64,000 nt of DNA, taken from Bacteroidales bacterium (GTDB lineage: Bacteria > Bacteroidota > Bacteroidia > Bacteroidales > UBA932). The number at the start of each line of letters is the position of its first letter. The first letter of the stretch is position 1. The notes under the pieces were generated by a model. That model searched no databases. It saw only the letters and a list, made by a program, of their open reading frames with translations, and was not told the DNA's origin. A program made the translations under genes and the position numbers. This document shows, one piece after another, positions 1-64,000 of this stretch. The stretch lies in the NCBI GenBank assembly GCA_024402135.1, contig JAKSJN010000011.1, positions 1 to 64,000 on the forward strand. Reading direction: 5' to 3'.

Positions 1-135
1 CCTGCAAGACCAAATATACTGGCAGATGAGGGCTGCCCGCCCGATGCCAGGGGGTAGGTTGCGAAGATAAATGGCAGATTCAAAAACAGAAACCGGCTTA
101 CGGCCCCGCCTGTCTTTCTTTTAACCGGAACTACA

Positions 136-900
136 ATGAAAACCATAGACAGACTGTTTGCAATCTTTGCCTTACTCCTCAGTATCGTCTCATGCGAGGC
201 GAAGGTGAAGCGTTATACTATCGACGTCGTGAAGGAATATCCTCACATGCGCGACGCCTACACCCAGGGACTCTTCTTCCACAACGGCAAACTGTACGAG
301 AGCAACGGACAGTACGGTCAGTCCAGTTTCCGCATCCTTGACATGGAGAGCGGCAAGGCAACCCAAAGTTTCAATTTCAACAAGAAATATTTTGTGGAAG
401 GCTCTGTCATACTGGGAGACAAGCTGTATATCCTCACCTGGCAAAGCAAGGTCGCTTTCGTTTACAATGCCAAGACTCTGGAATACGAATCCAGCTGGTC
501 ATATCCGCGTGAGGGCTGGGGGCTTACCACTGACGGCAAGAGCCTTATTGCATCAGACGGTTCTTCAAGACTGTTCTATATGGACGAGAAGTTCAATCTC
601 AAGAAGACCGTCAACGTCAAGATGGAAGGCCGCCCGATCCGATACCTGAACGAGCTCGAATACATTGACGGAAAGATCTGGGCTAACGTCTACACAACCG
701 ACATCATACTGATCATCGATCCTGAATCAGGAAATGTCGAAGCAAGCATCGACTGTTCCGGACTTCTTCCTGACAAGCTCCGCGACAAGACGACCGATGT
801 ACTCAACGGCATTGCCCGCAACCCTGCGGACGGCAAGATCTACCTTACCGGCAAGAACTGGCCTCGAATGTACGAGGTCAAGCTCAAGGAGGTAAAATGA
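136..900 (+). CDS. Glutaminyl-peptide cyclotransferase (glutamine cyclotransferase family), lipoprotein
   Basis: This enzyme family cyclises N-terminal glutamine to pyroglutamate on peptides. The 254-residue protein matches the plant/bacterial beta-propeller type of glutamine cyclotransferase. Visible signatures are AYTQGLFF (41-48), YESNGQYG (54-61), EGWGLTTDG (126-134), NELEYIDGKIWANVYTTD (172-189) and VLNGIARNP with LTGKNWP (222-243). Residues 1-20 form a signal peptide ending in a lipobox-like IVSC, so the protein is probably a lipoprotein acting outside the cytoplasm. The length is usual for the family. The stop codon overlaps the start region of the next gene (ATGA), so the two are co-transcribed and probably translationally coupled. 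Confidence 0.93.
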   Translation: MKTIDRLFAIFALLLSIVSCEAKVKRYTIDVVKEYPHMRDAYTQGLFFHNGKLYESNGQYGQSSFRILDMESGKATQSFNFNKKYFVEGSVILGDKLYILTWQSKVAFVYNAKTLEYESSWSYPREGWGLTTDGKSLIASDGSSRLFYMDEKFNLKKTVNVKMEGRPIRYLNELEYIDGKIWANVYTTDIILIIDPESGNVEASIDCSGLLPDKLRDKTTDVLNGIARNPADGKIYLTGKNWPRMYEVKLKEVK

Positions 901-1523
901 TGACCGTCAACGATTCACTGAAACAGTACATCGAAAGCGAGATACTACCCCGCTACGACCATCACGACACAGCCCATCGCCGCGACCATGCATACATGGT
1001 CATAGAACGTTCCATGGTGCTGGCCGAAAATCACGGAGCCGATCCCGACATGACATATGCAGCTGCCGCATATCACGACACCGGCCTCTGCGAAGGACGC
1101 GAAACTCATCATCTGGTTTCCGGGCGCATCATCCGGAACGACAAAAGGCTCCGGGACTGGTTCAGCGATGAACAGATAGAGACCATCGCCCAGGCTGCAG
1201 AAGATCACAGAGCCTCAGGCAAGAATCCCCCACGAAGCATATACGGGCTGATTGTGGCTGAAGCAGACAGACTCATAGACCCTCATACTGTCATACGAAG
1301 GACAATCCAATACGGCATCTCTCACTATCCGGAACTTGACAAGGAGGGTCACTTCAGGCGCATGACCGTCCATCTCAAAGAAAAATATGCCGAAGGAGGA
1401 TACCTTAATCTATGGCTGGAAGACTCTCCAAACGCCGAATCTCTTGAGGAACTCCGTTCAATAATCAGAGACGATGCGCAGTTGCGAAGAATCTTTGACG
1501 CAGAATACGACACTCTTTTCTAA
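900..1523 (+). CDS. HD-domain phosphohydrolase
   Basis: This is a small metal-dependent phosphohydrolase of the HD superfamily; the substrate is unknown. Counting from the first possible ATG at 897, the metal ligands are H27 and H31, the HD pair at residues 60-61 in AAAYHDTGL, and a later aspartate in AEADRLID. The helical C-terminal part contains LKEKYAEGG. Two adjacent ATG codons lie at 897 and 900. An AGGAGG ribosome site at 887-892 leaves 4 bases to the first and 7 to the second, so I prefer 900. A clear Shine-Dalgarno site is uncommon in this window. The gene overlaps the glutaminyl cyclase stop, which suggests one transcript. No signal peptide is seen, so the protein is probably cytoplasmic. 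Confidence 0.85.
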   Translation: MTVNDSLKQYIESEILPRYDHHDTAHRRDHAYMVIERSMVLAENHGADPDMTYAAAAYHDTGLCEGRETHHLVSGRIIRNDKRLRDWFSDEQIETIAQAAEDHRASGKNPPRSIYGLIVAEADRLIDPHTVIRRTIQYGISHYPELDKEGHFRRMTVHLKEKYAEGGYLNLWLEDSPNAESLEELRSIIRDDAQLRRIFDAEYDTLF

Positions 1524-1598
1524 ACAGGGGCTGCCTATTGTCTTTTGATTCTTCTTTTCATATATTTGTCCAAACTAAAACCTGACAAATAAGCGAAA

Positions 1599-2414
1599 AT
1601 GGACAATCCATACGCCCAGACGCTAGACGTCGAACAGCTGATCGCGTCCAAAGCCGGTGACAAGAAGTTCCCCAAGTTCGTTGTCAACTGGCTCAAGCGT
1701 TTCATACACCAAGATTTCGTCAATGGATATCTCCAGCAAGGATATTACGGTGTTGATTTCTGCGAGAACACTCTCAAGTATCTCAATATTGACGTTGAAG
1801 TGGAAGGAATGGAAAACCTCGATTCCCTCCCCGACGATGCCCGTCTTACCTTTGCCTCCAACCACCCTCTGGGCGGTGTGGACGGCGTCACCATGGGCAT
1901 GATAGTCGGCCGCCGTTACAACGGACGGGTACGCTATCTTGTGAACGACCTTCTCATGAATCTCAAGGGACTGGCTCCGATCTGCGTACCGATCAACAAG
2001 TTCGGAGGACAGGCCCGCAATCTTCCCAAACTTATCGACGATGCATTCAAGTCTGATGACCAGATGATCATCTTCCCTGCAGGTCTCTGCTCACGCAAGA
2101 ATCATGGAGTCATCAAGGACCGCGAGTGGGGAAAAGCCTTCATCAAGAAGAGCATCGACACAGACAGATACATCGTTCCCGTACACTTCATCGGAGAGAA
2201 TTCAAAGCGTTTCTATCGCGTTGCCAATCTGTGCAAGATACTGAAGATCAAATTCAATCTTGCAATGCTCTTCCTTCCGGATGAGCTTTACAGAGCCCGC
2301 AACGGCAAGTACAAGGTAATCATCGGAAAACCGCTGCCCCCATCATTCTTCGACTCATCAAAGACCCATCTTGAGTGGGCTCAATGGGTCAAGGAACACG
2401 TGTACTCGATGTAA
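1599..2414 (+). CDS. glsA: Lysophospholipid-type O-acyltransferase, GlsA-like
   Basis: This PlsC-type acyltransferase has 271 residues. The catalytic motif SNHPLGGVDG lies at 87-96 and the acceptor/phosphate-binding motif is FPAGLCSRK at 159-167. The late segment VIIGKPLPPSFF is typical of the hemolysin-like acyltransferases of Bacteroidota. It is followed 29 bases later by a GNAT N-acyltransferase. This pair matches the glsA/glsB arrangement known in Bacteroides, where GlsB makes N-acylglycine and GlsA adds a second O-linked acyl chain to give glycine lipids. Function is inferred from motifs and gene order. An ornithine-lipid OlsA-like role is the alternative. It probably acts at the cytoplasmic face of the inner membrane. 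Confidence 0.8.
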   Translation: MDNPYAQTLDVEQLIASKAGDKKFPKFVVNWLKRFIHQDFVNGYLQQGYYGVDFCENTLKYLNIDVEVEGMENLDSLPDDARLTFASNHPLGGVDGVTMGMIVGRRYNGRVRYLVNDLLMNLKGLAPICVPINKFGGQARNLPKLIDDAFKSDDQMIIFPAGLCSRKNHGVIKDREWGKAFIKKSIDTDRYIVPVHFIGENSKRFYRVANLCKILKIKFNLAMLFLPDELYRARNGKYKVIIGKPLPPSFFDSSKTHLEWAQWVKEHVYSM

Positions 2415-2443
2415 GCGCGTCATAACCTGTAACACAACCCGAA

Positions 2444-3502
2444 ATGGAACCTATAATTGCACCTATACCAGTCGATCTTATAAAGGCTGAACTTACAGAC
2501 GACAAGATCGTACGCCATACAAACAAAGGAGGCAACATCCTATATTCAGTAACATGGCAGGACTCTCCAAACACAGTAAAGGAAGTCTGCCGACTCCGTG
2601 AGGTAACCTTCCGTGCCGCAGGCGGATGTTCCGGTCTCTCGATGGACATCGACGAATTCGACACCATGGAGAAGCCATACCACCAGCTTATCGTATGGGA
2701 CCCACAGGCAGAACAGATTCTCGGTGGATACCGATATATCCTCGGAAACGAAATACAGCTCAAGGAAGACGGCCAGCCTCTGCTGGCTACTTCCCATATG
2801 TTCCGCTTCTCTGAACAGTTCATCAAAGATTATCTGCCCCATGTAATAGAACTGGGACGCTCTTTTGTAACTCCGGAGTATCAGAGTTCAAAGGCAGGAG
2901 CCAAGGCTCTCTTCGCGCTGGACAACCTCTGGGACGGACTCGTGACCCTCATGCTCCAGCACCCGCACAACAACTATTTCTTCGGAAAGATGACTATGTA
3001 CCCTAATTACGACGCGGTAGGAAGAGACCTTATCCTCCACTACCTCTGGAAGCATTTCGACGATCCGGATGAGCTCGTCCGCCCGTTCGAGCCATGCATG
3101 CCAAAGAACGACGCCAGGCTCATGAACCTTATCCTCAAGGACGAGGACCAGAAAGAGGACTATAAGAACCTGAAGTCAGCCGTAATGCAGCTCGGAACAG
3201 CAATACCGCCACTCATCAACTCCTACATGACCACATCGCCTACCATCAAGATGTTCGGCACCGCAGTCAATGATGAATTCGGCATGGTGGAAGAAACCGG
3301 CATCCTGGTATGTTTCGACGAGATCTACAAGGATAGGCTGCACCGCCACATGGACTCATTCCTGAGACAGCTTCTGAACAAGATGCGTGAGCGCTTCCCT
3401 AAGCTTGAGGCTGACTTCGAGGAGAGGTATCTCAGGAAAATGGAAGAACGCAGATCAAGGCTACACGCCAAGATAGACAAGAAGATCAATAAACAGAAAT
3501 AA
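2444..3502 (+). CDS. glsB: GNAT-family N-acyltransferase, GlsB/OlsB-like
   Basis: This 352-residue protein resembles the OlsB/GlsB acyltransferases that attach a 3-hydroxy fatty acid to an amino-acid amine. The N-terminal half carries the acyl-donor-binding GNAT core: CRLREVTFRAAGG, LIVWDP, GGYRYILG and ELGRSFVTPEYQ. A helical C-terminal extension ends in a basic tail. The upstream O-acyltransferase and this gene should supply the two successive acylations of glycine lipid. The length and core match the Bacteroidota single-domain form rather than the fused OlsF form. A strong terminator hairpin follows directly. Confidence 0.8.
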   Translation: MEPIIAPIPVDLIKAELTDDKIVRHTNKGGNILYSVTWQDSPNTVKEVCRLREVTFRAAGGCSGLSMDIDEFDTMEKPYHQLIVWDPQAEQILGGYRYILGNEIQLKEDGQPLLATSHMFRFSEQFIKDYLPHVIELGRSFVTPEYQSSKAGAKALFALDNLWDGLVTLMLQHPHNNYFFGKMTMYPNYDAVGRDLILHYLWKHFDDPDELVRPFEPCMPKNDARLMNLILKDEDQKEDYKNLKSAVMQLGTAIPPLINSYMTTSPTIKMFGTAVNDEFGMVEETGILVCFDEIYKDRLHRHMDSFLRQLLNKMRERFPKLEADFEERYLRKMEERRSRLHAKIDKKINKQK

Positions 3503-3507
3503 AGAAA

Positions 3508-3538
3508 AAGAAAGCAGGGATCATTTCCCTGCTTTCTT
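3508..3538. terminator. Bidirectional terminator between glsB and the DUF6340 gene
   Basis: A 13-base-pair perfect stem (AAGAAAGCAGGGA paired with TCCCTGCTTTCTT) closes a 5-base loop, with A/T-rich flanks on both sides. It begins 5 bases after the glsB stop and overlaps the stop of the convergent gene, so it should serve both. Confidence 0.85.
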
Positions 3539-4354
3539 GATTTCTATCATCTGTCTGAGCTTGCTCGAGATCGAAATAGTATAGTCGCTATCGGAGCGGT
3601 CCAGCCATTCGGTAGCCAGATCCAGTTCATCCTCGATGTAGCATGCCACCGCCATATTGTACTCAGCGGCAGAACGGGCCAGACCAACCTTACGTCCCAT
3701 AAGCGACAGCCATATATCACTGGCTTCCTTCCATTCCATATCATTGGCATGAATTGCTGCCTCGATCCATTCATCCTCCCAGTCGAAACAAAGCAGAATC
3801 ACGCTCTCCTTCGTCCAGTTTCCGAGGAAATCCTTGACCATGGAAGAAGCCAGCCTGCGTGCTACCGCGCCTTGACTTACTGCGACGGTCGTTGTAGCAG
3901 AAAGTGATTTCTTATAGACCTCGTCATTCCCGCCGGACATGGAATCATAGACATACATGTTGGAGAGGGTCGTTCTGCCATCTTCACTACTTACAGGAGT
4001 ATCCACAAGGAAGATGACATCGTTGCCGAGGTTCATCACCATATCGGACAACTCCTTCACAGAGGAATAATCGCGTCCTTCTTCCTTGATCTGATGGAAC
4101 ACATCGACAGCCACATCTCCATCGAAGTATTCATCCTCGAGAGCCTGGGCAAAGGCATCAGAGAAAAGATTATTGTACAGGCTGTCTCGTCCGTCTTCCG
4201 ATTCAAGATAAACGACAGCCATGGACTTTCCACCAAGATCCAGCCCTGAATCAGACGGCTTCCGGCTCTCGTAAATCAGATTGTAAGCAGTAGGTGAGCA
4301 TGATCCAAGTCCAAGAAGGACAAGGGCGTATACCAGCATCAAAAATCTTTTCAT
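3521..4354 (-). CDS. DUF6340-family lipoprotein
   Basis: This 277-residue predicted lipoprotein has a signal peptide ending in LGLGSCS (lipid-attached Cys19). It resembles the DUF6340 family of Bacteroidota, which has no assigned function. The middle of the protein (VIFLVDTP, then a motif about the Met-Ser-Gly-Gly region) looks like a mixed alpha/beta domain. The C-terminal third contains helix pairs that read like degenerate TPR (WLSLMGRKVGLARSAAEYNMAVACY). It converges on glsB and shares its terminator. It follows rimO by 10 bases on the same strand, so it may be the last gene of the nusB-rimO transcript. Confidence 0.7.
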   Translation of the reverse strand: MKRFLMLVYALVLLGLGSCSPTAYNLIYESRKPSDSGLDLGGKSMAVVYLESEDGRDSLYNNLFSDAFAQALEDEYFDGDVAVDVFHQIKEEGRDYSSVKELSDMVMNLGNDVIFLVDTPVSSEDGRTTLSNMYVYDSMSGGNDEVYKKSLSATTTVAVSQGAVARRLASSMVKDFLGNWTKESVILLCFDWEDEWIEAAIHANDMEWKEASDIWLSLMGRKVGLARSAAEYNMAVACYIEDELDLATEWLDRSDSDYTISISSKLRQMIEIKKAGK

Positions 4355-4364
4355 AGTTATATGT

Positions 4365-5654
4365 CTATATTATCTCGGCAGTAAGGTCATACTCATCCGC
4401 TGCAGTTATGCGGACATTGATGAAGTCACCAACCTTAATTCCCGGACGTTTGCCTACAAGAATCTCGCCATCCACATCCGGACTCTCGTACTGACTGCGG
4501 CATACGAGCACATCGTCCATGACATCGTCTACAAGCACTCTCTCTTCATGACCCACGCGGCTCATGTTGAATTCAAGGGAAATACCTTTCTGGAGTTCCA
4601 TGAGAGCATCAAGACGGCGATTCTTTGTCTTTGGCATGACACTGTCCCTGAGATTGTTTGCACCCCAGGTTCCTTCCTCCTCGGAATATCTGAAAGCACC
4701 GAGTCTCTCGAAGCGTGCCTCGCGCACGAACTTCATAAGTTCGTTGAACTCTTTGAGTCCTTCTCCTGGATGGCCGACAATCATGGTCGTACGAAGCACA
4801 ACTCCAGGGACTTGATCGCGGAGCTTGCGGACAAGCTCACGGGTCCATGCGCCATCCACGTTGCGGTGCATGTTATCCAGAACCTTATCTGATATATGCT
4901 GAAGCGGGATGTCAAGATACTTGCAGACCTTTGGATTGTTTGCCATCTGGTCCAGCACATCCTCCGGGAAGTCGGCAGGGTACGAATAATGTATTCTCAG
5001 CCACTCGATGCCTTCTACTTCGGAAAGTTTCTGGAGGAGTTCGGCCAATGCCCTTCTATGATACAGGTCCAGACCATAGAAAGTTGTATCCTGAGCTATC
5101 AGCACAAGCTCGCGAACACCCTTGGATGCCAGGTAACGTGCTTCGCTGACAAGTTCCTCCATAGGGACTGACCTGTGATTGCCGCGGATATGAGGAATTG
5201 CACAATAGGAGCAGCGCCTGTCACATCCTTCCGAAATCTTCAGGAAAGCATAACTGTTGACTGCACGACTCAGACGGCGTGACTGAGGGGCAGCCGCAGG
5301 GTCGACACCGAGTTCGCGAAGAACCGGTTCAAGCTCACGTGCGCCCAGCCATGCATCCACCTCAGGAATGAGATCCTTGAGTTCATCACCATGCCTCTGG
5401 GACAGGCATCCGAAGACGAGCAGCCTTGCGACTTTTCCCATCTTCTTCATTTCGGCTGCCTGGAGCACGGTATTGATGGATTCCTGCTTCGCGTCTCCGA
5501 TGAAGCCGCAGGTATTGACAAGCAGACAATCGACGGGACCATCATGATTCTCGGGGAGGATCTCGTAAGAACCTTCCAGACGGGACAGAAGATGTTCCGT
5601 ATCAACGGTGTTCTTCGAACAGCCGAGTGTGATTACCTGCAATGTCTGTTTCAT
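4365..5654 (-). CDS. rimO: Ribosomal protein S12 methylthiotransferase RimO
   Basis: RimO is a radical-SAM enzyme that adds a methylthio group to an aspartate of ribosomal protein S12. The protein is 429 residues when started at the ATG at 5654; the reading frame runs further upstream, but the family N-terminus is MKQTLQVITLGCSKN. The auxiliary cluster cysteines are C12, C49 and C83. The radical-SAM triad CDRRCSYC lies at 144-151, and a TRAM RNA-binding domain ends the protein. The start lies 1 base after the stop of the coaE-DUF5606 frame, so the genes are in one operon. It is cytoplasmic. Confidence 0.96.
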   Translation of the reverse strand: MKQTLQVITLGCSKNTVDTEHLLSRLEGSYEILPENHDGPVDCLLVNTCGFIGDAKQESINTVLQAAEMKKMGKVARLLVFGCLSQRHGDELKDLIPEVDAWLGARELEPVLRELGVDPAAAPQSRRLSRAVNSYAFLKISEGCDRRCSYCAIPHIRGNHRSVPMEELVSEARYLASKGVRELVLIAQDTTFYGLDLYHRRALAELLQKLSEVEGIEWLRIHYSYPADFPEDVLDQMANNPKVCKYLDIPLQHISDKVLDNMHRNVDGAWTRELVRKLRDQVPGVVLRTTMIVGHPGEGLKEFNELMKFVREARFERLGAFRYSEEEGTWGANNLRDSVMPKTKNRRLDALMELQKGISLEFNMSRVGHEERVLVDDVMDDVLVCRSQYESPDVDGEILVGKRPGIKVGDFINVRITAADEYDLTAEII

Positions 5655-5655
5655 G

Positions 5656-6690
5656 CTACTCCTGCTCTTCGGCAGCCTCCTGAGCCTCACCTTCCTTAAG
5701 GAAGTCGAGTGAAGCATAGTTCTTGAGCTCGTTGTACCAGTCTACGACCTTCTTCATATGAGAGACGTAGAAACGGTCAGCATCATATGTAGGCACAGCC
5801 TGCTCGAATACTGCCTTGATCTGCTCTGCCGGAGCCTTTGAAGTAGGAGCGTCAGCCTCTCCGAGAACCTCATGCATCTTCTCGAATACTTCCTCGAGAC
5901 GAAGTTCGCCCTCCTCAGTGAAGATAGCGATGTCTGCAAGGGTAGAAATGCGTGACTTGAGATCGAAGAGAACTCTCTTCTTCTCAGAAAGAGACTCGGC
6001 GATAGCGCCATTTCTAGCCTGTGCAAGGTATAGATACAGTCCGCGGTATCCGGACACTGACAAAATTCTTGAAAGATCTGTTTTCATCTTGTTTGGGTTA
6101 TTATTATCTACAAATATACTCATTTTTTCCAATGCCGAGACTAAGTTGGCTCTCAACTCGTCCTTGTCGCCGTCATTGACCAGGACGGCATCCGGTTCAA
6201 GCCCTTCAAACGACTGTCTGTGCATCCTTGCAGCTACTGCGTCCCTGTCGCAGCCATCTCGTCTGGATGCCCTGTCAAGCCTCAGCTCCTCCGGTGCATC
6301 CACAAGAAGAACCTTATCGATAACAGCTCTGTACTGAGGGATAGTGCCTGCAAGTGCAGACTCAATGACTACCACCGAAGAGAGCTGTGATTCCTTCCAT
6401 GACTTGAAATCCCTGAGGACTGCAGGATGAACCAATGCATTCAGGGAAGCCGTGGCCTCGACCGAAGCGAACGCCCTGGAAGCCAGCAGTTTCCTGTCAA
6501 GCCGACCTTCTGCCCCTACGATATCGTCTCCAAAAAGAGACTTTACCTCGCCCAGGAGAACAGGATCCTTATCATAAAGTGACTTGGCGCGGGAATCGGA
6601 GTCATACACCGGAATGCCTGATTCTTCCAGCATGCGGCAGACGACTGATTTACCGCTGCCGATACCACCGGTGACCAGGAGAACCATCAT
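5656..6690 (-). CDS. coaE: Dephospho-CoA kinase fused in frame to a DUF5606 domain
   Basis: The 344-residue frame holds two proteins that are normally separate. Residues 1 to about 200 are a full-length dephospho-CoA kinase, the last step of coenzyme A synthesis, with P-loop GGIGSGKS (8-15), DSDSRAK, and the lid-type segment RRDGCDRDAVAARM. Residues 202-344, from the internal ATG at 6087, match the DUF5606 proteins of Bacteroidota (LSRILSVSGYRGLYLYLAQ, then DIAIFTEEGE). No stop separates them; the joint is an asparagine-rich spacer. A TATATTTG promoter-like box lies at 6111-6118, so DUF5606 might also be made alone. The start overlaps the ybbR stop (ATGA). Either a true fusion or a lost stop codon would explain it. 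Confidence 0.85.
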   Translation of the reverse strand: MMVLLVTGGIGSGKSVVCRMLEESGIPVYDSDSRAKSLYDKDPVLLGEVKSLFGDDIVGAEGRLDRKLLASRAFASVEATASLNALVHPAVLRDFKSWKESQLSSVVVIESALAGTIPQYRAVIDKVLLVDAPEELRLDRASRRDGCDRDAVAARMHRQSFEGLEPDAVLVNDGDKDELRANLVSALEKMSIFVDNNNPNKMKTDLSRILSVSGYRGLYLYLAQARNGAIAESLSEKKRVLFDLKSRISTLADIAIFTEEGELRLEEVFEKMHEVLGEADAPTSKAPAEQIKAVFEQAVPTYDADRFYVSHMKKVVDWYNELKNYASLDFLKEGEAQEAAEEQE

Positions 6691-7679
6691 TTCCGAGATG
6701 TGATTTCCATACATGTGACAACCTGAGGCTCAACCCTGTACCCGAACACATTATATGGCAAGGTCACCTTCGTGGCCGGGATGCACATACCTGTTCTTGA
6801 AGACTCGAAATCCCGGTAGTCCACATGCATCGCAGTTATGAGGTCCGTCGGATTATGGTCCGGAGCAAACCTGCAGCGCATGACGACTCGCACTTTGGAA
6901 GGGAATGCCTGAACAGTCTTGCCTGAAGGCACATTGTCAACGATTACAGGGACCTCGCGGCTCAGTTCGACATACTGGTAGACGTTCTGGCTGTATGCCA
7001 CCTCGTCGTGAGACAAGCGCAGTCCCCTTGGAGCCTTCAGGCGGATTGTTCCCTGCAACGGCTCGTCAATGTCGCTGAAAGACCTGTTCTCCGTGCTGAC
7101 ATAGCTGATACCCTCAAGAGAACGAGGTTCTCCATAGATCACGACCGAGTCCGGACTCATCACAAGGGCATCCTCTGGCATAAACTGCGGCCTGTAGGAA
7201 AGGCTTCCCTCCCACTTGACCGGGACCTTGATGTGGGTAGTACCAGGGAAAACGAAGCTGATGCTGCGCGTAAGTATGGACGAGACACTGATTTCCTTAC
7301 CGAAAATATCATCTGCATACTTATCCAGAACCTCCGCACTGATTGAATAGGTATCTCCGGCGACATGCTGCAGGTCTGCCGCATCAAACTCGACCTCGCT
7401 GACTTCCCGGCGGGATTCCGTCTTTGCGCGGATCAGCCTGAATGCGCTGGTCCGGCAACGGGCCGTTACCGGATGCTCATCCTCTGAACGATACATATGC
7501 CCCTCAAGCTGACCGCAGACAGCCCTGACATTGACTGTCAGTTCGCCCGTGAAATCTCGGGAGAGAGTGTTTATCATCCAGATACTTAACGCCAACAGGA
7601 GGGACAGCAGAAACACTGCCGTATCCCTCCTGTCCAGGTGTAGTACACTGAGCAGCCTATGGTACAGGTTCCGAAGCAC
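6687..7679 (-). CDS. YbbR-like (CdaR-type) membrane protein
   Basis: This 330-residue protein starts at a GTG codon, because no upstream ATG is available before the membrane segment. One transmembrane helix (about 22-38, FLLSLLLALSIWMI) is followed by repeated YbbR beta domains outside the membrane, with segments such as VPVKWEG, DSVVIYG and VPVIVDNVP. In Firmicutes, CdaR regulates diadenylate cyclase. In Bacteroidota the YbbR protein sits beside coaE, as here, and its role is not settled. It lies 13 bases after yajC and overlaps coaE, supporting one operon. Confidence 0.82.
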   Translation of the reverse strand: MLRNLYHRLLSVLHLDRRDTAVFLLSLLLALSIWMINTLSRDFTGELTVNVRAVCGQLEGHMYRSEDEHPVTARCRTSAFRLIRAKTESRREVSEVEFDAADLQHVAGDTYSISAEVLDKYADDIFGKEISVSSILTRSISFVFPGTTHIKVPVKWEGSLSYRPQFMPEDALVMSPDSVVIYGEPRSLEGISYVSTENRSFSDIDEPLQGTIRLKAPRGLRLSHDEVAYSQNVYQYVELSREVPVIVDNVPSGKTVQAFPSKVRVVMRCRFAPDHNPTDLITAMHVDYRDFESSRTGMCIPATKVTLPYNVFGYRVEPQVVTCMEITSRK

Positions 7680-7692
7680 CTTTCTTCAGGTA

Positions 7693-8013
7693 TTACTTCT
7701 GCTGTGCGTCTGCTGATGAATCCTTCTGGATTGCAGCCTTGTCGATACGGAGCTTGACGTCACCGTCAACACGTACAACTACATACTTGTCGCTTATTGA
7801 GTCGACAGTACCGTAGATACCTCCGATGGTAACGATCTTGTCACCCTTCTTGAGACCGGCGCGGAACTGCTCGAGCTCCTTCTGCTGCTTTCTCTGTGGA
7901 CGGATCATGAAAAGCCACATGATGACAAAGATGAGGGCGAGCATGATCCACATGCTCATTCCCGAACCGGCAGCTGCAGGAGCTGCCTGGAGTGCTGTTG
8001 CGAAAGTGTTCAT
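7693..8013 (-). CDS. yajC: Preprotein translocase subunit YajC
   Basis: This 106-residue protein is the small single-span partner of SecDF in Sec protein export. The transmembrane helix lies near residues 22-40 (MWIMLALIFVIMWLFMI). It is followed by the family signature RPQRKQQKE and the cytoplasmic segment GDKIVTIGGIYGTV. The Ala/Gly-rich N-terminus is normal for Bacteroidota YajC. It lies 24 bases downstream of nusB. Confidence 0.95.
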   Translation of the reverse strand: MNTFATALQAAPAAAGSGMSMWIMLALIFVIMWLFMIRPQRKQQKELEQFRAGLKKGDKIVTIGGIYGTVDSISDKYVVVRVDGDVKLRIDKAAIQKDSSADAQQK

Positions 8014-8037
8014 TATAAATTCTTTTTAATATGCTTG

Positions 8038-8997
8038 TTAAAGAAGTCCCTTGCCGGACTTCACGATTTTCCCGTCGTTGACCATCTGCTGTATGAGACG
8101 GTCGAGGATGCCGTTCACGAACGAGCGGCTCTTTGGAGTACTGTAGAACTTGGAGATCTCCACGTATTCATTTATGGTAACCTTTATCGGAATCTCAGGG
8201 AAGGTCTGCGCCTCTGCCAGTCCACAGACGATCAGCATGGTGTCGATAGTGAACAGACGTTCACGATCCCACTGAGGCACGGTACCCGAAATCATCTCGC
8301 TGTAACGGCCGAGACCGGTATAGGCGGCACGGAGGAGATTGTAGACGAATGCCTTGTCACTCTCGGATGCAGGTTTCTTCTGGATGTCGCTGAGATAGAG
8401 CGCAGGCAGAGCCCAACGTTCTCCGGCAGCAAGTCCCGAAACGGTCTTGCAACACCATGTGAGAGCATAAGCGAGGTCATCATTCCACCAGATCGAGATT
8501 TCCTCGAGGATTGACTCAAGGTCCGCGTTGTCCACGAACTCCTCCTCGAACATCTTCGTGAACATGGCAGCCTCGTCAGCAGGACTGACAGTTTCCTTGG
8601 ACATGTAATCGATGAACCACTGCCTGGTCAGCATGTCGTCATACAGTTTGCGCAGCAGCACGTCGTACTGGTCCCAGCTGAGTTTGGTCTTGCCAATGAT
8701 CTTCTGGAAGTCTATGTCACCGAGAAGTATGCGTGAAATGGAGTTCTCAACGAACCTCATGTTCGGATTGAGTTCCTCTCTGGTTGGATTGAACTTGTTA
8801 CGGGCAGCTTCGATCCTGGCCTTTGCAACGTTTGTCACTGCCGGAATGATCGAGAGCATGAAAAGATAGAGGTCTCTTACGGAAGTGCAGGACATCTCGA
8901 GCTGTGCCTCGGCGTCCTTGAGACTCATCTGAGGATTCTCGGCATAGCTGTAAAGCACCTTGAATGCCTTTATTCTCAGTATTCTCCTGTTCAACAT
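8038..8997 (-). CDS. nusB: Transcription antitermination protein NusB (long Bacteroidota form)
   Basis: NusB binds boxA RNA with ribosomal protein S10 during rRNA transcription. The start chosen is the ATG at 8997 (MLNRRILRIKAFKVLYSY), which fits the family; the frame upstream of it is A/T-rich non-coding DNA. The protein is 319 residues, about twice the proteobacterial length. It has an N-terminal helical extension and the conserved core at the C-terminus (EMISGTVPQWDRERLFTID, then INEYVEISKFYSTPKSRSFVNGILD). It is the first gene of the nusB-yajC-ybbR-coaE-rimO operon. Confidence 0.92.
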   Translation of the reverse strand: MLNRRILRIKAFKVLYSYAENPQMSLKDAEAQLEMSCTSVRDLYLFMLSIIPAVTNVAKARIEAARNKFNPTREELNPNMRFVENSISRILLGDIDFQKIIGKTKLSWDQYDVLLRKLYDDMLTRQWFIDYMSKETVSPADEAAMFTKMFEEEFVDNADLESILEEISIWWNDDLAYALTWCCKTVSGLAAGERWALPALYLSDIQKKPASESDKAFVYNLLRAAYTGLGRYSEMISGTVPQWDRERLFTIDTMLIVCGLAEAQTFPEIPIKVTINEYVEISKFYSTPKSRSFVNGILDRLIQQMVNDGKIVKSGKGLL

Positions 8998-9017
8998 GAT
9001 TTTCAACGAAATTTTTA

Positions 9018-9025
9018 CAAAGATA
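9018..9025 (-). promoter_or_regulatory. nusB operon -7 box
   Basis: On the minus strand TATCTTTG matches the Bacteroidota TAnnTTTG element 21 bases before the nusB ATG. I see no good -33 TTTG at the right distance, so support is partial. Confidence 0.5.
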
Positions 9026-9048
9026 ACATTAGAATCCGATAAAAAACT

Positions 9049-9056
9049 TATTTTTG
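9049..9056 (+). promoter_or_regulatory. DUF3276 gene -7 box
   Basis: TATTTTTG matches TAnnTTTG and ends 25 bases before the DUF3276 ATG. With the nusB box on the other strand it makes a compact divergent promoter region. No convincing -33 element is visible. Confidence 0.5.
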
Positions 9057-9081
9057 TGATATAATGAATCAATTCTAGAGT

Positions 9082-9411
9082 ATGTACAGAGAGGATTTTG
9101 GCCGTGCCGAAGCACAGGACCGTGGAGACGAGGTTTACTCAAAGCCGGTAAGAGCCGGCAAGAGGACATATTTCTTCGATGTGAAGTCGACAAGGGACAA
9201 CAGCGACTTCTATCTTACCATCACCGAGAGCAAGCGACGCACCGAGCGTGACGGAAGCTTTACATACGACAAGCACAAGATTTTCCTCTACAAGGAAGAT
9301 TTCGAGAAGTTCACTGCCGGACTCTCAGAAGTCATCACTTACATAAGAGACACATTCTTCGACGGACAGTCATTCGAGGACGTTCACGAGGATTCCAGCG
9401 AAGAAAGATAA
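9082..9411 (+). CDS. DUF3276 family, PUR-alpha-like nucleic-acid-binding protein
   Basis: This 109-residue protein belongs to the small PUR-domain family common in Bacteroidota and related to the Borrelia BpuR nucleic-acid-binding protein. The core reads KRTYFFDVKSTRDNSDFYLT, then KHKIFLYKEDFEKF, a beta-beta-beta-alpha PUR repeat that likely dimerises. The acidic tail after residue 95 is usual. It probably binds single-stranded DNA or RNA, which is inferred from the fold. It diverges from nusB and ends in a strong terminator. Confidence 0.88.
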   Translation: MYREDFGRAEAQDRGDEVYSKPVRAGKRTYFFDVKSTRDNSDFYLTITESKRRTERDGSFTYDKHKIFLYKEDFEKFTAGLSEVITYIRDTFFDGQSFEDVHEDSSEER

Positions 9412-9445
9412 TAGAGCCGTCGATACCCGACGCTCAGAATTACAG

Positions 9446-9469
9446 CGGCCGGTTATCCGGCCGTTTTTT
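9446..9469 (+). terminator. Terminator after the DUF3276 gene
   Basis: A 7-base-pair GC stem (CGGCCGG, TTAT loop, CCGGCCG) is followed by six T residues, a textbook intrinsic terminator 34 bases after the stop. Confidence 0.92.
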
Positions 9470-9496
9470 GTACCGAAACAACCAAGACATATAGCC

Positions 9497-10345
9497 ATGG
9501 ACACCAGAATCGAAAGGATCAACAACGCCACCGCATACGTGCAGGGTCTGCTCAAGGGCAGAAAGCCACAGGTAGGAATCATCCTCGGAAGCGGACTCGG
9601 GAAGCTCGCAGACAAGATCGAAGACCTCGTTATCATCCCATACAAGGAAATACCGGGATTCCCTGTATCGACCGCCGTCGGACACAAGGGCAATCTCATC
9701 AGCGGCGTCCTCGGCGGCAGGCAGGTAATCGCCATGCAGGGACGTCTCCACTACTATGAAGGATATCCGATGGACATGGTCACGCTCCCTGTCAGGGTCA
9801 TGAGCAAGCTTGGAATAGAGTGCCTGTTCGTATCGAATGCTGCAGGCGGCCTCAACCAGGAGTTCCATGTAGGTGACCTCATGATCATCAACGACCATAT
9901 CAACACCCTGCCAAACCCACTGATCGGGCCAAACATGGAAGATTTCGGACCACGCTTTCCTGACATGACAGCAGCATACGACCGTGACATGATCGGAATA
10001 GCCGAGGAAATCGCTTCCGAAATGGGCATCAAACTCCAGAAAGGAACATACTATGGCACTACCGGTCCGACATACGAGACACCGGCCGAAGTCCGTTTCT
10101 TCCGCCTTGCAGGTGCAGACGCTGTCGGAATGTCTACTGTTCCGGAGGTGATAGTCGCACGCCATTGCGGTCTTCGGGTGTTCGGAATGTCCGTGATCAC
10201 CAACATATCAAACACAGACACCGTCGCTAAGGTACTTAACGACGGTGACGATGTTGTCAAGCAGGCCGATCTGGCAGCTGACCGTATGTCCGAGCTTTTT
10301 GGAAAGCTTATTTCGCGTATGCCACTGAACGGGTCTCGCGGATAA
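9497..10345 (+). CDS. Purine-nucleoside phosphorylase (class I trimeric, inosine/guanosine type)
   Basis: This enzyme cleaves purine ribonucleosides or deoxyribonucleosides with phosphate for purine salvage. The 282-residue protein shows the phosphate-binding GIILGSGLG (30-38), [44 protein letters not shown] and the base-site NISNTD. These are those of the trimeric PunA/XapA family. The last ten codons (after KLI) overlap the 3' end of the convergent rny gene by 38 bases, which makes the tail slightly longer than usual. It is cytoplasmic. Confidence 0.95.
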
Positions 10346-11849
10346 CGGTAATCTTAACCTGACCTGGATAGGTCATCTCATCCTGAATCTTCTGGGCGAT
10401 GTCTGCTGAAAGCCTTGATGCAGCATCGTCCGAAACGTCTTCTGCACCTACAATGACTCTGAGTTCGCGTCCGGCCTGGATAGCATAAGACTTGGTCACG
10501 CCGTGATATGAAGCAGCGAGATCCTCCATGCCCTTGAGACGCTTGATGTATGACTCGATGACCTCGCGGCGTGCACCTGGACGTGCGCCGGAAATGGCAT
10601 CACCCACGAGCACCAGTGGCGAGTATATGCTGGTCATCTCTGTCTCCTCATGGTGGGCACCTACTGCATTGCAGATCTCAGGCTTCTCCTTATACTGCTC
10701 GGCGAGCTTCATACCAAGGAGTGCGTGAGGCAGTTCAGGATCCATCTCGGAAACCTTTCCGATATCGTGAAGGAGACCGGCACGCTTTGCGATCTTAGGA
10801 TTGAGACCGAGCTCAGATGCGAGAATCGCACTGATGTTTGCAACTTCACGAGAGTGCTGGAGAAGGTTCTGTCCATATGAAGAACGATACTTCATCCTGC
10901 CGATCAGACGGACAAGCTCGATATTCATGCCATGGATACCAAGGTCGATGCAGGTACGCTTACCTGTCTCGAGAATCTCATCATCAAGCTGCTTCTGGAC
11001 CTTTGCAACGACCTCTTCGATTCTTGCTGGATGAATACGTCCATCGATCACAAGCTGGTGAAGAGCGAGTCTTGCAACCTCCCTGCGGACCGGGTCGAAT
11101 GCAGAGAGAAGGATTGCATCCGGTGTATCGTCAACAACGATCTCTACTCCGGTAGCAGCCTCGAGGGCGCGGATGTTTCGACCCTCACGACCGATGATGC
11201 GGCCCTTGATCTCGTCATTCTCGATAGGGAATGTGGTCACAGCATTCTCGATGGCAGTTTCTGTAGCTGTGCGCTGAATGGTATTGATAACGATGCGCTT
11301 TGCTTCCTTTGCGGCATTGAGACGAGCCTCATCCATGGTGTCATTGATGTAAGCCTGGGCTTCGGTACGAGCCTCTGCCTTCATGTTCTCGACGAGCATG
11401 TTCTTAGCCTCTGCGGCAGTCATGCCGGCGATAGTCTCAAGCTGCTTGTTGGCCTGGGAGATAAGCCTGTCATATTCCTGTGACTTGGCCTCGAACTTCT
11501 CCTTCTGGGCGATGTAATTGTTCTTTGATGATTCAGCGTCGCGAAGCTTCCTGTTGAGATCCTCGTTCTTCTGGTTCCATGAATTCTCCTTCTGCTTGAG
11601 ACGGTTCTCAGTTTCGCGGATCTGGTTGTTCTTCTCATTGACCATGCGGTCATGCTCGCTCTTGAGCTGGCTGAACTTCTCCTTTGCCTGAAGGATTTTC
11701 TCCTTCTTGATATTCTCACCCTCGGCCTCGGCATTACGGATTATCTCCTCCTTCTGGCCGTTCAGGTTGCGCTTATGCAATGTCGTATATACTCCAAGAG
11801 CGACAGCTGCGCCAAGGAGAATACCGATAAGCAAGAAAACGATACTCAT
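10308..11849 (-). CDS. rny: Ribonuclease Y
   Basis: RNase Y is the membrane-anchored endoribonuclease that starts mRNA decay in many bacteria. With the ATG at 11849 the protein is 513 residues, the normal family size, and begins directly with the membrane helix [20 protein letters not shown] long charged coiled coil follows, then a KH RNA-binding domain ([17 protein letters not shown]) and an HD domain with LLHDIGK and AHHEE. An ATG at 11878 would add ten residues ([10 protein letters not shown]), which cannot be excluded. The frame further upstream covers the 6S-like RNA and is not coding. The 3' end overlaps the phosphorylase gene. Confidence 0.95.
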
Positions 11850-11895
11850 ATTCAAATATATTGTGATTAATAACTTCATCTCCGGAGCACGACAA

Positions 11896-11919
11896 AGGCG
11901 CCTCCACCAGGAAGCGCCT
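11896..11919 (-). promoter_or_regulatory. Hairpin in the rny leader
   Basis: AGGCGC and GCGCCT arms enclose a 12-base, partly paired loop. On the minus strand only three T residues follow, so this is a leader hairpin or weak terminator between the 6S-like RNA and rny. Confidence 0.4.
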
Positions 11920-11933
11920 CGCAGTGTTTCAAG

Positions 11934-12116
11934 AAAAAAAAGCCGTCGACCGTTTGTCAGAAAATAGTTTCTGATAAGATTTGGGCTCCGTAATAGGTTC
12001 TGGAATCCATCGTCCCGCAACGCGGAATCCCCGAAGGTTACCTTGGTCTGCCATCCCCAGCCGAGTGACCCGTTTCCGAAAATAAGTGTTGTTTTCAGCA
12101 AAAGGGGCCGGCGGCT
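11934..12116 (-). ncRNA. ssrS: Probable 6S RNA (SsrS)
   Basis: 6S RNA mimics an open promoter and sequesters housekeeping RNA polymerase. The non-coding gap between zapA and rny has a closing stem formed by the 5' arm AGCCGCCGGCC (12116-12106) and the 3' arm GGTCGACGGCT (11951-11941). The stem is 11 pairs with one mismatch and one G-U wobble, and seven T residues follow at 11940-11934. The enclosed 183-nucleotide transcript has the size of 6S RNA. A perfect 7-pair hairpin (TCAGAAA, CTAT, TTTCTGA) at 11957-11974 sits on the 3' side, where 6S RNAs carry a small hairpin near the central bubble. In enterobacteria ssrS also lies directly after zapA. The identification rests on structure, size and neighbour; I could not run a covariance search. 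Confidence 0.65.
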
Positions 12117-12405
12117 ACTTTTCTTCTATGTCGTCCAGATATCTGCCTGTAAGCTCTGTAAGCTTTTCAACTTCGTCTCCGAGGGCCGCCATTCTGTCCT
12201 GAGCGACCTGAAGTGTTACCGCTGCATTGAAGGCAATGTTGGTAAGGCGATCCTCCAGACTCTTGTCCGGATACTTCGCAGCCATGACCTCGAGCTTGCC
12301 GTTTACATACTCGGCAGCCTTTCTCATGCGCTGTTCCAGTTCAGGACTGTCCACAACGTATGGATACTCCTTTCCAGCTATACTCACTACTATCCTCTGA
12401 TTCAT
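12115..12405 (-). CDS. zapA: Cell division protein ZapA
   Basis: ZapA is a small FtsZ-ring-associated protein that bundles FtsZ filaments. The 96-residue protein starts at the ATG at 12405 ([20 protein letters not shown]). A TTG 15 bases upstream is less likely. The N-terminal beta-hairpin domain is followed by a long helix with [19 protein letters not shown], typical of the family. It lies 4 bases after the stop of the coiled-coil gene upstream. Its stop codon coincides with the 5' end of the probable 6S RNA. Confidence 0.9.
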
Positions 12406-12409
12406 ATCG

Positions 12410-12682
12410 TCACTTTTCAAGCAATGAGATGCACTTGTCTATCTCTTTAATCAACTTATCTACCTTCTGGCGGGCCTCAGGAGAGGCATCGCACGGAGTC
12501 ATGAAAGCCTGGGTAAGCTTCAGGGTGTCAACCTGTCTTTCCAATTCTGCTATCTGCTTCCTGTAAGCCTCATTCTCAGCCTCACTCTTCTCCAGGCTGG
12601 CGCGCAAGGATCTGCTTTCCTGCACAGCCGCTTCATATCTGGCGATGAGCCTCTCGAAATTCTCTTTTATCTTCTCAAGCAT
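12410..12682 (-). CDS. Small coiled-coil protein upstream of zapA
   Basis: This 90-residue protein starts at the ATG at 12682, with a TTG three codons earlier as the alternative. Residues 1-58 form one long heptad-rich coiled coil (LEKIKENFERLIARYEAAVQ, then ENEAYRKQIAELERQVDTLK). A short linker with PCDASPEARQ and a second helix follow. There is no signal peptide. Its place immediately before zapA, with a 4-base gap, suggests a division-ring accessory role comparable in build to ZapB. That is inference from context; I do not recognise a named family. Confidence 0.75.
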   Translation of the reverse strand: MLEKIKENFERLIARYEAAVQESRSLRASLEKSEAENEAYRKQIAELERQVDTLKLTQAFMTPCDASPEARQKVDKLIKEIDKCISLLEK

Positions 12683-12798
12683 GGCGTCCAATAAGACCTA
12701 ATCAGTGCAAAGTTAACAAAAAGACACGAAAAATTGAAGATTTATTCATAATTTTGCCCCGTGCACTTAAAACCTCAGCTGGTAAATCAAACTACCGG

Positions 12799-13257
12799 AT
12801 GATTATCAAGTACTTGAAAACAACAATAGCCCTCCTGCTTTCTGCAGTGGCTCTCGTTTCCTGCGAGAGGAACATCATGCCAAGCTGGAGTGATGGCGTC
12901 CCGGATGTGCAGGCATTGTTTATTGGCGGCAACGTATATGACAGCCAGAGCGGTGAAACCATCGAAGGAGTCACCGTCGTACTTTGTGCGTACGAGAAGA
13001 TGGATATCACCCGCTTCTACAAACCATTCTACACCGACACGACCCACTCCCGCGCTGACGGAAGCTACAGCTTTTCGTATCTGAAGTGCATGGAGACAAG
13101 AATTTACTCCGTAAAGACCCTGGACAGTTCCCCTATCAGGGAAGATCACTACAGACCAGGAAACCTGGACCTCTATCTCGAGCAGTCCAGCCCTTGCTTC
13201 AACGAGTCTTCAAAGTCGTATACGATTACCAACAGCGACCTTTATCTTTCCAAATAA
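12799..13257 (+). CDS. Small lipoprotein with carboxypeptidase-regulatory-like fold
   Basis: The start at 12799 gives a signal peptide MIIKYLKTTIALLLSAVALV ending at a lipobox cysteine (SCERN); the frame upstream is not needed. The mature domain reads GGNVYDSQSGETIEGVTVVL, then ADGSYSFSYL. This is the pattern of the carboxypeptidase-D regulatory-like beta sandwich found in many outer-membrane proteins of this phylum. No enzyme motif is present. The last 48 bases overlap the 3' end of the convergent AraC-type gene. The function is unknown; an envelope location is inferred. Confidence 0.75.
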   Translation: MIIKYLKTTIALLLSAVALVSCERNIMPSWSDGVPDVQALFIGGNVYDSQSGETIEGVTVVLCAYEKMDITRFYKPFYTDTTHSRADGSYSFSYLKCMETRIYSVKTLDSSPIREDHYRPGNLDLYLEQSSPCFNESSKSYTITNSDLYLSK

Positions 13258-13614
13258 AAGGCGGAACCAGCCAAGGACTCCCCTGTTTATACTTCGCCAC
13301 TCCGATGGCGTACAGCCTGTCACATCGGTGAACTGACGGCGGAAATCACTGTGATCCGATATGCCCACTGTATAGCCGACCCGGCTTACAGGCAATGAAG
13401 GTTTTTCCAGAAGCATCTTCTGGGCATCCTTTATTCTCAGGCGCTTACGCCATTCTTTGAAACTGCAGCCCATGTACATGGAGAAAAAAGCGCTGAGCTG
13501 CTCAGGCTCGACATCAAGTCTCCTGGCAAGATCCGACGGAAGCAGACCGCCCTCTCTGTAACCCTTCTCCTCTACCCATGCGGCCAATCCATCGCGGATC
13601 TTACGGTCAATCAT
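13210..13614 (-). CDS. Small AraC-family DNA-binding protein
   Basis: This 134-residue protein, from the ATG at 13614, is little more than a DNA-binding domain. Two helix-turn-helix units are visible: LPSDLARRLDVEPEQLSAFF with FKEWRKRLRIKDAQKMLLE, and VSRVGYTVGISDHSDFRRQF with GCTPSEWR, the usual AraC signature. No ligand-binding domain is encoded. The basic C-terminal tail (WFRLLFGKIKVAVGNRIRL) is unusual and lies partly inside the 48-base overlap with the convergent lipoprotein gene. Its target is unknown. Confidence 0.8.
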   Translation of the reverse strand: MIDRKIRDGLAAWVEEKGYREGGLLPSDLARRLDVEPEQLSAFFSMYMGCSFKEWRKRLRIKDAQKMLLEKPSLPVSRVGYTVGISDHSDFRRQFTDVTGCTPSEWRSINRGVLGWFRLLFGKIKVAVGNRIRL

Positions 13615-13718
13615 AGAATCAATTTTTTTTGTTTCCCGCCGGCAAAGGGCGGGTTCGACGTCCATTCAGCCTGGACAATCTGTTTGTAAAGGTAATCATT
13701 TATTAGTTATTAAGAATT

Positions 13719-13750
13719 AAAAAAGGCCCCCGGGACTATCCCAGGAGCCT
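13719..13750 (-). terminator. Terminator of the P1B-ATPase gene
   Basis: On the minus strand a 12-pair stem with some G-U pairs (AGGCTCCTGGGA, TAG, TCCCGGGGGCCT) is followed by a T-run. It lies 8 bases after the ATPase stop. Confidence 0.85.
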
Positions 13751-13758
13751 GTATATCA

Positions 13759-15663
13759 TCATCGAAGCGTCCTCATTGCGTTCAGGACCGCCAGCACCGT
13801 CACACCGACATCAGCGAATACCGCCATCCACATCGTAGCCAATCCGGCGGCAGCCAGCAAAAGAACCAGCAGCTTGACTCCGATTGCAAAGTAAGTGTTT
13901 TCATTTGCAATACGGACAGTTTTGCGAGCGATCCTTACCGCTCTTGCAATCTTTGATGGCTTGTCATCCATCAGCACGATATCCGCAGCCTCGATAGCCG
14001 CATCCGAACCCAGACCGCCCATTGCTATTCCAAGATCCGCCCTTGCAAGAACCGGAGCGTCATTGATGCCGTCGCCGACAAATGCCAGCACGGAGCCCAA
14101 CGGCTGTTCACTCAGCAGCCTCTCCACGTGTGACACCTTGTCCGCAGGCAGAAGGCCGGCATGATATCCGTCCAGTCCAAGAGACTCTGCGACCGCTTTC
14201 CCAACAGCCTCTGCATCACCTGTAAGCATCTCCAGCCTGGAAACCCCTGCACTCCTGAGAGCCTTGACAGCATCCACGGCATCGGACTTCATCCTGTCCG
14301 AAATCACGATGTGTCCCTCATATCTGCCATCTATCGCCACATGCGCGATCGTTCCAGTTTCTCCGCAGTCATGCCAGCCGGCCCCGATGGATTCCATCAT
14401 CCTTACATTGCCGACACATACGGAATGTCCATTGACGACTGCCTTGATGCCATGTCCGGCGACCTCCTCGACATTCTCGACATTGCAGTCATCGTCTTCT
14501 TCGCGATAAGCTTCCTTGAGGGAAACTGCGATCGGATGGGTAGAGAAACGCTCCACATGGGCGGCCATATGCAGAAGTTCGGTTGCCGAGACGGTCTCGG
14601 GATGAACTGCAGACACCTCAAATACACCTTCGGTAAGAGTACCGGTCTTGTCAAAGACAACAGTGCCCAGACGTGAGAGATCCTCAAGACGGTTGGCGCC
14701 TTTCACCAGCACTCCATGCCTGGAAGCACCGCCTATGCCGCCGAAGAAACTCAGAGGAACACTTATGACCAGTGCGCATGGGCACGATACCACGAGGAAC
14801 ATCAACGCCCTGTAAAGCCAAGTAGCGAAATGACCGCCAAGAAGGACCGGAACGACAGCAAGAAGAACGGCCAGGGCCACCACTACCGGAGTATAGACCT
14901 TGGCAAATCTGGTTATGAATGATTCGCTGTACGACTTGCTCGAAGCAGCATTCTCGACAAGTTCAAGAATCTTGGCCGCAGTCGACTCGCCGAACGGCTT
15001 CAATACCTTGACCCTGAGGACGCCGGACAGGTTGACACAACCGGACATTATCTCATTGTCCTCTTCGACCTCCCTTGGGAGACTTTCTCCGGTCAACGCC
15101 TTGGTATCCAGCGTTGACCGACCCTCGATGACAATTCCATCCATAGGCACCTTATCACCCGGACGGACCACTATCACTTCACCCGGGCACACTTCTTCCG
15201 GAGAGACTGACACCACCCTGCCCTCACGCTCGACATTGGCACTGTCAGGACGCATGTCCATCAGATGCGAAATCGACTTGCGGCTGCGCCCCTCGGCTAT
15301 ACCTTCGAACAGTTCTCCGACCTGGAAGAACAGCATCACGAAGACGGCCTCGGCAAATTGCGGCTCTGCTCCGGGGAGGAAGCCGATCGCAAGTGCGCCG
15401 ATTGTCGCTATGCTCATCAGGAAATCTTCGTCCAGAGCCTCACCTTCCAGCAGGCTTTCCAATGCTTCATGCAGTGTCTCAAAGCCAACGATGAGATAAG
15501 GCACGAGGAATACCAGCAGCGCCTGCCATGTCTTGAGATTCAATGACTTATCCAGGACAACCGCGACGATGAGCAGAAGCGAGGCCGCCACTATCTTGAC
15601 AATACCCTCCTTCAGCCCGCCATGCTCATGTTCATGCTCATGTTTGTGATGATGTTCAGACAT
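13759..15663 (-). CDS. Heavy-metal P1B-type ATPase, probably Zn2+/Cd2+ exporter
   Basis: This 634-residue pump couples ATP hydrolysis to export of soft divalent metals across the inner membrane. The actuator motif TGES lies at 191-194, the transmembrane metal site CPC at 294-296 and the phosphorylated D338 in DKTGTLTEG. The segments THPIAVSL and GDGINDAP follow. The last two helices carry the lysine (IGVKLL) and aspartate (FADVGVT) that mark the P1B-2 zinc/cadmium class. There is no N-terminal HMA domain. Instead the first 15 residues are histidine-rich, probably a metal-binding tail. It diverges from lysA across an operator-like palindrome. Confidence 0.93.
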   Translation of the reverse strand: MSEHHHKHEHEHEHGGLKEGIVKIVAASLLLIVAVVLDKSLNLKTWQALLVFLVPYLIVGFETLHEALESLLEGEALDEDFLMSIATIGALAIGFLPGAEPQFAEAVFVMLFFQVGELFEGIAEGRSRKSISHLMDMRPDSANVEREGRVVSVSPEEVCPGEVIVVRPGDKVPMDGIVIEGRSTLDTKALTGESLPREVEEDNEIMSGCVNLSGVLRVKVLKPFGESTAAKILELVENAASSKSYSESFITRFAKVYTPVVVALAVLLAVVPVLLGGHFATWLYRALMFLVVSCPCALVISVPLSFFGGIGGASRHGVLVKGANRLEDLSRLGTVVFDKTGTLTEGVFEVSAVHPETVSATELLHMAAHVERFSTHPIAVSLKEAYREEDDDCNVENVEEVAGHGIKAVVNGHSVCVGNVRMMESIGAGWHDCGETGTIAHVAIDGRYEGHIVISDRMKSDAVDAVKALRSAGVSRLEMLTGDAEAVGKAVAESLGLDGYHAGLLPADKVSHVERLLSEQPLGSVLAFVGDGINDAPVLARADLGIAMGGLGSDAAIEAADIVLMDDKPSKIARAVRIARKTVRIANENTYFAIGVKLLVLLLAAAGLATMWMAVFADVGVTVLAVLNAMRTLR

Positions 15664-15688
15664 ATGATGTTTTTTGATTTCTACGCTG

Positions 15689-15696
15689 CAAAGATA
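15689..15696 (-). promoter_or_regulatory. P1B-ATPase -7 box
   Basis: TATCTTTG on the minus strand, 26 bases before the ATPase ATG, matches TAnnTTTG. Confidence 0.55.
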
Positions 15697-15709
15697 TGCC
15701 CCGGACCGT

Positions 15710-15722
15710 GCAACCGGGTTGC
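15710..15722. promoter_or_regulatory. Palindromic operator candidate between the ATPase gene and lysA
   Basis: GCAACC-G-GGTTGC is a perfect 13-base palindrome just upstream of the ATPase -7 box. A partial copy of the half-site (GGTTGC) follows at 15735-15740. The position suits a metal-responsive repressor or activator of the exporter. No regulator gene is adjacent. Confidence 0.5.
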
Positions 15723-15749
15723 AAAATGCAGTTTGGTTGCGTACCTTTG
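15718..15749 (+). promoter_or_regulatory. lysA promoter
   Basis: GTTG, a 20-base spacer and TACCTTTG give a good Bacteroidota-type promoter. The -33 element overlaps the palindrome at 15710-15722, so the operator could affect both genes. Confidence 0.65.
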
Positions 15750-15776
15750 TGTCCGCTTTACAAATAGATACTGAAA

Positions 15777-16952
15777 ATGTTAAACATCAAGGACATTGCG
15801 GCGTTCGACAACCTTCGCACCCCATTCTACTACTACGACATGGACCTGCTGCGCAAGACAGTGGAACATGTCGCATCCATCTCAAGGAAGTATGGAATCC
15901 ACGTACACTACGCCATCAAGGCCAATGTGTGCAAGCCGATTCTCGAAACGATCAGCGCAGCCGGATTCGGAGCTGATGCGGTAAGCGGCGAGGAAGTCGT
16001 TCACGCCGTATCCTGCGGATTCCCAGGCAGCGAGGTCATGTTTGCCGGAGTCGGCAAGAGCGACCGGGAGATTCGCGCAGCACTTGACTGCGGAGTAGGA
16101 TGCTTCAACGTAGAGTCTCTCCAGGAGCTCGAGGTAATCGCCGAAATCGCTGCGCAGCTTCACAAGACTGCCCCTGTTGCCATCCGTGTCAACCCCAACA
16201 TCGATGCGCATACCCACAAGTACATCACCACAGGACTCAACGAGAACAAGTTCGGGCTGCTCGAAAGCGATCTCCCCAAGGCTGCCGAGCTCATCAAGTC
16301 CAAGCCATCGCTCGAGTTCAAGGGTCTCCAGCTTCATATAGGTTCACAGATCACTGACGTTGACAGCGTATTCGAGCTGGAGTGTCAGCGCGTGAACGAG
16401 ATAGTCGAGAATTTCGAGAAGACTGGTCTCAAGGTCACCAACATCGACCTCGGAGGCGGCCTCGGCATTGACTATGACGATCCTGACGGAAATCCTGTCG
16501 CCGATTTCGAGACCTGGATGAGCGTGATCAACAGGACTCTCAAGCTTCGTGAAGACCAGACAGTACATGTTGAGCCGGGCAGATCCATCGTCGCTCAGTG
16601 CGGCAACCTCATCGCAAGAGTTCTCTATGTCAAGCCAGGCACCACCAAGACCTTCGTCATCCTGGATGCCGGCATGAATGACCTCATCCGTCCTGCACTC
16701 TACGGTGCATACCACAAGATCGAGAACCTGAGCGCACACTACCTCAGGAATGACGAGGACAAGGAATGCGCATATGACATCGTCGGCCCTGTATGCGAGA
16801 GCAGTGACGTATGGGGTGAGGGACGCATTCTCCGCGAGAGCCGCAGAGGCGACTTTGTAGCGCTCAGAAGCGCCGGCGCGTACGGCCAGGTGATGGCATC
16901 GCGCTACAACCTGCACGAGTTCGCTCCTGCAGTCTACTCTGATGAATTATAA
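15777..16952 (+). CDS. lysA: Diaminopimelate decarboxylase
   Basis: LysA is the PLP enzyme that makes lysine from meso-diaminopimelate. The 391-residue protein has the PLP lysine K48 in HYAIKANVCKP, the substrate segment LHIGSQI, glycine-rich LGGGLGIDY, the EPGRSIVA motif, and GPVCESSDVWG with the catalytic cysteine. Length and order of motifs are normal for the fold-III decarboxylases. ffh follows 14 bases later on the same strand, which suggests co-transcription. Confidence 0.95.
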   Translation: MLNIKDIAAFDNLRTPFYYYDMDLLRKTVEHVASISRKYGIHVHYAIKANVCKPILETISAAGFGADAVSGEEVVHAVSCGFPGSEVMFAGVGKSDREIRAALDCGVGCFNVESLQELEVIAEIAAQLHKTAPVAIRVNPNIDAHTHKYITTGLNENKFGLLESDLPKAAELIKSKPSLEFKGLQLHIGSQITDVDSVFELECQRVNEIVENFEKTGLKVTNIDLGGGLGIDYDDPDGNPVADFETWMSVINRTLKLREDQTVHVEPGRSIVAQCGNLIARVLYVKPGTTKTFVILDAGMNDLIRPALYGAYHKIENLSAHYLRNDEDKECAYDIVGPVCESSDVWGEGRILRESRRGDFVALRSAGAYGQVMASRYNLHEFAPAVYSDEL

Positions 16953-16966
16953 AAGTAACATCATAT

Positions 16967-18295
16967 ATGTTTGAGAATCTATCGGAAAGATTGGAAAGGT
17001 CCTTCAAGATATTGAAGGGTGAAGGAAAGATTACCGACATCAATGTCGGAGAGACTCTGAAAGATATCCGTCGAGCCCTGCTTGACGCCGACGTCAGCTT
17101 CAAGGTTGCAAAGGAATTCTGCGACCGTGTGAAGGTGAAGGCAATGGGCCAGAACGTACTGACCGCGGTGAAGCCGCAGCAGATGATGGTCAAGATCGTT
17201 CACGACGAGCTTGCCGACTTCATGGGAAGCGAGTTCTCCGACATCAACGTGAAGGGTCAGCCTGGCATCGTCCTTGTTGCCGGCCTCAACGGTTCCGGTA
17301 AGACAACCTTCTCGGCAAAGCTCGCTCTTCATGTCAAGAGCAAGAAGGGAATGAAGGTACTCCTTGCTGCCTGCGATACTTTCCGTCCTGCAGCTATAGA
17401 GCAGTTGAAGACCCTCGCAGCCCAGGTAGGCGTCGACGTATACAGCGAAGACGGCGTAAAAGACCCTATCGGCATCGCCCAGAACGCAGTCAAGAAGGCC
17501 CGCAGCGAAGGTTACAGCGTCGTAATCGTCGATACAGCCGGCCGTCTTGCTGTCGACCAGGAACTCATGGACGAGATTTCTGCCCTCCACACTGCAGTAC
17601 ATCCGACAGAGACACTCTTCGTTGTCGATGCCATGACCGGTCAGGACGCAGTCGAGACCGCTAAGGCATTCAACGACAGACTCGACTTCGACGGAGTTGT
17701 CCTCACCAAGATGGATGGTGACACACGCGGCGGTGCTGCCCTCTCTATCAAGGCTGTAGTTGGCAAGCCTATCAAGTTCGTCTCTACAGGCGAGAAGATG
17801 GAGGCTCTGGACGTATTCCACCCTGCACGTATCGCGGACCGAATCCTCGGTATGGGTGACGTCGTTTCCCTCGTCGAGAAGGCGCAGGAGCAGTTCGACG
17901 AGAAGCAGGCACGCGAGCTCAAGAAGAAACTCGCCAAGGACCAGTTCACCCTCGCTGATTTCTATGACCAGATCCAGCAGGTGAAGAAGATGGGTAACAT
18001 CAAGGACCTCGCAGGCATGATTCCAGGAATGGACAAGGCTCTCAAGGACGTCGACATCGACAACAAGACCGCATATAAATCAACAGAGGCGATCATCCAG
18101 TCAATGACCGTATATGAGCGCGAGCATCCGGAGGTGATCAACGGCAGCCGCCGCAAGAGAATCGCCGAAGGAAGCGGCACCTCTATCGCCGAGGTCAACA
18201 GGCTTCTCAAGCAGTTCGAGAATACCCGCAAGCTCATGAAGTCTGCGATGAGCGGTGCTCTCATGAATCAGATGAAGCATCTCAGAAGACGTTAG
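16967..18295 (+). CDS. ffh: Signal recognition particle protein Ffh
   Basis: Ffh is the GTPase that binds signal sequences and delivers ribosomes to FtsY. The 442-residue protein has the N-domain helices, the P-loop GLNGSGKT (107-114), DTAGR, TKMDGDTRGGA and a C-terminal M domain. The M domain contains YDQIQQVKKMGN and the RRKRIAEGSGTS RNA-binding region, but it is rather poor in methionine at the end. It lies directly after lysA and is followed by a terminator. Confidence 0.97.
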   Translation: MFENLSERLERSFKILKGEGKITDINVGETLKDIRRALLDADVSFKVAKEFCDRVKVKAMGQNVLTAVKPQQMMVKIVHDELADFMGSEFSDINVKGQPGIVLVAGLNGSGKTTFSAKLALHVKSKKGMKVLLAACDTFRPAAIEQLKTLAAQVGVDVYSEDGVKDPIGIAQNAVKKARSEGYSVVIVDTAGRLAVDQELMDEISALHTAVHPTETLFVVDAMTGQDAVETAKAFNDRLDFDGVVLTKMDGDTRGGAALSIKAVVGKPIKFVSTGEKMEALDVFHPARIADRILGMGDVVSLVEKAQEQFDEKQARELKKKLAKDQFTLADFYDQIQQVKKMGNIKDLAGMIPGMDKALKDVDIDNKTAYKSTEAIIQSMTVYEREHPEVINGSRRKRIAEGSGTSIAEVNRLLKQFENTRKLMKSAMSGALMNQMKHLRRR

Positions 18296-18316
18296 TCCAA
18301 CGGACATACAAGCATA

Positions 18317-18348
18317 AGAGCTGGCCATATGGTCAGCTCTTTCTTTTT
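18317..18348 (+). terminator. Terminator after ffh
   Basis: The arms AGAGCTGGCC and GGTCAGCTCT pair with one mismatch around a short ATAT loop and are followed by TTCTTTTTT, 21 bases after the ffh stop. Confidence 0.88.
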
Positions 18349-18368
18349 TCCGAGGTGTCACAAGGAAC

Positions 18369-19229
18369 TCAAAGCATAGTCCTGTGGAGTGACTGGCGGT
18401 ATCGTTTCTCTTCTTCTTTCATGCGGACATGCTCGGATGAAGGGATGAAGACATCACAAAACCGTTCCCAAATGATGCTCTGGGCAAGGCTGGAAGGATG
18501 CACAAGGTCATCGGCATAGAAACGATAGTCACGCAGTTCATCCAGAACGATCTCATACGCCGGGAAATATGTGCGGGGACCGTCCGATGCGGAACTGAGG
18601 TATTCATCCAAAGCGACCAGAAGACCAGCCTTGCTGACAGCATTGGAGTGGGCTCCATCCGACATATGACGTATGGGGCTGACCGTGAAGACGGCGCGAC
18701 GCGACCCGAGTGGAAGCTCATGGAGAGCCGCCAGAGTTTCAGCAGGCGCCAGGCGACGGCGGAGAAACTCCGAGGAAGGTCGTTTGAGACAGTTCGCAGC
18801 TACACGGCCGCTGTTACCGATTTCCCATACCCAGGAAGTTCCAAGTGTTATGAGCACCGTATCACATTCCCTCCAGAAACGGCAAGCATCCACCAGCGAA
18901 GCATTCGCTGCATCAAGAAACTCTCCTGCAGTTTCGCGGGCAAAGCTGGTATGATGACTGAAGGAACAGATCTTCCCAGCCCCGGCTCCCATTTCCACAC
19001 AATCGTCACTTGTGAATGGCATTCCGCTGTCAAGTCTCAGCAGCGCATCCTTTATGGACAAGGGGTTGTACAAGGTCCCGAAAGGATTGACACAGACATC
19101 AAAGCCAAGGTTACGCAACCTGGAACCTGTCACATCCGCGAAACAGCTTCCCAGGACCAGTATCTTGTTGGAATAACTTATCTGGATGTCACCCTGACCG
19201 CAGTCAACCGGTGTATTCAGCTTTATCAT
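18369..19229 (-). CDS. GSCFA-domain protein
   Basis: This 286-residue protein carries the family-defining GSCFA sequence at residues 27-31, followed by NPFGTLYNPLSI and ITLGTSWVW. The later segments FTVSPIRHMSDG, then YFPAYEIVLDELRDYRFY and DDLVHPS, complete the family pattern. The fold is related to SGNH/GDSL esterases, so Ser28 is a likely nucleophile and the DxxH of DDLVH the matching acid and base. The substrate is not known. There is no signal peptide. It stands alone on the minus strand between ffh and the 5'-nucleotidase gene. Confidence 0.88.
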   Translation of the reverse strand: MIKLNTPVDCGQGDIQISYSNKILVLGSCFADVTGSRLRNLGFDVCVNPFGTLYNPLSIKDALLRLDSGMPFTSDDCVEMGAGAGKICSFSHHTSFARETAGEFLDAANASLVDACRFWRECDTVLITLGTSWVWEIGNSGRVAANCLKRPSSEFLRRRLAPAETLAALHELPLGSRRAVFTVSPIRHMSDGAHSNAVSKAGLLVALDEYLSSASDGPRTYFPAYEIVLDELRDYRFYADDLVHPSSLAQSIIWERFCDVFIPSSEHVRMKEEEKRYRQSLHRTML

Positions 19230-19255
19230 ATGGTTCTAAATCTTTGAATCCACGT

Positions 19256-19263
19256 CAAAAATA
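19256..19263 (-). promoter_or_regulatory. GSCFA gene -7 box
   Basis: TATTTTTG on the minus strand, 26 bases before the ATG, matches TAnnTTTG; no clear -33 element is seen. Confidence 0.4.
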
Positions 19264-19347
19264 AGAAGTTAATCCGATTCCCTGTCATCTTCCAGCTCCT
19301 TTTCGATGTAATTAGGCAATAAATCACTATATTTATATCTTGGATAA

Positions 19348-19365
19348 ATGTCCCCGTTGGGACAT
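19348..19365 (+). promoter_or_regulatory. Perfect hairpin in the 5'-nucleotidase leader
   Basis: ATGTCCC, CGTT, GGGACAT form a 7-pair perfect stem-loop 36 bases before the start codon. No T-run follows, so it is not a terminator. Confidence 0.45.
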
Positions 19366-19401
19366 TGCACCGATACCGGATTTCAAATCATAGATATAAC
19401 A

Positions 19402-21141
19402 ATGAAGAAACTGATCTTCACAGCCATAGCAGCCATGTCACTTGCCGCATGCGGTCCAAAGGATGGAGAATACACTTTACACCTCCTTACTACCAACGAC
19501 ATACATGGAACATACTTTGATTCCACATATGTCAATTCCGACACTCGCAACTCGCTGATGGCGGTCAACGCCAAGGTCAACGACCTTCGCGAGCAGTACG
19601 GCAGTGAGAATGTCATCCTCATCGATGACGGAGACTTCCTTCAGGGAGACAACGCGGCCTACTATTTCAATTACGTCGACACAAACACTACCCATCTCTA
19701 CAGCCGCATGGCAGCTTATATGTACTATGACGCTGTCGTTGCCGGCAACCATGACATAGAGACCGGCCATGCAGTATACGACCGTGTTGCGACAGAACTG
19801 AATGCGGCCGGAATACCATTCCTGGCCGGCAATGCTATCAGAAACGACAACGGAGGACGATATCTTCCTGAATATACAATACTCAAGAAGAACGGACTCA
19901 AGGTAGCCGTTCTGGGATACGACAACGCCAACATAAGCGCCTGGCTCAACGAAAGCCTCTGGAGCGGAATGAAATTCCAATCCCTCATTCCTCTGGTACA
20001 GGAGGACGTTGACCGCATCATCGCTTCCGAAAAGCCTCATGCAGTCATCGTGGCAGTGCATTCCGGCAACGGAGCAGGTGACGGGGCAGTTCTCGAAAGT
20101 CAAGGTCTCGACCTCTTCCAGAGTCTTCACGGAGTAGACTTCCTTGTCTGTGCCCATGACCACAGGGCAAACACAGTCAACAAGGAAGACATCTGCCTCA
20201 TCAACTCGGGAAGCCACAGCCGCAACCTCGGCCATGGAACCATCAGCATCAGCATCAAGAAAGGCAAGGTGGTTGCGAAGAGCGTGGATGCGGAACTCAT
20301 TCCTATAGACAAGAACGTATGCGACGAGCAGATGAAAGCTGCGTTCCACGATGATTATCTGAAGGTCAAGGAATTCACTCTTCGTGAGATAGGCGCACTT
20401 GCCACACCACTATACTCGAGACAGGCATTCGCAGGAATGAGCGACTTCATCAACCTGATCCACACCATCACGCTCAAATCCTCAGGGGCACAGGTTTCAT
20501 TCGCCGCACCGCTGTCACAGAACGGCATCGTCAAGGCCGGCACACTTATCTATAACGACCTGTTCACCATCTATCCATACGAGAACCAGCTGTACAAGAT
20601 CAGCATGAGCGGCAAGGAAATCGTCGATTGCCTCGAATACTCCTATGACGCATGGATCCAGAATCCGCTTACATCCGGCGGACATGTGCTCAAGATCGCC
20701 AACCGCCCGGATTCACGCAACGGAAATACCCGCTGGTCATTCATCGGCACAAGCTTCAACTTTGATTCAGCAGGAGGACTCAACTATACTGTCGATGTCA
20801 CCAAGCCATACGGAGAAAGAGTCAACGTAAGCAGCCTGGCTGACGGATCAGCATTCAATCTTGATGAGCAGTACAGCGTAGCGCTTACTTCTTACCGCGC
20901 ATCAGGCGGCGGTGACATTCTCAAGAAAGGCGCAGGAATCGACGTTGCCAACATCAATGACCGTGTGATCGAGACCTATCCGGAAATACGTGAACTGCTT
21001 TATGAATTCATCCAGGAGAACGGCGAACTCCGTTCGGAGATCATGGGAGACAAATCCCTGCTCGGAGAATGGTATTTCGCACCGAAAGCGCTCACTGCAC
21101 CGCTTCTTGCACATGACATTGAACTTCTCTTCGGAGAGTGA
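19402..21141 (+). CDS. Bifunctional metallophosphatase / 5'-nucleotidase, lipoprotein
   Basis: This UshA-like enzyme hydrolyses nucleotides or nucleotide sugars in the envelope. The start at 19402 gives a 579-residue protein with a lipoprotein signal peptide (SLAACGPK, Cys17). The N-terminal metallophosphatase domain has the metal ligands of LLTTNDIHG (D33, H35), DDGDFLQGD, VAGNHDIE and CAHDHRAN. The C-terminal nucleotidase domain has PLSQNGIVKAG, IYPYENQLYKI and FDSAGGLNY. Both domains are present in one chain. The frame upstream of 19402 is a leader with a hairpin. Confidence 0.92.
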   Translation: MKKLIFTAIAAMSLAACGPKDGEYTLHLLTTNDIHGTYFDSTYVNSDTRNSLMAVNAKVNDLREQYGSENVILIDDGDFLQGDNAAYYFNYVDTNTTHLYSRMAAYMYYDAVVAGNHDIETGHAVYDRVATELNAAGIPFLAGNAIRNDNGGRYLPEYTILKKNGLKVAVLGYDNANISAWLNESLWSGMKFQSLIPLVQEDVDRIIASEKPHAVIVAVHSGNGAGDGAVLESQGLDLFQSLHGVDFLVCAHDHRANTVNKEDICLINSGSHSRNLGHGTISISIKKGKVVAKSVDAELIPIDKNVCDEQMKAAFHDDYLKVKEFTLREIGALATPLYSRQAFAGMSDFINLIHTITLKSSGAQVSFAAPLSQNGIVKAGTLIYNDLFTIYPYENQLYKISMSGKEIVDCLEYSYDAWIQNPLTSGGHVLKIANRPDSRNGNTRWSFIGTSFNFDSAGGLNYTVDVTKPYGERVNVSSLADGSAFNLDEQYSVALTSYRASGGGDILKKGAGIDVANINDRVIETYPEIRELLYEFIQENGELRSEIMGDKSLLGEWYFAPKALTAPLLAHDIELLFGE

Positions 21142-21146
21142 TTTTT

Positions 21147-21172
21147 AAAGGCGACCCGATCGGGCCGCCTTT
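21147..21172. terminator. Bidirectional terminator
   Basis: AAAGGCG and CGCCTTT arms, with an inner CCCGATCGGG palindrome, form a long stem 5 bases after the nucleotidase stop and 6 bases from the convergent DUF2807 stop. Confidence 0.85.
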
Positions 21173-21178
21173 ATAATT

Positions 21179-21898
21179 CTAGCGTCTGATGTCACCGCCG
21201 CCGGCAACATGCTTGGTGAACTCTCCTCTGATGTCAAGCGATCTGATGTCTATATCTCCACCGCCCGTGATGCTTACCTCTGCATCGTTGCAGTAGCCTC
21301 CGATAGTGATGTCTCCGGCACCAAGAATGACGACACCGATGTTTCCGGAGCAGGCTGCATCGTAAATGCTGATGTCTCCGGCACCCTTCACTGACACGTT
21401 GAGCGAAGCAGCTTCCATCCTTTTGATCTCGACATCGCCGGCACCGGAGATCGACAGTTCGAAATCTCCATCAGTCGTCATGCAGTCCGAGTCAAGATCA
21501 CACGCTCCGAATACATTGAATCTTGATATGGAATGAGAATGAAGCACTATGCGCATCTTGCCGTTGCTGACACTCACATTATTCTTATTTCCGATAAAAA
21601 GTCTTCCATCCTCAACGACCATCTCAAGCAGTTCCATAGCGCTTTCGAGAGCAGATACTTCAGCATAGCATGTATCATCCTGGACAAATACTATATCTGC
21701 GGCATTGTGCACCTCGACTGCATAGTAGTCACTGCTGAACTCAACAGTCTTTTCCACGATTTCGCCGGTGGCACGTACAGACTTGCCAAATGAAACGATA
21801 GGGTCAGTCGGATCTACATTTATCCTGACTCTCACACATGAGCTTGCCAGGGACGCACACAGCATCAATCCCGCAAAGATTTTCAAAGTTTTAAGCAT
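21179..21898 (-). CDS. DUF2807 (head-GIN) lipoprotein with GAGD repeats
   Basis: This 239-residue protein has a signal peptide ending in a lipobox (SLASSCVRV). The second half is a right-handed beta-helix of the DUF2807 putative adhesin type, with five turns marked SGAGDVEI, KGAGDISI, LGAGDITI, TGGGDIDI and AGGGDIRR. It is the last gene of the operon ABC ATPase - permease - GntR - DUF2807, with only 2 bases between it and the regulator. Members are often found with such regulators or anti-sigma systems in this phylum. The function is unknown. Confidence 0.85.
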   Translation of the reverse strand: MLKTLKIFAGLMLCASLASSCVRVRINVDPTDPIVSFGKSVRATGEIVEKTVEFSSDYYAVEVHNAADIVFVQDDTCYAEVSALESAMELLEMVVEDGRLFIGNKNNVSVSNGKMRIVLHSHSISRFNVFGACDLDSDCMTTDGDFELSISGAGDVEIKRMEAASLNVSVKGAGDISIYDAACSGNIGVVILGAGDITIGGYCNDAEVSITGGGDIDIRSLDIRGEFTKHVAGGGDIRR

Positions 21899-21900
21899 AG

Positions 21901-22242
21901 TTATTCGTCAATGATTGTTTTAATGTCGATATTGAGAAGCTTCACCCTCTTCATGAACTGAGGGAGTTCATTCTCGTAAAAATACTTGCGTTCCCTTTCA
22001 AGAACCTTCTCCAGACCATCCGGACTGATGAAGTATCCGATTCCTCGCTTGTTGTAGATGATTCCCGCCATGGTCAGTGACTCGTACGAGCGCTGAACGG
22101 TATTGGGGTTCACACCTACCTCTGCCGAGAACTCACGCACGGACAGTATCCTGTCCTCCGGCTTGTGCTCTCCCGAGAGAATCTTCTCGCAGATGGTATC
22201 TGCAATCTGGAGGTATATAGGTTTGTTGTTATCAAATTCCAT
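21901..22242 (-). CDS. GntR-family regulator, YtrA type
   Basis: This 113-residue regulator has the winged-helix GntR domain (PIYLQIADTICEKILSGEH, then SVREFSAEVGVNPNTVQRSYESL, GIIYNKRGIGYFIS). A short C-terminal dimerisation tail follows, the layout of the YtrA subgroup that controls ABC transporters. It sits in the operon it probably controls, 5 bases after the permease gene. A matching palindrome (GTGTA...TACAC) lies between the promoter and the first gene at 23910-23931, which supports autoregulation. Confidence 0.9.
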   Translation of the reverse strand: MEFDNNKPIYLQIADTICEKILSGEHKPEDRILSVREFSAEVGVNPNTVQRSYESLTMAGIIYNKRGIGYFISPDGLEKVLERERKYFYENELPQFMKRVKLLNIDIKTIIDE

Positions 22243-22247
22243 ATATG

Positions 22248-23063
22248 CTAGTGCTTGATGGTTTTGAGTCTGAGATATATGAGTGCCATGAGTACTGCAT
22301 TAGGCACAATAAGCGCGAGATTGACGAACCAGTTGACGAAGTGCTGTACGGCTTTAGGATTGTCGAACAGCCTTTTGAAGAGCTCCTCGAAGGAATCTGC
22401 ATCGACTATCTGGAAGAATCCGGCGGTGAGCATCGAGAACACGAACGAAACGCACATGATTGCAAGAATGGTCTTTGCGGCCTTGCTTTTCTTGAAGAAG
22501 ATCGCACCAAGGGTGAAAATAAGAATGTTCTGTGTCCATACAGCCCAGCTGCCCATTGCAAGCGAGAAGTCTGAGACATGGAAATCCTCATTACCTCTTG
22601 TCACTTCATGAATCTTGCTGATTATATCCGAGATGCCTCCGTTGAAGCCCGGAACGCAGATCTTGAAAGCAGCATACTGGAGTCCGAAGAGAATGAAGAG
22701 AGCGATAGGAATTACAACGCAGACATTGACCATCATCGAAGAGAACTTCTCGAAAGTCGAAGCAGGAACGAGGATATAATCCGATCCGGCCTTCTTGTCA
22801 GTGACATGTCCATAAATCTTCTGTGGTCCGGCTATGATGGCAACCATGATAGCAATTGCAGTTATTGCCAGGAAGGCACCAAGTCCATATGAAAAGGATG
22901 ACTCGTTTCCAAGGAAGACCACATTCATGATGTAGTTGATGACAACGAAAATAGTTGGAGTCAGGCCGATGATGAGCAGGCTGAGGCCATACTGGTTCCA
23001 GGTATTGTTGAGATCGTAGGCCAGGAACTTGCCGAAACGATCGAGTTTGAATATGTTTTTCAT
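22248..23063 (-). CDS. ABC transporter permease
   Basis: The start at 23063 (MKNIFKLDRFGKFLAYD) gives 271 residues. About six hydrophobic segments are visible, including LSLLIIGLTPTIFVVINYIM, FLAITAIAIMVAIIAG, NVCVVIPIALFILFG, NILIFTLGAIFF and TILAIMCVSFVFSMLTAGFF. This is the membrane subunit partner of the ATPase encoded 7 bases upstream. The cargo is unknown. YtrA-type systems of this build are linked to cell-envelope stress in Firmicutes, and that connection is inference here. Confidence 0.85.
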   Translation of the reverse strand: MKNIFKLDRFGKFLAYDLNNTWNQYGLSLLIIGLTPTIFVVINYIMNVVFLGNESSFSYGLGAFLAITAIAIMVAIIAGPQKIYGHVTDKKAGSDYILVPASTFEKFSSMMVNVCVVIPIALFILFGLQYAAFKICVPGFNGGISDIISKIHEVTRGNEDFHVSDFSLAMGSWAVWTQNILIFTLGAIFFKKSKAAKTILAIMCVSFVFSMLTAGFFQIVDADSFEELFKRLFDNPKAVQHFVNWFVNLALIVPNAVLMALIYLRLKTIKH

Positions 23064-23070
23064 AGTGTGT

Positions 23071-23898
23071 TTACTTTCTGAAGATGTTCTTGATCTGTTC
23101 CTTATTGTTGTGCACTGCATTGAACAGTGCTTCCACGTTGACCTTGCTGTCCTCGCCGTCCACATTAGGGACTACCTGGATGAAGCCTCCAGGGAGCTGC
23201 TCGCTGTACAGACTTTCCTGCCTGAGGGTGGTACCGTAGTCGAAGTAAAGCTTCTCCGAGATGGTCTGCATGTCGGCATTGAGAAGCACATCGCACTTGT
23301 CAAGGATGACGATAGGATCTATGATGTTCTCAAGGTCGCGTACCTGATGTGTAGAGATGACAACGATAGAGTCATCGGTGGTGTACTTCATCACGGCCTT
23401 GCGGAACTGAGCCTTCGAAGGGATGTCGAGGCCGTTGGTAGGCTCATCCATGAAGAGATGCTTTGCTCCGCAGGCGAGAGCGAAAGAGATGTAGGTCTTC
23501 TTGAGCTGACCGCAGGACATCTTGTTCATCTTCTTTGAAGGGTCATTCTCGAACTCGGACATGATCTGGAGAAACTTGTCCATGTCGAAGTTCGGCCAGA
23601 ACTTGCCGTTGAATTCAGCGAAACGCTTGGCGCTCTGGTTGTAAGGAGTAACCTCATCGGGAAGGTAATACTGGTTCTGGAGGAATGCCGGATCACGGTC
23701 ATACGGATTCATTCCGTCGGTTTCGATAGTTCCAGCCTGAAGTTTCTTAAGTCCACAGAGTAGGGTAAGCAGCGTAGTCTTGCCAACTCCGTTCTCACCA
23801 AGGAGACCGTACACATGACCCTCTTCGAGTGTCATTGTGATGTTGTTCAGTACAGGAGTCTTTCCGTAGCTGAAAGCAAGATTGTCAATAGTTATCAT
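23071..23898 (-). CDS. ABC transporter ATP-binding protein
   Basis: This 275-residue ATPase has Walker A GENGVGKTT, a signature-like MSCGQLKKTYISFALA, Walker B HLFMDEPTNGLD and the switch histidine in VVISTHQ. The signature lacks the usual LSGGQ serine-glycine pair and reads MSCGQ. A C-terminal extension of about 70 residues follows the core. It is the first gene of the four-gene operon and is preceded by a consensus promoter and a GntR operator. Confidence 0.92.
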   Translation of the reverse strand: MITIDNLAFSYGKTPVLNNITMTLEEGHVYGLLGENGVGKTTLLTLLCGLKKLQAGTIETDGMNPYDRDPAFLQNQYYLPDEVTPYNQSAKRFAEFNGKFWPNFDMDKFLQIMSEFENDPSKKMNKMSCGQLKKTYISFALACGAKHLFMDEPTNGLDIPSKAQFRKAVMKYTTDDSIVVISTHQVRDLENIIDPIVILDKCDVLLNADMQTISEKLYFDYGTTLRQESLYSEQLPGGFIQVVPNVDGEDSKVNVEALFNAVHNNKEQIKNIFRK

Positions 23899-23909
23899 AG
23901 TTCTTTGTA

Positions 23910-23931
23910 GTGTATTAGTTCATTAGTACAC
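23910..23931 (-). promoter_or_regulatory. GntR/YtrA operator in the ABC operon leader
   Basis: A 22-base interrupted palindrome of form GTGTAnTAnTnnAnTAnTACAC lies between the -7 box and the ATPase ATG. It matches the known YtrA-subgroup pattern, and a YtrA-type regulator is encoded in the operon. The position suits repression. Confidence 0.72.
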
Positions 23932-23933
23932 GA

Positions 23934-23964
23934 CAAAGGTAACGCAAAATTTCATATCTGCAAA
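23934..23964 (-). promoter_or_regulatory. ABC operon promoter
   Basis: On the minus strand TTTG, 19 bases and TACCTTTG give an exact Bacteroidota promoter, placed 35 bases before the start codon and directly before the operator. Confidence 0.8.
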
Positions 23965-24015
23965 TCTTTTTCGAAAAAAATGACGAAATACGCTCACAAC
24001 AGCCCTGGAAAACAT

Positions 24016-24048
24016 AAAAAAAGCTCCGGAGCGTTTGCTTCGGAGCTT
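24016..24048 (-). terminator. Terminator after rpmE2
   Basis: AAGCTCCG and CGGAGCTT arms enclose a 12-base loop; on the minus strand a T-run follows. It lies 26 bases after the L31 stop. Confidence 0.88.
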
Positions 24049-24073
24049 AGACTTATACCGTGGCAGAGGTGAA

Positions 24074-24325
24074 TTACTTCTTTCTGCTCTTGTATCTCTG
24101 GTAGAACATATCAACACGACCGGCGGTATCAACGATCTTGGTCTTACCGGTGTAGAATGGGTGAGAGGTGTTCGAGATCTCGATCTTTACGAGTGGATAG
24201 GTAACGCCCTCGATTTCGATGGTCTCCTTAGAACCCACACATGAACGGGTGATGAACACTTCCTCGTTTGACATATCCTTGAAAGCTACAAGACGGTAGG
24301 TTTCGGGATGAATTGCGTTCTTCAT
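24074..24325 (-). CDS. rpmE2: 50S ribosomal protein L31 type B
   Basis: This 83-residue protein starts [15 protein letters not shown] and has [28 protein letters not shown] and [14 protein letters not shown]. This is the type B (zinc-independent, C-minus) form of L31. It lacks the CxxC ribbon of type A. It is monocistronic, with its own promoter and terminator. Confidence 0.96.
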
Positions 24326-24363
24326 TTCTTTAAATATTTAAAGTACTTTGTTTAAACAGGCTG

Positions 24364-24394
24364 CAAATATAGGAATTATTTCCTTAATGGCAAG
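24364..24394 (-). promoter_or_regulatory. rpmE2 promoter
   Basis: On the minus strand CTTG, 19 bases and TATATTTG fit the phylum consensus, 38 bases before the start codon. Confidence 0.65.
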
Positions 24395-24401
24395 GGATTC
24401 C

Positions 24402-25472
24402 CTACTTAAATCTGTATGGTGAATCATCGTACAGAGCGAATCTCTTTGCCTTGCGAACCCACTTCTGTTCCTCCAGCTTTACATGCTCCTGGACCACATC
24501 GAAAGTGATGCTTCCCTTGAGATAAGCCTCGATCACAGGGTCGGCAAGTTTCCTGAAGAAGCCCTCGTCATAGCGGAACTCGGGATAGCGCTCGGAGAAA
24601 TACTGCATGAGCTGCAGGGTGTGCAGCAGTGAATGATATTCGACACCCGGACTGAGCAGTATCTGATAACCCTGACAGCGCTTTCCGGCATACCGGCCAG
24701 CAGCAGGCGTGAACGAGCATGGACGCATATATACACCCTCAGGCGCCGGCAGCTGCTCGGCAACCGATGTCGCGATGAAAGGAGCTCCTATATATTCATA
24801 AGGACGCGCTGTACCGATTCCCGGACAGATTGTGGTGTTGTTCCACAGTCCACCTCCGCTGTACATGTCACAGGTGAACATGCCTGGGATGTCAGAGGCC
24901 GGAGCGATAGCCCAAGGGACGAGCTGTCGGGTAGAATCACTTGCCAATGCAGAAATGATATGAAGCGCGTATTTGGCACCGATCTCATTGTAATAAAGAT
25001 GAGCAAGCTCACCGAGGGTCAGTCCATGACGATGCGCCACCTTAGGCACCCAAGCCTCAACCTCAACAGCCGGAATAGTACCCTCCACTACCCTGCCGGC
25101 AGGATTGATATGATCCACGACATACAGAGACGGGCACTCCTCGACATCAAGTTCAGACATGGCACTCATAAGACGAAACACATCACGCGTGAAATTGAAG
25201 TAGCGCGAGCCGACGTCCTGGATTTCTACCACAACGGCATCAAGGCCGCGGACCACGTCCATGTCGAACTCGATATGATTGGTCTCAGGGGTAAGTTCCG
25301 CACCGACTGGGCAGAAGATACGGACCAGATTGCCACGCTCACTGAAAAGGTCATACATGTAACGCTTTCGCGCCGTATCATAGCAGTTCTGGGTACAGAA
25401 GCATCCTACCTTGCCTTCGCGCAAGGCCTTGTCCATCTGATCCTCCAGCGGTGTAGTTCTGAAAGAAAACAT
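24402..25472 (-). CDS. DUF1343 family protein (NamZ-like exo-muramidase family)
   Basis: This 356-residue protein belongs to DUF1343, whose characterised member NamZ removes N-acetylmuramic acid from peptidoglycan fragments. Family segments are DAVVVEIQDVGSRYFNF, VVDHINPAGR, VEGTIP, HRHGLTLGELAHLYYNEIG, PPGIG-like CPGIGTARPYEYIGAP and CSFTPAAGRYAGKRCQGYQI. It has no signal peptide, and the usual N-terminal PEHG segment is replaced by CPVGAELTPE. It may therefore be cytoplasmic with altered specificity. Its ATG overlaps the glmM stop by 1 base, linking it to amino-sugar metabolism. Confidence 0.85.
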   Translation of the reverse strand: MFSFRTTPLEDQMDKALREGKVGCFCTQNCYDTARKRYMYDLFSERGNLVRIFCPVGAELTPETNHIEFDMDVVRGLDAVVVEIQDVGSRYFNFTRDVFRLMSAMSELDVEECPSLYVVDHINPAGRVVEGTIPAVEVEAWVPKVAHRHGLTLGELAHLYYNEIGAKYALHIISALASDSTRQLVPWAIAPASDIPGMFTCDMYSGGGLWNNTTICPGIGTARPYEYIGAPFIATSVAEQLPAPEGVYMRPCSFTPAAGRYAGKRCQGYQILLSPGVEYHSLLHTLQLMQYFSERYPEFRYDEGFFRKLADPVIEAYLKGSITFDVVQEHVKLEEQKWVRKAKRFALYDDSPYRFK

Positions 25473-26890
25473 TATTTTCCGATGATTCCGTTAGCGATTG
25501 CAATAACCTTCTCCGCGAGAGCCTCTGCCTCTGCCATTGCAGGTGCCTCGGCATAGATTCGGATGATAGGTTCAGTATTGGAACGGCGAAGGTGAACCCA
25601 CTTGCGCTCAGCCTCAAAGCTGATCTTCACTCCGTCAATGGTATTGATATCCTCCTTGGCAAAGACATTCTTCATCTCCTCGAGGATCTTGTCGATGAGA
25701 GCGCTGTCCGAGAGCTGTATCTTGTTCTTCGCGATATGATACTCTGGATATGTCTTCTTGAGTTCGCTGACCTTCATCTTCTTATGAGCAAGATTTGAGA
25801 GGAACAACGCCACACCGACCATAGCGTCACGGCCACTGTGAATGGCAGGATAGATTACTCCGCCATTGCCCTCGCCGCCGATAATGGCGCCCTTGTCATG
25901 CATCAGAGTAGTAACATTGACCTCACCTACGGCCGCAGCATGGTAAACGCCGCCATGCTTCTCGGTAACGTCACGAAGAGCACGAGAAGACGAGAGGTTG
26001 CTTACGGTACAGATATCCTTCACACCCTCCTTCTCGGCAAGCTCCAGAAGATAGTCAGCAACGCTGACAAGAGTATACTCCTCCACAAACGGATCACCAT
26101 TCTCACAGATCAGCGCAAGACGGTCAACATCAGGATCCACGCTGATACCGAAATCGGCATTGTTTGCAACCACAGCCGCACTGAGATCCACAAGATTTGC
26201 AGGAAGCGGCTCAGGATTATGCGCAAAGTCTCCGGTAGGCTCACAGTTCAGCTTCACGCACTCGACGCCCATTCTCTCGAGCATACGGGGCATGATCAGG
26301 CCGCCCACTGAATTCACGGCATCAAGCACAACCTTGAAGCCAGCCTTGCGGACAGCATCCAGATCCACAGCCGGGAGTTCAAGTACCTTGTTCAGATGCT
26401 CCTCTGTGAAATCGTGTTCGGTCATCTTGCCAAGTTCGTCAACAGGAGCAAAATCGAAGTCCTCACTTTCAGCACAGTCAAGGATAGCCTGACCTTCAGC
26501 GGCATTCAGGAACTCACCTTTCTCATTGAGAAGCTTGAGAGCATTCCACTGACGAGGATTATGTGAAGCAGTAAGAATGATACCACCATCTGCGCCACTC
26601 AGAATCACGGCCATCTCGGTAGTAGGAGTAGACGCAAACCCAGCCTTGATGACATCGACGCCGCAAGCTACGAGAGTACCGCAGACAAGCTGCTCGACCA
26701 TCTCACCGCTCAGGCGCGCGTCCTTGCCCACAACGACACGGTAACGCTCCCCTGCTTCATGAGGACGACGCTCACGAAGCTTCGCGCAGTATGCATAAGT
26801 GAATTTGACAATATCCATAGGTGTAAGACCCTCTCCAACAGGACCTCCGATGGTTCCTCGTATACCTGAGATTGATTTGATCAGTGACAT
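25472..26890 (-). CDS. glmM: Phosphoglucosamine mutase
   Basis: GlmM converts glucosamine-6-phosphate to glucosamine-1-phosphate for UDP-GlcNAc synthesis. The start at 26890 (MSLIKSISGIRGTIGG) gives 472 residues. The phosphoserine loop is TASHNPRQWNALK, the metal loop DPDVDRLALI, the sugar loop GGEGNGGVI and the phosphate-binding loop RRSNTEPIIRIYAEA. It is the Bacteroidota form, which could also act on other hexose phosphates. It is the first gene before the NamZ-like gene, a sensible pairing for cell-wall sugar supply and recycling. Confidence 0.9.
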   Translation of the reverse strand: MSLIKSISGIRGTIGGPVGEGLTPMDIVKFTYAYCAKLRERRPHEAGERYRVVVGKDARLSGEMVEQLVCGTLVACGVDVIKAGFASTPTTEMAVILSGADGGIILTASHNPRQWNALKLLNEKGEFLNAAEGQAILDCAESEDFDFAPVDELGKMTEHDFTEEHLNKVLELPAVDLDAVRKAGFKVVLDAVNSVGGLIMPRMLERMGVECVKLNCEPTGDFAHNPEPLPANLVDLSAAVVANNADFGISVDPDVDRLALICENGDPFVEEYTLVSVADYLLELAEKEGVKDICTVSNLSSSRALRDVTEKHGGVYHAAAVGEVNVTTLMHDKGAIIGGEGNGGVIYPAIHSGRDAMVGVALFLSNLAHKKMKVSELKKTYPEYHIAKNKIQLSDSALIDKILEEMKNVFAKEDINTIDGVKISFEAERKWVHLRRSNTEPIIRIYAEAPAMAEAEALAEKVIAIANGIIGK

Positions 26891-26906
26891 ATCCGAATAA
26901 TTTTTA

Positions 26907-26938
26907 CAAAAATAGTCAAATAGATTTGCAGATTCAAG
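26907..26938 (-). promoter_or_regulatory. glmM promoter
   Basis: On the minus strand CTTG, 20 bases and TATTTTTG lie 16 bases before the ATG. It overlaps the tRNA-Glu promoter on the other strand. Confidence 0.6.
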
Positions 26939-26955
26939 AATTCTTACTACCTTTG
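26925..26955 (+). promoter_or_regulatory. tRNA-Glu promoter
   Basis: TTTG, 19 bases and TACCTTTG match the phylum consensus exactly, 17 bases before the mature tRNA. Confidence 0.8.
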
Positions 26956-26972
26956 CAAAACCAACACGAAAT

Positions 26973-27047
26973 GCTCGGTTCGTATAACGGTTAGTACCCA
27001 AGATTCTCAATCTTGTAATAGGAGTTCGATTCTCCTACCGAGTACCA
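26973..27047 (+). tRNA. tRNA-Glu (anticodon CTC)
   Basis: A complete cloverleaf is visible. The acceptor arm GCTCGGT pairs with ACCGAGT, and the D arm is GTA/TAC. The anticodon stem is CAAGA/TCTTG with loop TTCTCAA (anticodon CTC), and the T arm is AGGAG/CTCCT with loop TTCGATT. The discriminator A and CCA are encoded. The first acceptor pair is G-U. It has its own promoter and terminator and stands alone. Confidence 0.93.
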
Positions 27048-27053
27048 CAAAGA

Positions 27054-27077
27054 GGATGACGAAAGTCATCCTTTTTT
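27054..27077 (+). terminator. Terminator after tRNA-Glu
   Basis: GGATGAC, GAAA, GTCATCC and six T residues, 6 bases after the CCA end. Confidence 0.93.
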
Positions 27078-27147
27078 CGTTTCCAGCTTTCTCATTCCCC
27101 TCAGGAGTCATATTCACTTCCCAAGCCTCTTCAACAATTCAATTGCT

Positions 27148-27279
27148 ACTTGAGTGGCAACTGTCTCCTCCAGAGCCACTGCCACCCTCGGCAGTTAAGA
27201 GGGAGGGGTCCACGCACAAGCGTGGGAGGGGTCTCGCAGAGCGAGACGGCTCAGGAGGAGAACAGTCTGCCACTCAAGT
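27148..27279. repeat. Long inverted repeat with nested hairpins
   Basis: The 338-base gap between tRNA-Glu and the DUF4332 gene holds this element and two terminators. The outer arms (27148-27177 and 27248-27279) pair over about 30 positions with two single-base bulges and one mismatch (ACTTGAGTGGCA...GAGCC against GGCTC...TGCCACTCAAGT). Inside lie two perfect hairpins, CCACGC-ACAA-GCGTGG (27210-27225) and GTCTCGC-AGA-GCGAGAC (27231-27247), each preceded by GGGAGGGGTC. No reading frame is apparent. It is a candidate dispersed intergenic repeat or structured RNA. Confidence 0.7.
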
Positions 27280-27330
27280 TGACGAAGAACGGATAGGAAT
27301 TCCAGGGAGTAGACAGTCCCACGTGTATAT

Positions 27331-27364
27331 AATAAAAGAGAGTGGCCGGAAGACCACTCTCTTT
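27331..27364 (-). terminator. Terminator after the DUF4332 gene
   Basis: AAAGAGAGTGG and CCACTCTCTTT form an 11-pair stem with an 8-base loop; TTTATT follows on the minus strand. Confidence 0.85.
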
Positions 27365-27385
27365 GTATGTGATATAATCGATAGA

Positions 27386-27793
27386 CTAGTAAGTGATGAC
27401 TCCTGGGAGCTCCTTAGCCTGATCAACCATACGCTGAACCTCGATGACAGCAGGAACGCGGCCACAGATATGCTTAGCCTCGTTAACCTCAGCGCACTTG
27501 GCAGCAAGATTTGCAGGAACACGATGAGCAAGTTCCTTCACGGTGTCAACACCAGCAGCCTCAAGAAGTTCTGCGAACTGAGGACCGATACCCTTGATTC
27601 TGTAAAGATCTGCGTGGTTAGTCCAGGTAAGGATAAGCTTGCCACTGATTCCGGTAGCCTCCTCAAGAGCCTTGCGGCCAGCAGGAGCCTTGCACTTCTC
27701 AAGAAGCTGATCTGAGTTTTCGATACCTGCAGCGATGAGTTTTTCTGCATAAACAGGGCCGATGCCCTCTACGTCGATAATCTTGTATGCCAT
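27386..27793 (-). CDS. DUF4332 helix-hairpin-helix protein
   Basis: This 135-residue protein is made of helix-hairpin-helix repeats, the non-specific DNA-binding unit. Two GIGP signatures are visible, in VEGIGPVYAEKLIAAGI near residue 9 and IKGIGPQFAELLEAAGV near residue 69, each followed by a helix pair. This matches DUF4332. It has no catalytic motif. It stands as a single gene with its own terminator. A role in DNA binding or repair is inferred from the fold only. Confidence 0.88.
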   Translation of the reverse strand: MAYKIIDVEGIGPVYAEKLIAAGIENSDQLLEKCKAPAGRKALEEATGISGKLILTWTNHADLYRIKGIGPQFAELLEAAGVDTVKELAHRVPANLAAKCAEVNEAKHICGRVPAVIEVQRMVDQAKELPGVITY

Positions 27794-27864
27794 AGTAGTT
27801 TTTGATTAGTTTTCAGTGTGGCACAATATTACGGATAAATATTGAATAATCAAATGTTAACAAC

Positions 27865-27893
27865 AAAAAACGGCCGAGGGAATCCTCGGCCGT
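27865..27893 (-). terminator. Terminator after the YebC gene
   Basis: ACGGCCGAGG and CCTCGGCCGT arms with a 4-base loop, followed on the minus strand by six T residues. Confidence 0.92.
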
Positions 27894-27912
27894 CTCTATG
27901 TCGTGTAGATGA

Positions 27913-28665
27913 TTACTCAGCTGCAGGCATGAGGTTGGTGTAAACGTTGGTAACATCCTCATCATCCTCGAGAAGGTTGGTAAGCTTGTCAAGTGCCGCT
28001 CTCTGGTCATCAGAAACTTCCTTGAGGTCAACATTTGGAATACGCTCGAAACCGCCGGAAACGAGCTCATAACCTGCCTCCTCGATGTACTTCTGGAGTG
28101 AGCCATAAGACTCGTAAGCACCATAGATGACGATCTCCTTGGTGATATCACCGTTCTGATCCTCATTCTCCTGCTCGAAGATCTCCTCAGCTCCGAAATC
28201 GATCATCTCAAGCTCAAGTTCCTCAAGATCGATAGGCTCGTTCTCCTTGATACGGAAAACACACTTGTGATCGAACATGAAACTTACGCTGCCACTGGTT
28301 CCGAGGGTACCACCACACTTGTTGAAATAGCTGCGTACGTTTGCAACGGTACGGGTATTGTTGTCTGTAGCGGTCTCTACGAGGTAAGCGATACCATGAG
28401 GGCCATATCCTTCGTAGAGGATCTCCTTGAAGTCGCCGAGAGACTTGTCAGTAGCCTTCTTGATCGCACGCTCGATGTTCTCCTTAGGCATCTGCTCTGA
28501 ACGAGCCTCAGCGATAAGTGCACGGAGACGTGGGTTTCCGGTAACATCAGAACCGCCGTTCTTTACAGCGATGGTGATTTCCTTACCGAGCTTGGTGAAT
28601 ACACGGGCCATGTGGCCCCATCTCTTCATTTTTCTTTCCTTGCGGAACTCAAATGCTCTTCCCAT
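27913..28665 (-). CDS. YebC/PmpR family protein
   Basis: This 250-residue protein is of the YebC family. Members have been described as DNA-binding regulators (PmpR) and more recently as factors that relieve ribosome stalling. The family segments are GRAFEFRKERKMKRWGHMARVFTK in the N-terminal region, NPRLRALIAEARSEQMPKEN, YEGYGPHGIAYLVE and TDNNTRTVANVR, with the FxKxGGxLGxxGSVxFMF pattern near residue 115. It is complete. It follows the TPR gene by 12 bases, so the two are probably one transcript. Confidence 0.93.
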   Translation of the reverse strand: MGRAFEFRKERKMKRWGHMARVFTKLGKEITIAVKNGGSDVTGNPRLRALIAEARSEQMPKENIERAIKKATDKSLGDFKEILYEGYGPHGIAYLVETATDNNTRTVANVRSYFNKCGGTLGTSGSVSFMFDHKCVFRIKENEPIDLEELELEMIDFGAEEIFEQENEDQNGDITKEIVIYGAYESYGSLQKYIEEAGYELVSGGFERIPNVDLKEVSDDQRAALDKLTNLLEDDEDVTNVYTNLMPAAE

Positions 28666-28677
28666 GGTCCTTGATGA

Positions 28678-29358
28678 TTACTTAGACTCGATTCTGCTGA
28701 TGTACTTGTCGATGTCATATGCCTCGATTGAGTTAGGATATGACTCCTTGATCTTGTTGTAGCAAGCGAGAGCCTGTGCATCGTTGCCCATCTCTTCGTA
28801 TGCAACACCTGCCTTGAGGAGATACTCGCCTGAGAACATGTTGTCGCTCATTGAAGCAGCCTTCTCGAAACACTTTACAGCCTCGGCATAGTTCTGGAGA
28901 CCTACATAGGCGTCACCGATGTTGGCGGTAGCGCGAGCAGCGAGGATCTTGTCCTTGCCATTGTACTTCTTGAGATAGTCGATGGCAGCCTGCCAGTTGC
29001 CAGCCTGAAGCTCGCAGAGACCTGCGTAGAAATTCACAGCTGAACCAGCCTTATTGCCATACTTCTTGGCGATGTCAGCGAAACCGAGGTTGTTGCCGTC
29101 ACCTTCGAGTGCGAGAGCATACTCACCTGCAGCGAAACTTGCCTCTGCCTTGTACATCTGCTCCATAGCATCCTTCTGCTGTGGCTTGAGGATGAACTGG
29201 GTGTAAGCAAGAACGCCAAGACCGATCACGAGAGCCGCGATCAGTACACCATAGAAAGTCTTCTTGTTTTCGTTGAGGAACTGCTCAGTCTTGGAAACTG
29301 TCTCCTGGATAGCCTCCTGACGAGCTGCCTCCTGCTCTGTAAGTTTTGTATTAGCCAT
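28678..29358 (-). CDS. TPR-repeat inner-membrane protein
   Basis: This 226-residue protein has a charged N-terminal helix and one transmembrane helix near 36-54 (GVLIAALVIGLGVLAYTQF). At least three TPR units follow, read from AVNFYAGLCELQAGNWQAAI, NIGDAYVGLQNYAEAVKCFE and LLKAGVAYEEMGNDAQALAC. The layout resembles YfgM, a membrane chaperone-like partner of the Sec translocon. That comparison is by architecture only. It is first in a two-gene transcript with yebC. Confidence 0.88.
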   Translation of the reverse strand: MANTKLTEQEAARQEAIQETVSKTEQFLNENKKTFYGVLIAALVIGLGVLAYTQFILKPQQKDAMEQMYKAEASFAAGEYALALEGDGNNLGFADIAKKYGNKAGSAVNFYAGLCELQAGNWQAAIDYLKKYNGKDKILAARATANIGDAYVGLQNYAEAVKCFEKAASMSDNMFSGEYLLKAGVAYEEMGNDAQALACYNKIKESYPNSIEAYDIDKYISRIESK

Positions 29359-29394
29359 ATTGATTTAAATTTTATATTATCGCGTAATAGCCGA

Positions 29395-29426
29395 CAAAGA
29401 TACATTTTTTCAACGAATGATACAAT
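29395..29426 (-). promoter_or_regulatory. Promoter of the TPR-yebC transcript
   Basis: On the minus strand ATTG, 20 bases and TATCTTTG, ending 36 bases before the TPR gene ATG. Confidence 0.55.
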
Positions 29427-29442
29427 ATATATGGCGGAGAAA

Positions 29443-29477
29443 GACGAGGTCCGGGCAGAAACTGTCCGGACCTCGTC
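29443..29477 (-). terminator. Terminator after the DUF4301 gene
   Basis: GACGAGGTCCGG and CCGGACCTCGTC are perfect 12-base arms with further pairing inside (CAG/CTG) around a short loop. It lies 37 bases past the DUF4301 stop. Confidence 0.85.
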
Positions 29478-29514
29478 ATATCTTTTTCTGCTCCTGGAGC
29501 AGACAATCATTTCA

Positions 29515-30999
29515 TTATGCCTGGTGTGCAGGACGGAGAAGGTCGAGAACCACCTTTACAGGGTTGAAAGTCTCGACAGGAACCTCGATGAAGCTGGTAT
29601 TCCAGTCACTCATAGCACCGTTCCAGAGGCCAGGAAGCTCGAGAGCCTTGAGTTCGCGGCCCTGGAAGCTCTTTGAACTGATGAAACCGGCATTGTCGTC
29701 AACGTGCTCAAGAAGATTGAAATTCTTGCCATCCTTGTCCTTGAGGCAGCATACGATGTCAACCGGATTGAAGTGGGTAGCCTCCGAGAGCATCTTCGAT
29801 GCAGCCTCGTCAGCCTTGTTGATCTGCACGCTCTCGAGAATCTGGAGCGAAGTAGCGCCCTGAGCATCACGTACGATGAACGGACCACCGCCCGGCTCGC
29901 CAAGGTTACGTACCATACCGCATACACGGATAGGACGGTTGAGCTTCTCACGAAGAGCAGCAGCCTTGTCGGCACATGCCGGGAGTGTCACGCAGAACTC
30001 CTTCTGCATGAAAGCCTCAACCTCAGCGCAGAGAGCCTCTGTAGCGCCGTTGTCGAGAGCCTCGATATACTTGAAGATCTGGTCTCTGAGCATGAGACAC
30101 TTGCCCATGAGAGCCTTCTTGTACTGTGCAGTCACAGGGAGCAGGCGCTCATAAGCCACGTTGTCGATGTTCTTGATTGAAACGAGTTCCTCCTCTACCT
30201 TGTTCAGGTTGTGGATGAGTGCGCCGTGGCCTGCAGGTCTGAAGAGCAGGGTGCCCTCAGCGGTACGGAAAGGCTTGTTCTCCATATCTACAGCGATGGT
30301 GTCGGTAGCCTTGTCCTGGTATGTGAAACGGATGTTGTACTTGACGCCGTACTTAGCCTCATACTTCTCCTTCACCTCGGCATATGCTGCCTCGAAGAGC
30401 TCCTTATGCTCCGGAGAAATGGTAACGGTAAGGTTCACGCTGCCATCGGCATTGCGCATATAGTCCTGTCCCTCGACGAGGTGCTCTGCGAATGCGGTTC
30501 TGCACTCACCGTCAGCATAACGGTGGAAACGGATGACGCCCTTTGGCTTGCTGCCATAGCCGAGACCCTTGTCGGTAAGGACCTTCTGGGTTACGCTGAG
30601 CCTGTATGCGTCGCTGTCCTCCGGCTCACCGAACATCTCATCGGTGTAGAATGCGAAGTCCTTGATCTTGGCTGCGAGCTTTGATGCGGCAGCGTCTGCA
30701 TCAAGTGAAGAGCCCTCCTCGAGCTTCGCCATGCCGGCAAAGATATCCTTGAACATACGTGAAGCAGCTCCTGATGCCGGAACGAACTTGCACTTGCCGG
30801 CCACCTTGGCGCTGTCAGCGTAAGCCACAGCCTCTGCGAGAGCCTTCTCGTCAAGAACGTTGATACCTGCTTCCGGTGTGGCAGCTGCCACGATGTCTAG
30901 CCAAGGGAAGCCCTTTGCAAAGCGTTCAACCTGAGCCTCGACTGTCTGCATTGAGGTTCCTCTCTCTTCGATCTGTCTGATATCGTCCTGGGTGTACAT
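29515..30999 (-). CDS. DUF4301 family protein
   Basis: This 494-residue protein matches the DUF4301 family of Bacteroidota, which has no assigned function. Recognisable segments are KFVPASGAASRMFK near residue 75, KPKGVIRFHRYADG, FRPAGHGALIHNLN, VCGMVRNLGEPGGGPFIV and LEHVDDNAGFISSKSFQGR. The PASGAASRMFK and GHGALIHNLN segments recall nucleotidyltransferase-type phosphate loops, but I do not assign an activity. It lies 21 bases after pdxB and probably belongs to the folE-recF-DUF721-pdxB transcript. It is cytoplasmic. Confidence 0.88.
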   Translation of the reverse strand: MYTQDDIRQIEERGTSMQTVEAQVERFAKGFPWLDIVAAATPEAGINVLDEKALAEAVAYADSAKVAGKCKFVPASGAASRMFKDIFAGMAKLEEGSSLDADAAASKLAAKIKDFAFYTDEMFGEPEDSDAYRLSVTQKVLTDKGLGYGSKPKGVIRFHRYADGECRTAFAEHLVEGQDYMRNADGSVNLTVTISPEHKELFEAAYAEVKEKYEAKYGVKYNIRFTYQDKATDTIAVDMENKPFRTAEGTLLFRPAGHGALIHNLNKVEEELVSIKNIDNVAYERLLPVTAQYKKALMGKCLMLRDQIFKYIEALDNGATEALCAEVEAFMQKEFCVTLPACADKAAALREKLNRPIRVCGMVRNLGEPGGGPFIVRDAQGATSLQILESVQINKADEAASKMLSEATHFNPVDIVCCLKDKDGKNFNLLEHVDDNAGFISSKSFQGRELKALELPGLWNGAMSDWNTSFIEVPVETFNPVKVVLDLLRPAHQA

Positions 31000-31020
31000 A
31001 GAAATATTTGGTTATTAGTT

Positions 31021-32058
31021 TTATTCCAGATAGAACTCCTTGCGGAAATTGTATTCCGACCGGAGCCTTTCAAAATCTTCAGGATGCATCCTGAACATGA
31101 AATCATCCGTAAATATAGGATAATTATATTGAATTATCGATGCAATCTCGCCCTGGGTTTTTCCTCTCAGGTCAAGTACTACAGCATCCTTGTCCGCACT
31201 TTCCGACTGCGGGTAGAAACCGCTCAGATCGGAAATACCGAAGAAACCGGCCACTGCCCTGACTGCCGCAGCCGTGCCGTTCTGCTTGCCCTGATACGAA
31301 TAGCCGGCAATATGAGGAGTCGCAATGTTTACAAGATCGACCAGTTCAGGATCAGGATGAGGCTCATTGCACCAGGTGTCAAGGATGACAGGTCCGAGCT
31401 TGTCCAGATATGACTTGAGGGCAGACTCATCGACAACCTCTCCGCGAGAAGCATTGATAAAGAACGCACCCGGCTTCATTCTCATGAAGAAAGATTCGTC
31501 CACCATTCCACGGGTCTCAGCCGTAAGCGGAACATGCATGGTCACGATATCCGAAGCTGCAAGCAGCTCATCGAGCGTGCTGAAGCCATCAGGGCCTTCC
31601 GCTTCGGCACGTGGAGGGTCATTGCGGAGCACGTTGAAGCCAAGCTTGCGGGCGAAGTCCTCGACCCTGCGGCCGACATTGCCGACGCCTACAATGCCCA
31701 AGGTGGCATCCGCCAGCTTTATACCACGTCTTGCCGCCAGCCCGTAAAGAGCGGAGAACACGTAGTTCGCAACACCGCCGGCATTGCATCCCGCCGCATT
31801 GCATACCTTGATGCCATTGTCACGGCACCAGCCGAGATCGATATGGTCAGTGCCGATGGTCGCAGTAGCAATCAACTGCACCTTGCTGCCGGAAAGCAGC
31901 GCCTCGTTGCAATGTGTGCGGGTACGTATGACAAGCGCATCCGCATCCATTACGTCATCACGGCCTATCTCGAGACCGCCTTTGTACACGACCTCTTCAG
32001 CATAGGGTTCAAACACTCCCTGGATGAACGGAATGGCTTTATCGATTATGATTTTCAT
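31021..32058 (-). CDS. pdxB: Erythronate-4-phosphate dehydrogenase
   Basis: PdxB oxidises 4-phosphoerythronate in the DXP-dependent pathway to pyridoxal phosphate. The 345-residue protein has the NAD-binding GIVGVGNVGRRVE, the catalytic arginine in INASRGEVVDE, and the HIAGYS segment with the catalytic histidine. A C-terminal PdxB dimerisation domain is also present (DLRGKTQGEIASIIQYNYPI). The start of the frame overlaps the DUF721 stop (ATGA), so the two are co-translated. Confidence 0.94.
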   Translation of the reverse strand: MKIIIDKAIPFIQGVFEPYAEEVVYKGGLEIGRDDVMDADALVIRTRTHCNEALLSGSKVQLIATATIGTDHIDLGWCRDNGIKVCNAAGCNAGGVANYVFSALYGLAARRGIKLADATLGIVGVGNVGRRVEDFARKLGFNVLRNDPPRAEAEGPDGFSTLDELLAASDIVTMHVPLTAETRGMVDESFFMRMKPGAFFINASRGEVVDESALKSYLDKLGPVILDTWCNEPHPDPELVDLVNIATPHIAGYSYQGKQNGTAAAVRAVAGFFGISDLSGFYPQSESADKDAVVLDLRGKTQGEIASIIQYNYPIFTDDFMFRMHPEDFERLRSEYNFRKEFYLE

Positions 32059-32387
32059 TTCAAAACTAATTCATTGATAAGCCCGACATTGGGGTCATCC
32101 TTCACGAACAGGCTGTCAGAGGCAAGACGGTTGTTCATCGAACGTATCAAAGCCTCCTTCTGGAACGACAGGCGGTTGCGGACAACCGACGAATTCAATG
32201 TGATATACAAGGTTCCGTTGCGATAGAATCGGCCTATTGTATGGATAGAAGCGCCAGACACCTCATCCCAGGCATTGAATACAAGCTGGGTGTTAAGACC
32301 GGCCGCAATCTTCATTTCACGGATGTACTCGCTTATGAGTTCATCCATCGAAGCGGCATTCTTGCGCGGAATCCTGTTCTTCTCCAT
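32055..32387 (-). CDS. DUF721 (DciA-like) protein
   Basis: This 110-residue protein has the DUF721 pattern: a helical start (MDELISEYIREMKIAAGLN), then VFNAWDEVSG, then a beta-rich core ending in VVRNRLSFQKEALIRSMN. Members of this family include DciA, which loads the replicative helicase. Its place 2 bases after recF supports a replication or repair role. The family link to DciA is known, and the role in this organism is inferred. Confidence 0.85.
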   Translation of the reverse strand: MEKNRIPRKNAASMDELISEYIREMKIAAGLNTQLVFNAWDEVSGASIHTIGRFYRNGTLYITLNSSVVRNRLSFQKEALIRSMNNRLASDSLFVKDDPNVGLINELVLK

Positions 32388-32389
32388 CG

Positions 32390-33487
32390 CTAGATAGTCT
32401 TGAATGTACCTTCGGATGTCTCGTAGTACATCCTGTCTCTGGTCAGGCCGTCAACTATGCCGGCAATACGGACCTTGTTGCTGTCCGTGAGGAAAATCTG
32501 ACCGAAGTCCGAGCCAGCCACCATGGCAAGAAGATTGGACACACGGTTCATATCCAACTTATCGAAAAGATCATCAAGAAGAAGGATAGGAGCAAAGCCA
32601 TACCTGTTCTTCATTATCTCGTACTGAGCAAACTTGAGCGACACAAGGAAAGACTTCTGCTGACCCTGGGAACCGCAGCGACGGATAGGATGACCCTCCA
32701 TCGTAAATGCGATATCATCACGCTGAATTCCCGCACTTGTATATCTGAGAGCCAGGTCGCGATTGCGGTTCTCGGCCAGGATGGCATCCAGAGGGCCTCT
32801 GTCCAGGTCGGTTTCATACTTGAGACTGACCTGCTCTCCCCCACCCGACAAGGCAGAATAATACTCCTGGACCTTCGGGGTCAATGCCTCACAGAGCTCA
32901 CGGCGTCTGGCCGCAACAGGTTCAGCCAGAGAAGCCATCTTCATATCGAAGACCTCGAGGAGCGACATGTCACAATTGTGGTCCTTCAGCATCTTGTTGC
33001 GCTGCTGAAGGAGGCGGTTGTACTGCTGGACAGCATCCAGATATTCCTGGTCAGTCTGGGAAAGTACCGCGTTCATGAAACGTCTCCTCTCTTCACCGGA
33101 CTCGCTGACCATAGAGCTGTCCGCAGGCGACACCATTACGATAGGCAGGACGCCCATATGCTCGGAAACGCGCTTGTATGGCTTGTCGTCCCTCTTCAGC
33201 ACCTTCTTGCCGTCCTCGGTCACCTGGATGGCAAAACGGGACTCAAGGCCACCCTCCATCTTATAGGAACCCGCTATCGCGAACTCATTGCAGCCATGAC
33301 GGAAGTTGAACTTCTCGATCGAGGACGACGAACTCTTCGTCATGGAGAGATAGTGTATCGCCTCCAGCAGATTGGTCTTGCCGCTGCCGTTATTGCCAGA
33401 TATGCAGTTCACATTCGGCGAGAATCCGAGCTCCTGCAAAACGATGTTGCGGAAATCGCGGATCACTATCTTTTCTAGAACAGGCAT
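32390..33487 (-). CDS. recF: DNA replication and repair protein RecF
   Basis: RecF is an SMC-like ATPase that helps load RecA at gaps. The 365-residue protein has Walker A GNNGSGKTN (31-39), the RDFRN start typical of RecF, the ABC-like signature region QGQQKSFLVSLKFAQ and Walker B PILLLDDLFDKLD. The length is normal. It lies between folE and DUF721 on a tight transcript. Confidence 0.95.
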   Translation of the reverse strand: MPVLEKIVIRDFRNIVLQELGFSPNVNCISGNNGSGKTNLLEAIHYLSMTKSSSSSIEKFNFRHGCNEFAIAGSYKMEGGLESRFAIQVTEDGKKVLKRDDKPYKRVSEHMGVLPIVMVSPADSSMVSESGEERRRFMNAVLSQTDQEYLDAVQQYNRLLQQRNKMLKDHNCDMSLLEVFDMKMASLAEPVAARRRELCEALTPKVQEYYSALSGGGEQVSLKYETDLDRGPLDAILAENRNRDLALRYTSAGIQRDDIAFTMEGHPIRRCGSQGQQKSFLVSLKFAQYEIMKNRYGFAPILLLDDLFDKLDMNRVSNLLAMVAGSDFGQIFLTDSNKVRIAGIVDGLTRDRMYYETSEGTFKTI

Positions 33488-33491
33488 GGGA

Positions 33492-34079
33492 CTACTTTAT
33501 CAGATTGAGGAACTCGTTCCTGGTACGGGAAGAAGTCATGAAAATGCCGGAAAAAGCAGATGTTGTGGTCACGGCATTAGACTTTTGGACACCACGTATC
33601 TGCATGCAGGTATGTGTCGCCTCGATGACGACAGCGACTCCAAGCGGATCAAGAGCCTCCTGGATACAGTCACGGATCTGCTCGGTGAGGCGTTCCTGAA
33701 CCTGCAGACGACGTGCGAATGTTTCCACTACACGGGCAATCTTCGACAGGCCGGTGATGCGTCCCTTGGGGATATATGCGACATGACATTTTCCAAGGAA
33801 CGGCAGCATATGGTGCTCGCATACAGAGTACATCTCGATGTCCTTCACTAGAACCATCTGGCTGTACTTCTCGTCGAAAATCGCCTTGTGGATTATCTCC
33901 GTGCCGTTCTGGGTATAGCCCTGGGTAAGGAACTGCATTGCCTTTGCGACTCTCTCGGGAGTCTTCACAAGTCCCTCTCGGTCAACGTCTTCGCCCAGCA
34001 GCCGAAGTATTTCCTTGACATGGACGGCAATCTCGGCCGTCACCTTCTCGTCGTATATCTCCTCTTTCTCGTATGCCAT
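33492..34079 (-). CDS. folE: GTP cyclohydrolase I
   Basis: FolE makes dihydroneopterin triphosphate from GTP, the first step of folate and queuosine-precursor synthesis. The 195-residue protein has the zinc ligands C87 and H90 in CEHHMLPF and the third cysteine in [31 protein letters not shown] is the family segment around residues 109-131. It is the first gene of the folE-recF-DUF721-pdxB transcript, with 4 bases to recF. Confidence 0.96.
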
Positions 34080-34186
34080 TTTTCAAACTTCTTACAATGT
34101 GGCGGATTCCGGTACTTATGTCATGTACTGACATGTCGCCATGAACAGCATGCTTCGGTACGAAACTTGATGTTGCACCACCATGG

Positions 34187-34194
34187 CAAAAATA
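34187..34194 (-). promoter_or_regulatory. folE -7 box
   Basis: TATTTTTG on the minus strand matches TAnnTTTG, about 107 bases before the ATG; no matching -33 element is evident. Confidence 0.35.
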
Positions 34195-34273
34195 AGTAAA
34201 AAAAAGCCATTAATTGGCGATTTTTCCTATATTCGCGCCAAATAACGAATACTAACCAAAACTTTATCAGAAT

Positions 34274-34495
34274 ATGTATTGGACACTTGAACTCGCAAGC
34301 TCCCTTGACGATGCACCATGGCCAGCATCAAAGGACGAACTTATCGACTACGCAAACCGTTCCGGTGCGCCTGAGGAGGTCATCGAGAACCTTCAGGAAC
34401 TTGAGGATGACGGCGAGGTTTACGAATCAATCGAAGACATCTGGCCAGACTATCCAACCAAGGACGACTTTTTCTTCAACGAGGAGGAGTACTAA
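34274..34495 (+). CDS. DUF2795 family protein
   Basis: This 73-residue acidic protein is of the DUF2795 family. It has WPASKDELIDYANRSGAPEE, the helix pair NLQELEDDGEVYESIEDIWP and an acidic tail ending in NEEEY. No enzymatic motif is present; the function is unknown. It stands alone between the folE promoter region and the SulP gene. Confidence 0.88.
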   Translation: MYWTLELASSLDDAPWPASKDELIDYANRSGAPEEVIENLQELEDDGEVYESIEDIWPDYPTKDDFFFNEEEY

Positions 34496-34618
34496 TAAGA
34501 ATAACAACTTTTCATTTACAAACCACAACCTTGATGGCTGCGGTTTTGTTTTATTTGGCGCATTATTCCTATATTTACATGCGATTTTATCATGTCCTAA
34601 GTTAGTAGAGTTATTAAA

Positions 34619-36358
34619 ATGAACTTGAAAAACATCAAGGGAGACCTGTTCGGCGGCATTACCGCAGGTATAGTAGCACTCCCGCTTGCATTGGCATTCG
34701 GCATACAGGCATTCAGCGGCATTGATGACCCGTCAGCGAGCTCGCTCGGCGCACTTGCCGGCCTTGTCGGTGCCACACTGCTCGGATTCTTCGCGTCCCT
34801 TTTCGGTGGCACACATTCCCAGATCAGCGGTCCTACCGGTCCCATGACAGTCATCACCGCAAGCGTGATCGGAGGAGCATGGGCTGTATCGGGAGGCAAT
34901 CTGTCAACTGTCCTGGTGACGATGTCGCTTGCCGGCATCTGCTGCGGACTTTTCCAGATACTCTTCGGAGTTCTCAAGATCGGAAAATACATCAGATACA
35001 TACCTTACCCTGTGCTCTCAGGCTTCATGAGCGGCATCGGCGTGATCATCATGCTTCAGCAGATCTACCCTATCGTAGGACTGAAGGCACCAGTCAAGGT
35101 ACTCGACATGCTCATCAAGTTCCCTGGGGCAGTAGCCGGCGGCATCTCCATCACGGCTCTTCTCCTGGGCATAGGCACGATCCTGATCATCTGGCTGATG
35201 CCGAAACTCACCAAGGCCGTGCCTGCAACCCTGGTTGCCCTTATAGTGATGACTGTAATCTCGCTCTTCCTGGACCTGGACGACAGCCTGACCATCGGTT
35301 CGATCCCGGCCGGTCTTCCCATGCCATTCTTCGCGAAGAGCAATATCTCCCTGAGCGGAATCGACTGGGGCACCGCAATATCGTCAGCCATCACACCAGG
35401 AATCACCCTGGCATGCCTCGGTTCCATCGATACACTTTTGACTTCAGTTGTTGCCGACAACATCACCAAGACCAGGCATAACAGCAACAAGGAACTCATC
35501 GGCCAGGGTATAGGAAACGCAATTGCAGGACTCTTCTGCGGCATCGCCGGTGCAGGAGCGACAATGCGTACAGTCGTCAACGTCAAGTCCGGAGGACGCA
35601 CCCAGATCAGCGGCATGGTACATGCCCTTCTTCTCCTTGCCATCCTGCTCGGTCTGGGCTCGCTCGTAAGATTCGTACCGCTTTCAGTTCTCGCCGGCAT
35701 CCTCATAACCGTAGGATTCGGCATCATCGACTTCAAGGGATTCAAGGACCTCCTCAAGGTGACCAGGGAGGATGCATTTGTCCTTCTTGTGGTATTTCTC
35801 GTCACGGTATTCGTTGATCTGCTGACTGCCGTAGGCATCGGCATGGTCGCAGCATGCGTGCTCTTCATGAAGCGCATGGGAGACATGGTGGAAGACCAGG
35901 AACAGGTCTACAACATCAACTCGAAGGACCGCGAAGCTCCGTGGGACGATGACGCACTCATCCCAGAGGTGATCAGAAGTACAACTTACATCATGCACCT
36001 CTCGGGCCCTCTCTTCTTCGGATCCGTGACCAAGTTCAACGAGATGGTAAAGGCAGTTCCAGAGACAGCCAGCGTAGTCATAATCAGAATGAAGAAGACC
36101 GGATACATTGACCAGTCAGGACTGTACGCCATAGAGACCGCCGTAAGCGACCTTGCTGCCAAAGGAGTCGACGTCTATTTCTCGATGGTCACAGAACAGC
36201 CGATGGATATGCTCAGGTCAATAAAACTAGTTCCTGAGGTCGTGCCTGAAGACCATTTCTTCGAATCCTTCGCATCCTGTGCCGAGTTCCTGAATTCCAG
36301 GCTGGAACAGGAGGCTCAGCCGCTGATCGATATCCAGATAGGCCAGAAAGACGAATAA
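34619..36358 (+). CDS. SulP-family inorganic anion transporter
   Basis: This 579-residue inner-membrane transporter belongs to the SulP/SLC26 family, which moves sulfate, bicarbonate or other anions. The N-terminal half has about twelve hydrophobic segments with the family signature LGFFASLFGGTHSQISGPTG near residues 59-78. A cytoplasmic STAS domain starts near residue 445 (TYIMHLSGPLFFGSV, then VVIIRMKKTGYIDQSGLYAIE). The substrate cannot be told from sequence; no carbonic anhydrase or sulfate gene is adjacent. Confidence 0.93.
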   Translation: MNLKNIKGDLFGGITAGIVALPLALAFGIQAFSGIDDPSASSLGALAGLVGATLLGFFASLFGGTHSQISGPTGPMTVITASVIGGAWAVSGGNLSTVLVTMSLAGICCGLFQILFGVLKIGKYIRYIPYPVLSGFMSGIGVIIMLQQIYPIVGLKAPVKVLDMLIKFPGAVAGGISITALLLGIGTILIIWLMPKLTKAVPATLVALIVMTVISLFLDLDDSLTIGSIPAGLPMPFFAKSNISLSGIDWGTAISSAITPGITLACLGSIDTLLTSVVADNITKTRHNSNKELIGQGIGNAIAGLFCGIAGAGATMRTVVNVKSGGRTQISGMVHALLLLAILLGLGSLVRFVPLSVLAGILITVGFGIIDFKGFKDLLKVTREDAFVLLVVFLVTVFVDLLTAVGIGMVAACVLFMKRMGDMVEDQEQVYNINSKDREAPWDDDALIPEVIRSTTYIMHLSGPLFFGSVTKFNEMVKAVPETASVVIIRMKKTGYIDQSGLYAIETAVSDLAAKGVDVYFSMVTEQPMDMLRSIKLVPEVVPEDHFFESFASCAEFLNSRLEQEAQPLIDIQIGQKDE

Positions 36359-36410
36359 TTGCTATATTCACGGAAATACATAATGCACAACTGAATAAAC
36401 GAATCGCAAC

Positions 36411-37034
36411 ATGAAAAGAATTCTCCTTCTTGCAGCCACCGCAGCACTCATGCTGACTGGTTGCTCATCAGAGACAAGCAACACTGCCGCCGCTGACGGA
36501 GTATCATTCGACGAGGTCCTCAGCACCAGAAGAAGCATCAGAAGCTATGACGCTTCAAAGACCATCTCCGAGAGTGAAGTACGCGAGATCCTTCTCGCGA
36601 CCCAGGACGCCCCATCATGGGCTAACGACCAGCCAAGCAAATACTATGTCGCAATGAGCCCCGAGAAGATTGCCGCTATCCAGGAGCTCATCGGAGAAGG
36701 AAACAAGAAGAACGTCCAGGGCGCACCTGTACTTATCGTATCCACCTATGAGAAGAGCAAGTCAGGTTTCTTCGGCGGCAACGCCATCAACGAAGTAGGT
36801 GACGGATGGGGCGCATACGACAATGGACTCAGCAACGCATACTTCATCCTCAAGGCAAGAGCAATGGGTTTCGACACCCTCATCATGGGAATGCGTGACT
36901 CCGATGGACTCAGAAGCCTTCTCGGCATTCCATCAGACGAAGCGATCATGGCAGTCATCTCTCTCGGATACAGAGCCGGCGAGCCACGAATGCCCGTTCA
37001 TCGCGACCTCGACGAAATCGTCAAGTTCTACTAG
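36411..37034 (+). CDS. Nitroreductase-family lipoprotein
   Basis: This 207-residue flavoprotein-family oxidoreductase has the FMN-binding start TRRSIRSYD (39-47). Further family segments are SWANDQPSKYYV, then GWGAYDNGLSNAYFILKARAMGFDT and the closing LGYRAGEPR. Unlike ordinary cytoplasmic nitroreductases, it has a lipoprotein signal peptide (LMLTGCSSE, Cys18). It should therefore sit at the outside face of a membrane. The substrate is unknown. It follows the SulP gene by 52 bases and ends in a terminator. Confidence 0.9.
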   Translation: MKRILLLAATAALMLTGCSSETSNTAAADGVSFDEVLSTRRSIRSYDASKTISESEVREILLATQDAPSWANDQPSKYYVAMSPEKIAAIQELIGEGNKKNVQGAPVLIVSTYEKSKSGFFGGNAINEVGDGWGAYDNGLSNAYFILKARAMGFDTLIMGMRDSDGLRSLLGIPSDEAIMAVISLGYRAGEPRMPVHRDLDEIVKFY

Positions 37035-37052
37035 AATCTATCTACGAAACAG

Positions 37053-37082
37053 AAAAGACTGACCGGAAGGCCAGTCTTTTCT
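37053..37082 (+). terminator. Terminator after the nitroreductase gene
   Basis: AAAAGACTG and CAGTCTTTT arms, with inner CC/GG pairs and a GGAA loop, followed by CTTT, 18 bases past the stop. Confidence 0.85.
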
Positions 37083-37084
37083 TT

Positions 37085-37201
37085 ATGTCTCGCGAAGCGA
37101 ATCCGCATCAGCGGATCGGCCGTGCCGTGTATTTGTGAGTTTTCGAACAAATACGGAAAGGTGGAAAGGCCGTGGGGGTTACAGGGGGAGCGAAGCGCCC
37201 C
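37085..37201. repeat. Multi-hairpin intergenic element
   Basis: Four short hairpins lie in a row: TCGC-GAA-GCGA, ATCCGC-ATCA-GCGGAT, a longer one with arms around TATTTGT and ACAAATA, and GGGGG-AGCGAAGCG-CCCCC. GGCCGTG occurs twice as a direct repeat. No reading frame is visible. The layout and the TCTCGC start resemble the element at 27148-27279. Confidence 0.55.
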
Positions 37202-37206
37202 CTTAT

Positions 37207-37956
37207 CTATGGAAGCCGGTATAACCAGCCGGGAGGTGGAGGAGGAACCTGGGACTGGCTGGAGTTGATGTAGAAAGTGACTTCATAGCGTCCACCTTCC
37301 AGAACACCCTTGCCGGCGAACGGCCTAACGTTCGGACTGTCGACCATAGCCGCAATCTTGCAATTTCCATTCGGCACCGTGATGGTTGCTGTACCACCTC
37401 TGATGATATAAAGTTCCTTGCTCTCCAGTCCGCTGTACAGAATATGAAGGACTACTCCTGTACTGTTCTCGATGACGATGGTACTATACTCGGAATCTTC
37501 GTCGCTCTGGACATGCTTGAAGCCAGGAAGGCTGCTATGCGGATTGTTCAGGACATTCTCGACATCGATGTCAATGATCCTCTGGGTAGCCTGGGGCACA
37601 TGCGCGCCATACGGATACATAGCCGTATATTTCTGGTAAGCGTCCCTGGTACCTATGGCACAGGCCCTCTCCCAAGCGGTATCCTCGCTGCCCCATTTCC
37701 TCTCGTCAAGCTTGTTCTGGAGTTCCTTCAGGGAAGAATCCTCATATCCATCCTTGCGGATAGGAGCGGACCCTGGCGCATTTGCCGGAATCGAGACCTT
37801 GCCGGGATCGACCATGACCTTTCCCGCCCTGAGACTGCCGGAAGAGCTCCTTTCAACAGCCCGCCTGTTGGTGGTCGCAGACGACTGTGCGCCGGCGTTC
37901 AACGAATAGAGCACCAGCGTACATATCAACATCATTATCCTGGACCACCTAGGCAT
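37207..37956 (-). CDS. Secreted protein of unknown function with proline-rich C-terminus
   Basis: This 249-residue protein starts at the ATG at 37956, one base overlapping the FKBP stop (TGATG). The signal peptide is MPRWSRIMMLICTLVLYSL with a likely cleavage after NAGA. A Ser/Arg-rich low-complexity stretch follows. Next comes a helical segment with WERACAIGTRDAYQKYTAMYP and a beta-rich domain (VIENSTGVVLHILYSG, then GGTATITVPNGNCKIAAMV). It ends in VPPPPPGW. I do not recognise the family. The coupling to FKBP hints at an envelope-folding or secreted role. Confidence 0.7.
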   Translation of the reverse strand: MPRWSRIMMLICTLVLYSLNAGAQSSATTNRRAVERSSSGSLRAGKVMVDPGKVSIPANAPGSAPIRKDGYEDSSLKELQNKLDERKWGSEDTAWERACAIGTRDAYQKYTAMYPYGAHVPQATQRIIDIDVENVLNNPHSSLPGFKHVQSDEDSEYSTIVIENSTGVVLHILYSGLESKELYIIRGGTATITVPNGNCKIAAMVDSPNVRPFAGKGVLEGGRYEVTFYINSSQSQVPPPPPGWLYRLP

Positions 37957-38366
37957 CAATTGATCTTCAAGAGTTCGATTTCAAAAATCAGTGTGCTGTG
38001 CGCAGGAATGTCCGGCTGACTGAATGAGCCATATCCGTACTTGGCGGGAATGATAACCTCATACTTGTCACCCTCGACCATCCTCAGCAGAGCGGCCTGC
38101 CAGCCCACGATCAGTTCGCGAAGCCTGAATACAGGTGGCAGGTCCATGCCGTCAGTTGTATCGAAAACCGTACCATCGATAAGACGGCCGGTATAATTGC
38201 AGAAGATCACATCATTCAGGACCGGTCTTCTACGGCCATGTCCCTCTTCCAGCCGCTTCAGAAGAATACCGCTCTCAAGCACCAGGTACTCCCCTGTCGC
38301 AGCCTTGGTCTGGAGAAACTCCTCGTTCGCGATCTTATATTGATTCGGCTTTCTGGTCTTTCTCAT
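37956..38366 (-). CDS. FKBP-type peptidyl-prolyl cis-trans isomerase
   Basis: This 136-residue enzyme accelerates proline isomerisation. The FKBP core reads DVIFCNYTGRLIDGTVFDTT, VGWQAALLRMVEGDKYEVIIP, AKYGYGSF and HSTLIFEIELLKIN. The N-terminal 45 residues are charged and show no signal peptide, so it appears cytoplasmic. Many FKBPs of this phylum are lipoproteins instead. It lies 6 bases after the acetylesterase gene of the neighbouring utilisation locus and overlaps the secreted unknown gene by 1 base. Confidence 0.92.
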   Translation of the reverse strand: MRKTRKPNQYKIANEEFLQTKAATGEYLVLESGILLKRLEEGHGRRRPVLNDVIFCNYTGRLIDGTVFDTTDGMDLPPVFRLRELIVGWQAALLRMVEGDKYEVIIPAKYGYGSFSQPDIPAHSTLIFEIELLKIN

Positions 38367-38372
38367 GATCGA

Positions 38373-40283
38373 TCAATATGACACCTTTCTGCGGGTTTCT
38401 GGCTGGTATTCCCAATCATCTGTCCTGAACGGAGAGGCAAGAAGACCTTCCTTGTTGGTCAGGTTGGCATTGTCAGGGTTGTTCGCCCATGCATAGCGTA
38501 CTGCAACCGGCTCAGGCACTGCAGGGCTGGAAACAACGACGGTATTGCCCTTGATCTCGGCGTCAGCCCATACGAAATTCCGATCGGCTCCGGCGATGGC
38601 GAAGTGCTGGAGTTTTCCTCCCTGGGCCCTGAGGCCGCCTACGCCTGTGAAGCTGATAATTATCTTGTTGCCGACAATCTTCATATCCTTATATACCGGA
38701 CCTGATGATACGACCTTTCTGTGAAGGTAGAGGTCCTCTGCCTGGATATAGAGAGTCTTGGCAAGGTCTTTCTTGTTGAGTGGATGTATGTCGTTGTACT
38801 CTCCTGTGTTGTAGCAGACGGCGAGCGAAGTGTTGGGAACGCTGAGATGAGTCTTCATCTGCGCCTCGCGGAGTCTGGCCCAGTCGCTGTCGGTAGGAGT
38901 ATCGTACTTCTCCATGTAGTTTGGAAGCTGGCAGATGAGGAATGGCATCTCTGGCATGTTGAACACTTCCCTCCAATTTGAGATAAGCCTGGTCAGGAGA
39001 GCCTGGTACTTGTCAGCCTGAGCGGCATTGGACTCGCCCTGATACCATACGGCACCGGCAATGTTGTAGTTCCTTACCGGCCAGATCATGCCGTTGTACA
39101 GGCCTGCTCCGGTGAATCGTGGTCCGCGTGCCATCATGTTGCCTCCAGGGCCCATGCCGCGGCCTGCAGGTGCAGGTCCCTGCTTGTATTTCCATTCGCC
39201 GGTCAGGTCGATTTCAGCCTCGTCGCCGACAATCTTGTATGGCTTGTCAGGAACGAAGCCGGCGTCACCGGCATTCGCAGTAAGTCTCACTGCAACGACA
39301 TTTCTGCCCTCATGAAGAAGTCCGGCAGGGATGTCGTATTTGCGTGGCGGGCCGAAGTATGTGGTCTGGCCGACAAGGACTCCATTGACATAAACCTGGT
39401 CGCCATCAACCATTCTGCCCATATAGATCTTTGCATGACGGCCATCCATTGAAGCCGGCACGTCTATTCCCTTTCTGAAAAAGACAACTCCGTTAGGAAT
39501 GCCCGAATCAGCAAGGTAGTTCGGTTCGATGACAGTCGCCCACTGAGAATCGTCATAGGACTCATTCAGCCACGACTGGTCATTCTGTTCACGCTGCTGA
39601 GCAGCAGCCTGATCAGCGGCAGCCTTCTGGGCAGCCTGCTCAGGAATCTGAAGAAGATACTCCTCCGCAATCCAACTCTCGATCCTTGAACCGCCAAGGC
39701 TGGAAACCAGCATACCCTGCGGGACTCCCGTCTTCTCATAAGCCTCTACGGCAAAGAAGTAGGCCAGAGCCTTCCAGTTCATGATGTCGGAAGCGACACC
39801 CGAATGCCATCTCTCGCCCTGGAGGATATCCTCGTTGAGGACACCAGGTGTTTCCTGGGTAGGAACCTTGTAGAGACGGATCATATGGTTGTTGGATACA
39901 TTGATCTCCGGGTATCTGTCCACAAGACGCTCTATAGGAGTCTCCTGGTTCGACTGGCCGGAAAGAAGCCAGACATCGCCGACGAGCACGTCTCGAAGAA
40001 TGATCTCATTCACCTCAAGGAGGTAAGGACCACCGGCCTTGTGAGGAGCCAGCTTTACTGCCCAGTTGCCCTTTGAGTCAGCCTGGGTGAAATAATGGTT
40101 GCCATCGAATCTTACGGTCACCTTCTCGCCAGGATCTGCCCAGCCCCATACATTGAGCTCAACATCTCTCTGGAGGACCATACAGTCCGAAATAACCTTT
40201 GGAAGCCTTACTTTGGCATCTGCATTGAATGCAGCAGCGGCTGCCAGCAATGCTGTGAACAGGATTCTCGAATATCTTCTCAT
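38373..40283 (-). CDS. Sialate O-acetylesterase family protein (probable xylan/side-chain acetylesterase)
   Basis: From the ATG at 40283 the protein has 636 residues with a signal peptide (MRRYSRILFTALLAAAAAF). The SGNH catalytic serine is in LLSGQSNQE near residue 118. The block WYQGESNA and the late acid/histidine block NDIHPLNKK complete the catalytic site. A beta-sandwich insertion with FFRKGIDVP sits between the halves. The family covers 9-O-acetyl-sialate esterases and acetylxylan esterases. The GH67 enzyme and SusCD pair upstream favour a xylan-side-chain substrate, which is inference. It is separated from susD by a terminator. Confidence 0.88.
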   Translation of the reverse strand: MRRYSRILFTALLAAAAAFNADAKVRLPKVISDCMVLQRDVELNVWGWADPGEKVTVRFDGNHYFTQADSKGNWAVKLAPHKAGGPYLLEVNEIILRDVLVGDVWLLSGQSNQETPIERLVDRYPEINVSNNHMIRLYKVPTQETPGVLNEDILQGERWHSGVASDIMNWKALAYFFAVEAYEKTGVPQGMLVSSLGGSRIESWIAEEYLLQIPEQAAQKAAADQAAAQQREQNDQSWLNESYDDSQWATVIEPNYLADSGIPNGVVFFRKGIDVPASMDGRHAKIYMGRMVDGDQVYVNGVLVGQTTYFGPPRKYDIPAGLLHEGRNVVAVRLTANAGDAGFVPDKPYKIVGDEAEIDLTGEWKYKQGPAPAGRGMGPGGNMMARGPRFTGAGLYNGMIWPVRNYNIAGAVWYQGESNAAQADKYQALLTRLISNWREVFNMPEMPFLICQLPNYMEKYDTPTDSDWARLREAQMKTHLSVPNTSLAVCYNTGEYNDIHPLNKKDLAKTLYIQAEDLYLHRKVVSSGPVYKDMKIVGNKIIISFTGVGGLRAQGGKLQHFAIAGADRNFVWADAEIKGNTVVVSSPAVPEPVAVRYAWANNPDNANLTNKEGLLASPFRTDDWEYQPETRRKVSY

Positions 40284-40300
40284 AGATTTGGTTTTATTAA

Positions 40301-40333
40301 AAAGGCATGGTCCGGAGACCATGCCTTTGAATA
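40301..40333 (-). terminator. Terminator or attenuator after susD
   Basis: AAAGGCATGGTC and GACCATGCCTTT are perfect 12-base arms with a 4-base loop, followed by a T-run on the minus strand, 20 bases past the susD stop. Confidence 0.88.
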
Positions 40334-40348
40334 TGGATTGAAGACAGA

Positions 40349-42307
40349 TTACTCTGCAGACTCATCAAAATCCTTTACATAACCAGGATTCTGGTAAGCG
40401 TTCTTCTCAGCTGCGGTTGCGAGCATACCATCCATCTGGCTCTTTGGAATTGGGCGAAGATAGTGGTAGTTCTCGTAGATACGCTTGGTGACAGCTGGAG
40501 TTCTGTCGTTCTGTGCAGCACCGCAGATGGTGTACTGGCCAGCACGCTCGATGAGGGTCTGGGTACGAACGAGCTCGAACCAGCGGAAGCATGAACCATA
40601 GTTCTCACGCATAGCCTCATCAAGGATGAAGTCGATGGTGATGGTCTCAGGAGTAGCGTCGGTAAGTTCCTTGCTATAGTCAGCAACATACTCGAAGCGG
40701 CCCTGCTCCTTCATGATCCACTTACCTGCACGGGCACGGAGAACATTGAGCTGATTGCGAGCCTCATCGTTATTGCCAAGCTTGAATGCAGCCTCGGCAG
40801 CGGTGAGATAGAGCTCAGAGAAGCGAAGGATAGGGAAAGGACGGGTGCTGCCGCAGTTAGGCTCACCGATACCGCTGGTGTTGGTACGATAAGGACCATA
40901 CTTCCAGAGTGAAGGATAGTTGAGACGGCTGACACCTGAAGGGTTGATTACATAGTAGTCATAGTTAGGTGAAACACCCATCATACCCTTGCCTGAAGCG
41001 TAGGTGTACTCAACGGTAGGATCCTCATCCATAAGGAATACGAGGAAGCGATCACCCATCTTGATCTGTGCGCCGTTAGGACCGGCAACATACTCAACGT
41101 TCTTGAAGTTGTTATCCTTGGTCCAGTTGGTGGTGAGGGTCCAGCAGAAGGTACCGTCAGCACGTGAGTCCCACTGGTGGTTCTCGGTCATGATCTTGAG
41201 AGCCTCGTGGGTAGGTGCCATACGGGTCCAAGGACGACCGTCAACCTGTGCATCGGTACGGAGAACAGGGTTGATGTTCTTGGTTGAACCATCGGTAAGG
41301 GTAGCCTTTGCGGTCATACCAGGATAGTTCCAGGTCATAGCCCAGCTTACCATGTTTGAAGAACCGTTGGTATTCATACCGGTGATAGGAGAACCGTTGT
41401 ACTGCTCTGAGTTCTCGGTATGGTCTGCGTAGAATACGTTCTCAGTGTTCTGGCGGTCATAAGCGCCGTCGTTAACCTGATAGAAGTATGGCATGAGACC
41501 GAATGGACCAGGGTTTGCGATACCCTCGGTTGCTACGTTGTATGCGAGCTGGAAGTACTGCTGTGCAGACTTGCCATCAAGAGCCTTGCGGTCGCACTCT
41601 GGATAGGTAGCGATGCCCTTAGGGTTCTCGAGCCACCATCCGAAGGTAAGATATGCCTTTGAAAGAAGGATACGTGCAGCGGTCTTGGTGACAGCACCGG
41701 TAAGACGGCCTTTCTCAGGGAGGTTCTCTACAGCGTACTCAAGGTCAGGGAAGATACACTTGCCATAAACCTCAGGAACGGTGTTACGGGTAGAGGTACG
41801 TACTGCTGAACGGTTGAATGCGAGTTCACCTGAACCGAGGTCAAGTGGAACGCCACCGAATGAACGAACCATGTTGAAATAGTCGAATGCACGGAAGAAG
41901 CGAGCCTCGGCGATGAGTGAAGGTGCAAGGTTCACAGCCTCTGCGTTCTCGATGATACCGTTAGCGGTGTTGATGTAGCTGAATGACCAGTACTCGCCAC
42001 CGATAGAGTTTGATCCTGATGGAGCAGCAGCAGCGCCTGAGTAGTCGCAAAGCTTGAATCCACCGTCAGCTGACTCAGCATAGGTAGCCTCGTCGGTACC
42101 GCCTGAACCACTGTTGAAAGGACCATGCTGACCGAACATGCGGTAGTGTGAGTAGAGAGCGGTAAGACCACCCTCGATACCAGCAGGTGTAGTGAAGAAC
42201 TCTGGTGTATACTTATTCTTAGGATGCTCCTCAAGAATTGAAGTACATGAGCTGAGGAGCATCATTGCTCCACAAGCACCAAGGAGTATTTTATTGATAT
42301 TTTTCAT
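40349..42307 (-). CDS. SusD/RagB-family glycan-binding lipoprotein
   Basis: This 652-residue protein is the surface lipoprotein that closes over the SusC channel and binds glycan. The lipobox is LLSSCTS. The SusD N-terminal region reads EEHPKNKYTPEFFTTPAGIEGGLTALYSHYRMFG around residues 27-60. TPR-type helices and the C-terminal RPF-type segment PFPILRFSELYLTAAEAAFKLG, then NVLRARAG and RENYGSCFRWFELVRT, follow. It pairs with the susC gene 12 bases upstream. The ligand is probably a glucuronoxylan fragment, from the adjacent GH67 gene. Confidence 0.95.
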   Translation of the reverse strand: MKNINKILLGACGAMMLLSSCTSILEEHPKNKYTPEFFTTPAGIEGGLTALYSHYRMFGQHGPFNSGSGGTDEATYAESADGGFKLCDYSGAAAAPSGSNSIGGEYWSFSYINTANGIIENAEAVNLAPSLIAEARFFRAFDYFNMVRSFGGVPLDLGSGELAFNRSAVRTSTRNTVPEVYGKCIFPDLEYAVENLPEKGRLTGAVTKTAARILLSKAYLTFGWWLENPKGIATYPECDRKALDGKSAQQYFQLAYNVATEGIANPGPFGLMPYFYQVNDGAYDRQNTENVFYADHTENSEQYNGSPITGMNTNGSSNMVSWAMTWNYPGMTAKATLTDGSTKNINPVLRTDAQVDGRPWTRMAPTHEALKIMTENHQWDSRADGTFCWTLTTNWTKDNNFKNVEYVAGPNGAQIKMGDRFLVFLMDEDPTVEYTYASGKGMMGVSPNYDYYVINPSGVSRLNYPSLWKYGPYRTNTSGIGEPNCGSTRPFPILRFSELYLTAAEAAFKLGNNDEARNQLNVLRARAGKWIMKEQGRFEYVADYSKELTDATPETITIDFILDEAMRENYGSCFRWFELVRTQTLIERAGQYTICGAAQNDRTPAVTKRIYENYHYLRPIPKSQMDGMLATAAEKNAYQNPGYVKDFDESAE

Positions 42308-42319
42308 GATTCGTATGCA

Positions 42320-45300
42320 TTAGAATGAAAGGTTGACACCAAGGAGGTAGTTATGGGTCTGAGGGGTGTTGAAGCCCACGTATGAGAGACCTGAAGGACC
42401 AGGACGACCGGTAGCGGTTGAACCGCTGCTTGCGTTGGTCTCAGGATCGAGACCGGTCTCCTTATGGAAGTCAGAGAAGAGTACGATACCAGGGTTCTGG
42501 ATGGTAGCGTAAACGCGGCAGTTGCTGATACCTACACTCTTGAGGGCGTTGAGTCTGTGGAGGCTGTAGCCGAGGGTGATGGTACGGATCTTTGCGTATG
42601 AGCCATTGAACTCACCAAGGAGTGATGCATAGTTAGGGTTATCACCGCTAAGGAGTGCACCAGGTCTTGGATAACGTGCACCGGTGTTCTCTGGAGTCCA
42701 GTAGTCAACATCGAGCTGACCACGACGGCCGGTAAGCATGTTGAGGTATGAGTTGCTGGTATGGAGTGAAGAAAGGAGGATACCACCTGCCTGGAATGAA
42801 CCGATCACTGAGAGATCGAGGTTTCTCCAGCGGAGAGTGGTATTGAAACCACCTGCAAAGATAGGCTCGGTAGAGCGTGCCTGACGGTCTGCAGCGGTGA
42901 TACCTCTTACAGGGATACCGTTCTCGTCATACTCGCCGAAGTACTTTACCTTCACTGAACCGATGGCATCCTTGTAACCGGTAGCGGTGTTCATCTTTGA
43001 AGGCTGGAGCTTGTCCATGATAGCCTCCTCGTGCTCGTTTGCAGGAACCTGCCAGAGACCATCGTAAACATAGTCATAGATACAGTTGAGAGGCTTGCCT
43101 ACGAACCAGCCCTGACCAGTGTTCTCGGTAGTACCGTCTGCGAGAGCAACGAGCTTGTTGCGGTTAGCGTAGATGTTGACACCTGCGGTCCAGTTCCAAT
43201 CCTCGTTGTCGATGATGGTGCCGTTGATGGTGAACTCAAGACCACGGTTCTGGGTAGCACCGATGTTGGCGGTGGTAGAACCTACACCTGCGGTTGAAGG
43301 AAGACCGAGTGAAAGGAGGATGTCTCTGGTAGATACGCGATAGTACTCAACCGATCCACGGAGTCTGCCCTGGAAGAATGAGTAGTCGATACCGTAGTTC
43401 CAGGTAAGTGAGTACTCCCAACCGAGCTCATCGTTAGGAAGAGTGGTTACACGGTAACCGGTAGAGTACTTCTCGTCACCGAAGTTGTAAACTGAAGTAC
43501 CGAGACCACCGAGGGTTGAGTAAGGAGAGATAGACTGGTTTGAAGTCTCACCGAAGCCGACACGCAGCTTGAGTTCATCGAGCCAGCTTCTGGTAGATGA
43601 CATGAAGTCCTCCTTGTGGAGGTTCCAACCTGCTGAAACTGCAGGATAGGTATGCCACTGGTGACCAGGAGCAAGACGTGAAGAAGCGTCTGAACGTACA
43701 GCAGCTGAGAACATGTACTTGTCAGCATAGGTGTACATGAGACGGCCCATGTAAGAGAGGAGGCCATACTGTGAGTAAGAGCCACCGCCTACGGTGATAT
43801 CAGATGCAAGACATGCACCGATGTTGTACCACTGGAAGAGCTCGTTAGGGATGTTCTTACCAGAAAGTGACTGACCCTGTGAAGTAGTCTGCTCAGCTGA
43901 GTAGAGACCTACAGCGTTCACGTGGTGCTTGCCGAAGGTACGATCGAAGGTGAGGAGGTTTTCGACAGTCCAGTTCTGGGTCTCGCTGAATGACCAGCTT
44001 GCACCGTTCTGTGAACCTTCCTGTGCGTTTACACCTGAACCGGTGAAGCTGCCACCTCTGGTGTTGCGATAGTTGAGACCTACACTTGCCTTGTAGCTGA
44101 GACCCTCAATCCAAGGGAAGTTGAACTGGAGGTAACCGGTGTTGTAGGTACCGAATGAGCGGGACTCGTTATTATATACACCCTTTGCGGTGAGATCCTC
44201 GATAACCTCTCTGGTGAAGACATACTGGTTAGGATCGAGCGGCATGTCGATACGGGTATAGAGATTTCCGTCCTTGTCGTAAGGGTTTACGAGTGGAGAC
44301 TTGGAAAGTGCAGCATACATGTCAACCTGGTTACCCTGGTTGGTGTTGTAGTTGGTGTTGGTAGAGAAACCGATCTTGAAATACTGGCCGATCTTCTGGT
44401 CAACGCTGCCGTTGAGGGCGATACGGTCGTATGCCTGGGTAGGAACTACAGCCTGGTCCTTGTAGTAGGTAGTACCGAAACGGTAGCTTCCGCTCTTGGT
44501 ACCACCTGATACAGAAAGCTCATAGTTGTTGGTGAAACCGTCACGGTAGAAGAGATCCTGCCAATCGGTATCGACGTCGTTGGACTCATAGATAGAGTTG
44601 GTGTATGAAGCAGCCATCTCACGCATCTTGATGTACTTCTCACCCTGCATCATAGGGTACTTGATGGCCTTCTTGAGGGTCATGTAAGAGTTGAAAGAGA
44701 TTCTTGCGTCAGAACCTTCGACACCCTTGTAGGTAGTGATCATGATGACACCGTTCGCACCTCTTGAACCATAGATAGCGGTTGAAGCGGCATCCTTGAG
44801 GATATCCATGCTCTTGATATCGTTAGGAGAGATATCAGAAAGGCTACCCATGAATGGAATACCGTCGAGGACGATGAGAGGGTCGTTAGATGCTGAAAGT
44901 GATCTCTGACCACGGATACGGATCTGCATTGAAGAACCAGGCTTGGTAGAGGTCTGGGTCATGGTGACACCGGCAACGCGGCCTTCGAGGGCGCGTGAGA
45001 TGTCGTTTGCAGGGATCTCGCGGAGGTCATTGCCACCTACCGATGAAATAGAACCGGTGATGTCAGACTTCTTGGCGGTACCGTAACCGATAACGACTGT
45101 AGCCTCGAGTGCCTCGGTATCTTCCATGAGGACAACTGCGATGGTGGTGCGGCCGTTGACAGCGACTGTCTCGGTAACGTAACCCATGAACGAAACCTCC
45201 AAAGTAGCATTGGAAGCAACTGAAATAGAGAATTTACCATCGAGATCGGTAACGGTACCGTTCGATGTGTTAGCTACTGCAACGTATGCTCCAGGAATCG

Positions 45301-45418
45301 GCTCGCTATTGGCGTCGACTACGGAACCACGTACAGTGATGTTCTGCGCAAAGGCCATGACTGGCATGAGGAGAGCACAGAGCATCAGGCCGAGTGACCT
45401 TACTAAAGATTTACTCAT
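42320..45418 (-). CDS. SusC/RagA-family TonB-dependent outer-membrane receptor
   Basis: This 1032-residue outer-membrane importer has a signal peptide (MLCALLMPVMAFAQ). A carboxypeptidase-regulatory-like domain (GSVVDANSEPIPGAYVAVAN) is next, then a SusC plug (EIPANDISRALEGRVAGV, IRIRGQRSLSASNDPLIVLDG). A 22-strand barrel ends in LLGVNLSF. It imports oligosaccharides with the SusD partner and energy from TonB. It follows the GH67 gene by 32 bases, so aguA-susC-susD form one transcript. Confidence 0.96.
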   Translation of the reverse strand: MSKSLVRSLGLMLCALLMPVMAFAQNITVRGSVVDANSEPIPGAYVAVANTSNGTVTDLDGKFSISVASNATLEVSFMGYVTETVAVNGRTTIAVVLMEDTEALEATVVIGYGTAKKSDITGSISSVGGNDLREIPANDISRALEGRVAGVTMTQTSTKPGSSMQIRIRGQRSLSASNDPLIVLDGIPFMGSLSDISPNDIKSMDILKDAASTAIYGSRGANGVIMITTYKGVEGSDARISFNSYMTLKKAIKYPMMQGEKYIKMREMAASYTNSIYESNDVDTDWQDLFYRDGFTNNYELSVSGGTKSGSYRFGTTYYKDQAVVPTQAYDRIALNGSVDQKIGQYFKIGFSTNTNYNTNQGNQVDMYAALSKSPLVNPYDKDGNLYTRIDMPLDPNQYVFTREVIEDLTAKGVYNNESRSFGTYNTGYLQFNFPWIEGLSYKASVGLNYRNTRGGSFTGSGVNAQEGSQNGASWSFSETQNWTVENLLTFDRTFGKHHVNAVGLYSAEQTTSQGQSLSGKNIPNELFQWYNIGACLASDITVGGGSYSQYGLLSYMGRLMYTYADKYMFSAAVRSDASSRLAPGHQWHTYPAVSAGWNLHKEDFMSSTRSWLDELKLRVGFGETSNQSISPYSTLGGLGTSVYNFGDEKYSTGYRVTTLPNDELGWEYSLTWNYGIDYSFFQGRLRGSVEYYRVSTRDILLSLGLPSTAGVGSTTANIGATQNRGLEFTINGTIIDNEDWNWTAGVNIYANRNKLVALADGTTENTGQGWFVGKPLNCIYDYVYDGLWQVPANEHEEAIMDKLQPSKMNTATGYKDAIGSVKVKYFGEYDENGIPVRGITAADRQARSTEPIFAGGFNTTLRWRNLDLSVIGSFQAGGILLSSLHTSNSYLNMLTGRRGQLDVDYWTPENTGARYPRPGALLSGDNPNYASLLGEFNGSYAKIRTITLGYSLHRLNALKSVGISNCRVYATIQNPGIVLFSDFHKETGLDPETNASSGSTATGRPGPSGLSYVGFNTPQTHNYLLGVNLSF

Positions 45419-45450
45419 AATAGTGGTTAATTAGATGTTATAATAATGAA

Positions 45451-47520
45451 TTAACGTGATGCTGGTTCATGGCCAGGGCCTGCAGAATCACCGACTACAG
45501 GCCTTGGACGGAACATTCTTCTGACCTCGACGATAGGTCTGAGATTCTCGTCATGGACAGGCATGCCGTTGCGGAGTGAACGTACAGACCTGTTCTCGAG
45601 AGAATCGATAGGAACGGTGAATGGGCGCACGTCTGAAGGGAGGTCGCGGCCAGAGAACTTCTGGAAGTATCCGACACAGGCATCTCTCCACCACTCTGCA
45701 TCGTTATGCTGGATGGTAAGCTTGGTCTTTACCTCCTCGAAGATCGAGTCGCTTACATAAGGTTTAAGGCTTTCCCATGTCTTCTGATATCCCTCAACCT
45801 GAGAGATACCGGTATCGTAATGCTCACAGAGCTCATCCCAGACGGTCTTGCCGGACTTCATCTTGTAGTCCCATGGAACATGATGGAACCAGAGGATGAG
45901 TTCCTCAGGACAGGTCTCGATGTTCTCGAACTTGGAAGCGAGAGGCTCATGATACTGCTGGGTATTGCCTGAGCCGGCCTTGGTACGGTCGAAACCGATA
46001 CCATCCTCACCTGCCTTGTGATAATAAACAGGAGACCAGTCTGGACGTGATGAACGCTCCCATGGGCCTGGGCCGTAGTGTGAGCCACCGAACAGATGGT
46101 GAAGTCCGAGAGGCATCTCATAGTTGACGACAGCCTCGCGTGAATCCATCATGATAGCTTTGACAGGCTTGATGAACTTGGAGTCAAAAGCCTTTGCAGA
46201 CATTCCCTGAGGGGTCTTGAAGGTCTGGCGGATCCACTCGTCAGCGATTTCCTCGGCACCAAGCTCAGGATTCCATGCGAGACGACCGTACATATACCAG
46301 TTTGACTGAGCGAAGATATAGCCTGAGAAGTTTGGATCCTGACCGGTGTTGGCAACGCCGGCGATACCGGTGATCATCTTTGCGACGGTAGAGCCCTCGC
46401 CATCACGATAGGTATCAGAATCGAGGCACTCCTCATAAGTGGTTCCATGATATGCAAGATGGTTGCTGAAACCGAGATACTCCTGGGTGATCTGGAACTC
46501 CATCATGAGCTTGGTCTTAGGCATGCGGCCGAAGAGAGGGTTGAAAGGCTCACGTGGCTGGAAGTCGATAGGACCGTTCTTGATCTGGATGATCACGTTG
46601 TCAGCGAACTGTCCGTCGAGTGACTCGAACTCCTCGACCGCAGTGTTGGCACGGTCAGGGTTGGTTGCCTGGTATACGAAAGCTCTCCACATGACGATAC
46701 CGCCGAATGGGCCTACTGCCTCAGCGAGCATGTTAGCTCCGTCAGCATGGGTACGGCCGTGATCCTGAGGACCTTCCTGACCTTCCGAGTTAGCCTTTAC
46801 AAGGAAACCGCCGAAGTCTGGAATAGCTGCATAGATCTCTGCAGCCTTGTCCTTCCACCACTGACGTACTGAAGGATCGAGAGGGTCGCCGGTCTTCACA
46901 CCGCTGAGAGCGATAGGGCTGGTCCACTTGATGGAAACATAGGTCCTGATACCGTACTGGCGGAGAATGTCGGCGATCTTTGCGATTCTTGCGATATGCT
47001 CAGCATCGAGCACTACCGGATTCGAGTTCACATTGTTGAGCACCGAGCCGTTGATGCCGACTGATGCACAGAGCTGGCCATACTTGTGGATGCGCTCCAC
47101 AGGGATGTCAGCAGAAGTCCACTCCCACATAGATGGGCCTGCATAGCCTCTCTCGACAGAGTCGTCCATGTTGTCCCAGTGGTTGAGAAGTCTGTACTCA
47201 TAAGCAGGCTTCTCGCGGAGATCGATGCCCTGGCCAGCCTTGCCGAGAACCTCGGCACGCTGAAGAGCATAGACACCATACATTACAGCAGCATCAGAGC
47301 CACCCTCTACGACGCGCTTTCCGTCAGCGTCATAAACATGATATTCCTCCTTCTCAAGACCTGGGTTCACCGATGTCTCGACTGAACCAAGTACCTCTTC
47401 GTAAGAGCGGGAATTGGCGAACCAGAGCTCGCTTCCATCCTGGGCCTGCGGAACAGGCTTGCTGCAAGAAACAGCAAGGCTGAGTGCCGCACCTGCGATA
47501 AAGAATAGTTTTCTGTTCAT
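45451..47520 (-). CDS. aguA: GH67 alpha-glucuronidase, lipoprotein
   Basis: GH67 enzymes remove (4-O-methyl-)glucuronic acid from the non-reducing end of xylan-derived aldouronic acids. The 689-residue protein has a lipoprotein signal peptide (SLAVSCSK). Family segments are YEYRLLNHWDNMDD, GGFLVKANSEGQEGPQDHGR, YEMPLGLHHLFGGSHYGPGPW and WFHHVPWDYKM. The catalytic acidic residues should lie in the conserved segments around the EGQEGPQDHGRTHADGAN region. It is the first gene of the locus; a LacI regulator diverges from it across two operator-like palindromes. Confidence 0.94.
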   Translation of the reverse strand: MNRKLFFIAGAALSLAVSCSKPVPQAQDGSELWFANSRSYEEVLGSVETSVNPGLEKEEYHVYDADGKRVVEGGSDAAVMYGVYALQRAEVLGKAGQGIDLREKPAYEYRLLNHWDNMDDSVERGYAGPSMWEWTSADIPVERIHKYGQLCASVGINGSVLNNVNSNPVVLDAEHIARIAKIADILRQYGIRTYVSIKWTSPIALSGVKTGDPLDPSVRQWWKDKAAEIYAAIPDFGGFLVKANSEGQEGPQDHGRTHADGANMLAEAVGPFGGIVMWRAFVYQATNPDRANTAVEEFESLDGQFADNVIIQIKNGPIDFQPREPFNPLFGRMPKTKLMMEFQITQEYLGFSNHLAYHGTTYEECLDSDTYRDGEGSTVAKMITGIAGVANTGQDPNFSGYIFAQSNWYMYGRLAWNPELGAEEIADEWIRQTFKTPQGMSAKAFDSKFIKPVKAIMMDSREAVVNYEMPLGLHHLFGGSHYGPGPWERSSRPDWSPVYYHKAGEDGIGFDRTKAGSGNTQQYHEPLASKFENIETCPEELILWFHHVPWDYKMKSGKTVWDELCEHYDTGISQVEGYQKTWESLKPYVSDSIFEEVKTKLTIQHNDAEWWRDACVGYFQKFSGRDLPSDVRPFTVPIDSLENRSVRSLRNGMPVHDENLRPIVEVRRMFRPRPVVGDSAGPGHEPASR

Positions 47521-47558
47521 ATGTCATCAGTTTATTGTTATCGTGGCTTTTCCGTGCC

Positions 47559-47580
47559 TTTGCGTGAACGGTCACGCAAA
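47559..47580. promoter_or_regulatory. LacI operator O1, 22-base palindrome
   Basis: TTTGCGTGA, AC-GG centre and TCACGCAAA form a palindrome with one mismatched pair and a central CG, the usual form of LacI-family operators. It lies 39 bases before the GH67 start codon, where a bound repressor would block the operon. Confidence 0.7.
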
Positions 47581-47701
47581 ACATGGGCAAATAACAAGCA
47601 ATCGGGCTCTTGTCATATATCCATCTGACACCCAAATAGATACAGAGGCAAGAGTCTCGAAATTTCTTTGTTTGCGACCACTAATATAGTAATAATTATT
47701 C

Positions 47702-47713
47702 GGGAACGGTCAC
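47702..47713. promoter_or_regulatory. LacI operator O2
   Basis: GGGAACGGTCAC repeats the 10-base core GAACGGTCAC of O1, 48 bases before the regulator gene. One arm is degenerate. The two sites are about 139 bases apart, suited to looping and autoregulation. Confidence 0.6.
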
Positions 47714-47761
47714 AAAATATGTGTTATATAACAAAAATCATTACTATCTTTATCCCTGAAC

Positions 47762-48820
47762 ATGGGAAAAAACGTAACTATAAAGGACGTCGCGCTCCGT
47801 GCCGGAGTGTCGAAAGGAACGGTGGACAGAGTCGTCCACAACAGGGGTGTCGTCTCGAAAGAGAGTGCCCAGAGAGTGCTTGAAGCCATCAAGGAGCTTA
47901 ATTATGTACCGGACCGCCATGCGGCCATGCTGGCAACAAGAACGGTGCGTACCATAGCCTGTCTGATACCTTCCAGCGAGTCTGGTGGATACTGGGACAT
48001 GATCAATGACGGCATCCAGACCGCCGCCGCTGCCATAAAGGAGATGAACCTGAGGACAGAAGTGTTCTGCTTCGACATGAACGACGTACACTCCTTCCGC
48101 GATGCCTGCCACAGCCTGATCGCCAGTGAGCCCGCAGCGGCAGTGGTCGCTCCCCTCTTCCTCGCCGAATCCATACCGTTCGTGGACCAGCTCGCCAACC
48201 GCGGCATTCCCTACGTCTACATCGACACCAAGATAGAAGAAAGCCGCAGCCTCGCCTACTTCGGCATGCCGAAATATGACAGCGGCTACCTTTGTGCATC
48301 CCTCCTGACCTTCAAGATTCCAGCCGAGGAACTCAGAAAGATAGTCATCGTAAGAGTCAGCCGCGACCGCCACGGTCTCTCCGACCCGACCGTCAACCGA
48401 CGCGAAGGCTTCTGCGACTACATATACGAGCACTTCCCGAACTGCCAGATCTTCAACGTCTTCATCAGCCCTAATGCAACAGAAGATGAAATCCGGGACA
48501 ACCTGGACCGCTTCTTCAGCGAAAATCCCGACGTCCGACACATCGCCATGCTGAGTTCCAGAATCCACCTCATCGGCAACTACCTGCGGACCCACATGAA
48601 AGACGACCTGAGAGTTATCGGATTCGACAACCTGAAGTCAAACATCGACCTTCTCAAGGATGGAACTGTTGACATTCTGATCAGCCAGAGAATCGAAGAA
48701 CAGTCAATCCGTGCCTTGAGGGTCATGTCCGACTATCTCCTGCTCTTCAAGCGTCCGGAGAAGCGCGACAACTACATGCACATGGATATCCTTACCAAGC
48801 TGAATATAGCCGACTATTGA
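47762..48820 (+). CDS. LacI-family transcriptional regulator
   Basis: This 352-residue regulator has the LacI helix-turn-helix at residues 5-25 (VTIKDVALRAGVSKGTVDRV) and the hinge helix segment RHAAMLATRTVRTIACLIP. A periplasmic-binding-protein-like sensor domain ends the protein. The substitution of V-D-R-V for the usual V-S-R-V in the recognition helix is a known variant in Bacteroidota. It diverges from the GH67-SusCD genes and two matching operators lie between them. It most likely represses the locus until an aldouronic or uronic sugar binds. Confidence 0.92.
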   Translation: MGKNVTIKDVALRAGVSKGTVDRVVHNRGVVSKESAQRVLEAIKELNYVPDRHAAMLATRTVRTIACLIPSSESGGYWDMINDGIQTAAAAIKEMNLRTEVFCFDMNDVHSFRDACHSLIASEPAAAVVAPLFLAESIPFVDQLANRGIPYVYIDTKIEESRSLAYFGMPKYDSGYLCASLLTFKIPAEELRKIVIVRVSRDRHGLSDPTVNRREGFCDYIYEHFPNCQIFNVFISPNATEDEIRDNLDRFFSENPDVRHIAMLSSRIHLIGNYLRTHMKDDLRVIGFDNLKSNIDLLKDGTVDILISQRIEEQSIRALRVMSDYLLLFKRPEKRDNYMHMDILTKLNIADY

Positions 48821-48830
48821 TTGCGTGACG

Positions 48831-49736
48831 ATGGAACGCTGGAAAGGAAAGATAGACTGCTCCGAGAGCATGATGGAAGCGATACGGCATTACGGAATAG
48901 TGCCGTTCTTCAAGTGTGGCATTCCCGGATGGTCGATCGAGGAAATGACACCACCGGAATTCTGGTTCTTCACGTCTGACGTGCTCGGACCGTGGGACTG
49001 GAAGATCGATGCCATCCAAAGCGGAGAAATCGCCTACGGCAAGTACATCCGCAGGAAGGCAGGCTTCGCGACATCCGGATTCTACGGTCACCTCATGAAT
49101 TGGAGACGCGCCCAGGCCAAGTACCGGATTTCCGGTTCAATGCCTCTGAGGACAGTTGACGACAGGCTCAATGCGCTCATGGCTCCAGTCGTGATGGATC
49201 TCCTGCGCGAAAACGGGTCGATGGAATCGGGTGAAATAAGGAAAATACTGGACGTGAAAGTGTCCATCGAAGAAAGGAAGAAGGTAGGCGGACACATGGA
49301 GAAATACCTTGTGCCGAAGATGAAGAAACAGGCGATGGATTTCATCCTGGGCTATCTGGAGATGGGCTGTCATGTAATCACTGGAGACATCAGCCGTGTA
49401 TTCCGCGGTCCCGACAACGAATACAACGGCTGGCAACGATCCTCACTCACGACTCCGGAGGCCCTGTTCGGGAAGTCCGTCGAGATCGAGCCGGAAACAA
49501 TTTCAGCAGCAAGCGAACCGTTCTGGGCGAAGAACATCGAAGGCTTCGGATCAGCTGCCAAGTCCGCAGAAAAGCGGAAGCCTTCATCGGGCACAAGCAA
49601 AGGGCTGTCTTCGGGCAGCAAGGGTCTCGGGATACTCCCCGACTGTGCCCCTGAAGAATCCTACCGATACCTCGTCTCGCACATCACAGGTTTTTTCCCC
49701 GGCTGCGAAAAGGAACTTGACAAACTCCTCAAATAG
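48831..49736 (+). CDS. AlkZ-related protein (winged-helix, DNA glycosylase-like)
   Basis: The ATG at 48831 gives 301 residues; a GTG lies two codons upstream. Segments GIVPFFKCGIPGWSIEE, PPEFWFF, GPWDWKI and IAYGKYIRRKAGF match AlkZ-related proteins of Bacteroidota. This group is distantly related to the AlkZ/YcaQ glycosylases that excise alkylated or cross-linked bases. The C-terminal ESYRYLVSHITGFFPG is also typical. A Ser/Lys/Gly-rich low-complexity insertion (about residues 240-270) is unusual. The catalytic QxQ/QxD motif of true AlkZ is not evident, so activity is uncertain. It faces an MGMT-like gene. Confidence 0.75.
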   Translation: MERWKGKIDCSESMMEAIRHYGIVPFFKCGIPGWSIEEMTPPEFWFFTSDVLGPWDWKIDAIQSGEIAYGKYIRRKAGFATSGFYGHLMNWRRAQAKYRISGSMPLRTVDDRLNALMAPVVMDLLRENGSMESGEIRKILDVKVSIEERKKVGGHMEKYLVPKMKKQAMDFILGYLEMGCHVITGDISRVFRGPDNEYNGWQRSSLTTPEALFGKSVEIEPETISAASEPFWAKNIEGFGSAAKSAEKRKPSSGTSKGLSSGSKGLGILPDCAPEESYRYLVSHITGFFPGCEKELDKLLK

Positions 49737-49775
49737 CGCTTTTTGTGACGCGAGGGGTCATTCCCTCAGCACCAC

Positions 49776-50078
49776 TCATTTCAGTCCAAATCGGGAAAGA
49801 TCGACACGAAGGTCATCACTGACCTCAACCCCTTCATCAAGGAGCCTGAGCCTCTGAGCCCGAGGACCTCCGAGACCGTAATTGCTGCCCAGACGGCCGT
49901 CAGAGGTAACTACCCTATGGCAAGGAACTGCCACAGGATCAGTATTCGTGTGAATGGCATTACCGACTGCCCTGGCTGCCTTGGGACTGCCGGCCAGCTC
50001 AGCCACCTGGGCATAAGTAGCCACCCGACCCCTCGGGATCGATGCGACCGCTCCATAAACCCTTTCCTTGAAAGTCAT
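49776..50078 (-). CDS. MGMT-family methyltransferase-like protein
   Basis: This 100-residue protein consists only of the DNA-binding and active-site domain of O6-alkylguanine-DNA alkyltransferases. It has GRVATYAQVAELAG (17-30), the arginine-finger region AARAVGNAIHTN and the active cysteine C53 in VPCHRVV. Because the cysteine is kept, it may be a true methyltransferase rather than a tryptophan-type alkyltransferase-like protein. It lacks the N-terminal RNase-H-like domain of full-size Ogt. It converges on the AlkZ-related gene with 39 bases between, suggesting a shared alkylation-damage theme. Confidence 0.85.
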   Translation of the reverse strand: MTFKERVYGAVASIPRGRVATYAQVAELAGSPKAARAVGNAIHTNTDPVAVPCHRVVTSDGRLGSNYGLGGPRAQRLRLLDEGVEVSDDLRVDLSRFGLK

Positions 50079-50122
50079 TTCTCCCTGTTTGTGACGCTAG
50101 GGATCAGGCCCTCCGCGTCAAA

Positions 50123-50425
50123 CTAGATCTTCCTGATCGACTCTATCCGGGTGACTACACAGGTCTTCTTCCTGTCACTGCCCTGAGCCGAGAACATAAG
50201 GCTGCAGCAGGATGTAAGCTTCTCGTACAGAGCATCCACGAAAGCAGAATACTCCTTCCCCTTCACCATGTACAGGTCGTTCTGCAAGCCCCATACATTC
50301 CATTTCAAGCCCTGATAAACGGCATCGACCGACTTTGTCGCGCCCATGAAAGGTTCATACTCGATATGGATGCGATCTCCACAGCGGAGACCCTTGATAA
50401 CATCTATTACTTCAAACTTTTCCAT
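50123..50425 (-). CDS. Small protein of unknown function
   Basis: The ATG at 50425 gives 100 residues beginning MEKFEVIDVIKGLRCGDRI. The frame further upstream is a Trp/Phe-rich stretch that does not look coding. The sequence has alternating hydrophobic and polar positions suggesting a compact alpha/beta domain, and CVVTRIESIRK at the end. No family is recognised. It lies 44 bases upstream of the MGMT-like gene on the same strand, so the two may share a transcript. Confidence 0.5.
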   Translation of the reverse strand: MEKFEVIDVIKGLRCGDRIHIEYEPFMGATKSVDAVYQGLKWNVWGLQNDLYMVKGKEYSAFVDALYEKLTSCCSLMFSAQGSDRKKTCVVTRIESIRKI

Positions 50426-50608
50426 GATAAAACCTGTAGATCGCCACATAGGGACTGCAAGACTCTTCAGTCCAGGCGGCACCGACAAAGTTAGAAAGAA
50501 AAGCGCAAACAAAAAAAGGCAAGACCATCCGCACCACATATTGCCGCCATCAATGGCACCTATTGAATAATACTATCAAAAACATGGATGCGACAGGCGG
50601 CCGAAACA

Positions 50609-50616
50609 TACCTTTG
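50609..50616 (+). promoter_or_regulatory. Ferritin gene -7 box
   Basis: TACCTTTG matches TAnnTTTG, 23 bases before the ATG. The -33 region (ATGG) is weak. Confidence 0.55.
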
Positions 50617-50639
50617 CGAAAACCTTAAAAACAAAAGCT

Positions 50640-51128
50640 ATGATAAGTTCAAATCTACAGGCCGCAATCAACCGGCAGATCAACGCAGAACTCTGGTCCG
50701 CATATCTCTACCTCTCCATGTCCATGGACGCCCAGGACAAGGGCTATCCCGGCATCGCGCATTGGTTCTATGTCCAATGGAAAGAAGAACAGGCACATGC
50801 CGAGAAATTCGCAAAATACCTCACAGACCGCAAGGCAAAGGTATATCTTGAAGAGATCGGGGGTGTACAGCAAGAATGGGACTCCCCGTTGGAAATGTTC
50901 CAGGAAGCCATGGCGCACGAGCGCAAAGTCACCAAACTCATCTACCAGCTGATGGACATCACCGTAGCCGACCGGGATTACACCAGCGAGAGTTTCATAA
51001 GATGGTTCGTGGATGAACAGGTGGAGGAAGAAAAGAGTGTCGATGAAGTCCTCACCGCGATGGAACGGGTCGATGACGACCCTCACGCGATGCTCTTCAT
51101 CGACCACGAGCTCGGGAAGCGGAAATGA
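50640..51128 (+). CDS. ftnA: Ferritin
   Basis: This 162-residue iron-storage protein forms a 24-subunit cage that oxidises and stores iron. The four-helix bundle has ferroxidase ligands in NAELWSAYLYLSM (Glu near 17) and WKEEQAHAEKFAKYL (Glu50 and His53), and later in HERKVTKLI and FVDEQVEEEKSV. No heme-binding methionine pattern of bacterioferritin is evident. It has its own promoter. The fimbrial gene cluster converges on it with 35 bases between. Confidence 0.95.
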   Translation: MISSNLQAAINRQINAELWSAYLYLSMSMDAQDKGYPGIAHWFYVQWKEEQAHAEKFAKYLTDRKAKVYLEEIGGVQQEWDSPLEMFQEAMAHERKVTKLIYQLMDITVADRDYTSESFIRWFVDEQVEEEKSVDEVLTAMERVDDDPHAMLFIDHELGKRK

Positions 51129-51163
51129 GTCAAGGGGTCTTGTCCTCTGTTCGTCTAAAGAAG

Positions 51164-52030
51164 CTACTCATCCGGTCTCAACGTCAAATCCAGGGTATAG
51201 TTCGTATTTCTGTAAACTCCTCCGTGAGACGTCACGGGAACGAGCATGCTCCTTCTCGTGCCGTTTCTCTTCGCCGACACCCTTACCATTGTCTGCATAT
51301 CCGGATCGCTCGAAAGATTCTCGCAGAAGTAATAATATCTCGTCACCGCATCAGCACGTCCCGTTGGAACCTTGCCGGAGACGGTCTCCGGAGCATAATC
51401 CATCAGATCTTCCTCCTCCAAAGCATCCATGCTCGAATGTATCGTGAACGGACGTGCTGCATTGACCACCTGAAACGACAGGTCTGAGAATTCATCCCCG
51501 GCCTGATGAACGACGAGCGTCAACTTGCAGCAGACACGGCTGAGCATCATACCGATATCCATACCCGCCTTCACGTCAACCGAACGTGTACCGACCATGA
51601 CAAGATGATCCGGTCCGTCGCCGCCCAGGTCAAGTCCAGCGTCAATCGGAGTACTGTAGAGAGCCTCTAAAGCTCCCGGCCATGGATACTGAACATCAGG
51701 CTCAAGCTCGAGGAAGTTGGCAATGACAACGAGAGTGCTCCTACCCGGACGGAGCGACAATCCCTTCACAGTGGCGGACAACTCGTCGGCCTCCAGGTCT
51801 ACAGGTATCTTCAGACATATCTCATTATCTGAATTGTATTGAAGAATCCATAAATCTCTCATGGTGTTCTCCGTCCTCGGTGTGAACTGGTGTCCCGCCT
51901 TCGTCTCCCCGGCTGACACACTGAGGGTGACAGGCACGAGGCCTTCCGACGTTTCTTCTACATAAGCATCCACACATGAGGCTACAGTCACCAGCCCCAG
52001 CAATGCCGTCAATATAAACTTTATCCTCAT
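51164..52030 (-). CDS. Fimbrial accessory lipoprotein, DUF4906-like
   Basis: This 288-residue lipoprotein (signal peptide ending TVASCVD) is the last gene of the fimbrial operon. The segment TMRDLWILQYNSD, then GRSTLVVIANF near 97-107 and the closing GVYRNTNYTLDLTL, resembles the N-terminal sandwich of DUF4906 and Mfa2/FimB-type proteins. Those anchor or initiate fimbriae. It lies 6 bases after the FISUMP-domain gene. An anchor role is inferred from family and position. An alternative is a second minor subunit. Confidence 0.55.
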   Translation of the reverse strand: MRIKFILTALLGLVTVASCVDAYVEETSEGLVPVTLSVSAGETKAGHQFTPRTENTMRDLWILQYNSDNEICLKIPVDLEADELSATVKGLSLRPGRSTLVVIANFLELEPDVQYPWPGALEALYSTPIDAGLDLGGDGPDHLVMVGTRSVDVKAGMDIGMMLSRVCCKLTLVVHQAGDEFSDLSFQVVNAARPFTIHSSMDALEEEDLMDYAPETVSGKVPTGRADAVTRYYYFCENLSSDPDMQTMVRVSAKRNGTRRSMLVPVTSHGGVYRNTNYTLDLTLRPDE

Positions 52031-52036
52031 ATCGTA

Positions 52037-54403
52037 TCAGTCAATGTGTACCGTATTATCCTTGACGCACCTGATGGACATGCCGTAACTGCGTCTCATC
52101 TTGAAGAGCATCAGATAGCGGCTTCCTGTTCCTCCGCCTACCTTGACCCTCACGTAATAGAAATATCCCTTGGTCGCGGTATCGCTCTCGTCTATCGTGC
52201 TGCTGGCATAGATGGACTCGACACCGGCGTTGGTCACCTTGGCGACCGCCTGGGTATACATATATCCGCTCACCGGAAGTTCCATCACCTCCGTAGGGTG
52301 CTCCCAGTCAAGCGCGTCCTTCTCGGTTCTGTTCCTCAGCCTCTCGTACCTTGACGATGAATAACGGCTGATCCTGAGGACTACAGGATAGACACCGCTG
52401 CCCACCTGCTGATATCCATTTTTCAGCGTGATGTATTCCCACTTGACACGGTAGGCCGCGTCCTCGCCCACGTTCTTGATGGCATATAGAATACCGCTGG
52501 CATCGCTGGTGCTCTTGCGCTGGCAGAAGTAATCCGTGAGGTGTCCGGCCGAAGGATCGCCCGGTTCTTCCTCCAGTCCGGCATAGGTCACGTTCCTGTC
52601 GCCGCCCTGCTCGTACCATTCCAGCAGGTTCTTGTGCATGATGAACTCCGTATTGCCGCCTCCGATATCGATCGGATTCGGATATCCATCCACACTGACC
52701 TTTGTCTTAGTGGCGGAGACATTCATGAAGGTGATATCACCCGTCCTCTTGCTCATAGGCATTATGGACGACCAGTCCTCCTTCGTCGGGATTCTCCAGC
52801 CCTTCGGGCATGGCTGATTCTGCGGATCGTTCCATGTGGCAGGCGTACCCCTGCGGACATTGTCCGAATTATCTATCGGCCACCAAGGAGAAACGTCGTC
52901 ATATGTACCGATGACATAAGAGTAGCGGTCTCTTTCCGACTGCGGAACATCCTCCCAGACACTCCACTTTTCCTCCCATTCACCAGGAAAGATCGCGATG
53001 TCAGAGAGGGAAGACGCCACATTTGTCCTGTTCCTGTAAGCCAGCGGATAACCATAGACATAAGAAGTATTTTTCTTATCCTTCACACCGACCGCACTCC
53101 ACAATCCACTTCCCGAACCGTCATAACGTCCTGTCGCGGGGTAAATGGTCTCATACTCTCTCACGGCTTCTTCCGCCTCCGAATATGAATTCTTGTTGGT
53201 CATAGGGAAAGCCGCCATTCTCGGATTAAGATTAGTGTACACGTTGACCGTATAACTGAACTTTCCCGTGGCATCGTTCGGCAGACTGAAATAAGGAATA
53301 TTCCTGCCGAACTGGTAATAGTAACCCCTCATGCCATCCCACTCCGCCGTACTGCCATAGGAGACGCTCGATGCTCCGAGGTTGCGGTCCGCCCAGGTAA
53401 CTCCGCCAAACGTGATCGGCTGTCCGAGGGTGAGAAGTCCGTCCTCTCCGGTATCGCCGTCCATGTAGAGGTACATCATAGGAACGATCATGAGAATCTG
53501 GATATCGCTGTTTATCACAGCCACAGATATCTTGTAGGCATTGCCTTGAAGAAGACCATGAGAATTGGGAATCGACGAGAAATCTATTTCAAGATCCTTT
53601 TCGAGTATCCTGTCATCATCAAGAAATCCTGTGTCATTGTTCGGTACCCTCACAGACACGTGCAGATGAAGAGGATCGTCGACATCTCTCGGGAAGACCA
53701 GGCAGCTCGCCATGTCCCGTCCGGTACCCGTCGGAATGAGCCTGTCCTGGGCGATATCCGCATCCCTGTCCTCGTCCTCGCCGTAGCTGTCCTCCAGCCA
53801 ACGTCCCTCTACGATGTCATAAACGCCCGACGAATGATCGGTGACGGTGAGACCGACAAGTTCTGCATCCTCGAGGTAGCCGCGGTCATCGCTGTCATCC
53901 TGCCTGATGAAGTTGAACTCAAGCAGGGAGAGCGCGTGTCTGTAATGCAGCTCGAGCATGCCGGAATTGACACTGGACTGTCCGGTCAGTTCGGCTCTCC
54001 TGAGATCGGGAAGACCATCCTCGCCGGAGGCTATCGAGATGAGAGGATGCCCGTCAGCACCACGTCCATCATCCTCAAATGATTCCGGTCCGCCGTAAGT
54101 CACTCCGTAGAAGTCCAGCGTATAGGTGTCGAAATACTCGGGGGTGTCCTCCGGCATGGCAAGGACACCGCCACCGACTGCGCCGACACCGTCGATGTAT
54201 GGATCGGAATAAACAGCGGAAGCACCGTTCACGCGAAAGGCATAGATCCTGTGGAAAGTACTTCCCGCGAAAGAGCCCTTGGTGGCGAAACCGTCGTCAT
54301 AAAGAGAAAAGACCACAGAGCCTCCGCGATCCTCTTTTAACGAGCATGACGCAATCGAAAGTAAAGCCGCAACCGCAGCTGCAAGATATCCTGCCTGTCT
54401 CAT
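52037..54403 (-). CDS. Large fimbrial lipoprotein with FISUMP (C-type-lectin-like) C-terminal domain, probable tip adhesin
   Basis: This 788-residue protein has a signal peptide with lipobox (LLSIASCSLK). The first 300 residues are fimbrillin-like sandwiches. From about residue 325 a FISUMP domain follows, recognised by FGGVTWADRNLGAS, GYYYQFGRNIPYF, CPKGWRIPTKEDW and the closing SYGMSIRCVKDN. This fold is related to C-type lectin-like domains and is frequent in tip proteins of Bacteroidota fimbriae. It is the largest protein of the operon and the only one with a binding-type domain. Its start overlaps the preceding stop (ATGA). Confidence 0.8.
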   Translation of the reverse strand: MRQAGYLAAAVAALLSIASCSLKEDRGGSVVFSLYDDGFATKGSFAGSTFHRIYAFRVNGASAVYSDPYIDGVGAVGGGVLAMPEDTPEYFDTYTLDFYGVTYGGPESFEDDGRGADGHPLISIASGEDGLPDLRRAELTGQSSVNSGMLELHYRHALSLLEFNFIRQDDSDDRGYLEDAELVGLTVTDHSSGVYDIVEGRWLEDSYGEDEDRDADIAQDRLIPTGTGRDMASCLVFPRDVDDPLHLHVSVRVPNNDTGFLDDDRILEKDLEIDFSSIPNSHGLLQGNAYKISVAVINSDIQILMIVPMMYLYMDGDTGEDGLLTLGQPITFGGVTWADRNLGASSVSYGSTAEWDGMRGYYYQFGRNIPYFSLPNDATGKFSYTVNVYTNLNPRMAAFPMTNKNSYSEAEEAVREYETIYPATGRYDGSGSGLWSAVGVKDKKNTSYVYGYPLAYRNRTNVASSLSDIAIFPGEWEEKWSVWEDVPQSERDRYSYVIGTYDDVSPWWPIDNSDNVRRGTPATWNDPQNQPCPKGWRIPTKEDWSSIMPMSKRTGDITFMNVSATKTKVSVDGYPNPIDIGGGNTEFIMHKNLLEWYEQGGDRNVTYAGLEEEPGDPSAGHLTDYFCQRKSTSDASGILYAIKNVGEDAAYRVKWEYITLKNGYQQVGSGVYPVVLRISRYSSSRYERLRNRTEKDALDWEHPTEVMELPVSGYMYTQAVAKVTNAGVESIYASSTIDESDTATKGYFYYVRVKVGGGTGSRYLMLFKMRRSYGMSIRCVKDNTVHID

Positions 54404-55461
54404 AATCTTACATCCTTCACATTAGATATGTTATCCCATGCAGCCACAACTATTCCGTCACTGACATTGACCTGAAAGCTGTATGTGTATCTGTAAGCTG
54501 ACTCGAAATACTGTGTTTTGAGAGTGGCCATGTACTGCGTGGGCACTCCGTTGACCGAGATGTTGAACACGATGAAAATGGCATTCGTGGTAGCATCCGT
54601 CGGAAGGATGGAGAGACGTCCGACAAGACAGTCATCCTCCCATTCCCATGTCGTCACCTTGAGCCAGTTGTACTTATTACCCACTCTGATGGGAAGGTAA
54701 CTGTTATCAGTCGACCAGTGAAAAGGCACGCCAGTACCCCGGTCCTCCTGCACTCCCGCCACTTCTACGCCCTCCGGGAGGATGTCCACATCTGTGACAT
54801 TATCACCCATATAGAGACGCAGTTCCATTTCCGCTGTCTGGTTGATCAGCGGATTCAGCTTGACCATCTGGAACGATCCCATGTCGGAACGCGTATTCAC
54901 CTCAACCACGAGAGGTGCGGTCTCTTCCCACCTGGTGTCCGTCGCAAGGACATACTCGCCATTATGTATCAGGGCGATGTCACTCAGATCGTTTTCAAGG
55001 TCATCATGAAGTTCCTTGGCAGGAGAGACAGCGTGGAATTTATACCACCCGTCCCTGAGCATCAGAGGCCTGTTATTCGACGGATCGCCGACCACTCTGC
55101 CATCCTCATCGGTCTCGCACGGCACAAGGGCGGCATCCTTGCCGAGCACAACGTATTTCCTCATGGCATAATTGGGGCTGATCTTCCACTCGTCATCGAA
55201 TTCATGCCTATCCGGATCAACCGGTTCCTCGATGAGGAGCCACAGTGTGGTACCCTCCGGCAGGGGAGCTACAGTGGCCGACAATGGCAGCGACGCCCTT
55301 GTCTGAGCGACACCCCATGAAGATCCTCCCGCACACACCATCACGCCCTCCATCCTTTCCGGGCATTCAATTCTCTCTGTACATGACACTCCTGCAATGA
55401 AGAGAAAAGACATTGACAGGAGAAAAAGTTTCATTCCTTTCATTTGCTCTGTCTTACTCAT
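54400..55461 (-). CDS. Fimbrillin-family lipoprotein
   Basis: This 353-residue lipoprotein has a signal peptide ending AGVSCTE. Start codons at 55461, 55443 and 55434 are all in frame; any gives a workable signal peptide, and I report the longest. The mature part begins with a threonine/arginine boundary (AQTRASLP) like the site where fimbrillins are processed. Two beta-sandwich domains follow, and it closes with YRYTYSFQVNVSDGIVVAAWDN, a fimbrillin-type end strand. It lies between a fimbrillin and the FISUMP tip gene. It is probably a minor or linker subunit. Confidence 0.6.
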   Translation of the reverse strand: MSKTEQMKGMKLFLLSMSFLFIAGVSCTERIECPERMEGVMVCAGGSSWGVAQTRASLPLSATVAPLPEGTTLWLLIEEPVDPDRHEFDDEWKISPNYAMRKYVVLGKDAALVPCETDEDGRVVGDPSNNRPLMLRDGWYKFHAVSPAKELHDDLENDLSDIALIHNGEYVLATDTRWEETAPLVVEVNTRSDMGSFQMVKLNPLINQTAEMELRLYMGDNVTDVDILPEGVEVAGVQEDRGTGVPFHWSTDNSYLPIRVGNKYNWLKVTTWEWEDDCLVGRLSILPTDATTNAIFIVFNISVNGVPTQYMATLKTQYFESAYRYTYSFQVNVSDGIVVAAWDNISNVKDVRL

Positions 55462-55465
55462 TACT

Positions 55466-56542
55466 CTACCTGCCAGCCGATATCGGGTTATCTACCGACA
55501 GGATGAAGCCGCCTCCGTCCTCCCATCCGTTCTCGACAGCCATAACCTCGAAACTGTCCTGGTCAAAAAGGACAGTGACGACGTACCTGTGTCCTGGACG
55601 TATGTCAGACACCCTTCTGCCGGTCGTAGAGTCATACACCTCTACTGCAATGTCATCGTAATGCCTTGCCTCGCCTTTATCATGGAAGGTCTTGTCCTTG
55701 GTATAATTGGCGTCCAGTGCGAAATGCAGCCGCGGCATGGTCACACTGTAATCATCACGGCATATGTAAAACGGTCCCGCCTCGGCATAGTTTTGTGTCT
55801 GGCCGCCGTCTGTTTCCAGAGGAATCATATGTGTCACAGGGTCAAACTCCAAAGGAAAAGAGAGTTCATTTCCTTCGCGTCCCCTGGCGAAATAGCCACC
55901 CAGGCCACGGTCAAAGGACAACTCATAAGGAGTATTTTCCCACGGAAAGGTCACTCTGACATTCATCACCTCCAGGTCCTTCATACTCCTCGAACGCATG
56001 GCACGAAAGGAAACGCTTATGACCGAGTGTCCGAATTCAAGAAGTTCACCCTCTCCCAGCGGCTTGAGCGAACTGCCGACAATCGGTCCAGCGGTCATCA
56101 CATCCTTCCACATGGCGTTATCATATCCTCCGTCATAGCGCACGGCCACCGTACCGTAACCGTCCCGAAGGTCGAGCAGAGCACCGGAGGAAGCGACATC
56201 AGCATCATCCATCTCCACCGAAGGGGAAAACCCAAAGACATGCACATTGTCATAGTTTGACGGATAGGCACGGTGTGTATAAAGCACATCATCGGAGTAC
56301 TTCTCCATCGACGGCAGCCACGTTTCGTAATATGGCTCGTAGCCCGGCGTACCTACATGTCCCAATTCAGAGTCCCTGACAGCCAGTATACGGCAAGGCG
56401 CGTCGCTCCCCTCGGGAGCCTTGGTCGTCATACAGATAACCTCCTGTTGTGGACTTACCGATACACTTTCGGTACAGGAAACCGAAAGAAGAAGCAGGGC
56501 GATCAGCCCCGTAAGTCTCATGTTCATCACTCTGTCCATCAT
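55466..56542 (-). CDS. Fimbrillin-family lipoprotein (Mfa-like)
   Basis: This 358-residue lipoprotein (signal peptide ending LLSVSCTE) has the Mfa-like pattern: TTKAPEGSD after a short linker, then VFGFSP, ELLEFGHSVISVSFRAMRSR and the closing HRYVVTVLFDQDS. A second initiator ATG follows the first. It lies 10 bases after the Mfa1-like gene. The family forms shaft or accessory subunits. The exact role here is inferred. Confidence 0.65.
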   Translation of the reverse strand: MMDRVMNMRLTGLIALLLLSVSCTESVSVSPQQEVICMTTKAPEGSDAPCRILAVRDSELGHVGTPGYEPYYETWLPSMEKYSDDVLYTHRAYPSNYDNVHVFGFSPSVEMDDADVASSGALLDLRDGYGTVAVRYDGGYDNAMWKDVMTAGPIVGSSLKPLGEGELLEFGHSVISVSFRAMRSRSMKDLEVMNVRVTFPWENTPYELSFDRGLGGYFARGREGNELSFPLEFDPVTHMIPLETDGGQTQNYAEAGPFYICRDDYSVTMPRLHFALDANYTKDKTFHDKGEARHYDDIAVEVYDSTTGRRVSDIRPGHRYVVTVLFDQDSFEVMAVENGWEDGGGFILSVDNPISAGR

Positions 56543-56552
56543 TTTTCCGTTA

Positions 56553-58187
56553 TCAAGGCTTGATGTTCACGTTTCCATAGCCATCCTGCCAGCCAGACGA
56601 CACCGCCGTCCTAATCTCTATCATGCTCGTGCTCACCGAAGGGACCCTCATAACCGAAGCCACCACATTATAGCTGTGATCCCTCCGGACCGAAGACAGT
56701 CCGTCCCAGTAGGTAACATGCTCAAGTCCTAGCGAACCACCATCCTGTATCTTCATACCATCCACGTAGGTACTGTAGTAACACATGCCCTGCGGATAGC
56801 AGATGAAATCTTCCTCCCTGAGCTCGCGTATGTTGGGATCCTCCGCATGACGCGCCCTTGTGTATGCGATCTCGTCAAGCACGCCCTGCCAGGTAAAGAA
56901 GGACTTAAGGTCAGGAGTCCAGAACGTGCCGTCCCCGCCCAGGGCGGCAACTGCGTCATCCATCGTCCCGAACGACTTGTAGATTCTCGGCCACTCCCCG
57001 CCCCTCATCCTTCCGGACACGACATAACGCGGTATGAAACGCGCTTCTACGAGTAAATGGGTAACTGCCTTCTCCGGAGCAAGCATCCTGTAGTCCGAAC
57101 GCTCGTCCTCCCCTTCCAGGAAGGTATCGGAAGCAACAGTATTCTCGGGGCAGAGAAGCCAGTGAGGTTCATCCCCATCGGCCACGGCGTAAGACATCCA
57201 TTGGAGATTATCGCCGGAATACAGCGAGAATACCTGCGAGGCGGATTCCCTGCCGACATGGAGGAAGTCTCCCGAATAGGCTGAGGTATAGAATGTCTCC
57301 CGGCCTGACTGCATCAGCACATCATCAAGAAGCATGTTCGGATCGTCCGCGTTCTCTCCAGGGTCGCAACAGTCATCCGCAGCCTCAAGAAAGACTTTCG
57401 AATTGACCGAATCAAGGAACCATCTCACACTTGAGAGCGGCACCCATCCGGCCTGACTGCCAGAGTCCTCCGGCAGATCGATGCGCAGTTCCTCAGGAAT
57501 GGAAGACAAATCCCAGTCATAATAACCGTCAATGACCACATAATCAGGATCTCCGTCATAGGTCTTGCAGGACAAGCCAACCTTTGCCACCATCCTGTGC
57601 AGTACGATATCCACGTCTATTTCCTGATTACTCTCCGTACCCACAACTGCACGGGCTGTACCCGACATCACATAACCCTTATCCTCGGAATAGAAGGCTT
57701 CGCCAAGGAGCTCTGCCATTTCGCCGTAGTCCTCCAGATCCGACACTGGAGAGAACTCCGGCACCGAATAGGCCATATTCCTGGACGTACGGAGTCCCCC
57801 TCGGGCGGAGGCTCCGGTCAAGAACGAGCTCATATCAGGCGTTAGATTGGCAAAGAGAGAGAAAGCGACGTCCCCGGAAGGAAGATCGAGCACGGTGGTA
57901 TAGCTGCGCGACTCCCCATCCTCCTCCAGCTCGTTCATGTCAAGTGTCCTCACTACGGCATAGGACCATCCTCCCGGCACATCTGGACGCACAACGAGCG
58001 TAAGAGAACTGATCATTGTCTCCGAATCATCGCCTCCCGACTTGAAATTCGGGATTCCGCCGAAGCGGAGGTTGACGACGGTGTCCTTGGCCGTATACGT
58101 CAAACCGGTCCCGTTCCCGTCTTCGGGGACCGGATTGCATCCGGCAATCACCGCAAGCAGCAGAGCTGTAATCGTTCTTCTTCTCAT
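56553..58187 (-). CDS. Mfa1/FimA-like fimbrial subunit
   Basis: This 544-residue lipoprotein (VIAGCNPV) looks like the P. gingivalis FimA/Mfa1 group. An N-terminal domain carries AKDTVVNLRFGG and ETMISSLTLVVRPD, the central segment is DIVLHRMVAKVGLSC, and the C-terminal end has CYYSTYVDG and VRRDHSYNVVASVMRV. In that group the first strand is removed by a protease and subunits join by strand exchange. It lies 1 base after the preceding fimbrillin stop. I cannot say whether it is the major shaft subunit. Confidence 0.6.
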   Translation of the reverse strand: MRRRTITALLLAVIAGCNPVPEDGNGTGLTYTAKDTVVNLRFGGIPNFKSGGDDSETMISSLTLVVRPDVPGGWSYAVVRTLDMNELEEDGESRSYTTVLDLPSGDVAFSLFANLTPDMSSFLTGASARGGLRTSRNMAYSVPEFSPVSDLEDYGEMAELLGEAFYSEDKGYVMSGTARAVVGTESNQEIDVDIVLHRMVAKVGLSCKTYDGDPDYVVIDGYYDWDLSSIPEELRIDLPEDSGSQAGWVPLSSVRWFLDSVNSKVFLEAADDCCDPGENADDPNMLLDDVLMQSGRETFYTSAYSGDFLHVGRESASQVFSLYSGDNLQWMSYAVADGDEPHWLLCPENTVASDTFLEGEDERSDYRMLAPEKAVTHLLVEARFIPRYVVSGRMRGGEWPRIYKSFGTMDDAVAALGGDGTFWTPDLKSFFTWQGVLDEIAYTRARHAEDPNIRELREEDFICYPQGMCYYSTYVDGMKIQDGGSLGLEHVTYWDGLSSVRRDHSYNVVASVMRVPSVSTSMIEIRTAVSSGWQDGYGNVNIKP

Positions 58188-58188
58188 A

Positions 58189-59121
58189 TCAGTCCAGTAC
58201 GGTCTCTGATCGACTGCCTATCCACTGGCAGATCGCAATATTCATCTTCAGCGTAGCTTCGACATCGAAGGACACCCCGACCTTGGATATCTTCAGCACG
58301 TACACATAATCAGTATTGAACCTGACCGGAGTAAACTCCGCAGGTATGACAACCTCCGATGCATCGACATGTTCTGTCCTGCCCGAGCCGTCGTCCGTCA
58401 CATCAAATGAAAGCGTCACATTGACAGGAAGCGTTCCCCCAAGAGGAAGTACACGTGTTATGTCCGTCCCATAGGCGAGGCCGACCGATTCCGGCGCCGT
58501 GCCCGGGATGAACTCTGTCACACAGGCGTCCTCCCAAGAAGGAAGAAGAGTCACGTCATAATCATCCATGTCATCATATCCGACGCTGTAATCAACGCCC
58601 GACGAACAGAATCCCGAAGCATCAAGGCTGATGTCTCCGACAGACATGGTGGAGAGCGTTTCATAGACGACAAAACGCACACCGCAGGAAAGCGGGGTGA
58701 AGACCATCCTCATGGCACGTCCCAGCGGAGCTGTGGTGTTGTCCTGAATAAAGGCGACAAAGGGTGCATGAACGGCATCCACGTCGCTGAACGACGCCCC
58801 GCCGATGCCACCATCGCCGCTGGTAGCCGGGCTGAAACCGCAGAAACGGTATAGATCAGCCTCCATGTCCCAGTATTTCAGAGGACCGTAGGTGTATGAT
58901 CCGGAATCATAAGATACCTCGGTACCGTTAAAGACGACCTGTTCGACATCACCCTTCTCCTTCACTGCCCATACACGGAACCCCTGTTCCAGAGGGGTCG
59001 CCTTCGTGGGAAGGACATCCGTGTCAAATCCGATCGGCGCACCGTCCGGACCGGCTATGTCAGCACATGACACAGCTAGAAAGAACAAGAAAAACAAAAC
59101 AGATGAGTGTCGCATGTCCAT
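58189..59121 (-). CDS. Fimbrillin-family lipoprotein
   Basis: The ATG at 59121 gives about 310 residues; the ATG at 59115 is equally possible. The signal peptide is LFFLFFLAVSCAD. The processing-like region LPTKATPLEQGFRVWAVKE is followed by KYWDMEADLYRFCGFSP, matching the KYWD...YDFYAVAP block of the upstream paralogue. Two sandwich domains end with RFNTDYVYVLKISKVGV, the usual Mfa-like final strand. It is a diverged paralogue of the 59170-60225 gene. Confidence 0.72.
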   Translation of the reverse strand: MDMRHSSVLFFLFFLAVSCADIAGPDGAPIGFDTDVLPTKATPLEQGFRVWAVKEKGDVEQVVFNGTEVSYDSGSYTYGPLKYWDMEADLYRFCGFSPATSGDGGIGGASFSDVDAVHAPFVAFIQDNTTAPLGRAMRMVFTPLSCGVRFVVYETLSTMSVGDISLDASGFCSSGVDYSVGYDDMDDYDVTLLPSWEDACVTEFIPGTAPESVGLAYGTDITRVLPLGGTLPVNVTLSFDVTDDGSGRTEHVDASEVVIPAEFTPVRFNTDYVYVLKISKVGVSFDVEATLKMNIAICQWIGSRSETVLD

Positions 59122-59169
59122 CAATTGAAACAATACAAGGGAGGCCGGACAAGCCAGCCTCCCGGATCA

Positions 59170-60225
59170 TTACTTAACCTCGAACTCTGTAGATACGGTC
59201 ACATCCTCCTCATCAGCAATCACTGCATCGAACACGATAGGTTTGAGCTGGTCAGCAGTGATTCTGAACACATAGGTGTAGTTGGTATTGGCCGCCCATA
59301 CAGTAGCGGTAGCAGGAACGGTCGCAAGGACGTTTGATACATGGATCACTTCGTCCGAGTCGATCGAATAGAGATCATAGTCGGCACAGAGCTTGAGCAC
59401 TACACCGGTCTGGGTTGGCCAAACGGTCACGGCTGTTCCCTTGGAAAGTGTTGCCTCGGCATTGGTCTCCGCGAGGACGCCACTGACAGCTGTGCCGTTG
59501 ATTTCAGCCTCACCGGCATAGTCGACCGAACCGAAGTCGAGCGAAGCCACGTCCACGAGGGTGCCTGAAGGATTGGCGATGGCAACGCCGTCCTCATAAG
59601 TGATGCTGTACTCCTCGGCCGACTTGATGGCATTGGTGCTGGTCACGTAAAGGACAGCATCAGCACCGGAATTGCCGGTTGCCGAAGAATGGTCAACAGC
59701 GTAGAACTTGAGGTTCTTCACACTGTAGCCGGGCACGGTCTCATAGAAAGCCACATTGGCGGTGGCGTTCACCTTCCTGAAGGTCATGAGAACCTCCTCG
59801 CCGTATGCAGCAGGAGCGACGTGGGTCTGGTCGGTCACATAGACGTCAGACGAAGCGTCAACCACATAAGCAGCATCAGGAGTAATATTGGTCACCGCAG
59901 AAGCAGGAGCCACTGCGTAGAAGTCATAACCCTTGGCACTGTTGTCCCAGTACTTGACAGGACTGTAACTCCAATCCGAACCATCATGAGTCACAACGTA
60001 GTCAGGGAAGACAACCTCTGACGAGTTGCTGGCGTTGGTCTTAAGGCCAAATACCTGAAAATTGTCCAGAACATCCTCAAGGTCAGCGCCCTTGGTCATG
60101 TTCGATGCCATGGTGCCGAACTGAAGCGGCATCGGCTGCTGAGGGACATCCATCACCGAGTCCTTGAGTGAGCATCCTGTAAGCACAAATGCAAGAGCGA
60201 ATGAACAAAAAATAGCTTTTCTCAT
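59170..60225 (-). CDS. Fimbrillin-family lipoprotein (Mfa-like 1 type)
   Basis: From the ATG at 60225 the protein has 351 residues with lipobox VLTGCSLK. Typical fimbrillin blocks are NMTKGADLEDVLDNFQVFGL, SPVKYWDNSAKGYDFYAVAP and the C-terminal WAANTNYTYVFRITADQLKP. The frame upstream of 60225 is A/T-rich leader. Of the operon's genes this fits the Mfa-like family best, so it may be a main structural subunit. A paralogue follows 48 bases downstream. Confidence 0.8.
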   Translation of the reverse strand: MRKAIFCSFALAFVLTGCSLKDSVMDVPQQPMPLQFGTMASNMTKGADLEDVLDNFQVFGLKTNASNSSEVVFPDYVVTHDGSDWSYSPVKYWDNSAKGYDFYAVAPASAVTNITPDAAYVVDASSDVYVTDQTHVAPAAYGEEVLMTFRKVNATANVAFYETVPGYSVKNLKFYAVDHSSATGNSGADAVLYVTSTNAIKSAEEYSITYEDGVAIANPSGTLVDVASLDFGSVDYAGEAEINGTAVSGVLAETNAEATLSKGTAVTVWPTQTGVVLKLCADYDLYSIDSDEVIHVSNVLATVPATATVWAANTNYTYVFRITADQLKPIVFDAVIADEEDVTVSTEFEVK

Positions 60226-60278
60226 AATTATAAAATTTTTAATGGTTTTACACTCCTTGGCGGAATTCTTTATTCCAA

Positions 60279-61403
60279 TCACATATCGATCTCGATAAAC
60301 GAATCATCCGGATCCTTCACGACAGCATCGAAGGCCGACCCACCAGGTCTTTTAGGCATCCGTATGCCGTCCACATCAAGCTCTACCGTAATAACTCCAC
60401 CTTTATATCGCCTGCGAACCCTGTCTGTAACGTCAAACACGAAAGTAGAGTCACAGCCATTCGCGAAATACATGTCAACCTCGAGATAGTTTCTCAGGCT
60501 TGGCGGCACTTCCTCCGCCTTGGTCACCCTGTCCGGACACGTCTCGCACAGCCCGAACGTCACCAAACGTCCTCCCACGATATCGTCTGTCCCTCCTGCG
60601 GCCTTCTTGAACCTGACAGGATAATGCACAGCCACGGCTTCGCCACCGTTCACACCCGTATTGAGGCTCACTCCGGCTGCCATACCTGTCAGATTGGCTC
60701 CTCCATCCACACCCATTATCCTTCCCCTGTTGTTGTGCAGGATAACCTGGGTCAGATAGATATAGGTCACGGGACGCAGAACCATTTTCAAAGGATGAGA
60801 CCAATCACCTGTCATGCAACTGTCCATCGGCTCAATAAACGATAAATCTTTCCTCTGTCCCGAATAGAGAAGTTCCGGCATATGCGACGCATATCCTGAT
60901 TTCGTGCCGGGGTATTGATTCTTGATCTTTACCTTGGTAAGATTGGTAGTCGCAAACACATCCTGCAGCGATGTCTTCTCATCAAAAACGAGCGACTGCA
61001 CACCATCGAGTGTCACGATGTCGTTCCAGGCAAGAAGATCATAGCGTCCGCCCCTGAAAGTACACAAATGGCTGTAGCCCTTCACGTAATCCGGCTTGGA
61101 ATCAAGATGAGTTCCCTCGCCATCATCGGAGAGGAGATAACGCCTCAAGTTGAAAGACTCTGGCAAAGCATACTCAAGGGTACCGAAGAGTTTCATGTCA
61201 TCTTCATCCCATCCATACAGCCACTCCGACCTCCAGTCATAAGTCTCTTCCCCGCCGTAATCCCAGTACGAATCCAGATCCAGCCCGTCCAGCTCAAGGT
61301 CAATACGGACCTCATGATCTCTGTGCAGGCGCAGATCTGGCTCTATCTGGCATGAGAGCAGGAGCAAAAGAGCAGCATATGGAACAATCGGCCGTCTCAT
61401 CAT
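60279..61403 (-). CDS. DUF5119-domain fimbrial lipoprotein
   Basis: This 374-residue lipoprotein (LLLLSCQIEP) has the DUF5119 pattern: RDHEVRIDLELDG, then GRYDLLAWNDIVTLDG and LVLRPVTY-like LKMVLRPVTYIYLTQVIL. A C-terminal domain follows with GVITVELDVDGIRMP. DUF5119 and DUF3575 genes regularly head Bacteroidota fimbrial operons, as here, and are thought to be anchor or assembly parts. It overlaps the DUF3575 stop (ATGA). Confidence 0.82.
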   Translation of the reverse strand: MMRRPIVPYAALLLLLSCQIEPDLRLHRDHEVRIDLELDGLDLDSYWDYGGEETYDWRSEWLYGWDEDDMKLFGTLEYALPESFNLRRYLLSDDGEGTHLDSKPDYVKGYSHLCTFRGGRYDLLAWNDIVTLDGVQSLVFDEKTSLQDVFATTNLTKVKIKNQYPGTKSGYASHMPELLYSGQRKDLSFIEPMDSCMTGDWSHPLKMVLRPVTYIYLTQVILHNNRGRIMGVDGGANLTGMAAGVSLNTGVNGGEAVAVHYPVRFKKAAGGTDDIVGGRLVTFGLCETCPDRVTKAEEVPPSLRNYLEVDMYFANGCDSTFVFDVTDRVRRRYKGGVITVELDVDGIRMPKRPGGSAFDAVVKDPDDSFIEIDM

Positions 61404-62038
61404 CCTTTCCTCCTTTTGAAAATATACCTCACAGATAAACCGACACGTGTCGGTCCCAGCCAGACATAGCGTCCCCTGCGAGACACGAAATCCTCTGCGA
61501 GTCCTTTCCAGTCATAGTAATAATGGCCATCCACCGTTCCGGTTACCGGATCGCCCCAGACATAGTTATCATATCTGGTAGCGAGCAGACCCATCTGTGC
61601 CGATAGGGAGACCGAAAGACGGTGTTCTCTGCCGCATAGCCACTCCCATCCGAACGACAAGCCTCCGCCAGCAGCTTCACCTTGCCAGCCGCGGCTGCCG
61701 TCAAGACCGATTCCATATCTTTGGATTCCTGCATAGATACCCACGAAAGGACCCTTGAAGAGCGAGTCCGAGCGATGCCACCTCACCTCCGGCTGCAAGG
61801 AAGTCACTTGAAGATAACGGTGTGTGTCGCGATTACGGAACCACGGTCCGCCCACTGTGACGGCCACGGTACGCTTTCCGCCAGCACCAAACTCCACTTC
61901 ACCCGAAGGAAGGGACAGAAGATCGACGCCGACAGCCACCTTGCGCTCCTGTCCAGAAACATTAATGCTGAACATGAGCAAGACCGCTGTCAACAGAAAC
62001 AGTTGGGATAAAAATGAATTAGACACGTAGCGAATCAT
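61400..62038 (-). CDS. DUF3575 protein, fimbrial operon outer-membrane component
   Basis: The ATG at 62038 gives 212 residues with signal peptide ending INVSGQ; a TTG start 27 bases upstream is possible. There is no lipobox. The mature part has repeated amphipathic strands (VAVGVDLLSLPSGEVEFG, GPFVGIYAGIQRYGIGLDG, LSVSLSAQMGLLATRYDNY, TRVGLSVRYIF), consistent with a small beta-barrel. It matches DUF3575, the usual first gene of such operons. It heads the nine-gene run and follows the frameshifted mini-gene. Confidence 0.82.
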   Translation of the reverse strand: MIRYVSNSFLSQLFLLTAVLLMFSINVSGQERKVAVGVDLLSLPSGEVEFGAGGKRTVAVTVGGPWFRNRDTHRYLQVTSLQPEVRWHRSDSLFKGPFVGIYAGIQRYGIGLDGSRGWQGEAAGGGLSFGWEWLCGREHRLSVSLSAQMGLLATRYDNYVWGDPVTGTVDGHYYYDWKGLAEDFVSRRGRYVWLGPTRVGLSVRYIFKRRKG

Positions 62039-62156
62039 CAGCGTTGATCGTGTTGCACACACCAATTACAATTATTAGACATTGTAACGAATTGAACGGA
62101 CGCGCGAACTGATTCTCACGTTTGTCGCTTGTGAATTTCTGACAAGAAGTGGGTTG

Positions 62157-62302
62157 GAAGATATCTTTACCTTTCGGGAAGTCCTCGAGGTTATTGTCCA
62201 TGAAGGCTGGGCGGGAACTATCGCAGCTGGAATTGAGGAGCGGCCACGAGCATCAATAACGATGATCTGCACCTTCGATGCAGAATAGACGTTTACTGTC
62301 AT
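62157..62302 (-). pseudogene. Frameshifted copy of the 51-codon fimbrial mini-gene
   Basis: From the ATG at 62302 the sequence encodes MTVNVYSASKVQIIVIDARG, matching the intact mini-gene at 63428-63583. A 1-base deletion then shifts the frame. Aligned to the intact gene, the third part resumes in the other frame (DSSRPAFMDNNLEDFPKGKDIF) with a further 6-base deletion, and no stop at the matching place. The actual frame from 62302 runs 75 codons to 62075. It lies before the DUF3575 gene. The 394 bases from 62039 to 62432 hold only this remnant and its leader. Confidence 0.8.
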
Positions 62303-62357
62303 AGTAGTATAAGCAAAAAATGGTAGAGCGAAATTACCACGGTCTAGCTTATAGCTA

Positions 62358-62386
62358 CGTCCAAAATAGTCCAAAAAGCCTCCAAA
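62358..62386 (-). promoter_or_regulatory. Triple direct repeat in the leader of the fimbrial operon (copy A)
   Basis: Reading the minus strand, TTTGGAGG, TTTGGACT and TTTGGACG start 11 and 10 bases apart, one helical turn each, about 56 bases before the mini-gene remnant. The same three sites with the same spacing occur in copy B. They are probably binding sites for one regulator. Confidence 0.65.
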
Positions 62387-62432
62387 TTCAGTTAAAAAAG
62401 GGGAAAAAGTGGCGAAATAGCCGTCTCAGGGG

Positions 62433-63425
62433 CTAGAAGACCTTCATATCGTGGACCTTGCTCCTCACGCAAGTGAACGAGGTCTTGGACTTTGTCGTGC
62501 CGGCAGTACCGTCGCTATGGTAGGCGGTCGCACTGAAGCCTGACTTGGTACCTGGCCATACAGGGATGTAGTAGGTCCTGCCAGCTTCAAAAGGCTGTCC
62601 ACCTTCGCGTGTCACAGTAATGGTATTGAAGATATAGCTCGGACGATGGGTCTCGTTGTTATAGACGAGATATGCTCCGAACCAATCGTCTCCCTTGCTT
62701 GGCCAGTTAGATGGGTAGAAGACGCAGGCAGGGCCTGCGATCATATCCCTGCGCTGATAATAGCTGGGCTGCTGCGTTCCCGGCTCAGTCGGAAGGTCGC
62801 AGTCAACTGAAACGACCATCCTTGTTATATCCGAAGACTCGACAGTGAAACTGAGCAGCGAGACCGCATTCCTGAACTGGAGCACAGGAGCAGGATCGGA
62901 CGCCGAAGTTCTGGCATTCGAGGCAAGCATGATAAGATAGTTCTTATCCATGTTGTCTCCATCCTTGATTACCTGATGGTCGGAGATGTCGCAGAGAAAT
63001 GCATTCAGCATGCCATCGAATCGGAGAGACCTCATCCAGCCGCTGGCGCCATAGGTATAAGGATACACCGCATTGAAGTCCAGCGCCGAACTGAATACAT
63101 TCTCAAATGGTGATCCAGTATTGGTAAGACCGAACACAGCGGTCTCGCCATCGACCTTGACGAGCTCGAAAGCGGCACCCTCGACCTTGTCCTTGGCGAC
63201 CACCCAGAGATTCTCACTGCCGATGACCTTGTCCCAGCTGAGAGTCAGGTCATCCGACATGGAAACCTTGGTATCGGTGGACGAGTCCATCTTCGCGGCA
63301 ATCTCGAACGGATGCGCGAGCTGATCCTCAGGTATGTCGATTGTGGATTTCTGGCAGGCAGTGAACGGAAGTGCCGCCAAAAGAGCAGCCCAGAGGCAGC
63401 TGATGATACTATTGCTGTTCCTCAT
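62433..63425 (-). CDS. Fimbrillin-family lipoprotein, separate unit
   Basis: This 330-residue lipoprotein (ALPFTACQKS) has the fimbrillin features TKVSMSDDLTLSWD near 54-67, FNAVYPYTYGASGW, AVSLLSFTVESSD and the closing GQPFEAGRTYYIPVWPGTKS. It starts 2 bases after the stop of the 51-codon mini-gene, so the two must be co-translated. It is separated from the main fimbrial operon by the second leader copy. It may therefore be an independently transcribed subunit under the same control. Confidence 0.75.
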   Translation of the reverse strand: MRNSNSIISCLWAALLAALPFTACQKSTIDIPEDQLAHPFEIAAKMDSSTDTKVSMSDDLTLSWDKVIGSENLWVVAKDKVEGAAFELVKVDGETAVFGLTNTGSPFENVFSSALDFNAVYPYTYGASGWMRSLRFDGMLNAFLCDISDHQVIKDGDNMDKNYLIMLASNARTSASDPAPVLQFRNAVSLLSFTVESSDITRMVVSVDCDLPTEPGTQQPSYYQRRDMIAGPACVFYPSNWPSKGDDWFGAYLVYNNETHRPSYIFNTITVTREGGQPFEAGRTYYIPVWPGTKSGFSATAYHSDGTAGTTKSKTSFTCVRSKVHDMKVF

Positions 63426-63427
63426 GA

Positions 63428-63583
63428 CTAAAAGAGATCTTCACCTCTCGAGTAGTCCTCGAGGTTGCTGTTATTGTCAAGGAATGACGGGCGGGAACTA
63501 TCGTAGCTGGTATCGAGGATGCTGCTACGGACATCGAGGACGATGATCTTTGCCTTCGGTGCTGAATAGACGTTTTCTTTCAT
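63428..63583 (-). CDS. 51-residue mini-protein upstream of fimbrillin
   Basis: The frame MKENVYSAPKAKIIVLDV... has 51 codons and ends in SRGEDLF. The first half is KVYxxP-like with a beta-strand (AKIIVLDV); the second is acidic and Asn/Ser-rich. There is no signal peptide. From memory, such short proteins beginning with MKK.Y..P and a hydrophobic strand are scattered through Bacteroidales genomes without assigned function. Evidence that it is real: a frameshifted homologue exists at 62302, similarity runs beyond the leader into the coding part, and the next gene starts 2 bases after its stop. It could be a regulator, a secreted peptide or a translation-coupling leader. Confidence 0.7.
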   Translation of the reverse strand: MKENVYSAPKAKIIVLDVRSSILDTSYDSSRPSFLDNNSNLEDYSRGEDLF

Positions 63584-63641
63584 AGTAGTAATAAGCAAAA
63601 AAAATGGTAATGCGAAATTACCTCAATCCAGCCTATGACTA

Positions 63642-63670
63642 CGTCCAAAAACGTCCAAAGAACCTCCAAA
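63642..63670 (-). promoter_or_regulatory. Triple direct repeat in the leader of the mini-gene (copy B)
   Basis: On the minus strand TTTGGAGG, TTTGGACG and TTTGGACG start 11 and 10 bases apart, about 60 bases before the mini-gene ATG. A GGTAAT...ATTACC inverted repeat lies between them and the start (63605-63621). Spacing is identical to copy A. Confidence 0.68.
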
Positions 63671-63675
63671 TTCAG

Positions 63676-64000
63676 TTAAAACGAAGGTAAAAGTGGCGAA
63701 AACAACCTCCTGTAAAGGTCAGCCTTATTCTCCAGTTTCATCGGGTACGCGCGGGATGAACTCGGCATCCGCCACCAACGGAGGGAAGTATTTCCAAAAG
63801 ATCCATGAGGATGGAAAACTTCTATCTCAACGGACTCCCCTACCTTTGGAATCTTCACCTTCAATCCATGGGACTCGAAGTAGGACTGAAGCTCCTCGCT
63901 CGCCTTTCCACCCGTGGTCACGATTGTACGGCACTCCGGCAGCTGCTCGAGGAGCGCGAACACATCCGTCCCCTCCTCGATCTCAAGGAAGTTGTCATCA
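63676..64000 (-). CDS. Uracil-DNA glycosylase family protein, 5' part outside the window
   Basis: The frame is open at the window end and continues beyond it. About 107 residues are visible: DDNFLEIEEGTDVFALLEQL, TIVTTGGKASEEL, KIPKVGESVE and WRMPSSSRAYPMKLENKADL. The RMPSSSRAYP segment corresponds to the DNA-intercalating motif near the C-terminus of the uracil-DNA glycosylase superfamily. Members excise damaged bases from DNA or G/U mispairs. The last codons (SPLLPSF) and the stop lie inside the duplicated module also found at 62391-62422, so the tail may derive from that duplication. Confidence 0.8.
   Translation of the reverse strand, partial: DDNFLEIEEGTDVFALLEQLPECRTIVTTGGKASEELQSYFESHGLKVKIPKVGESVEIEVFHPHGSFGNTSLRWWRMPSSSRAYPMKLENKADLYRRLFSPLLPSF

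Follow-up and report, generated by a model that had tools for sequence, protein, structure and literature searches.

Recombination that sets variable lipoprotein genes behind a shared 5' region is known from Mycoplasma vsa. The Vpma shufflon is likewise a recombination system with variable lipoprotein genes behind a common 5' region (PMC11868660, excerpts). In Bacteroidales, surface proteins are varied through the invertible promoters and invertase-controlled surface genes of Bacteroides (PMC11868660, excerpts), and type V pilus loci, with their Mfa- or Fim-like fimbrillins, combine fimbrillin-like lipoproteins with an operon of DUF3575, Mfa_like_1 and Mfa_like_2 genes. The units described here have something in common with each of these. 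As in vsa and Vpma, an upstream part is shared and a downstream lipoprotein part appears to be exchanged; they differ in that the join falls in a separate small ORF, that the junctions spread over 58-92 nt and that the codons of the conserved box vary. With the invertible promoters they share surface-protein variation in Bacteroidales, but the regions concerned, 62000-62460 and 63420-63760, hold just short inverted repeats (arms of 8-15 nt, 73-100% complementary), and an invertible segment was rejected. The pilus loci resemble ours in their lipoproteins and operon genes, but in our unit the lipoprotein gene stands alone, preceded by a 51-aa ORF. Small ORFs as such are plentiful: 409 sORF candidates are given for B. 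thetaiotaomicron (PMC7366714, excerpts), and the small-protein catalogues PMC7324362, PMC11364881, PMC13376575 and PMC7366714 may include members of our family as unnamed entries. In their main texts, "fimbri" and "lipoprotein" occur 0 times in PMC7324362, PMC11364881 and PMC13376575, and "fimbri" 0 times in PMC7366714.

The window, by which we mean the whole stretch of 64,000 nt that was analysed, carries two related segments, copies A and B, and their neighbours:

63676..64000, minus strand: glycosylase-like gene, 3' part, whose last codons (from about 63701) overlap the repeat
63584..63701, minus strand: copy B leader, 87% identical to that of A (leader alone)
63644..63670, minus strand: three TTTGGA direct repeats of copy B, spaced 11 and 10 nt
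63613..63620, minus strand: candidate -7 element of copy B, TAATTTCG, one mismatch to TAnnTTTG, 37 nt before the ATG
63428..63583, minus strand: copy B small ORF, 51 aa, beginning MKENVYSAPKAKIIVLDVRSSILDTSYDS, an intact member of the small-ORF family
62433..63425, minus strand: lipoprotein gene, 330 aa, starting 2 nt after the small-ORF stop
62303..62417, minus strand: copy A leader, separated by 15 bases from the end of the lipoprotein gene's stop codon, 87% identical to that of B
62360..62386, minus strand: three TTTGGA direct repeats of copy A, spaced 11 and 10 nt
62329..62336, minus strand: candidate -7 element of copy A, TAATTTCG, one mismatch to TAnnTTTG, 34 nt before the relic ATG
62157..62302, minus strand: small-ORF relic of copy A, frameshifted after about codon 21 and missing two codons; its open frame runs from 62302 to 62075
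62094..62151, minus strand: remnant of a lipoprotein gene in copy A, 83% identical to 63306-63363
61400..62023, minus strand: DUF3575 gene, first of the downstream fimbrial operon (Pfam PF12099, E 2.3e-19)
51164..61403, minus strand: rest of the fimbrial operon, with Mfa_like_1 and Mfa_like_2 genes above cut-off

The two copies are homologous well above the level of random intergenic DNA. BLASTN aligns 62158-62417 with 63432-63701 on the minus strand at 215/270 identities (80%, E 2e-64). Collinear with this, a second block pairs 62094-62151 with 63306-63363 on the same strand, at 48/58 (83%). Split by part, identity is 100/115 (87%) in the leader and 118/146 (81%) in the small ORF. The copied stretch opens with the final codons of the glycosylase-like gene, takes in leader and small ORF, and extends at least into the beginning of the lipoprotein gene. 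Copy A starts 15 bases past the lipoprotein stop codon, as expected for a tandem copy. Because the second block lies inside the 330-aa lipoprotein gene, at its lipobox region, the duplicate comprises more than a control region. The sequence-only reading had seen a control module duplicated in front of two fimbrial units. It was right that a duplication happened and that one copy, through A's leader, precedes the DUF3575 operon, but what was copied is a gene unit, not a control module alone, and copy A is now a relic. The glycosylase 3' end that it took to be shared amounts to a few final codons downstream of the conserved ..RLF end; its shared short gene is indeed related sequence in both copies, but intact in B only; and its lone fimbrillin is a lipoprotein gene, placed as stated after the other copy, that matches nothing in Pfam or NCBIfam at E 0.1. 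No third copy was detected in the 2.6-Mb genome, where the 8 further matches listed all have E 1.36 or worse. The search of related genomes that the same reading had proposed found leader plus small ORF, at E 0.001, in 1/300 genomes of the genus, the window's own, with no match in the 299 others.

Copy A shows several signs of decay. A 1-nt indel causes the frameshift in its small ORF, and a deletion of about 60 nt just ahead of the 58-nt remnant took away the start codon and signal peptide of the lipoprotein, so that copy A has neither an intact small ORF nor a lipoprotein start. Counted by codon position, the two small ORFs differ 5/4/5 times ahead of the indel and 7/3/4 times beyond it; this flat pattern is expected if protein selection is absent in at least one copy, and it contrasts with the third-position excess (38/33/79) of 18 leader-sharing pairs elsewhere. 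Copy B, on the other hand, keeps the family motif Y-x-x-P ... E ... I/L-x-x-S (E 8.6e-22 against profile A1, whose alignment includes it) and has a lipoprotein start within about 100 nt downstream, at a gap of 2 nt and with a ..FTACQK.. lipobox. The N-terminal part of the 330-aa protein matches the profile of lipoproteins found after small ORFs, which carries a TKA..W..GD..YP pattern (hhalign 94.5%, E 7.5e-8); since Mfa_like_1 matches just 1 of the 28 proteins of that profile, the link of the 330-aa protein to fimbrillins is indirect. A pattern scan returned no relatives of it, a search of 151 genomes gave the protein itself and one partial match at 34%, and solved structures gave nothing better than E 0.25.

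Given the two blocks in order, the frameshift, the deletion and the lack of codon-position bias, together with the place of the family ahead of lipoprotein genes and like neighbouring units in relatives, A and B very probably arose when one gene unit, comprising an upstream region, a small ORF and a fimbrillin-like surface-lipoprotein gene, was duplicated in tandem, B being the intact copy and A a relic. Copy B, having kept everything, most likely works: a promoter in its leader would yield one message for the 51-aa protein and the lipoprotein. Copy A would have lost its lipoprotein gene except for 58 nt and the frame of its small ORF, leaving the upstream region as the sole part that is possibly functional and, now, as the nearest promoter-like sequence ahead of the DUF3575 operon. 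Some observations count against this explanation. The leader is kept slightly better (87%) than the small ORF (81%), and A's leader could be under selection; the A/B pair has no close relative among the 300 genomes; and the window is a contig of a genome assembly in 34 pieces.

The three direct repeats that the sequence-only reading had noticed in both leaders are borne out in full: TTTGGA is exact, with the same spacing in A and B, about one helical turn apart, and the pattern is expected 0.05 times in the window even with up to 3 mismatches allowed. The exact pattern occurs nowhere else in the genome, and with 3 mismatches it occurs at 4 further places, against 3 for a reversed control pattern; as the leader is also unmatched in the 299 other genomes, a leader regulon was rejected. 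The Bacteroides -7 consensus is TAnnTTTG (PMC7366714, excerpts). Among the 106 family units having enough upstream sequence, 30 have an exact TAnnTTTG at 12-110 nt before the small-ORF ATG (mean 6.3, maximum 15 in 100 shuffled sets), and 19 of these 30 elements lie at 27-52 nt. This excess suggests that the small ORF is read first, and it is likely the first cistron; the exact element is missing in range from the other 76/106 units, however, and the window copies have one mismatch. A second candidate promoter element, TGAATTTG, lies 88-91 nt upstream of the ATG in both copies; if it is used, the repeats and the hairpin would be inside the message. That hairpin, also proposed from the letters alone, is a fold region in both copies but a weak one: among 200 shuffles of the short leader pieces, 10 (A) and 26 (B) fold equally well, and by eye the changes in A break 2/6 of the inner pairs of B. 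An RNA element was rejected (leader folds are unexceptional, the sole Rfam match in the window is a tRNA elsewhere, and 13 related loci gave tRNAs only), as was an intrinsic terminator within the leaders: the stretch scanned has 3 such sites where shuffles give 2.4, and on the minus strand the leaders contain none. Two genomes, at loci L033 and L044, have a common stretch with TCTCTTACCAAGAGA upstream of the small ORF.

Taken by itself the duplication in the window is ordinary, and the points deserving attention are the small-ORF family and the junctions within it. A profile built from copy B and four relatives has matches in 95/151 genomes of the genus at E 0.1, a per-genome threshold at which about 15/151 are expected by chance, and several genomes have many copies. 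For the analysis of neighbours we took the best 80 rows of a longer list (E 0.0017 or better) and excluded 5 (3 at contig ends, 2 inside longer ORFs). A larger gene, defined as an ORF no shorter than 120 aa whose start lies between -60 and +100 nt relative to the stop of the small ORF, directly follows in 64/75 cases, at a median gap of 11 nt, and 59/64 of these genes have a lipobox by a crude rule that overlooked four proteins resembling lipoproteins by eye. Control ORFs of 36-70 aa at the same loci are followed by a larger gene in 88/941 cases and by a lipobox in 20/941. At least two (L174 and L180) of the 11 rows without a larger ORF in range obtained one by a later script, and in a second set, of named records, the counts are 47/50 for the larger gene and 44/50 for the lipobox. 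An order-wide search passed E 0.01 in 12/247 genomes, including the window's own and one of its genus; next to the small ORF of some of these 12, the larger gene was not found. The small ORF has no covering model in Pfam or NCBIfam (1/50 members is marginal in each library, to different families), and no phage family matched it. Aligning 28 of the 62 lipoproteins listed gave a common N-terminal pattern, the lipobox followed by TKA..W..GD..YP; in Pfam, 3 of the 28 match Lcl_C, and six further families, Mfa_like_1 among them, are each matched by one protein. Fifty aligned small ORFs have a more conserved N-terminal half, with Y and P invariant, and a variable C-terminal half. The window's own genome has two further relatives of the small ORF, one before a 263-aa exported-looking protein (contig C14, 3648-3764; L133) and one before a lipoprotein (contig C24, about 4657-4785; L166, L206), and at L236 (about 3321-4130) two units stand back to back on opposite strands.

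We favour, with modest confidence, a reading in which a unit consists of a head, made up of the upstream region and the first 20-30 codons, and a tail, made up of the latter half of the small ORF together with the lipoprotein gene, and in which loci and species exchange heads and tails. The recombination would take place inside the conserved coding segment or shortly past it; new adhesin-like lipoproteins would thereby gain existing promoters while the small protein stays in frame, and the A/B pair would be one tandem copy event in this process. The leader and ATG are common to 161 pairs drawn from 173 distinct units, pairs that are non-independent, as many come from few head groups. In 86/161 the lipoproteins are not alike, meaning no blastp match at E 1e-3 past the first 40 residues, though the profile shows that many share an N-terminal region. 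Homology ends 58-92 nt past the ATG in 67/86 of these pairs, midway through an ORF about 130-165 nt long, and in the remaining 19 it ends before +58 (17) or after +92 (2). Examples are found within single loci and between them. In L125 and L128, leader and small-ORF start are 82-88% identical and the next gene is not alike, with one exception in L125, a pair alike throughout at 75%. Neighbouring units with alike leaders number three in L125 and two each in L128 and L245; the three of L125 (4641-7997) are about 1.6 kb apart, the middle one having an alike head and a different lipoprotein. Between -282 and +88, L208 and L209 agree at 95%; beyond that they diverge. The window pair departs from the pattern, its homology continuing through the entire small ORF. 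For identical residues, codons mismatch at 0.47 in the conserved box against 0.59 expected, and at 0.59 against 0.61 outside it; codons thus vary in the box, somewhat less than expected, which gives no suggestion of a fixed recombinase site, and a fixed DNA site in the small ORF seems unlikely.

The same pattern could arise with no reassortment at all, from very fast change in the lipoprotein gene and the latter part of the small ORF after ordinary duplication, with the leader and the first half held constant. Among the 72 leader-sharing pairs with related lipoproteins, homology reaches beyond +200 in 24 and stops earlier than +56 in 11, but in 37 it ends at 56-107 nt past the ATG, so that the second half can change fast without exchange, which accounts for part of the pattern and weakens the argument from end points. 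The distant N-terminal profile common to many of the lipoproteins points the same way, as do L207 and L208, which are 98% identical from -336 to +61, diverge, and are alike again (81%) from +690 to +947. We nevertheless find fast change somewhat unlikely as the whole explanation. In 13 hand-selected pairs mean identity falls from 85-92% up to +60 to 74% at +60 to +80 and about 50% past +80, a drop within some 20-40 nt. There is also a converse: 43 pairs share lipoprotein-gene DNA, at least 250 nt starting 20-250 nt past the ATG, and have no homologous leader (44 counted, less one artefact from two starts in L271; another 54 pairs share both leader and body). And L208 (1501-2712) is a mosaic, its head to +50 being 94-100% identical to L056 and its sequence from about +150 82-100% identical to L243, whose leader is unlike its own. 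Chimeras made in assembling metagenomes would also join one head to different tails; all 52/52 named loci come from MAG or uncultured records (sources include water buffalo, yak, goat, dairy cattle and red deer), and repeats may mislead assemblers. This we judge very improbable, as heads are 78-95% identical, not exact, across the assemblies of different projects (25 best-listed pairs), converse pairs exist, single contigs contain neighbouring units and the window pair itself is a plain duplication.

Reassortment of heads and tails, which we prefer, leaves room for several views of what the small ORF and its leader do. In the 18 non-overlapping pairs, with cut-offs chosen by the analyst, differences by codon position are 38/33/79 in heads and 18/22/37 in tails, an excess at the third position that suggests translation of both halves. 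That speaks against a regulatory leader peptide whose product is itself inactive and which acts through translational coupling or attenuation, although nonsynonymous changes outnumber synonymous ones (changed codons, synonymous/nonsynonymous: heads 45/67, tails 25/34). The probable place of the small ORF as first cistron, the short gap to the next start and the short ORFs resembling leader peptides in long 5' UTRs of B. thetaiotaomicron (PMC7366714, excerpts) would all suit such a peptide, which we consider unlikely. Distinctly less probable is a precursor of a modified or exported peptide, with the lipoprotein as its receptor or immunity partner. Its conserved leader half with invariant Y and P and its variable core would fit, as would the way in which tail similarity tracks lipoprotein relatedness over 91 units (difference 0.119, with 0/2000 permutations as large), more than head similarity does (0.071, again 0/2000); no precursor model matched in Pfam or NCBIfam, however, and linkage and shared descent may explain the correlation between tail and lipoprotein with no physical partnership. 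As for copy A, its leader might be a working promoter recruited by the DUF3575 operon, which would place the lone lipoprotein and the operon under one TTTGGA-binding regulator, much as the sequence-only reading had supposed. Both copies retain the repeats and the candidate -7 element, their leaders agree at 87%, no -7-like element with at most one mismatch lies between A's small-ORF start and the DUF3575 start, and all these genes are on one strand. We regard this as quite possible and yet rather doubtful. The DUF3575 gene is present in 33/151 genomes at E 1e-6, and around it, in flanks of up to 1.5 kb at 30 loci (29 relatives and our own), no match to the small ORF is better than E 0.99; the operon does not usually carry the module, since the relatives' 29 loci have no small-ORF unit ahead of DUF3575. 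The exact repeats, confined to A and B, reveal no regulon, read-through from unit B would be equally serviceable, and the relic between leader and operon points to leftover sequence. The place of copy A ahead of the operon looks incidental, and its leader may have become useful there.

In the open literature, a scope that leaves out most subscription journals and all supplements, we found neither the small-ORF family nor the head-tail junctions. If the head-tail reading is true, it explains how promoters and highly diverse surface lipoproteins might be combined in gut Bacteroidales with expression kept intact, and the small ORF would be a constant handle with which to locate such lipoproteins in genomes. 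Since the tail tracks the type of lipoprotein, the small protein also gains a testable role.

The surroundings of the unit add some minor observations. The rest of the fimbrial operon also contains DUF5119-like, Mfa1-family-like and FISUMP-like genes below cut-off and others without a match, 51164-54403 having been scanned against NCBIfam only; the DUF4906 label used for this operon is that of the sequence-only reading. Near its end, at 42320-48820, lie what we take to be a SusC-like gene, an alpha-glucuronidase-like enzyme and a LacI-type regulator. On the other side, the glycosylase-like gene resembles a DNA-deoxyinosine glycosylase, under the NCBIfam cut-off (40.3 against 80 bits), and its protein has one match among solved structures (E 5e-5, an uncharacterized protein). 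Beyond the ..RLF end, the 29 orthologues listed vary in length and sequence. The nearest relative of the gene (82%) ends ..RLFR, in a genome (G012) without a DUF3575 match. There a lipoprotein gene on the opposite strand, whose end is presumably phosphatase-like to judge from a motif, adjoins the glycosylase-like gene, and a relative of the small ORF lies past its 3' end. A small-ORF relative placed in this way, behind rather than ahead of a lipoprotein gene whose end looks phosphatase-like, is seen at L142 (3254-5671).
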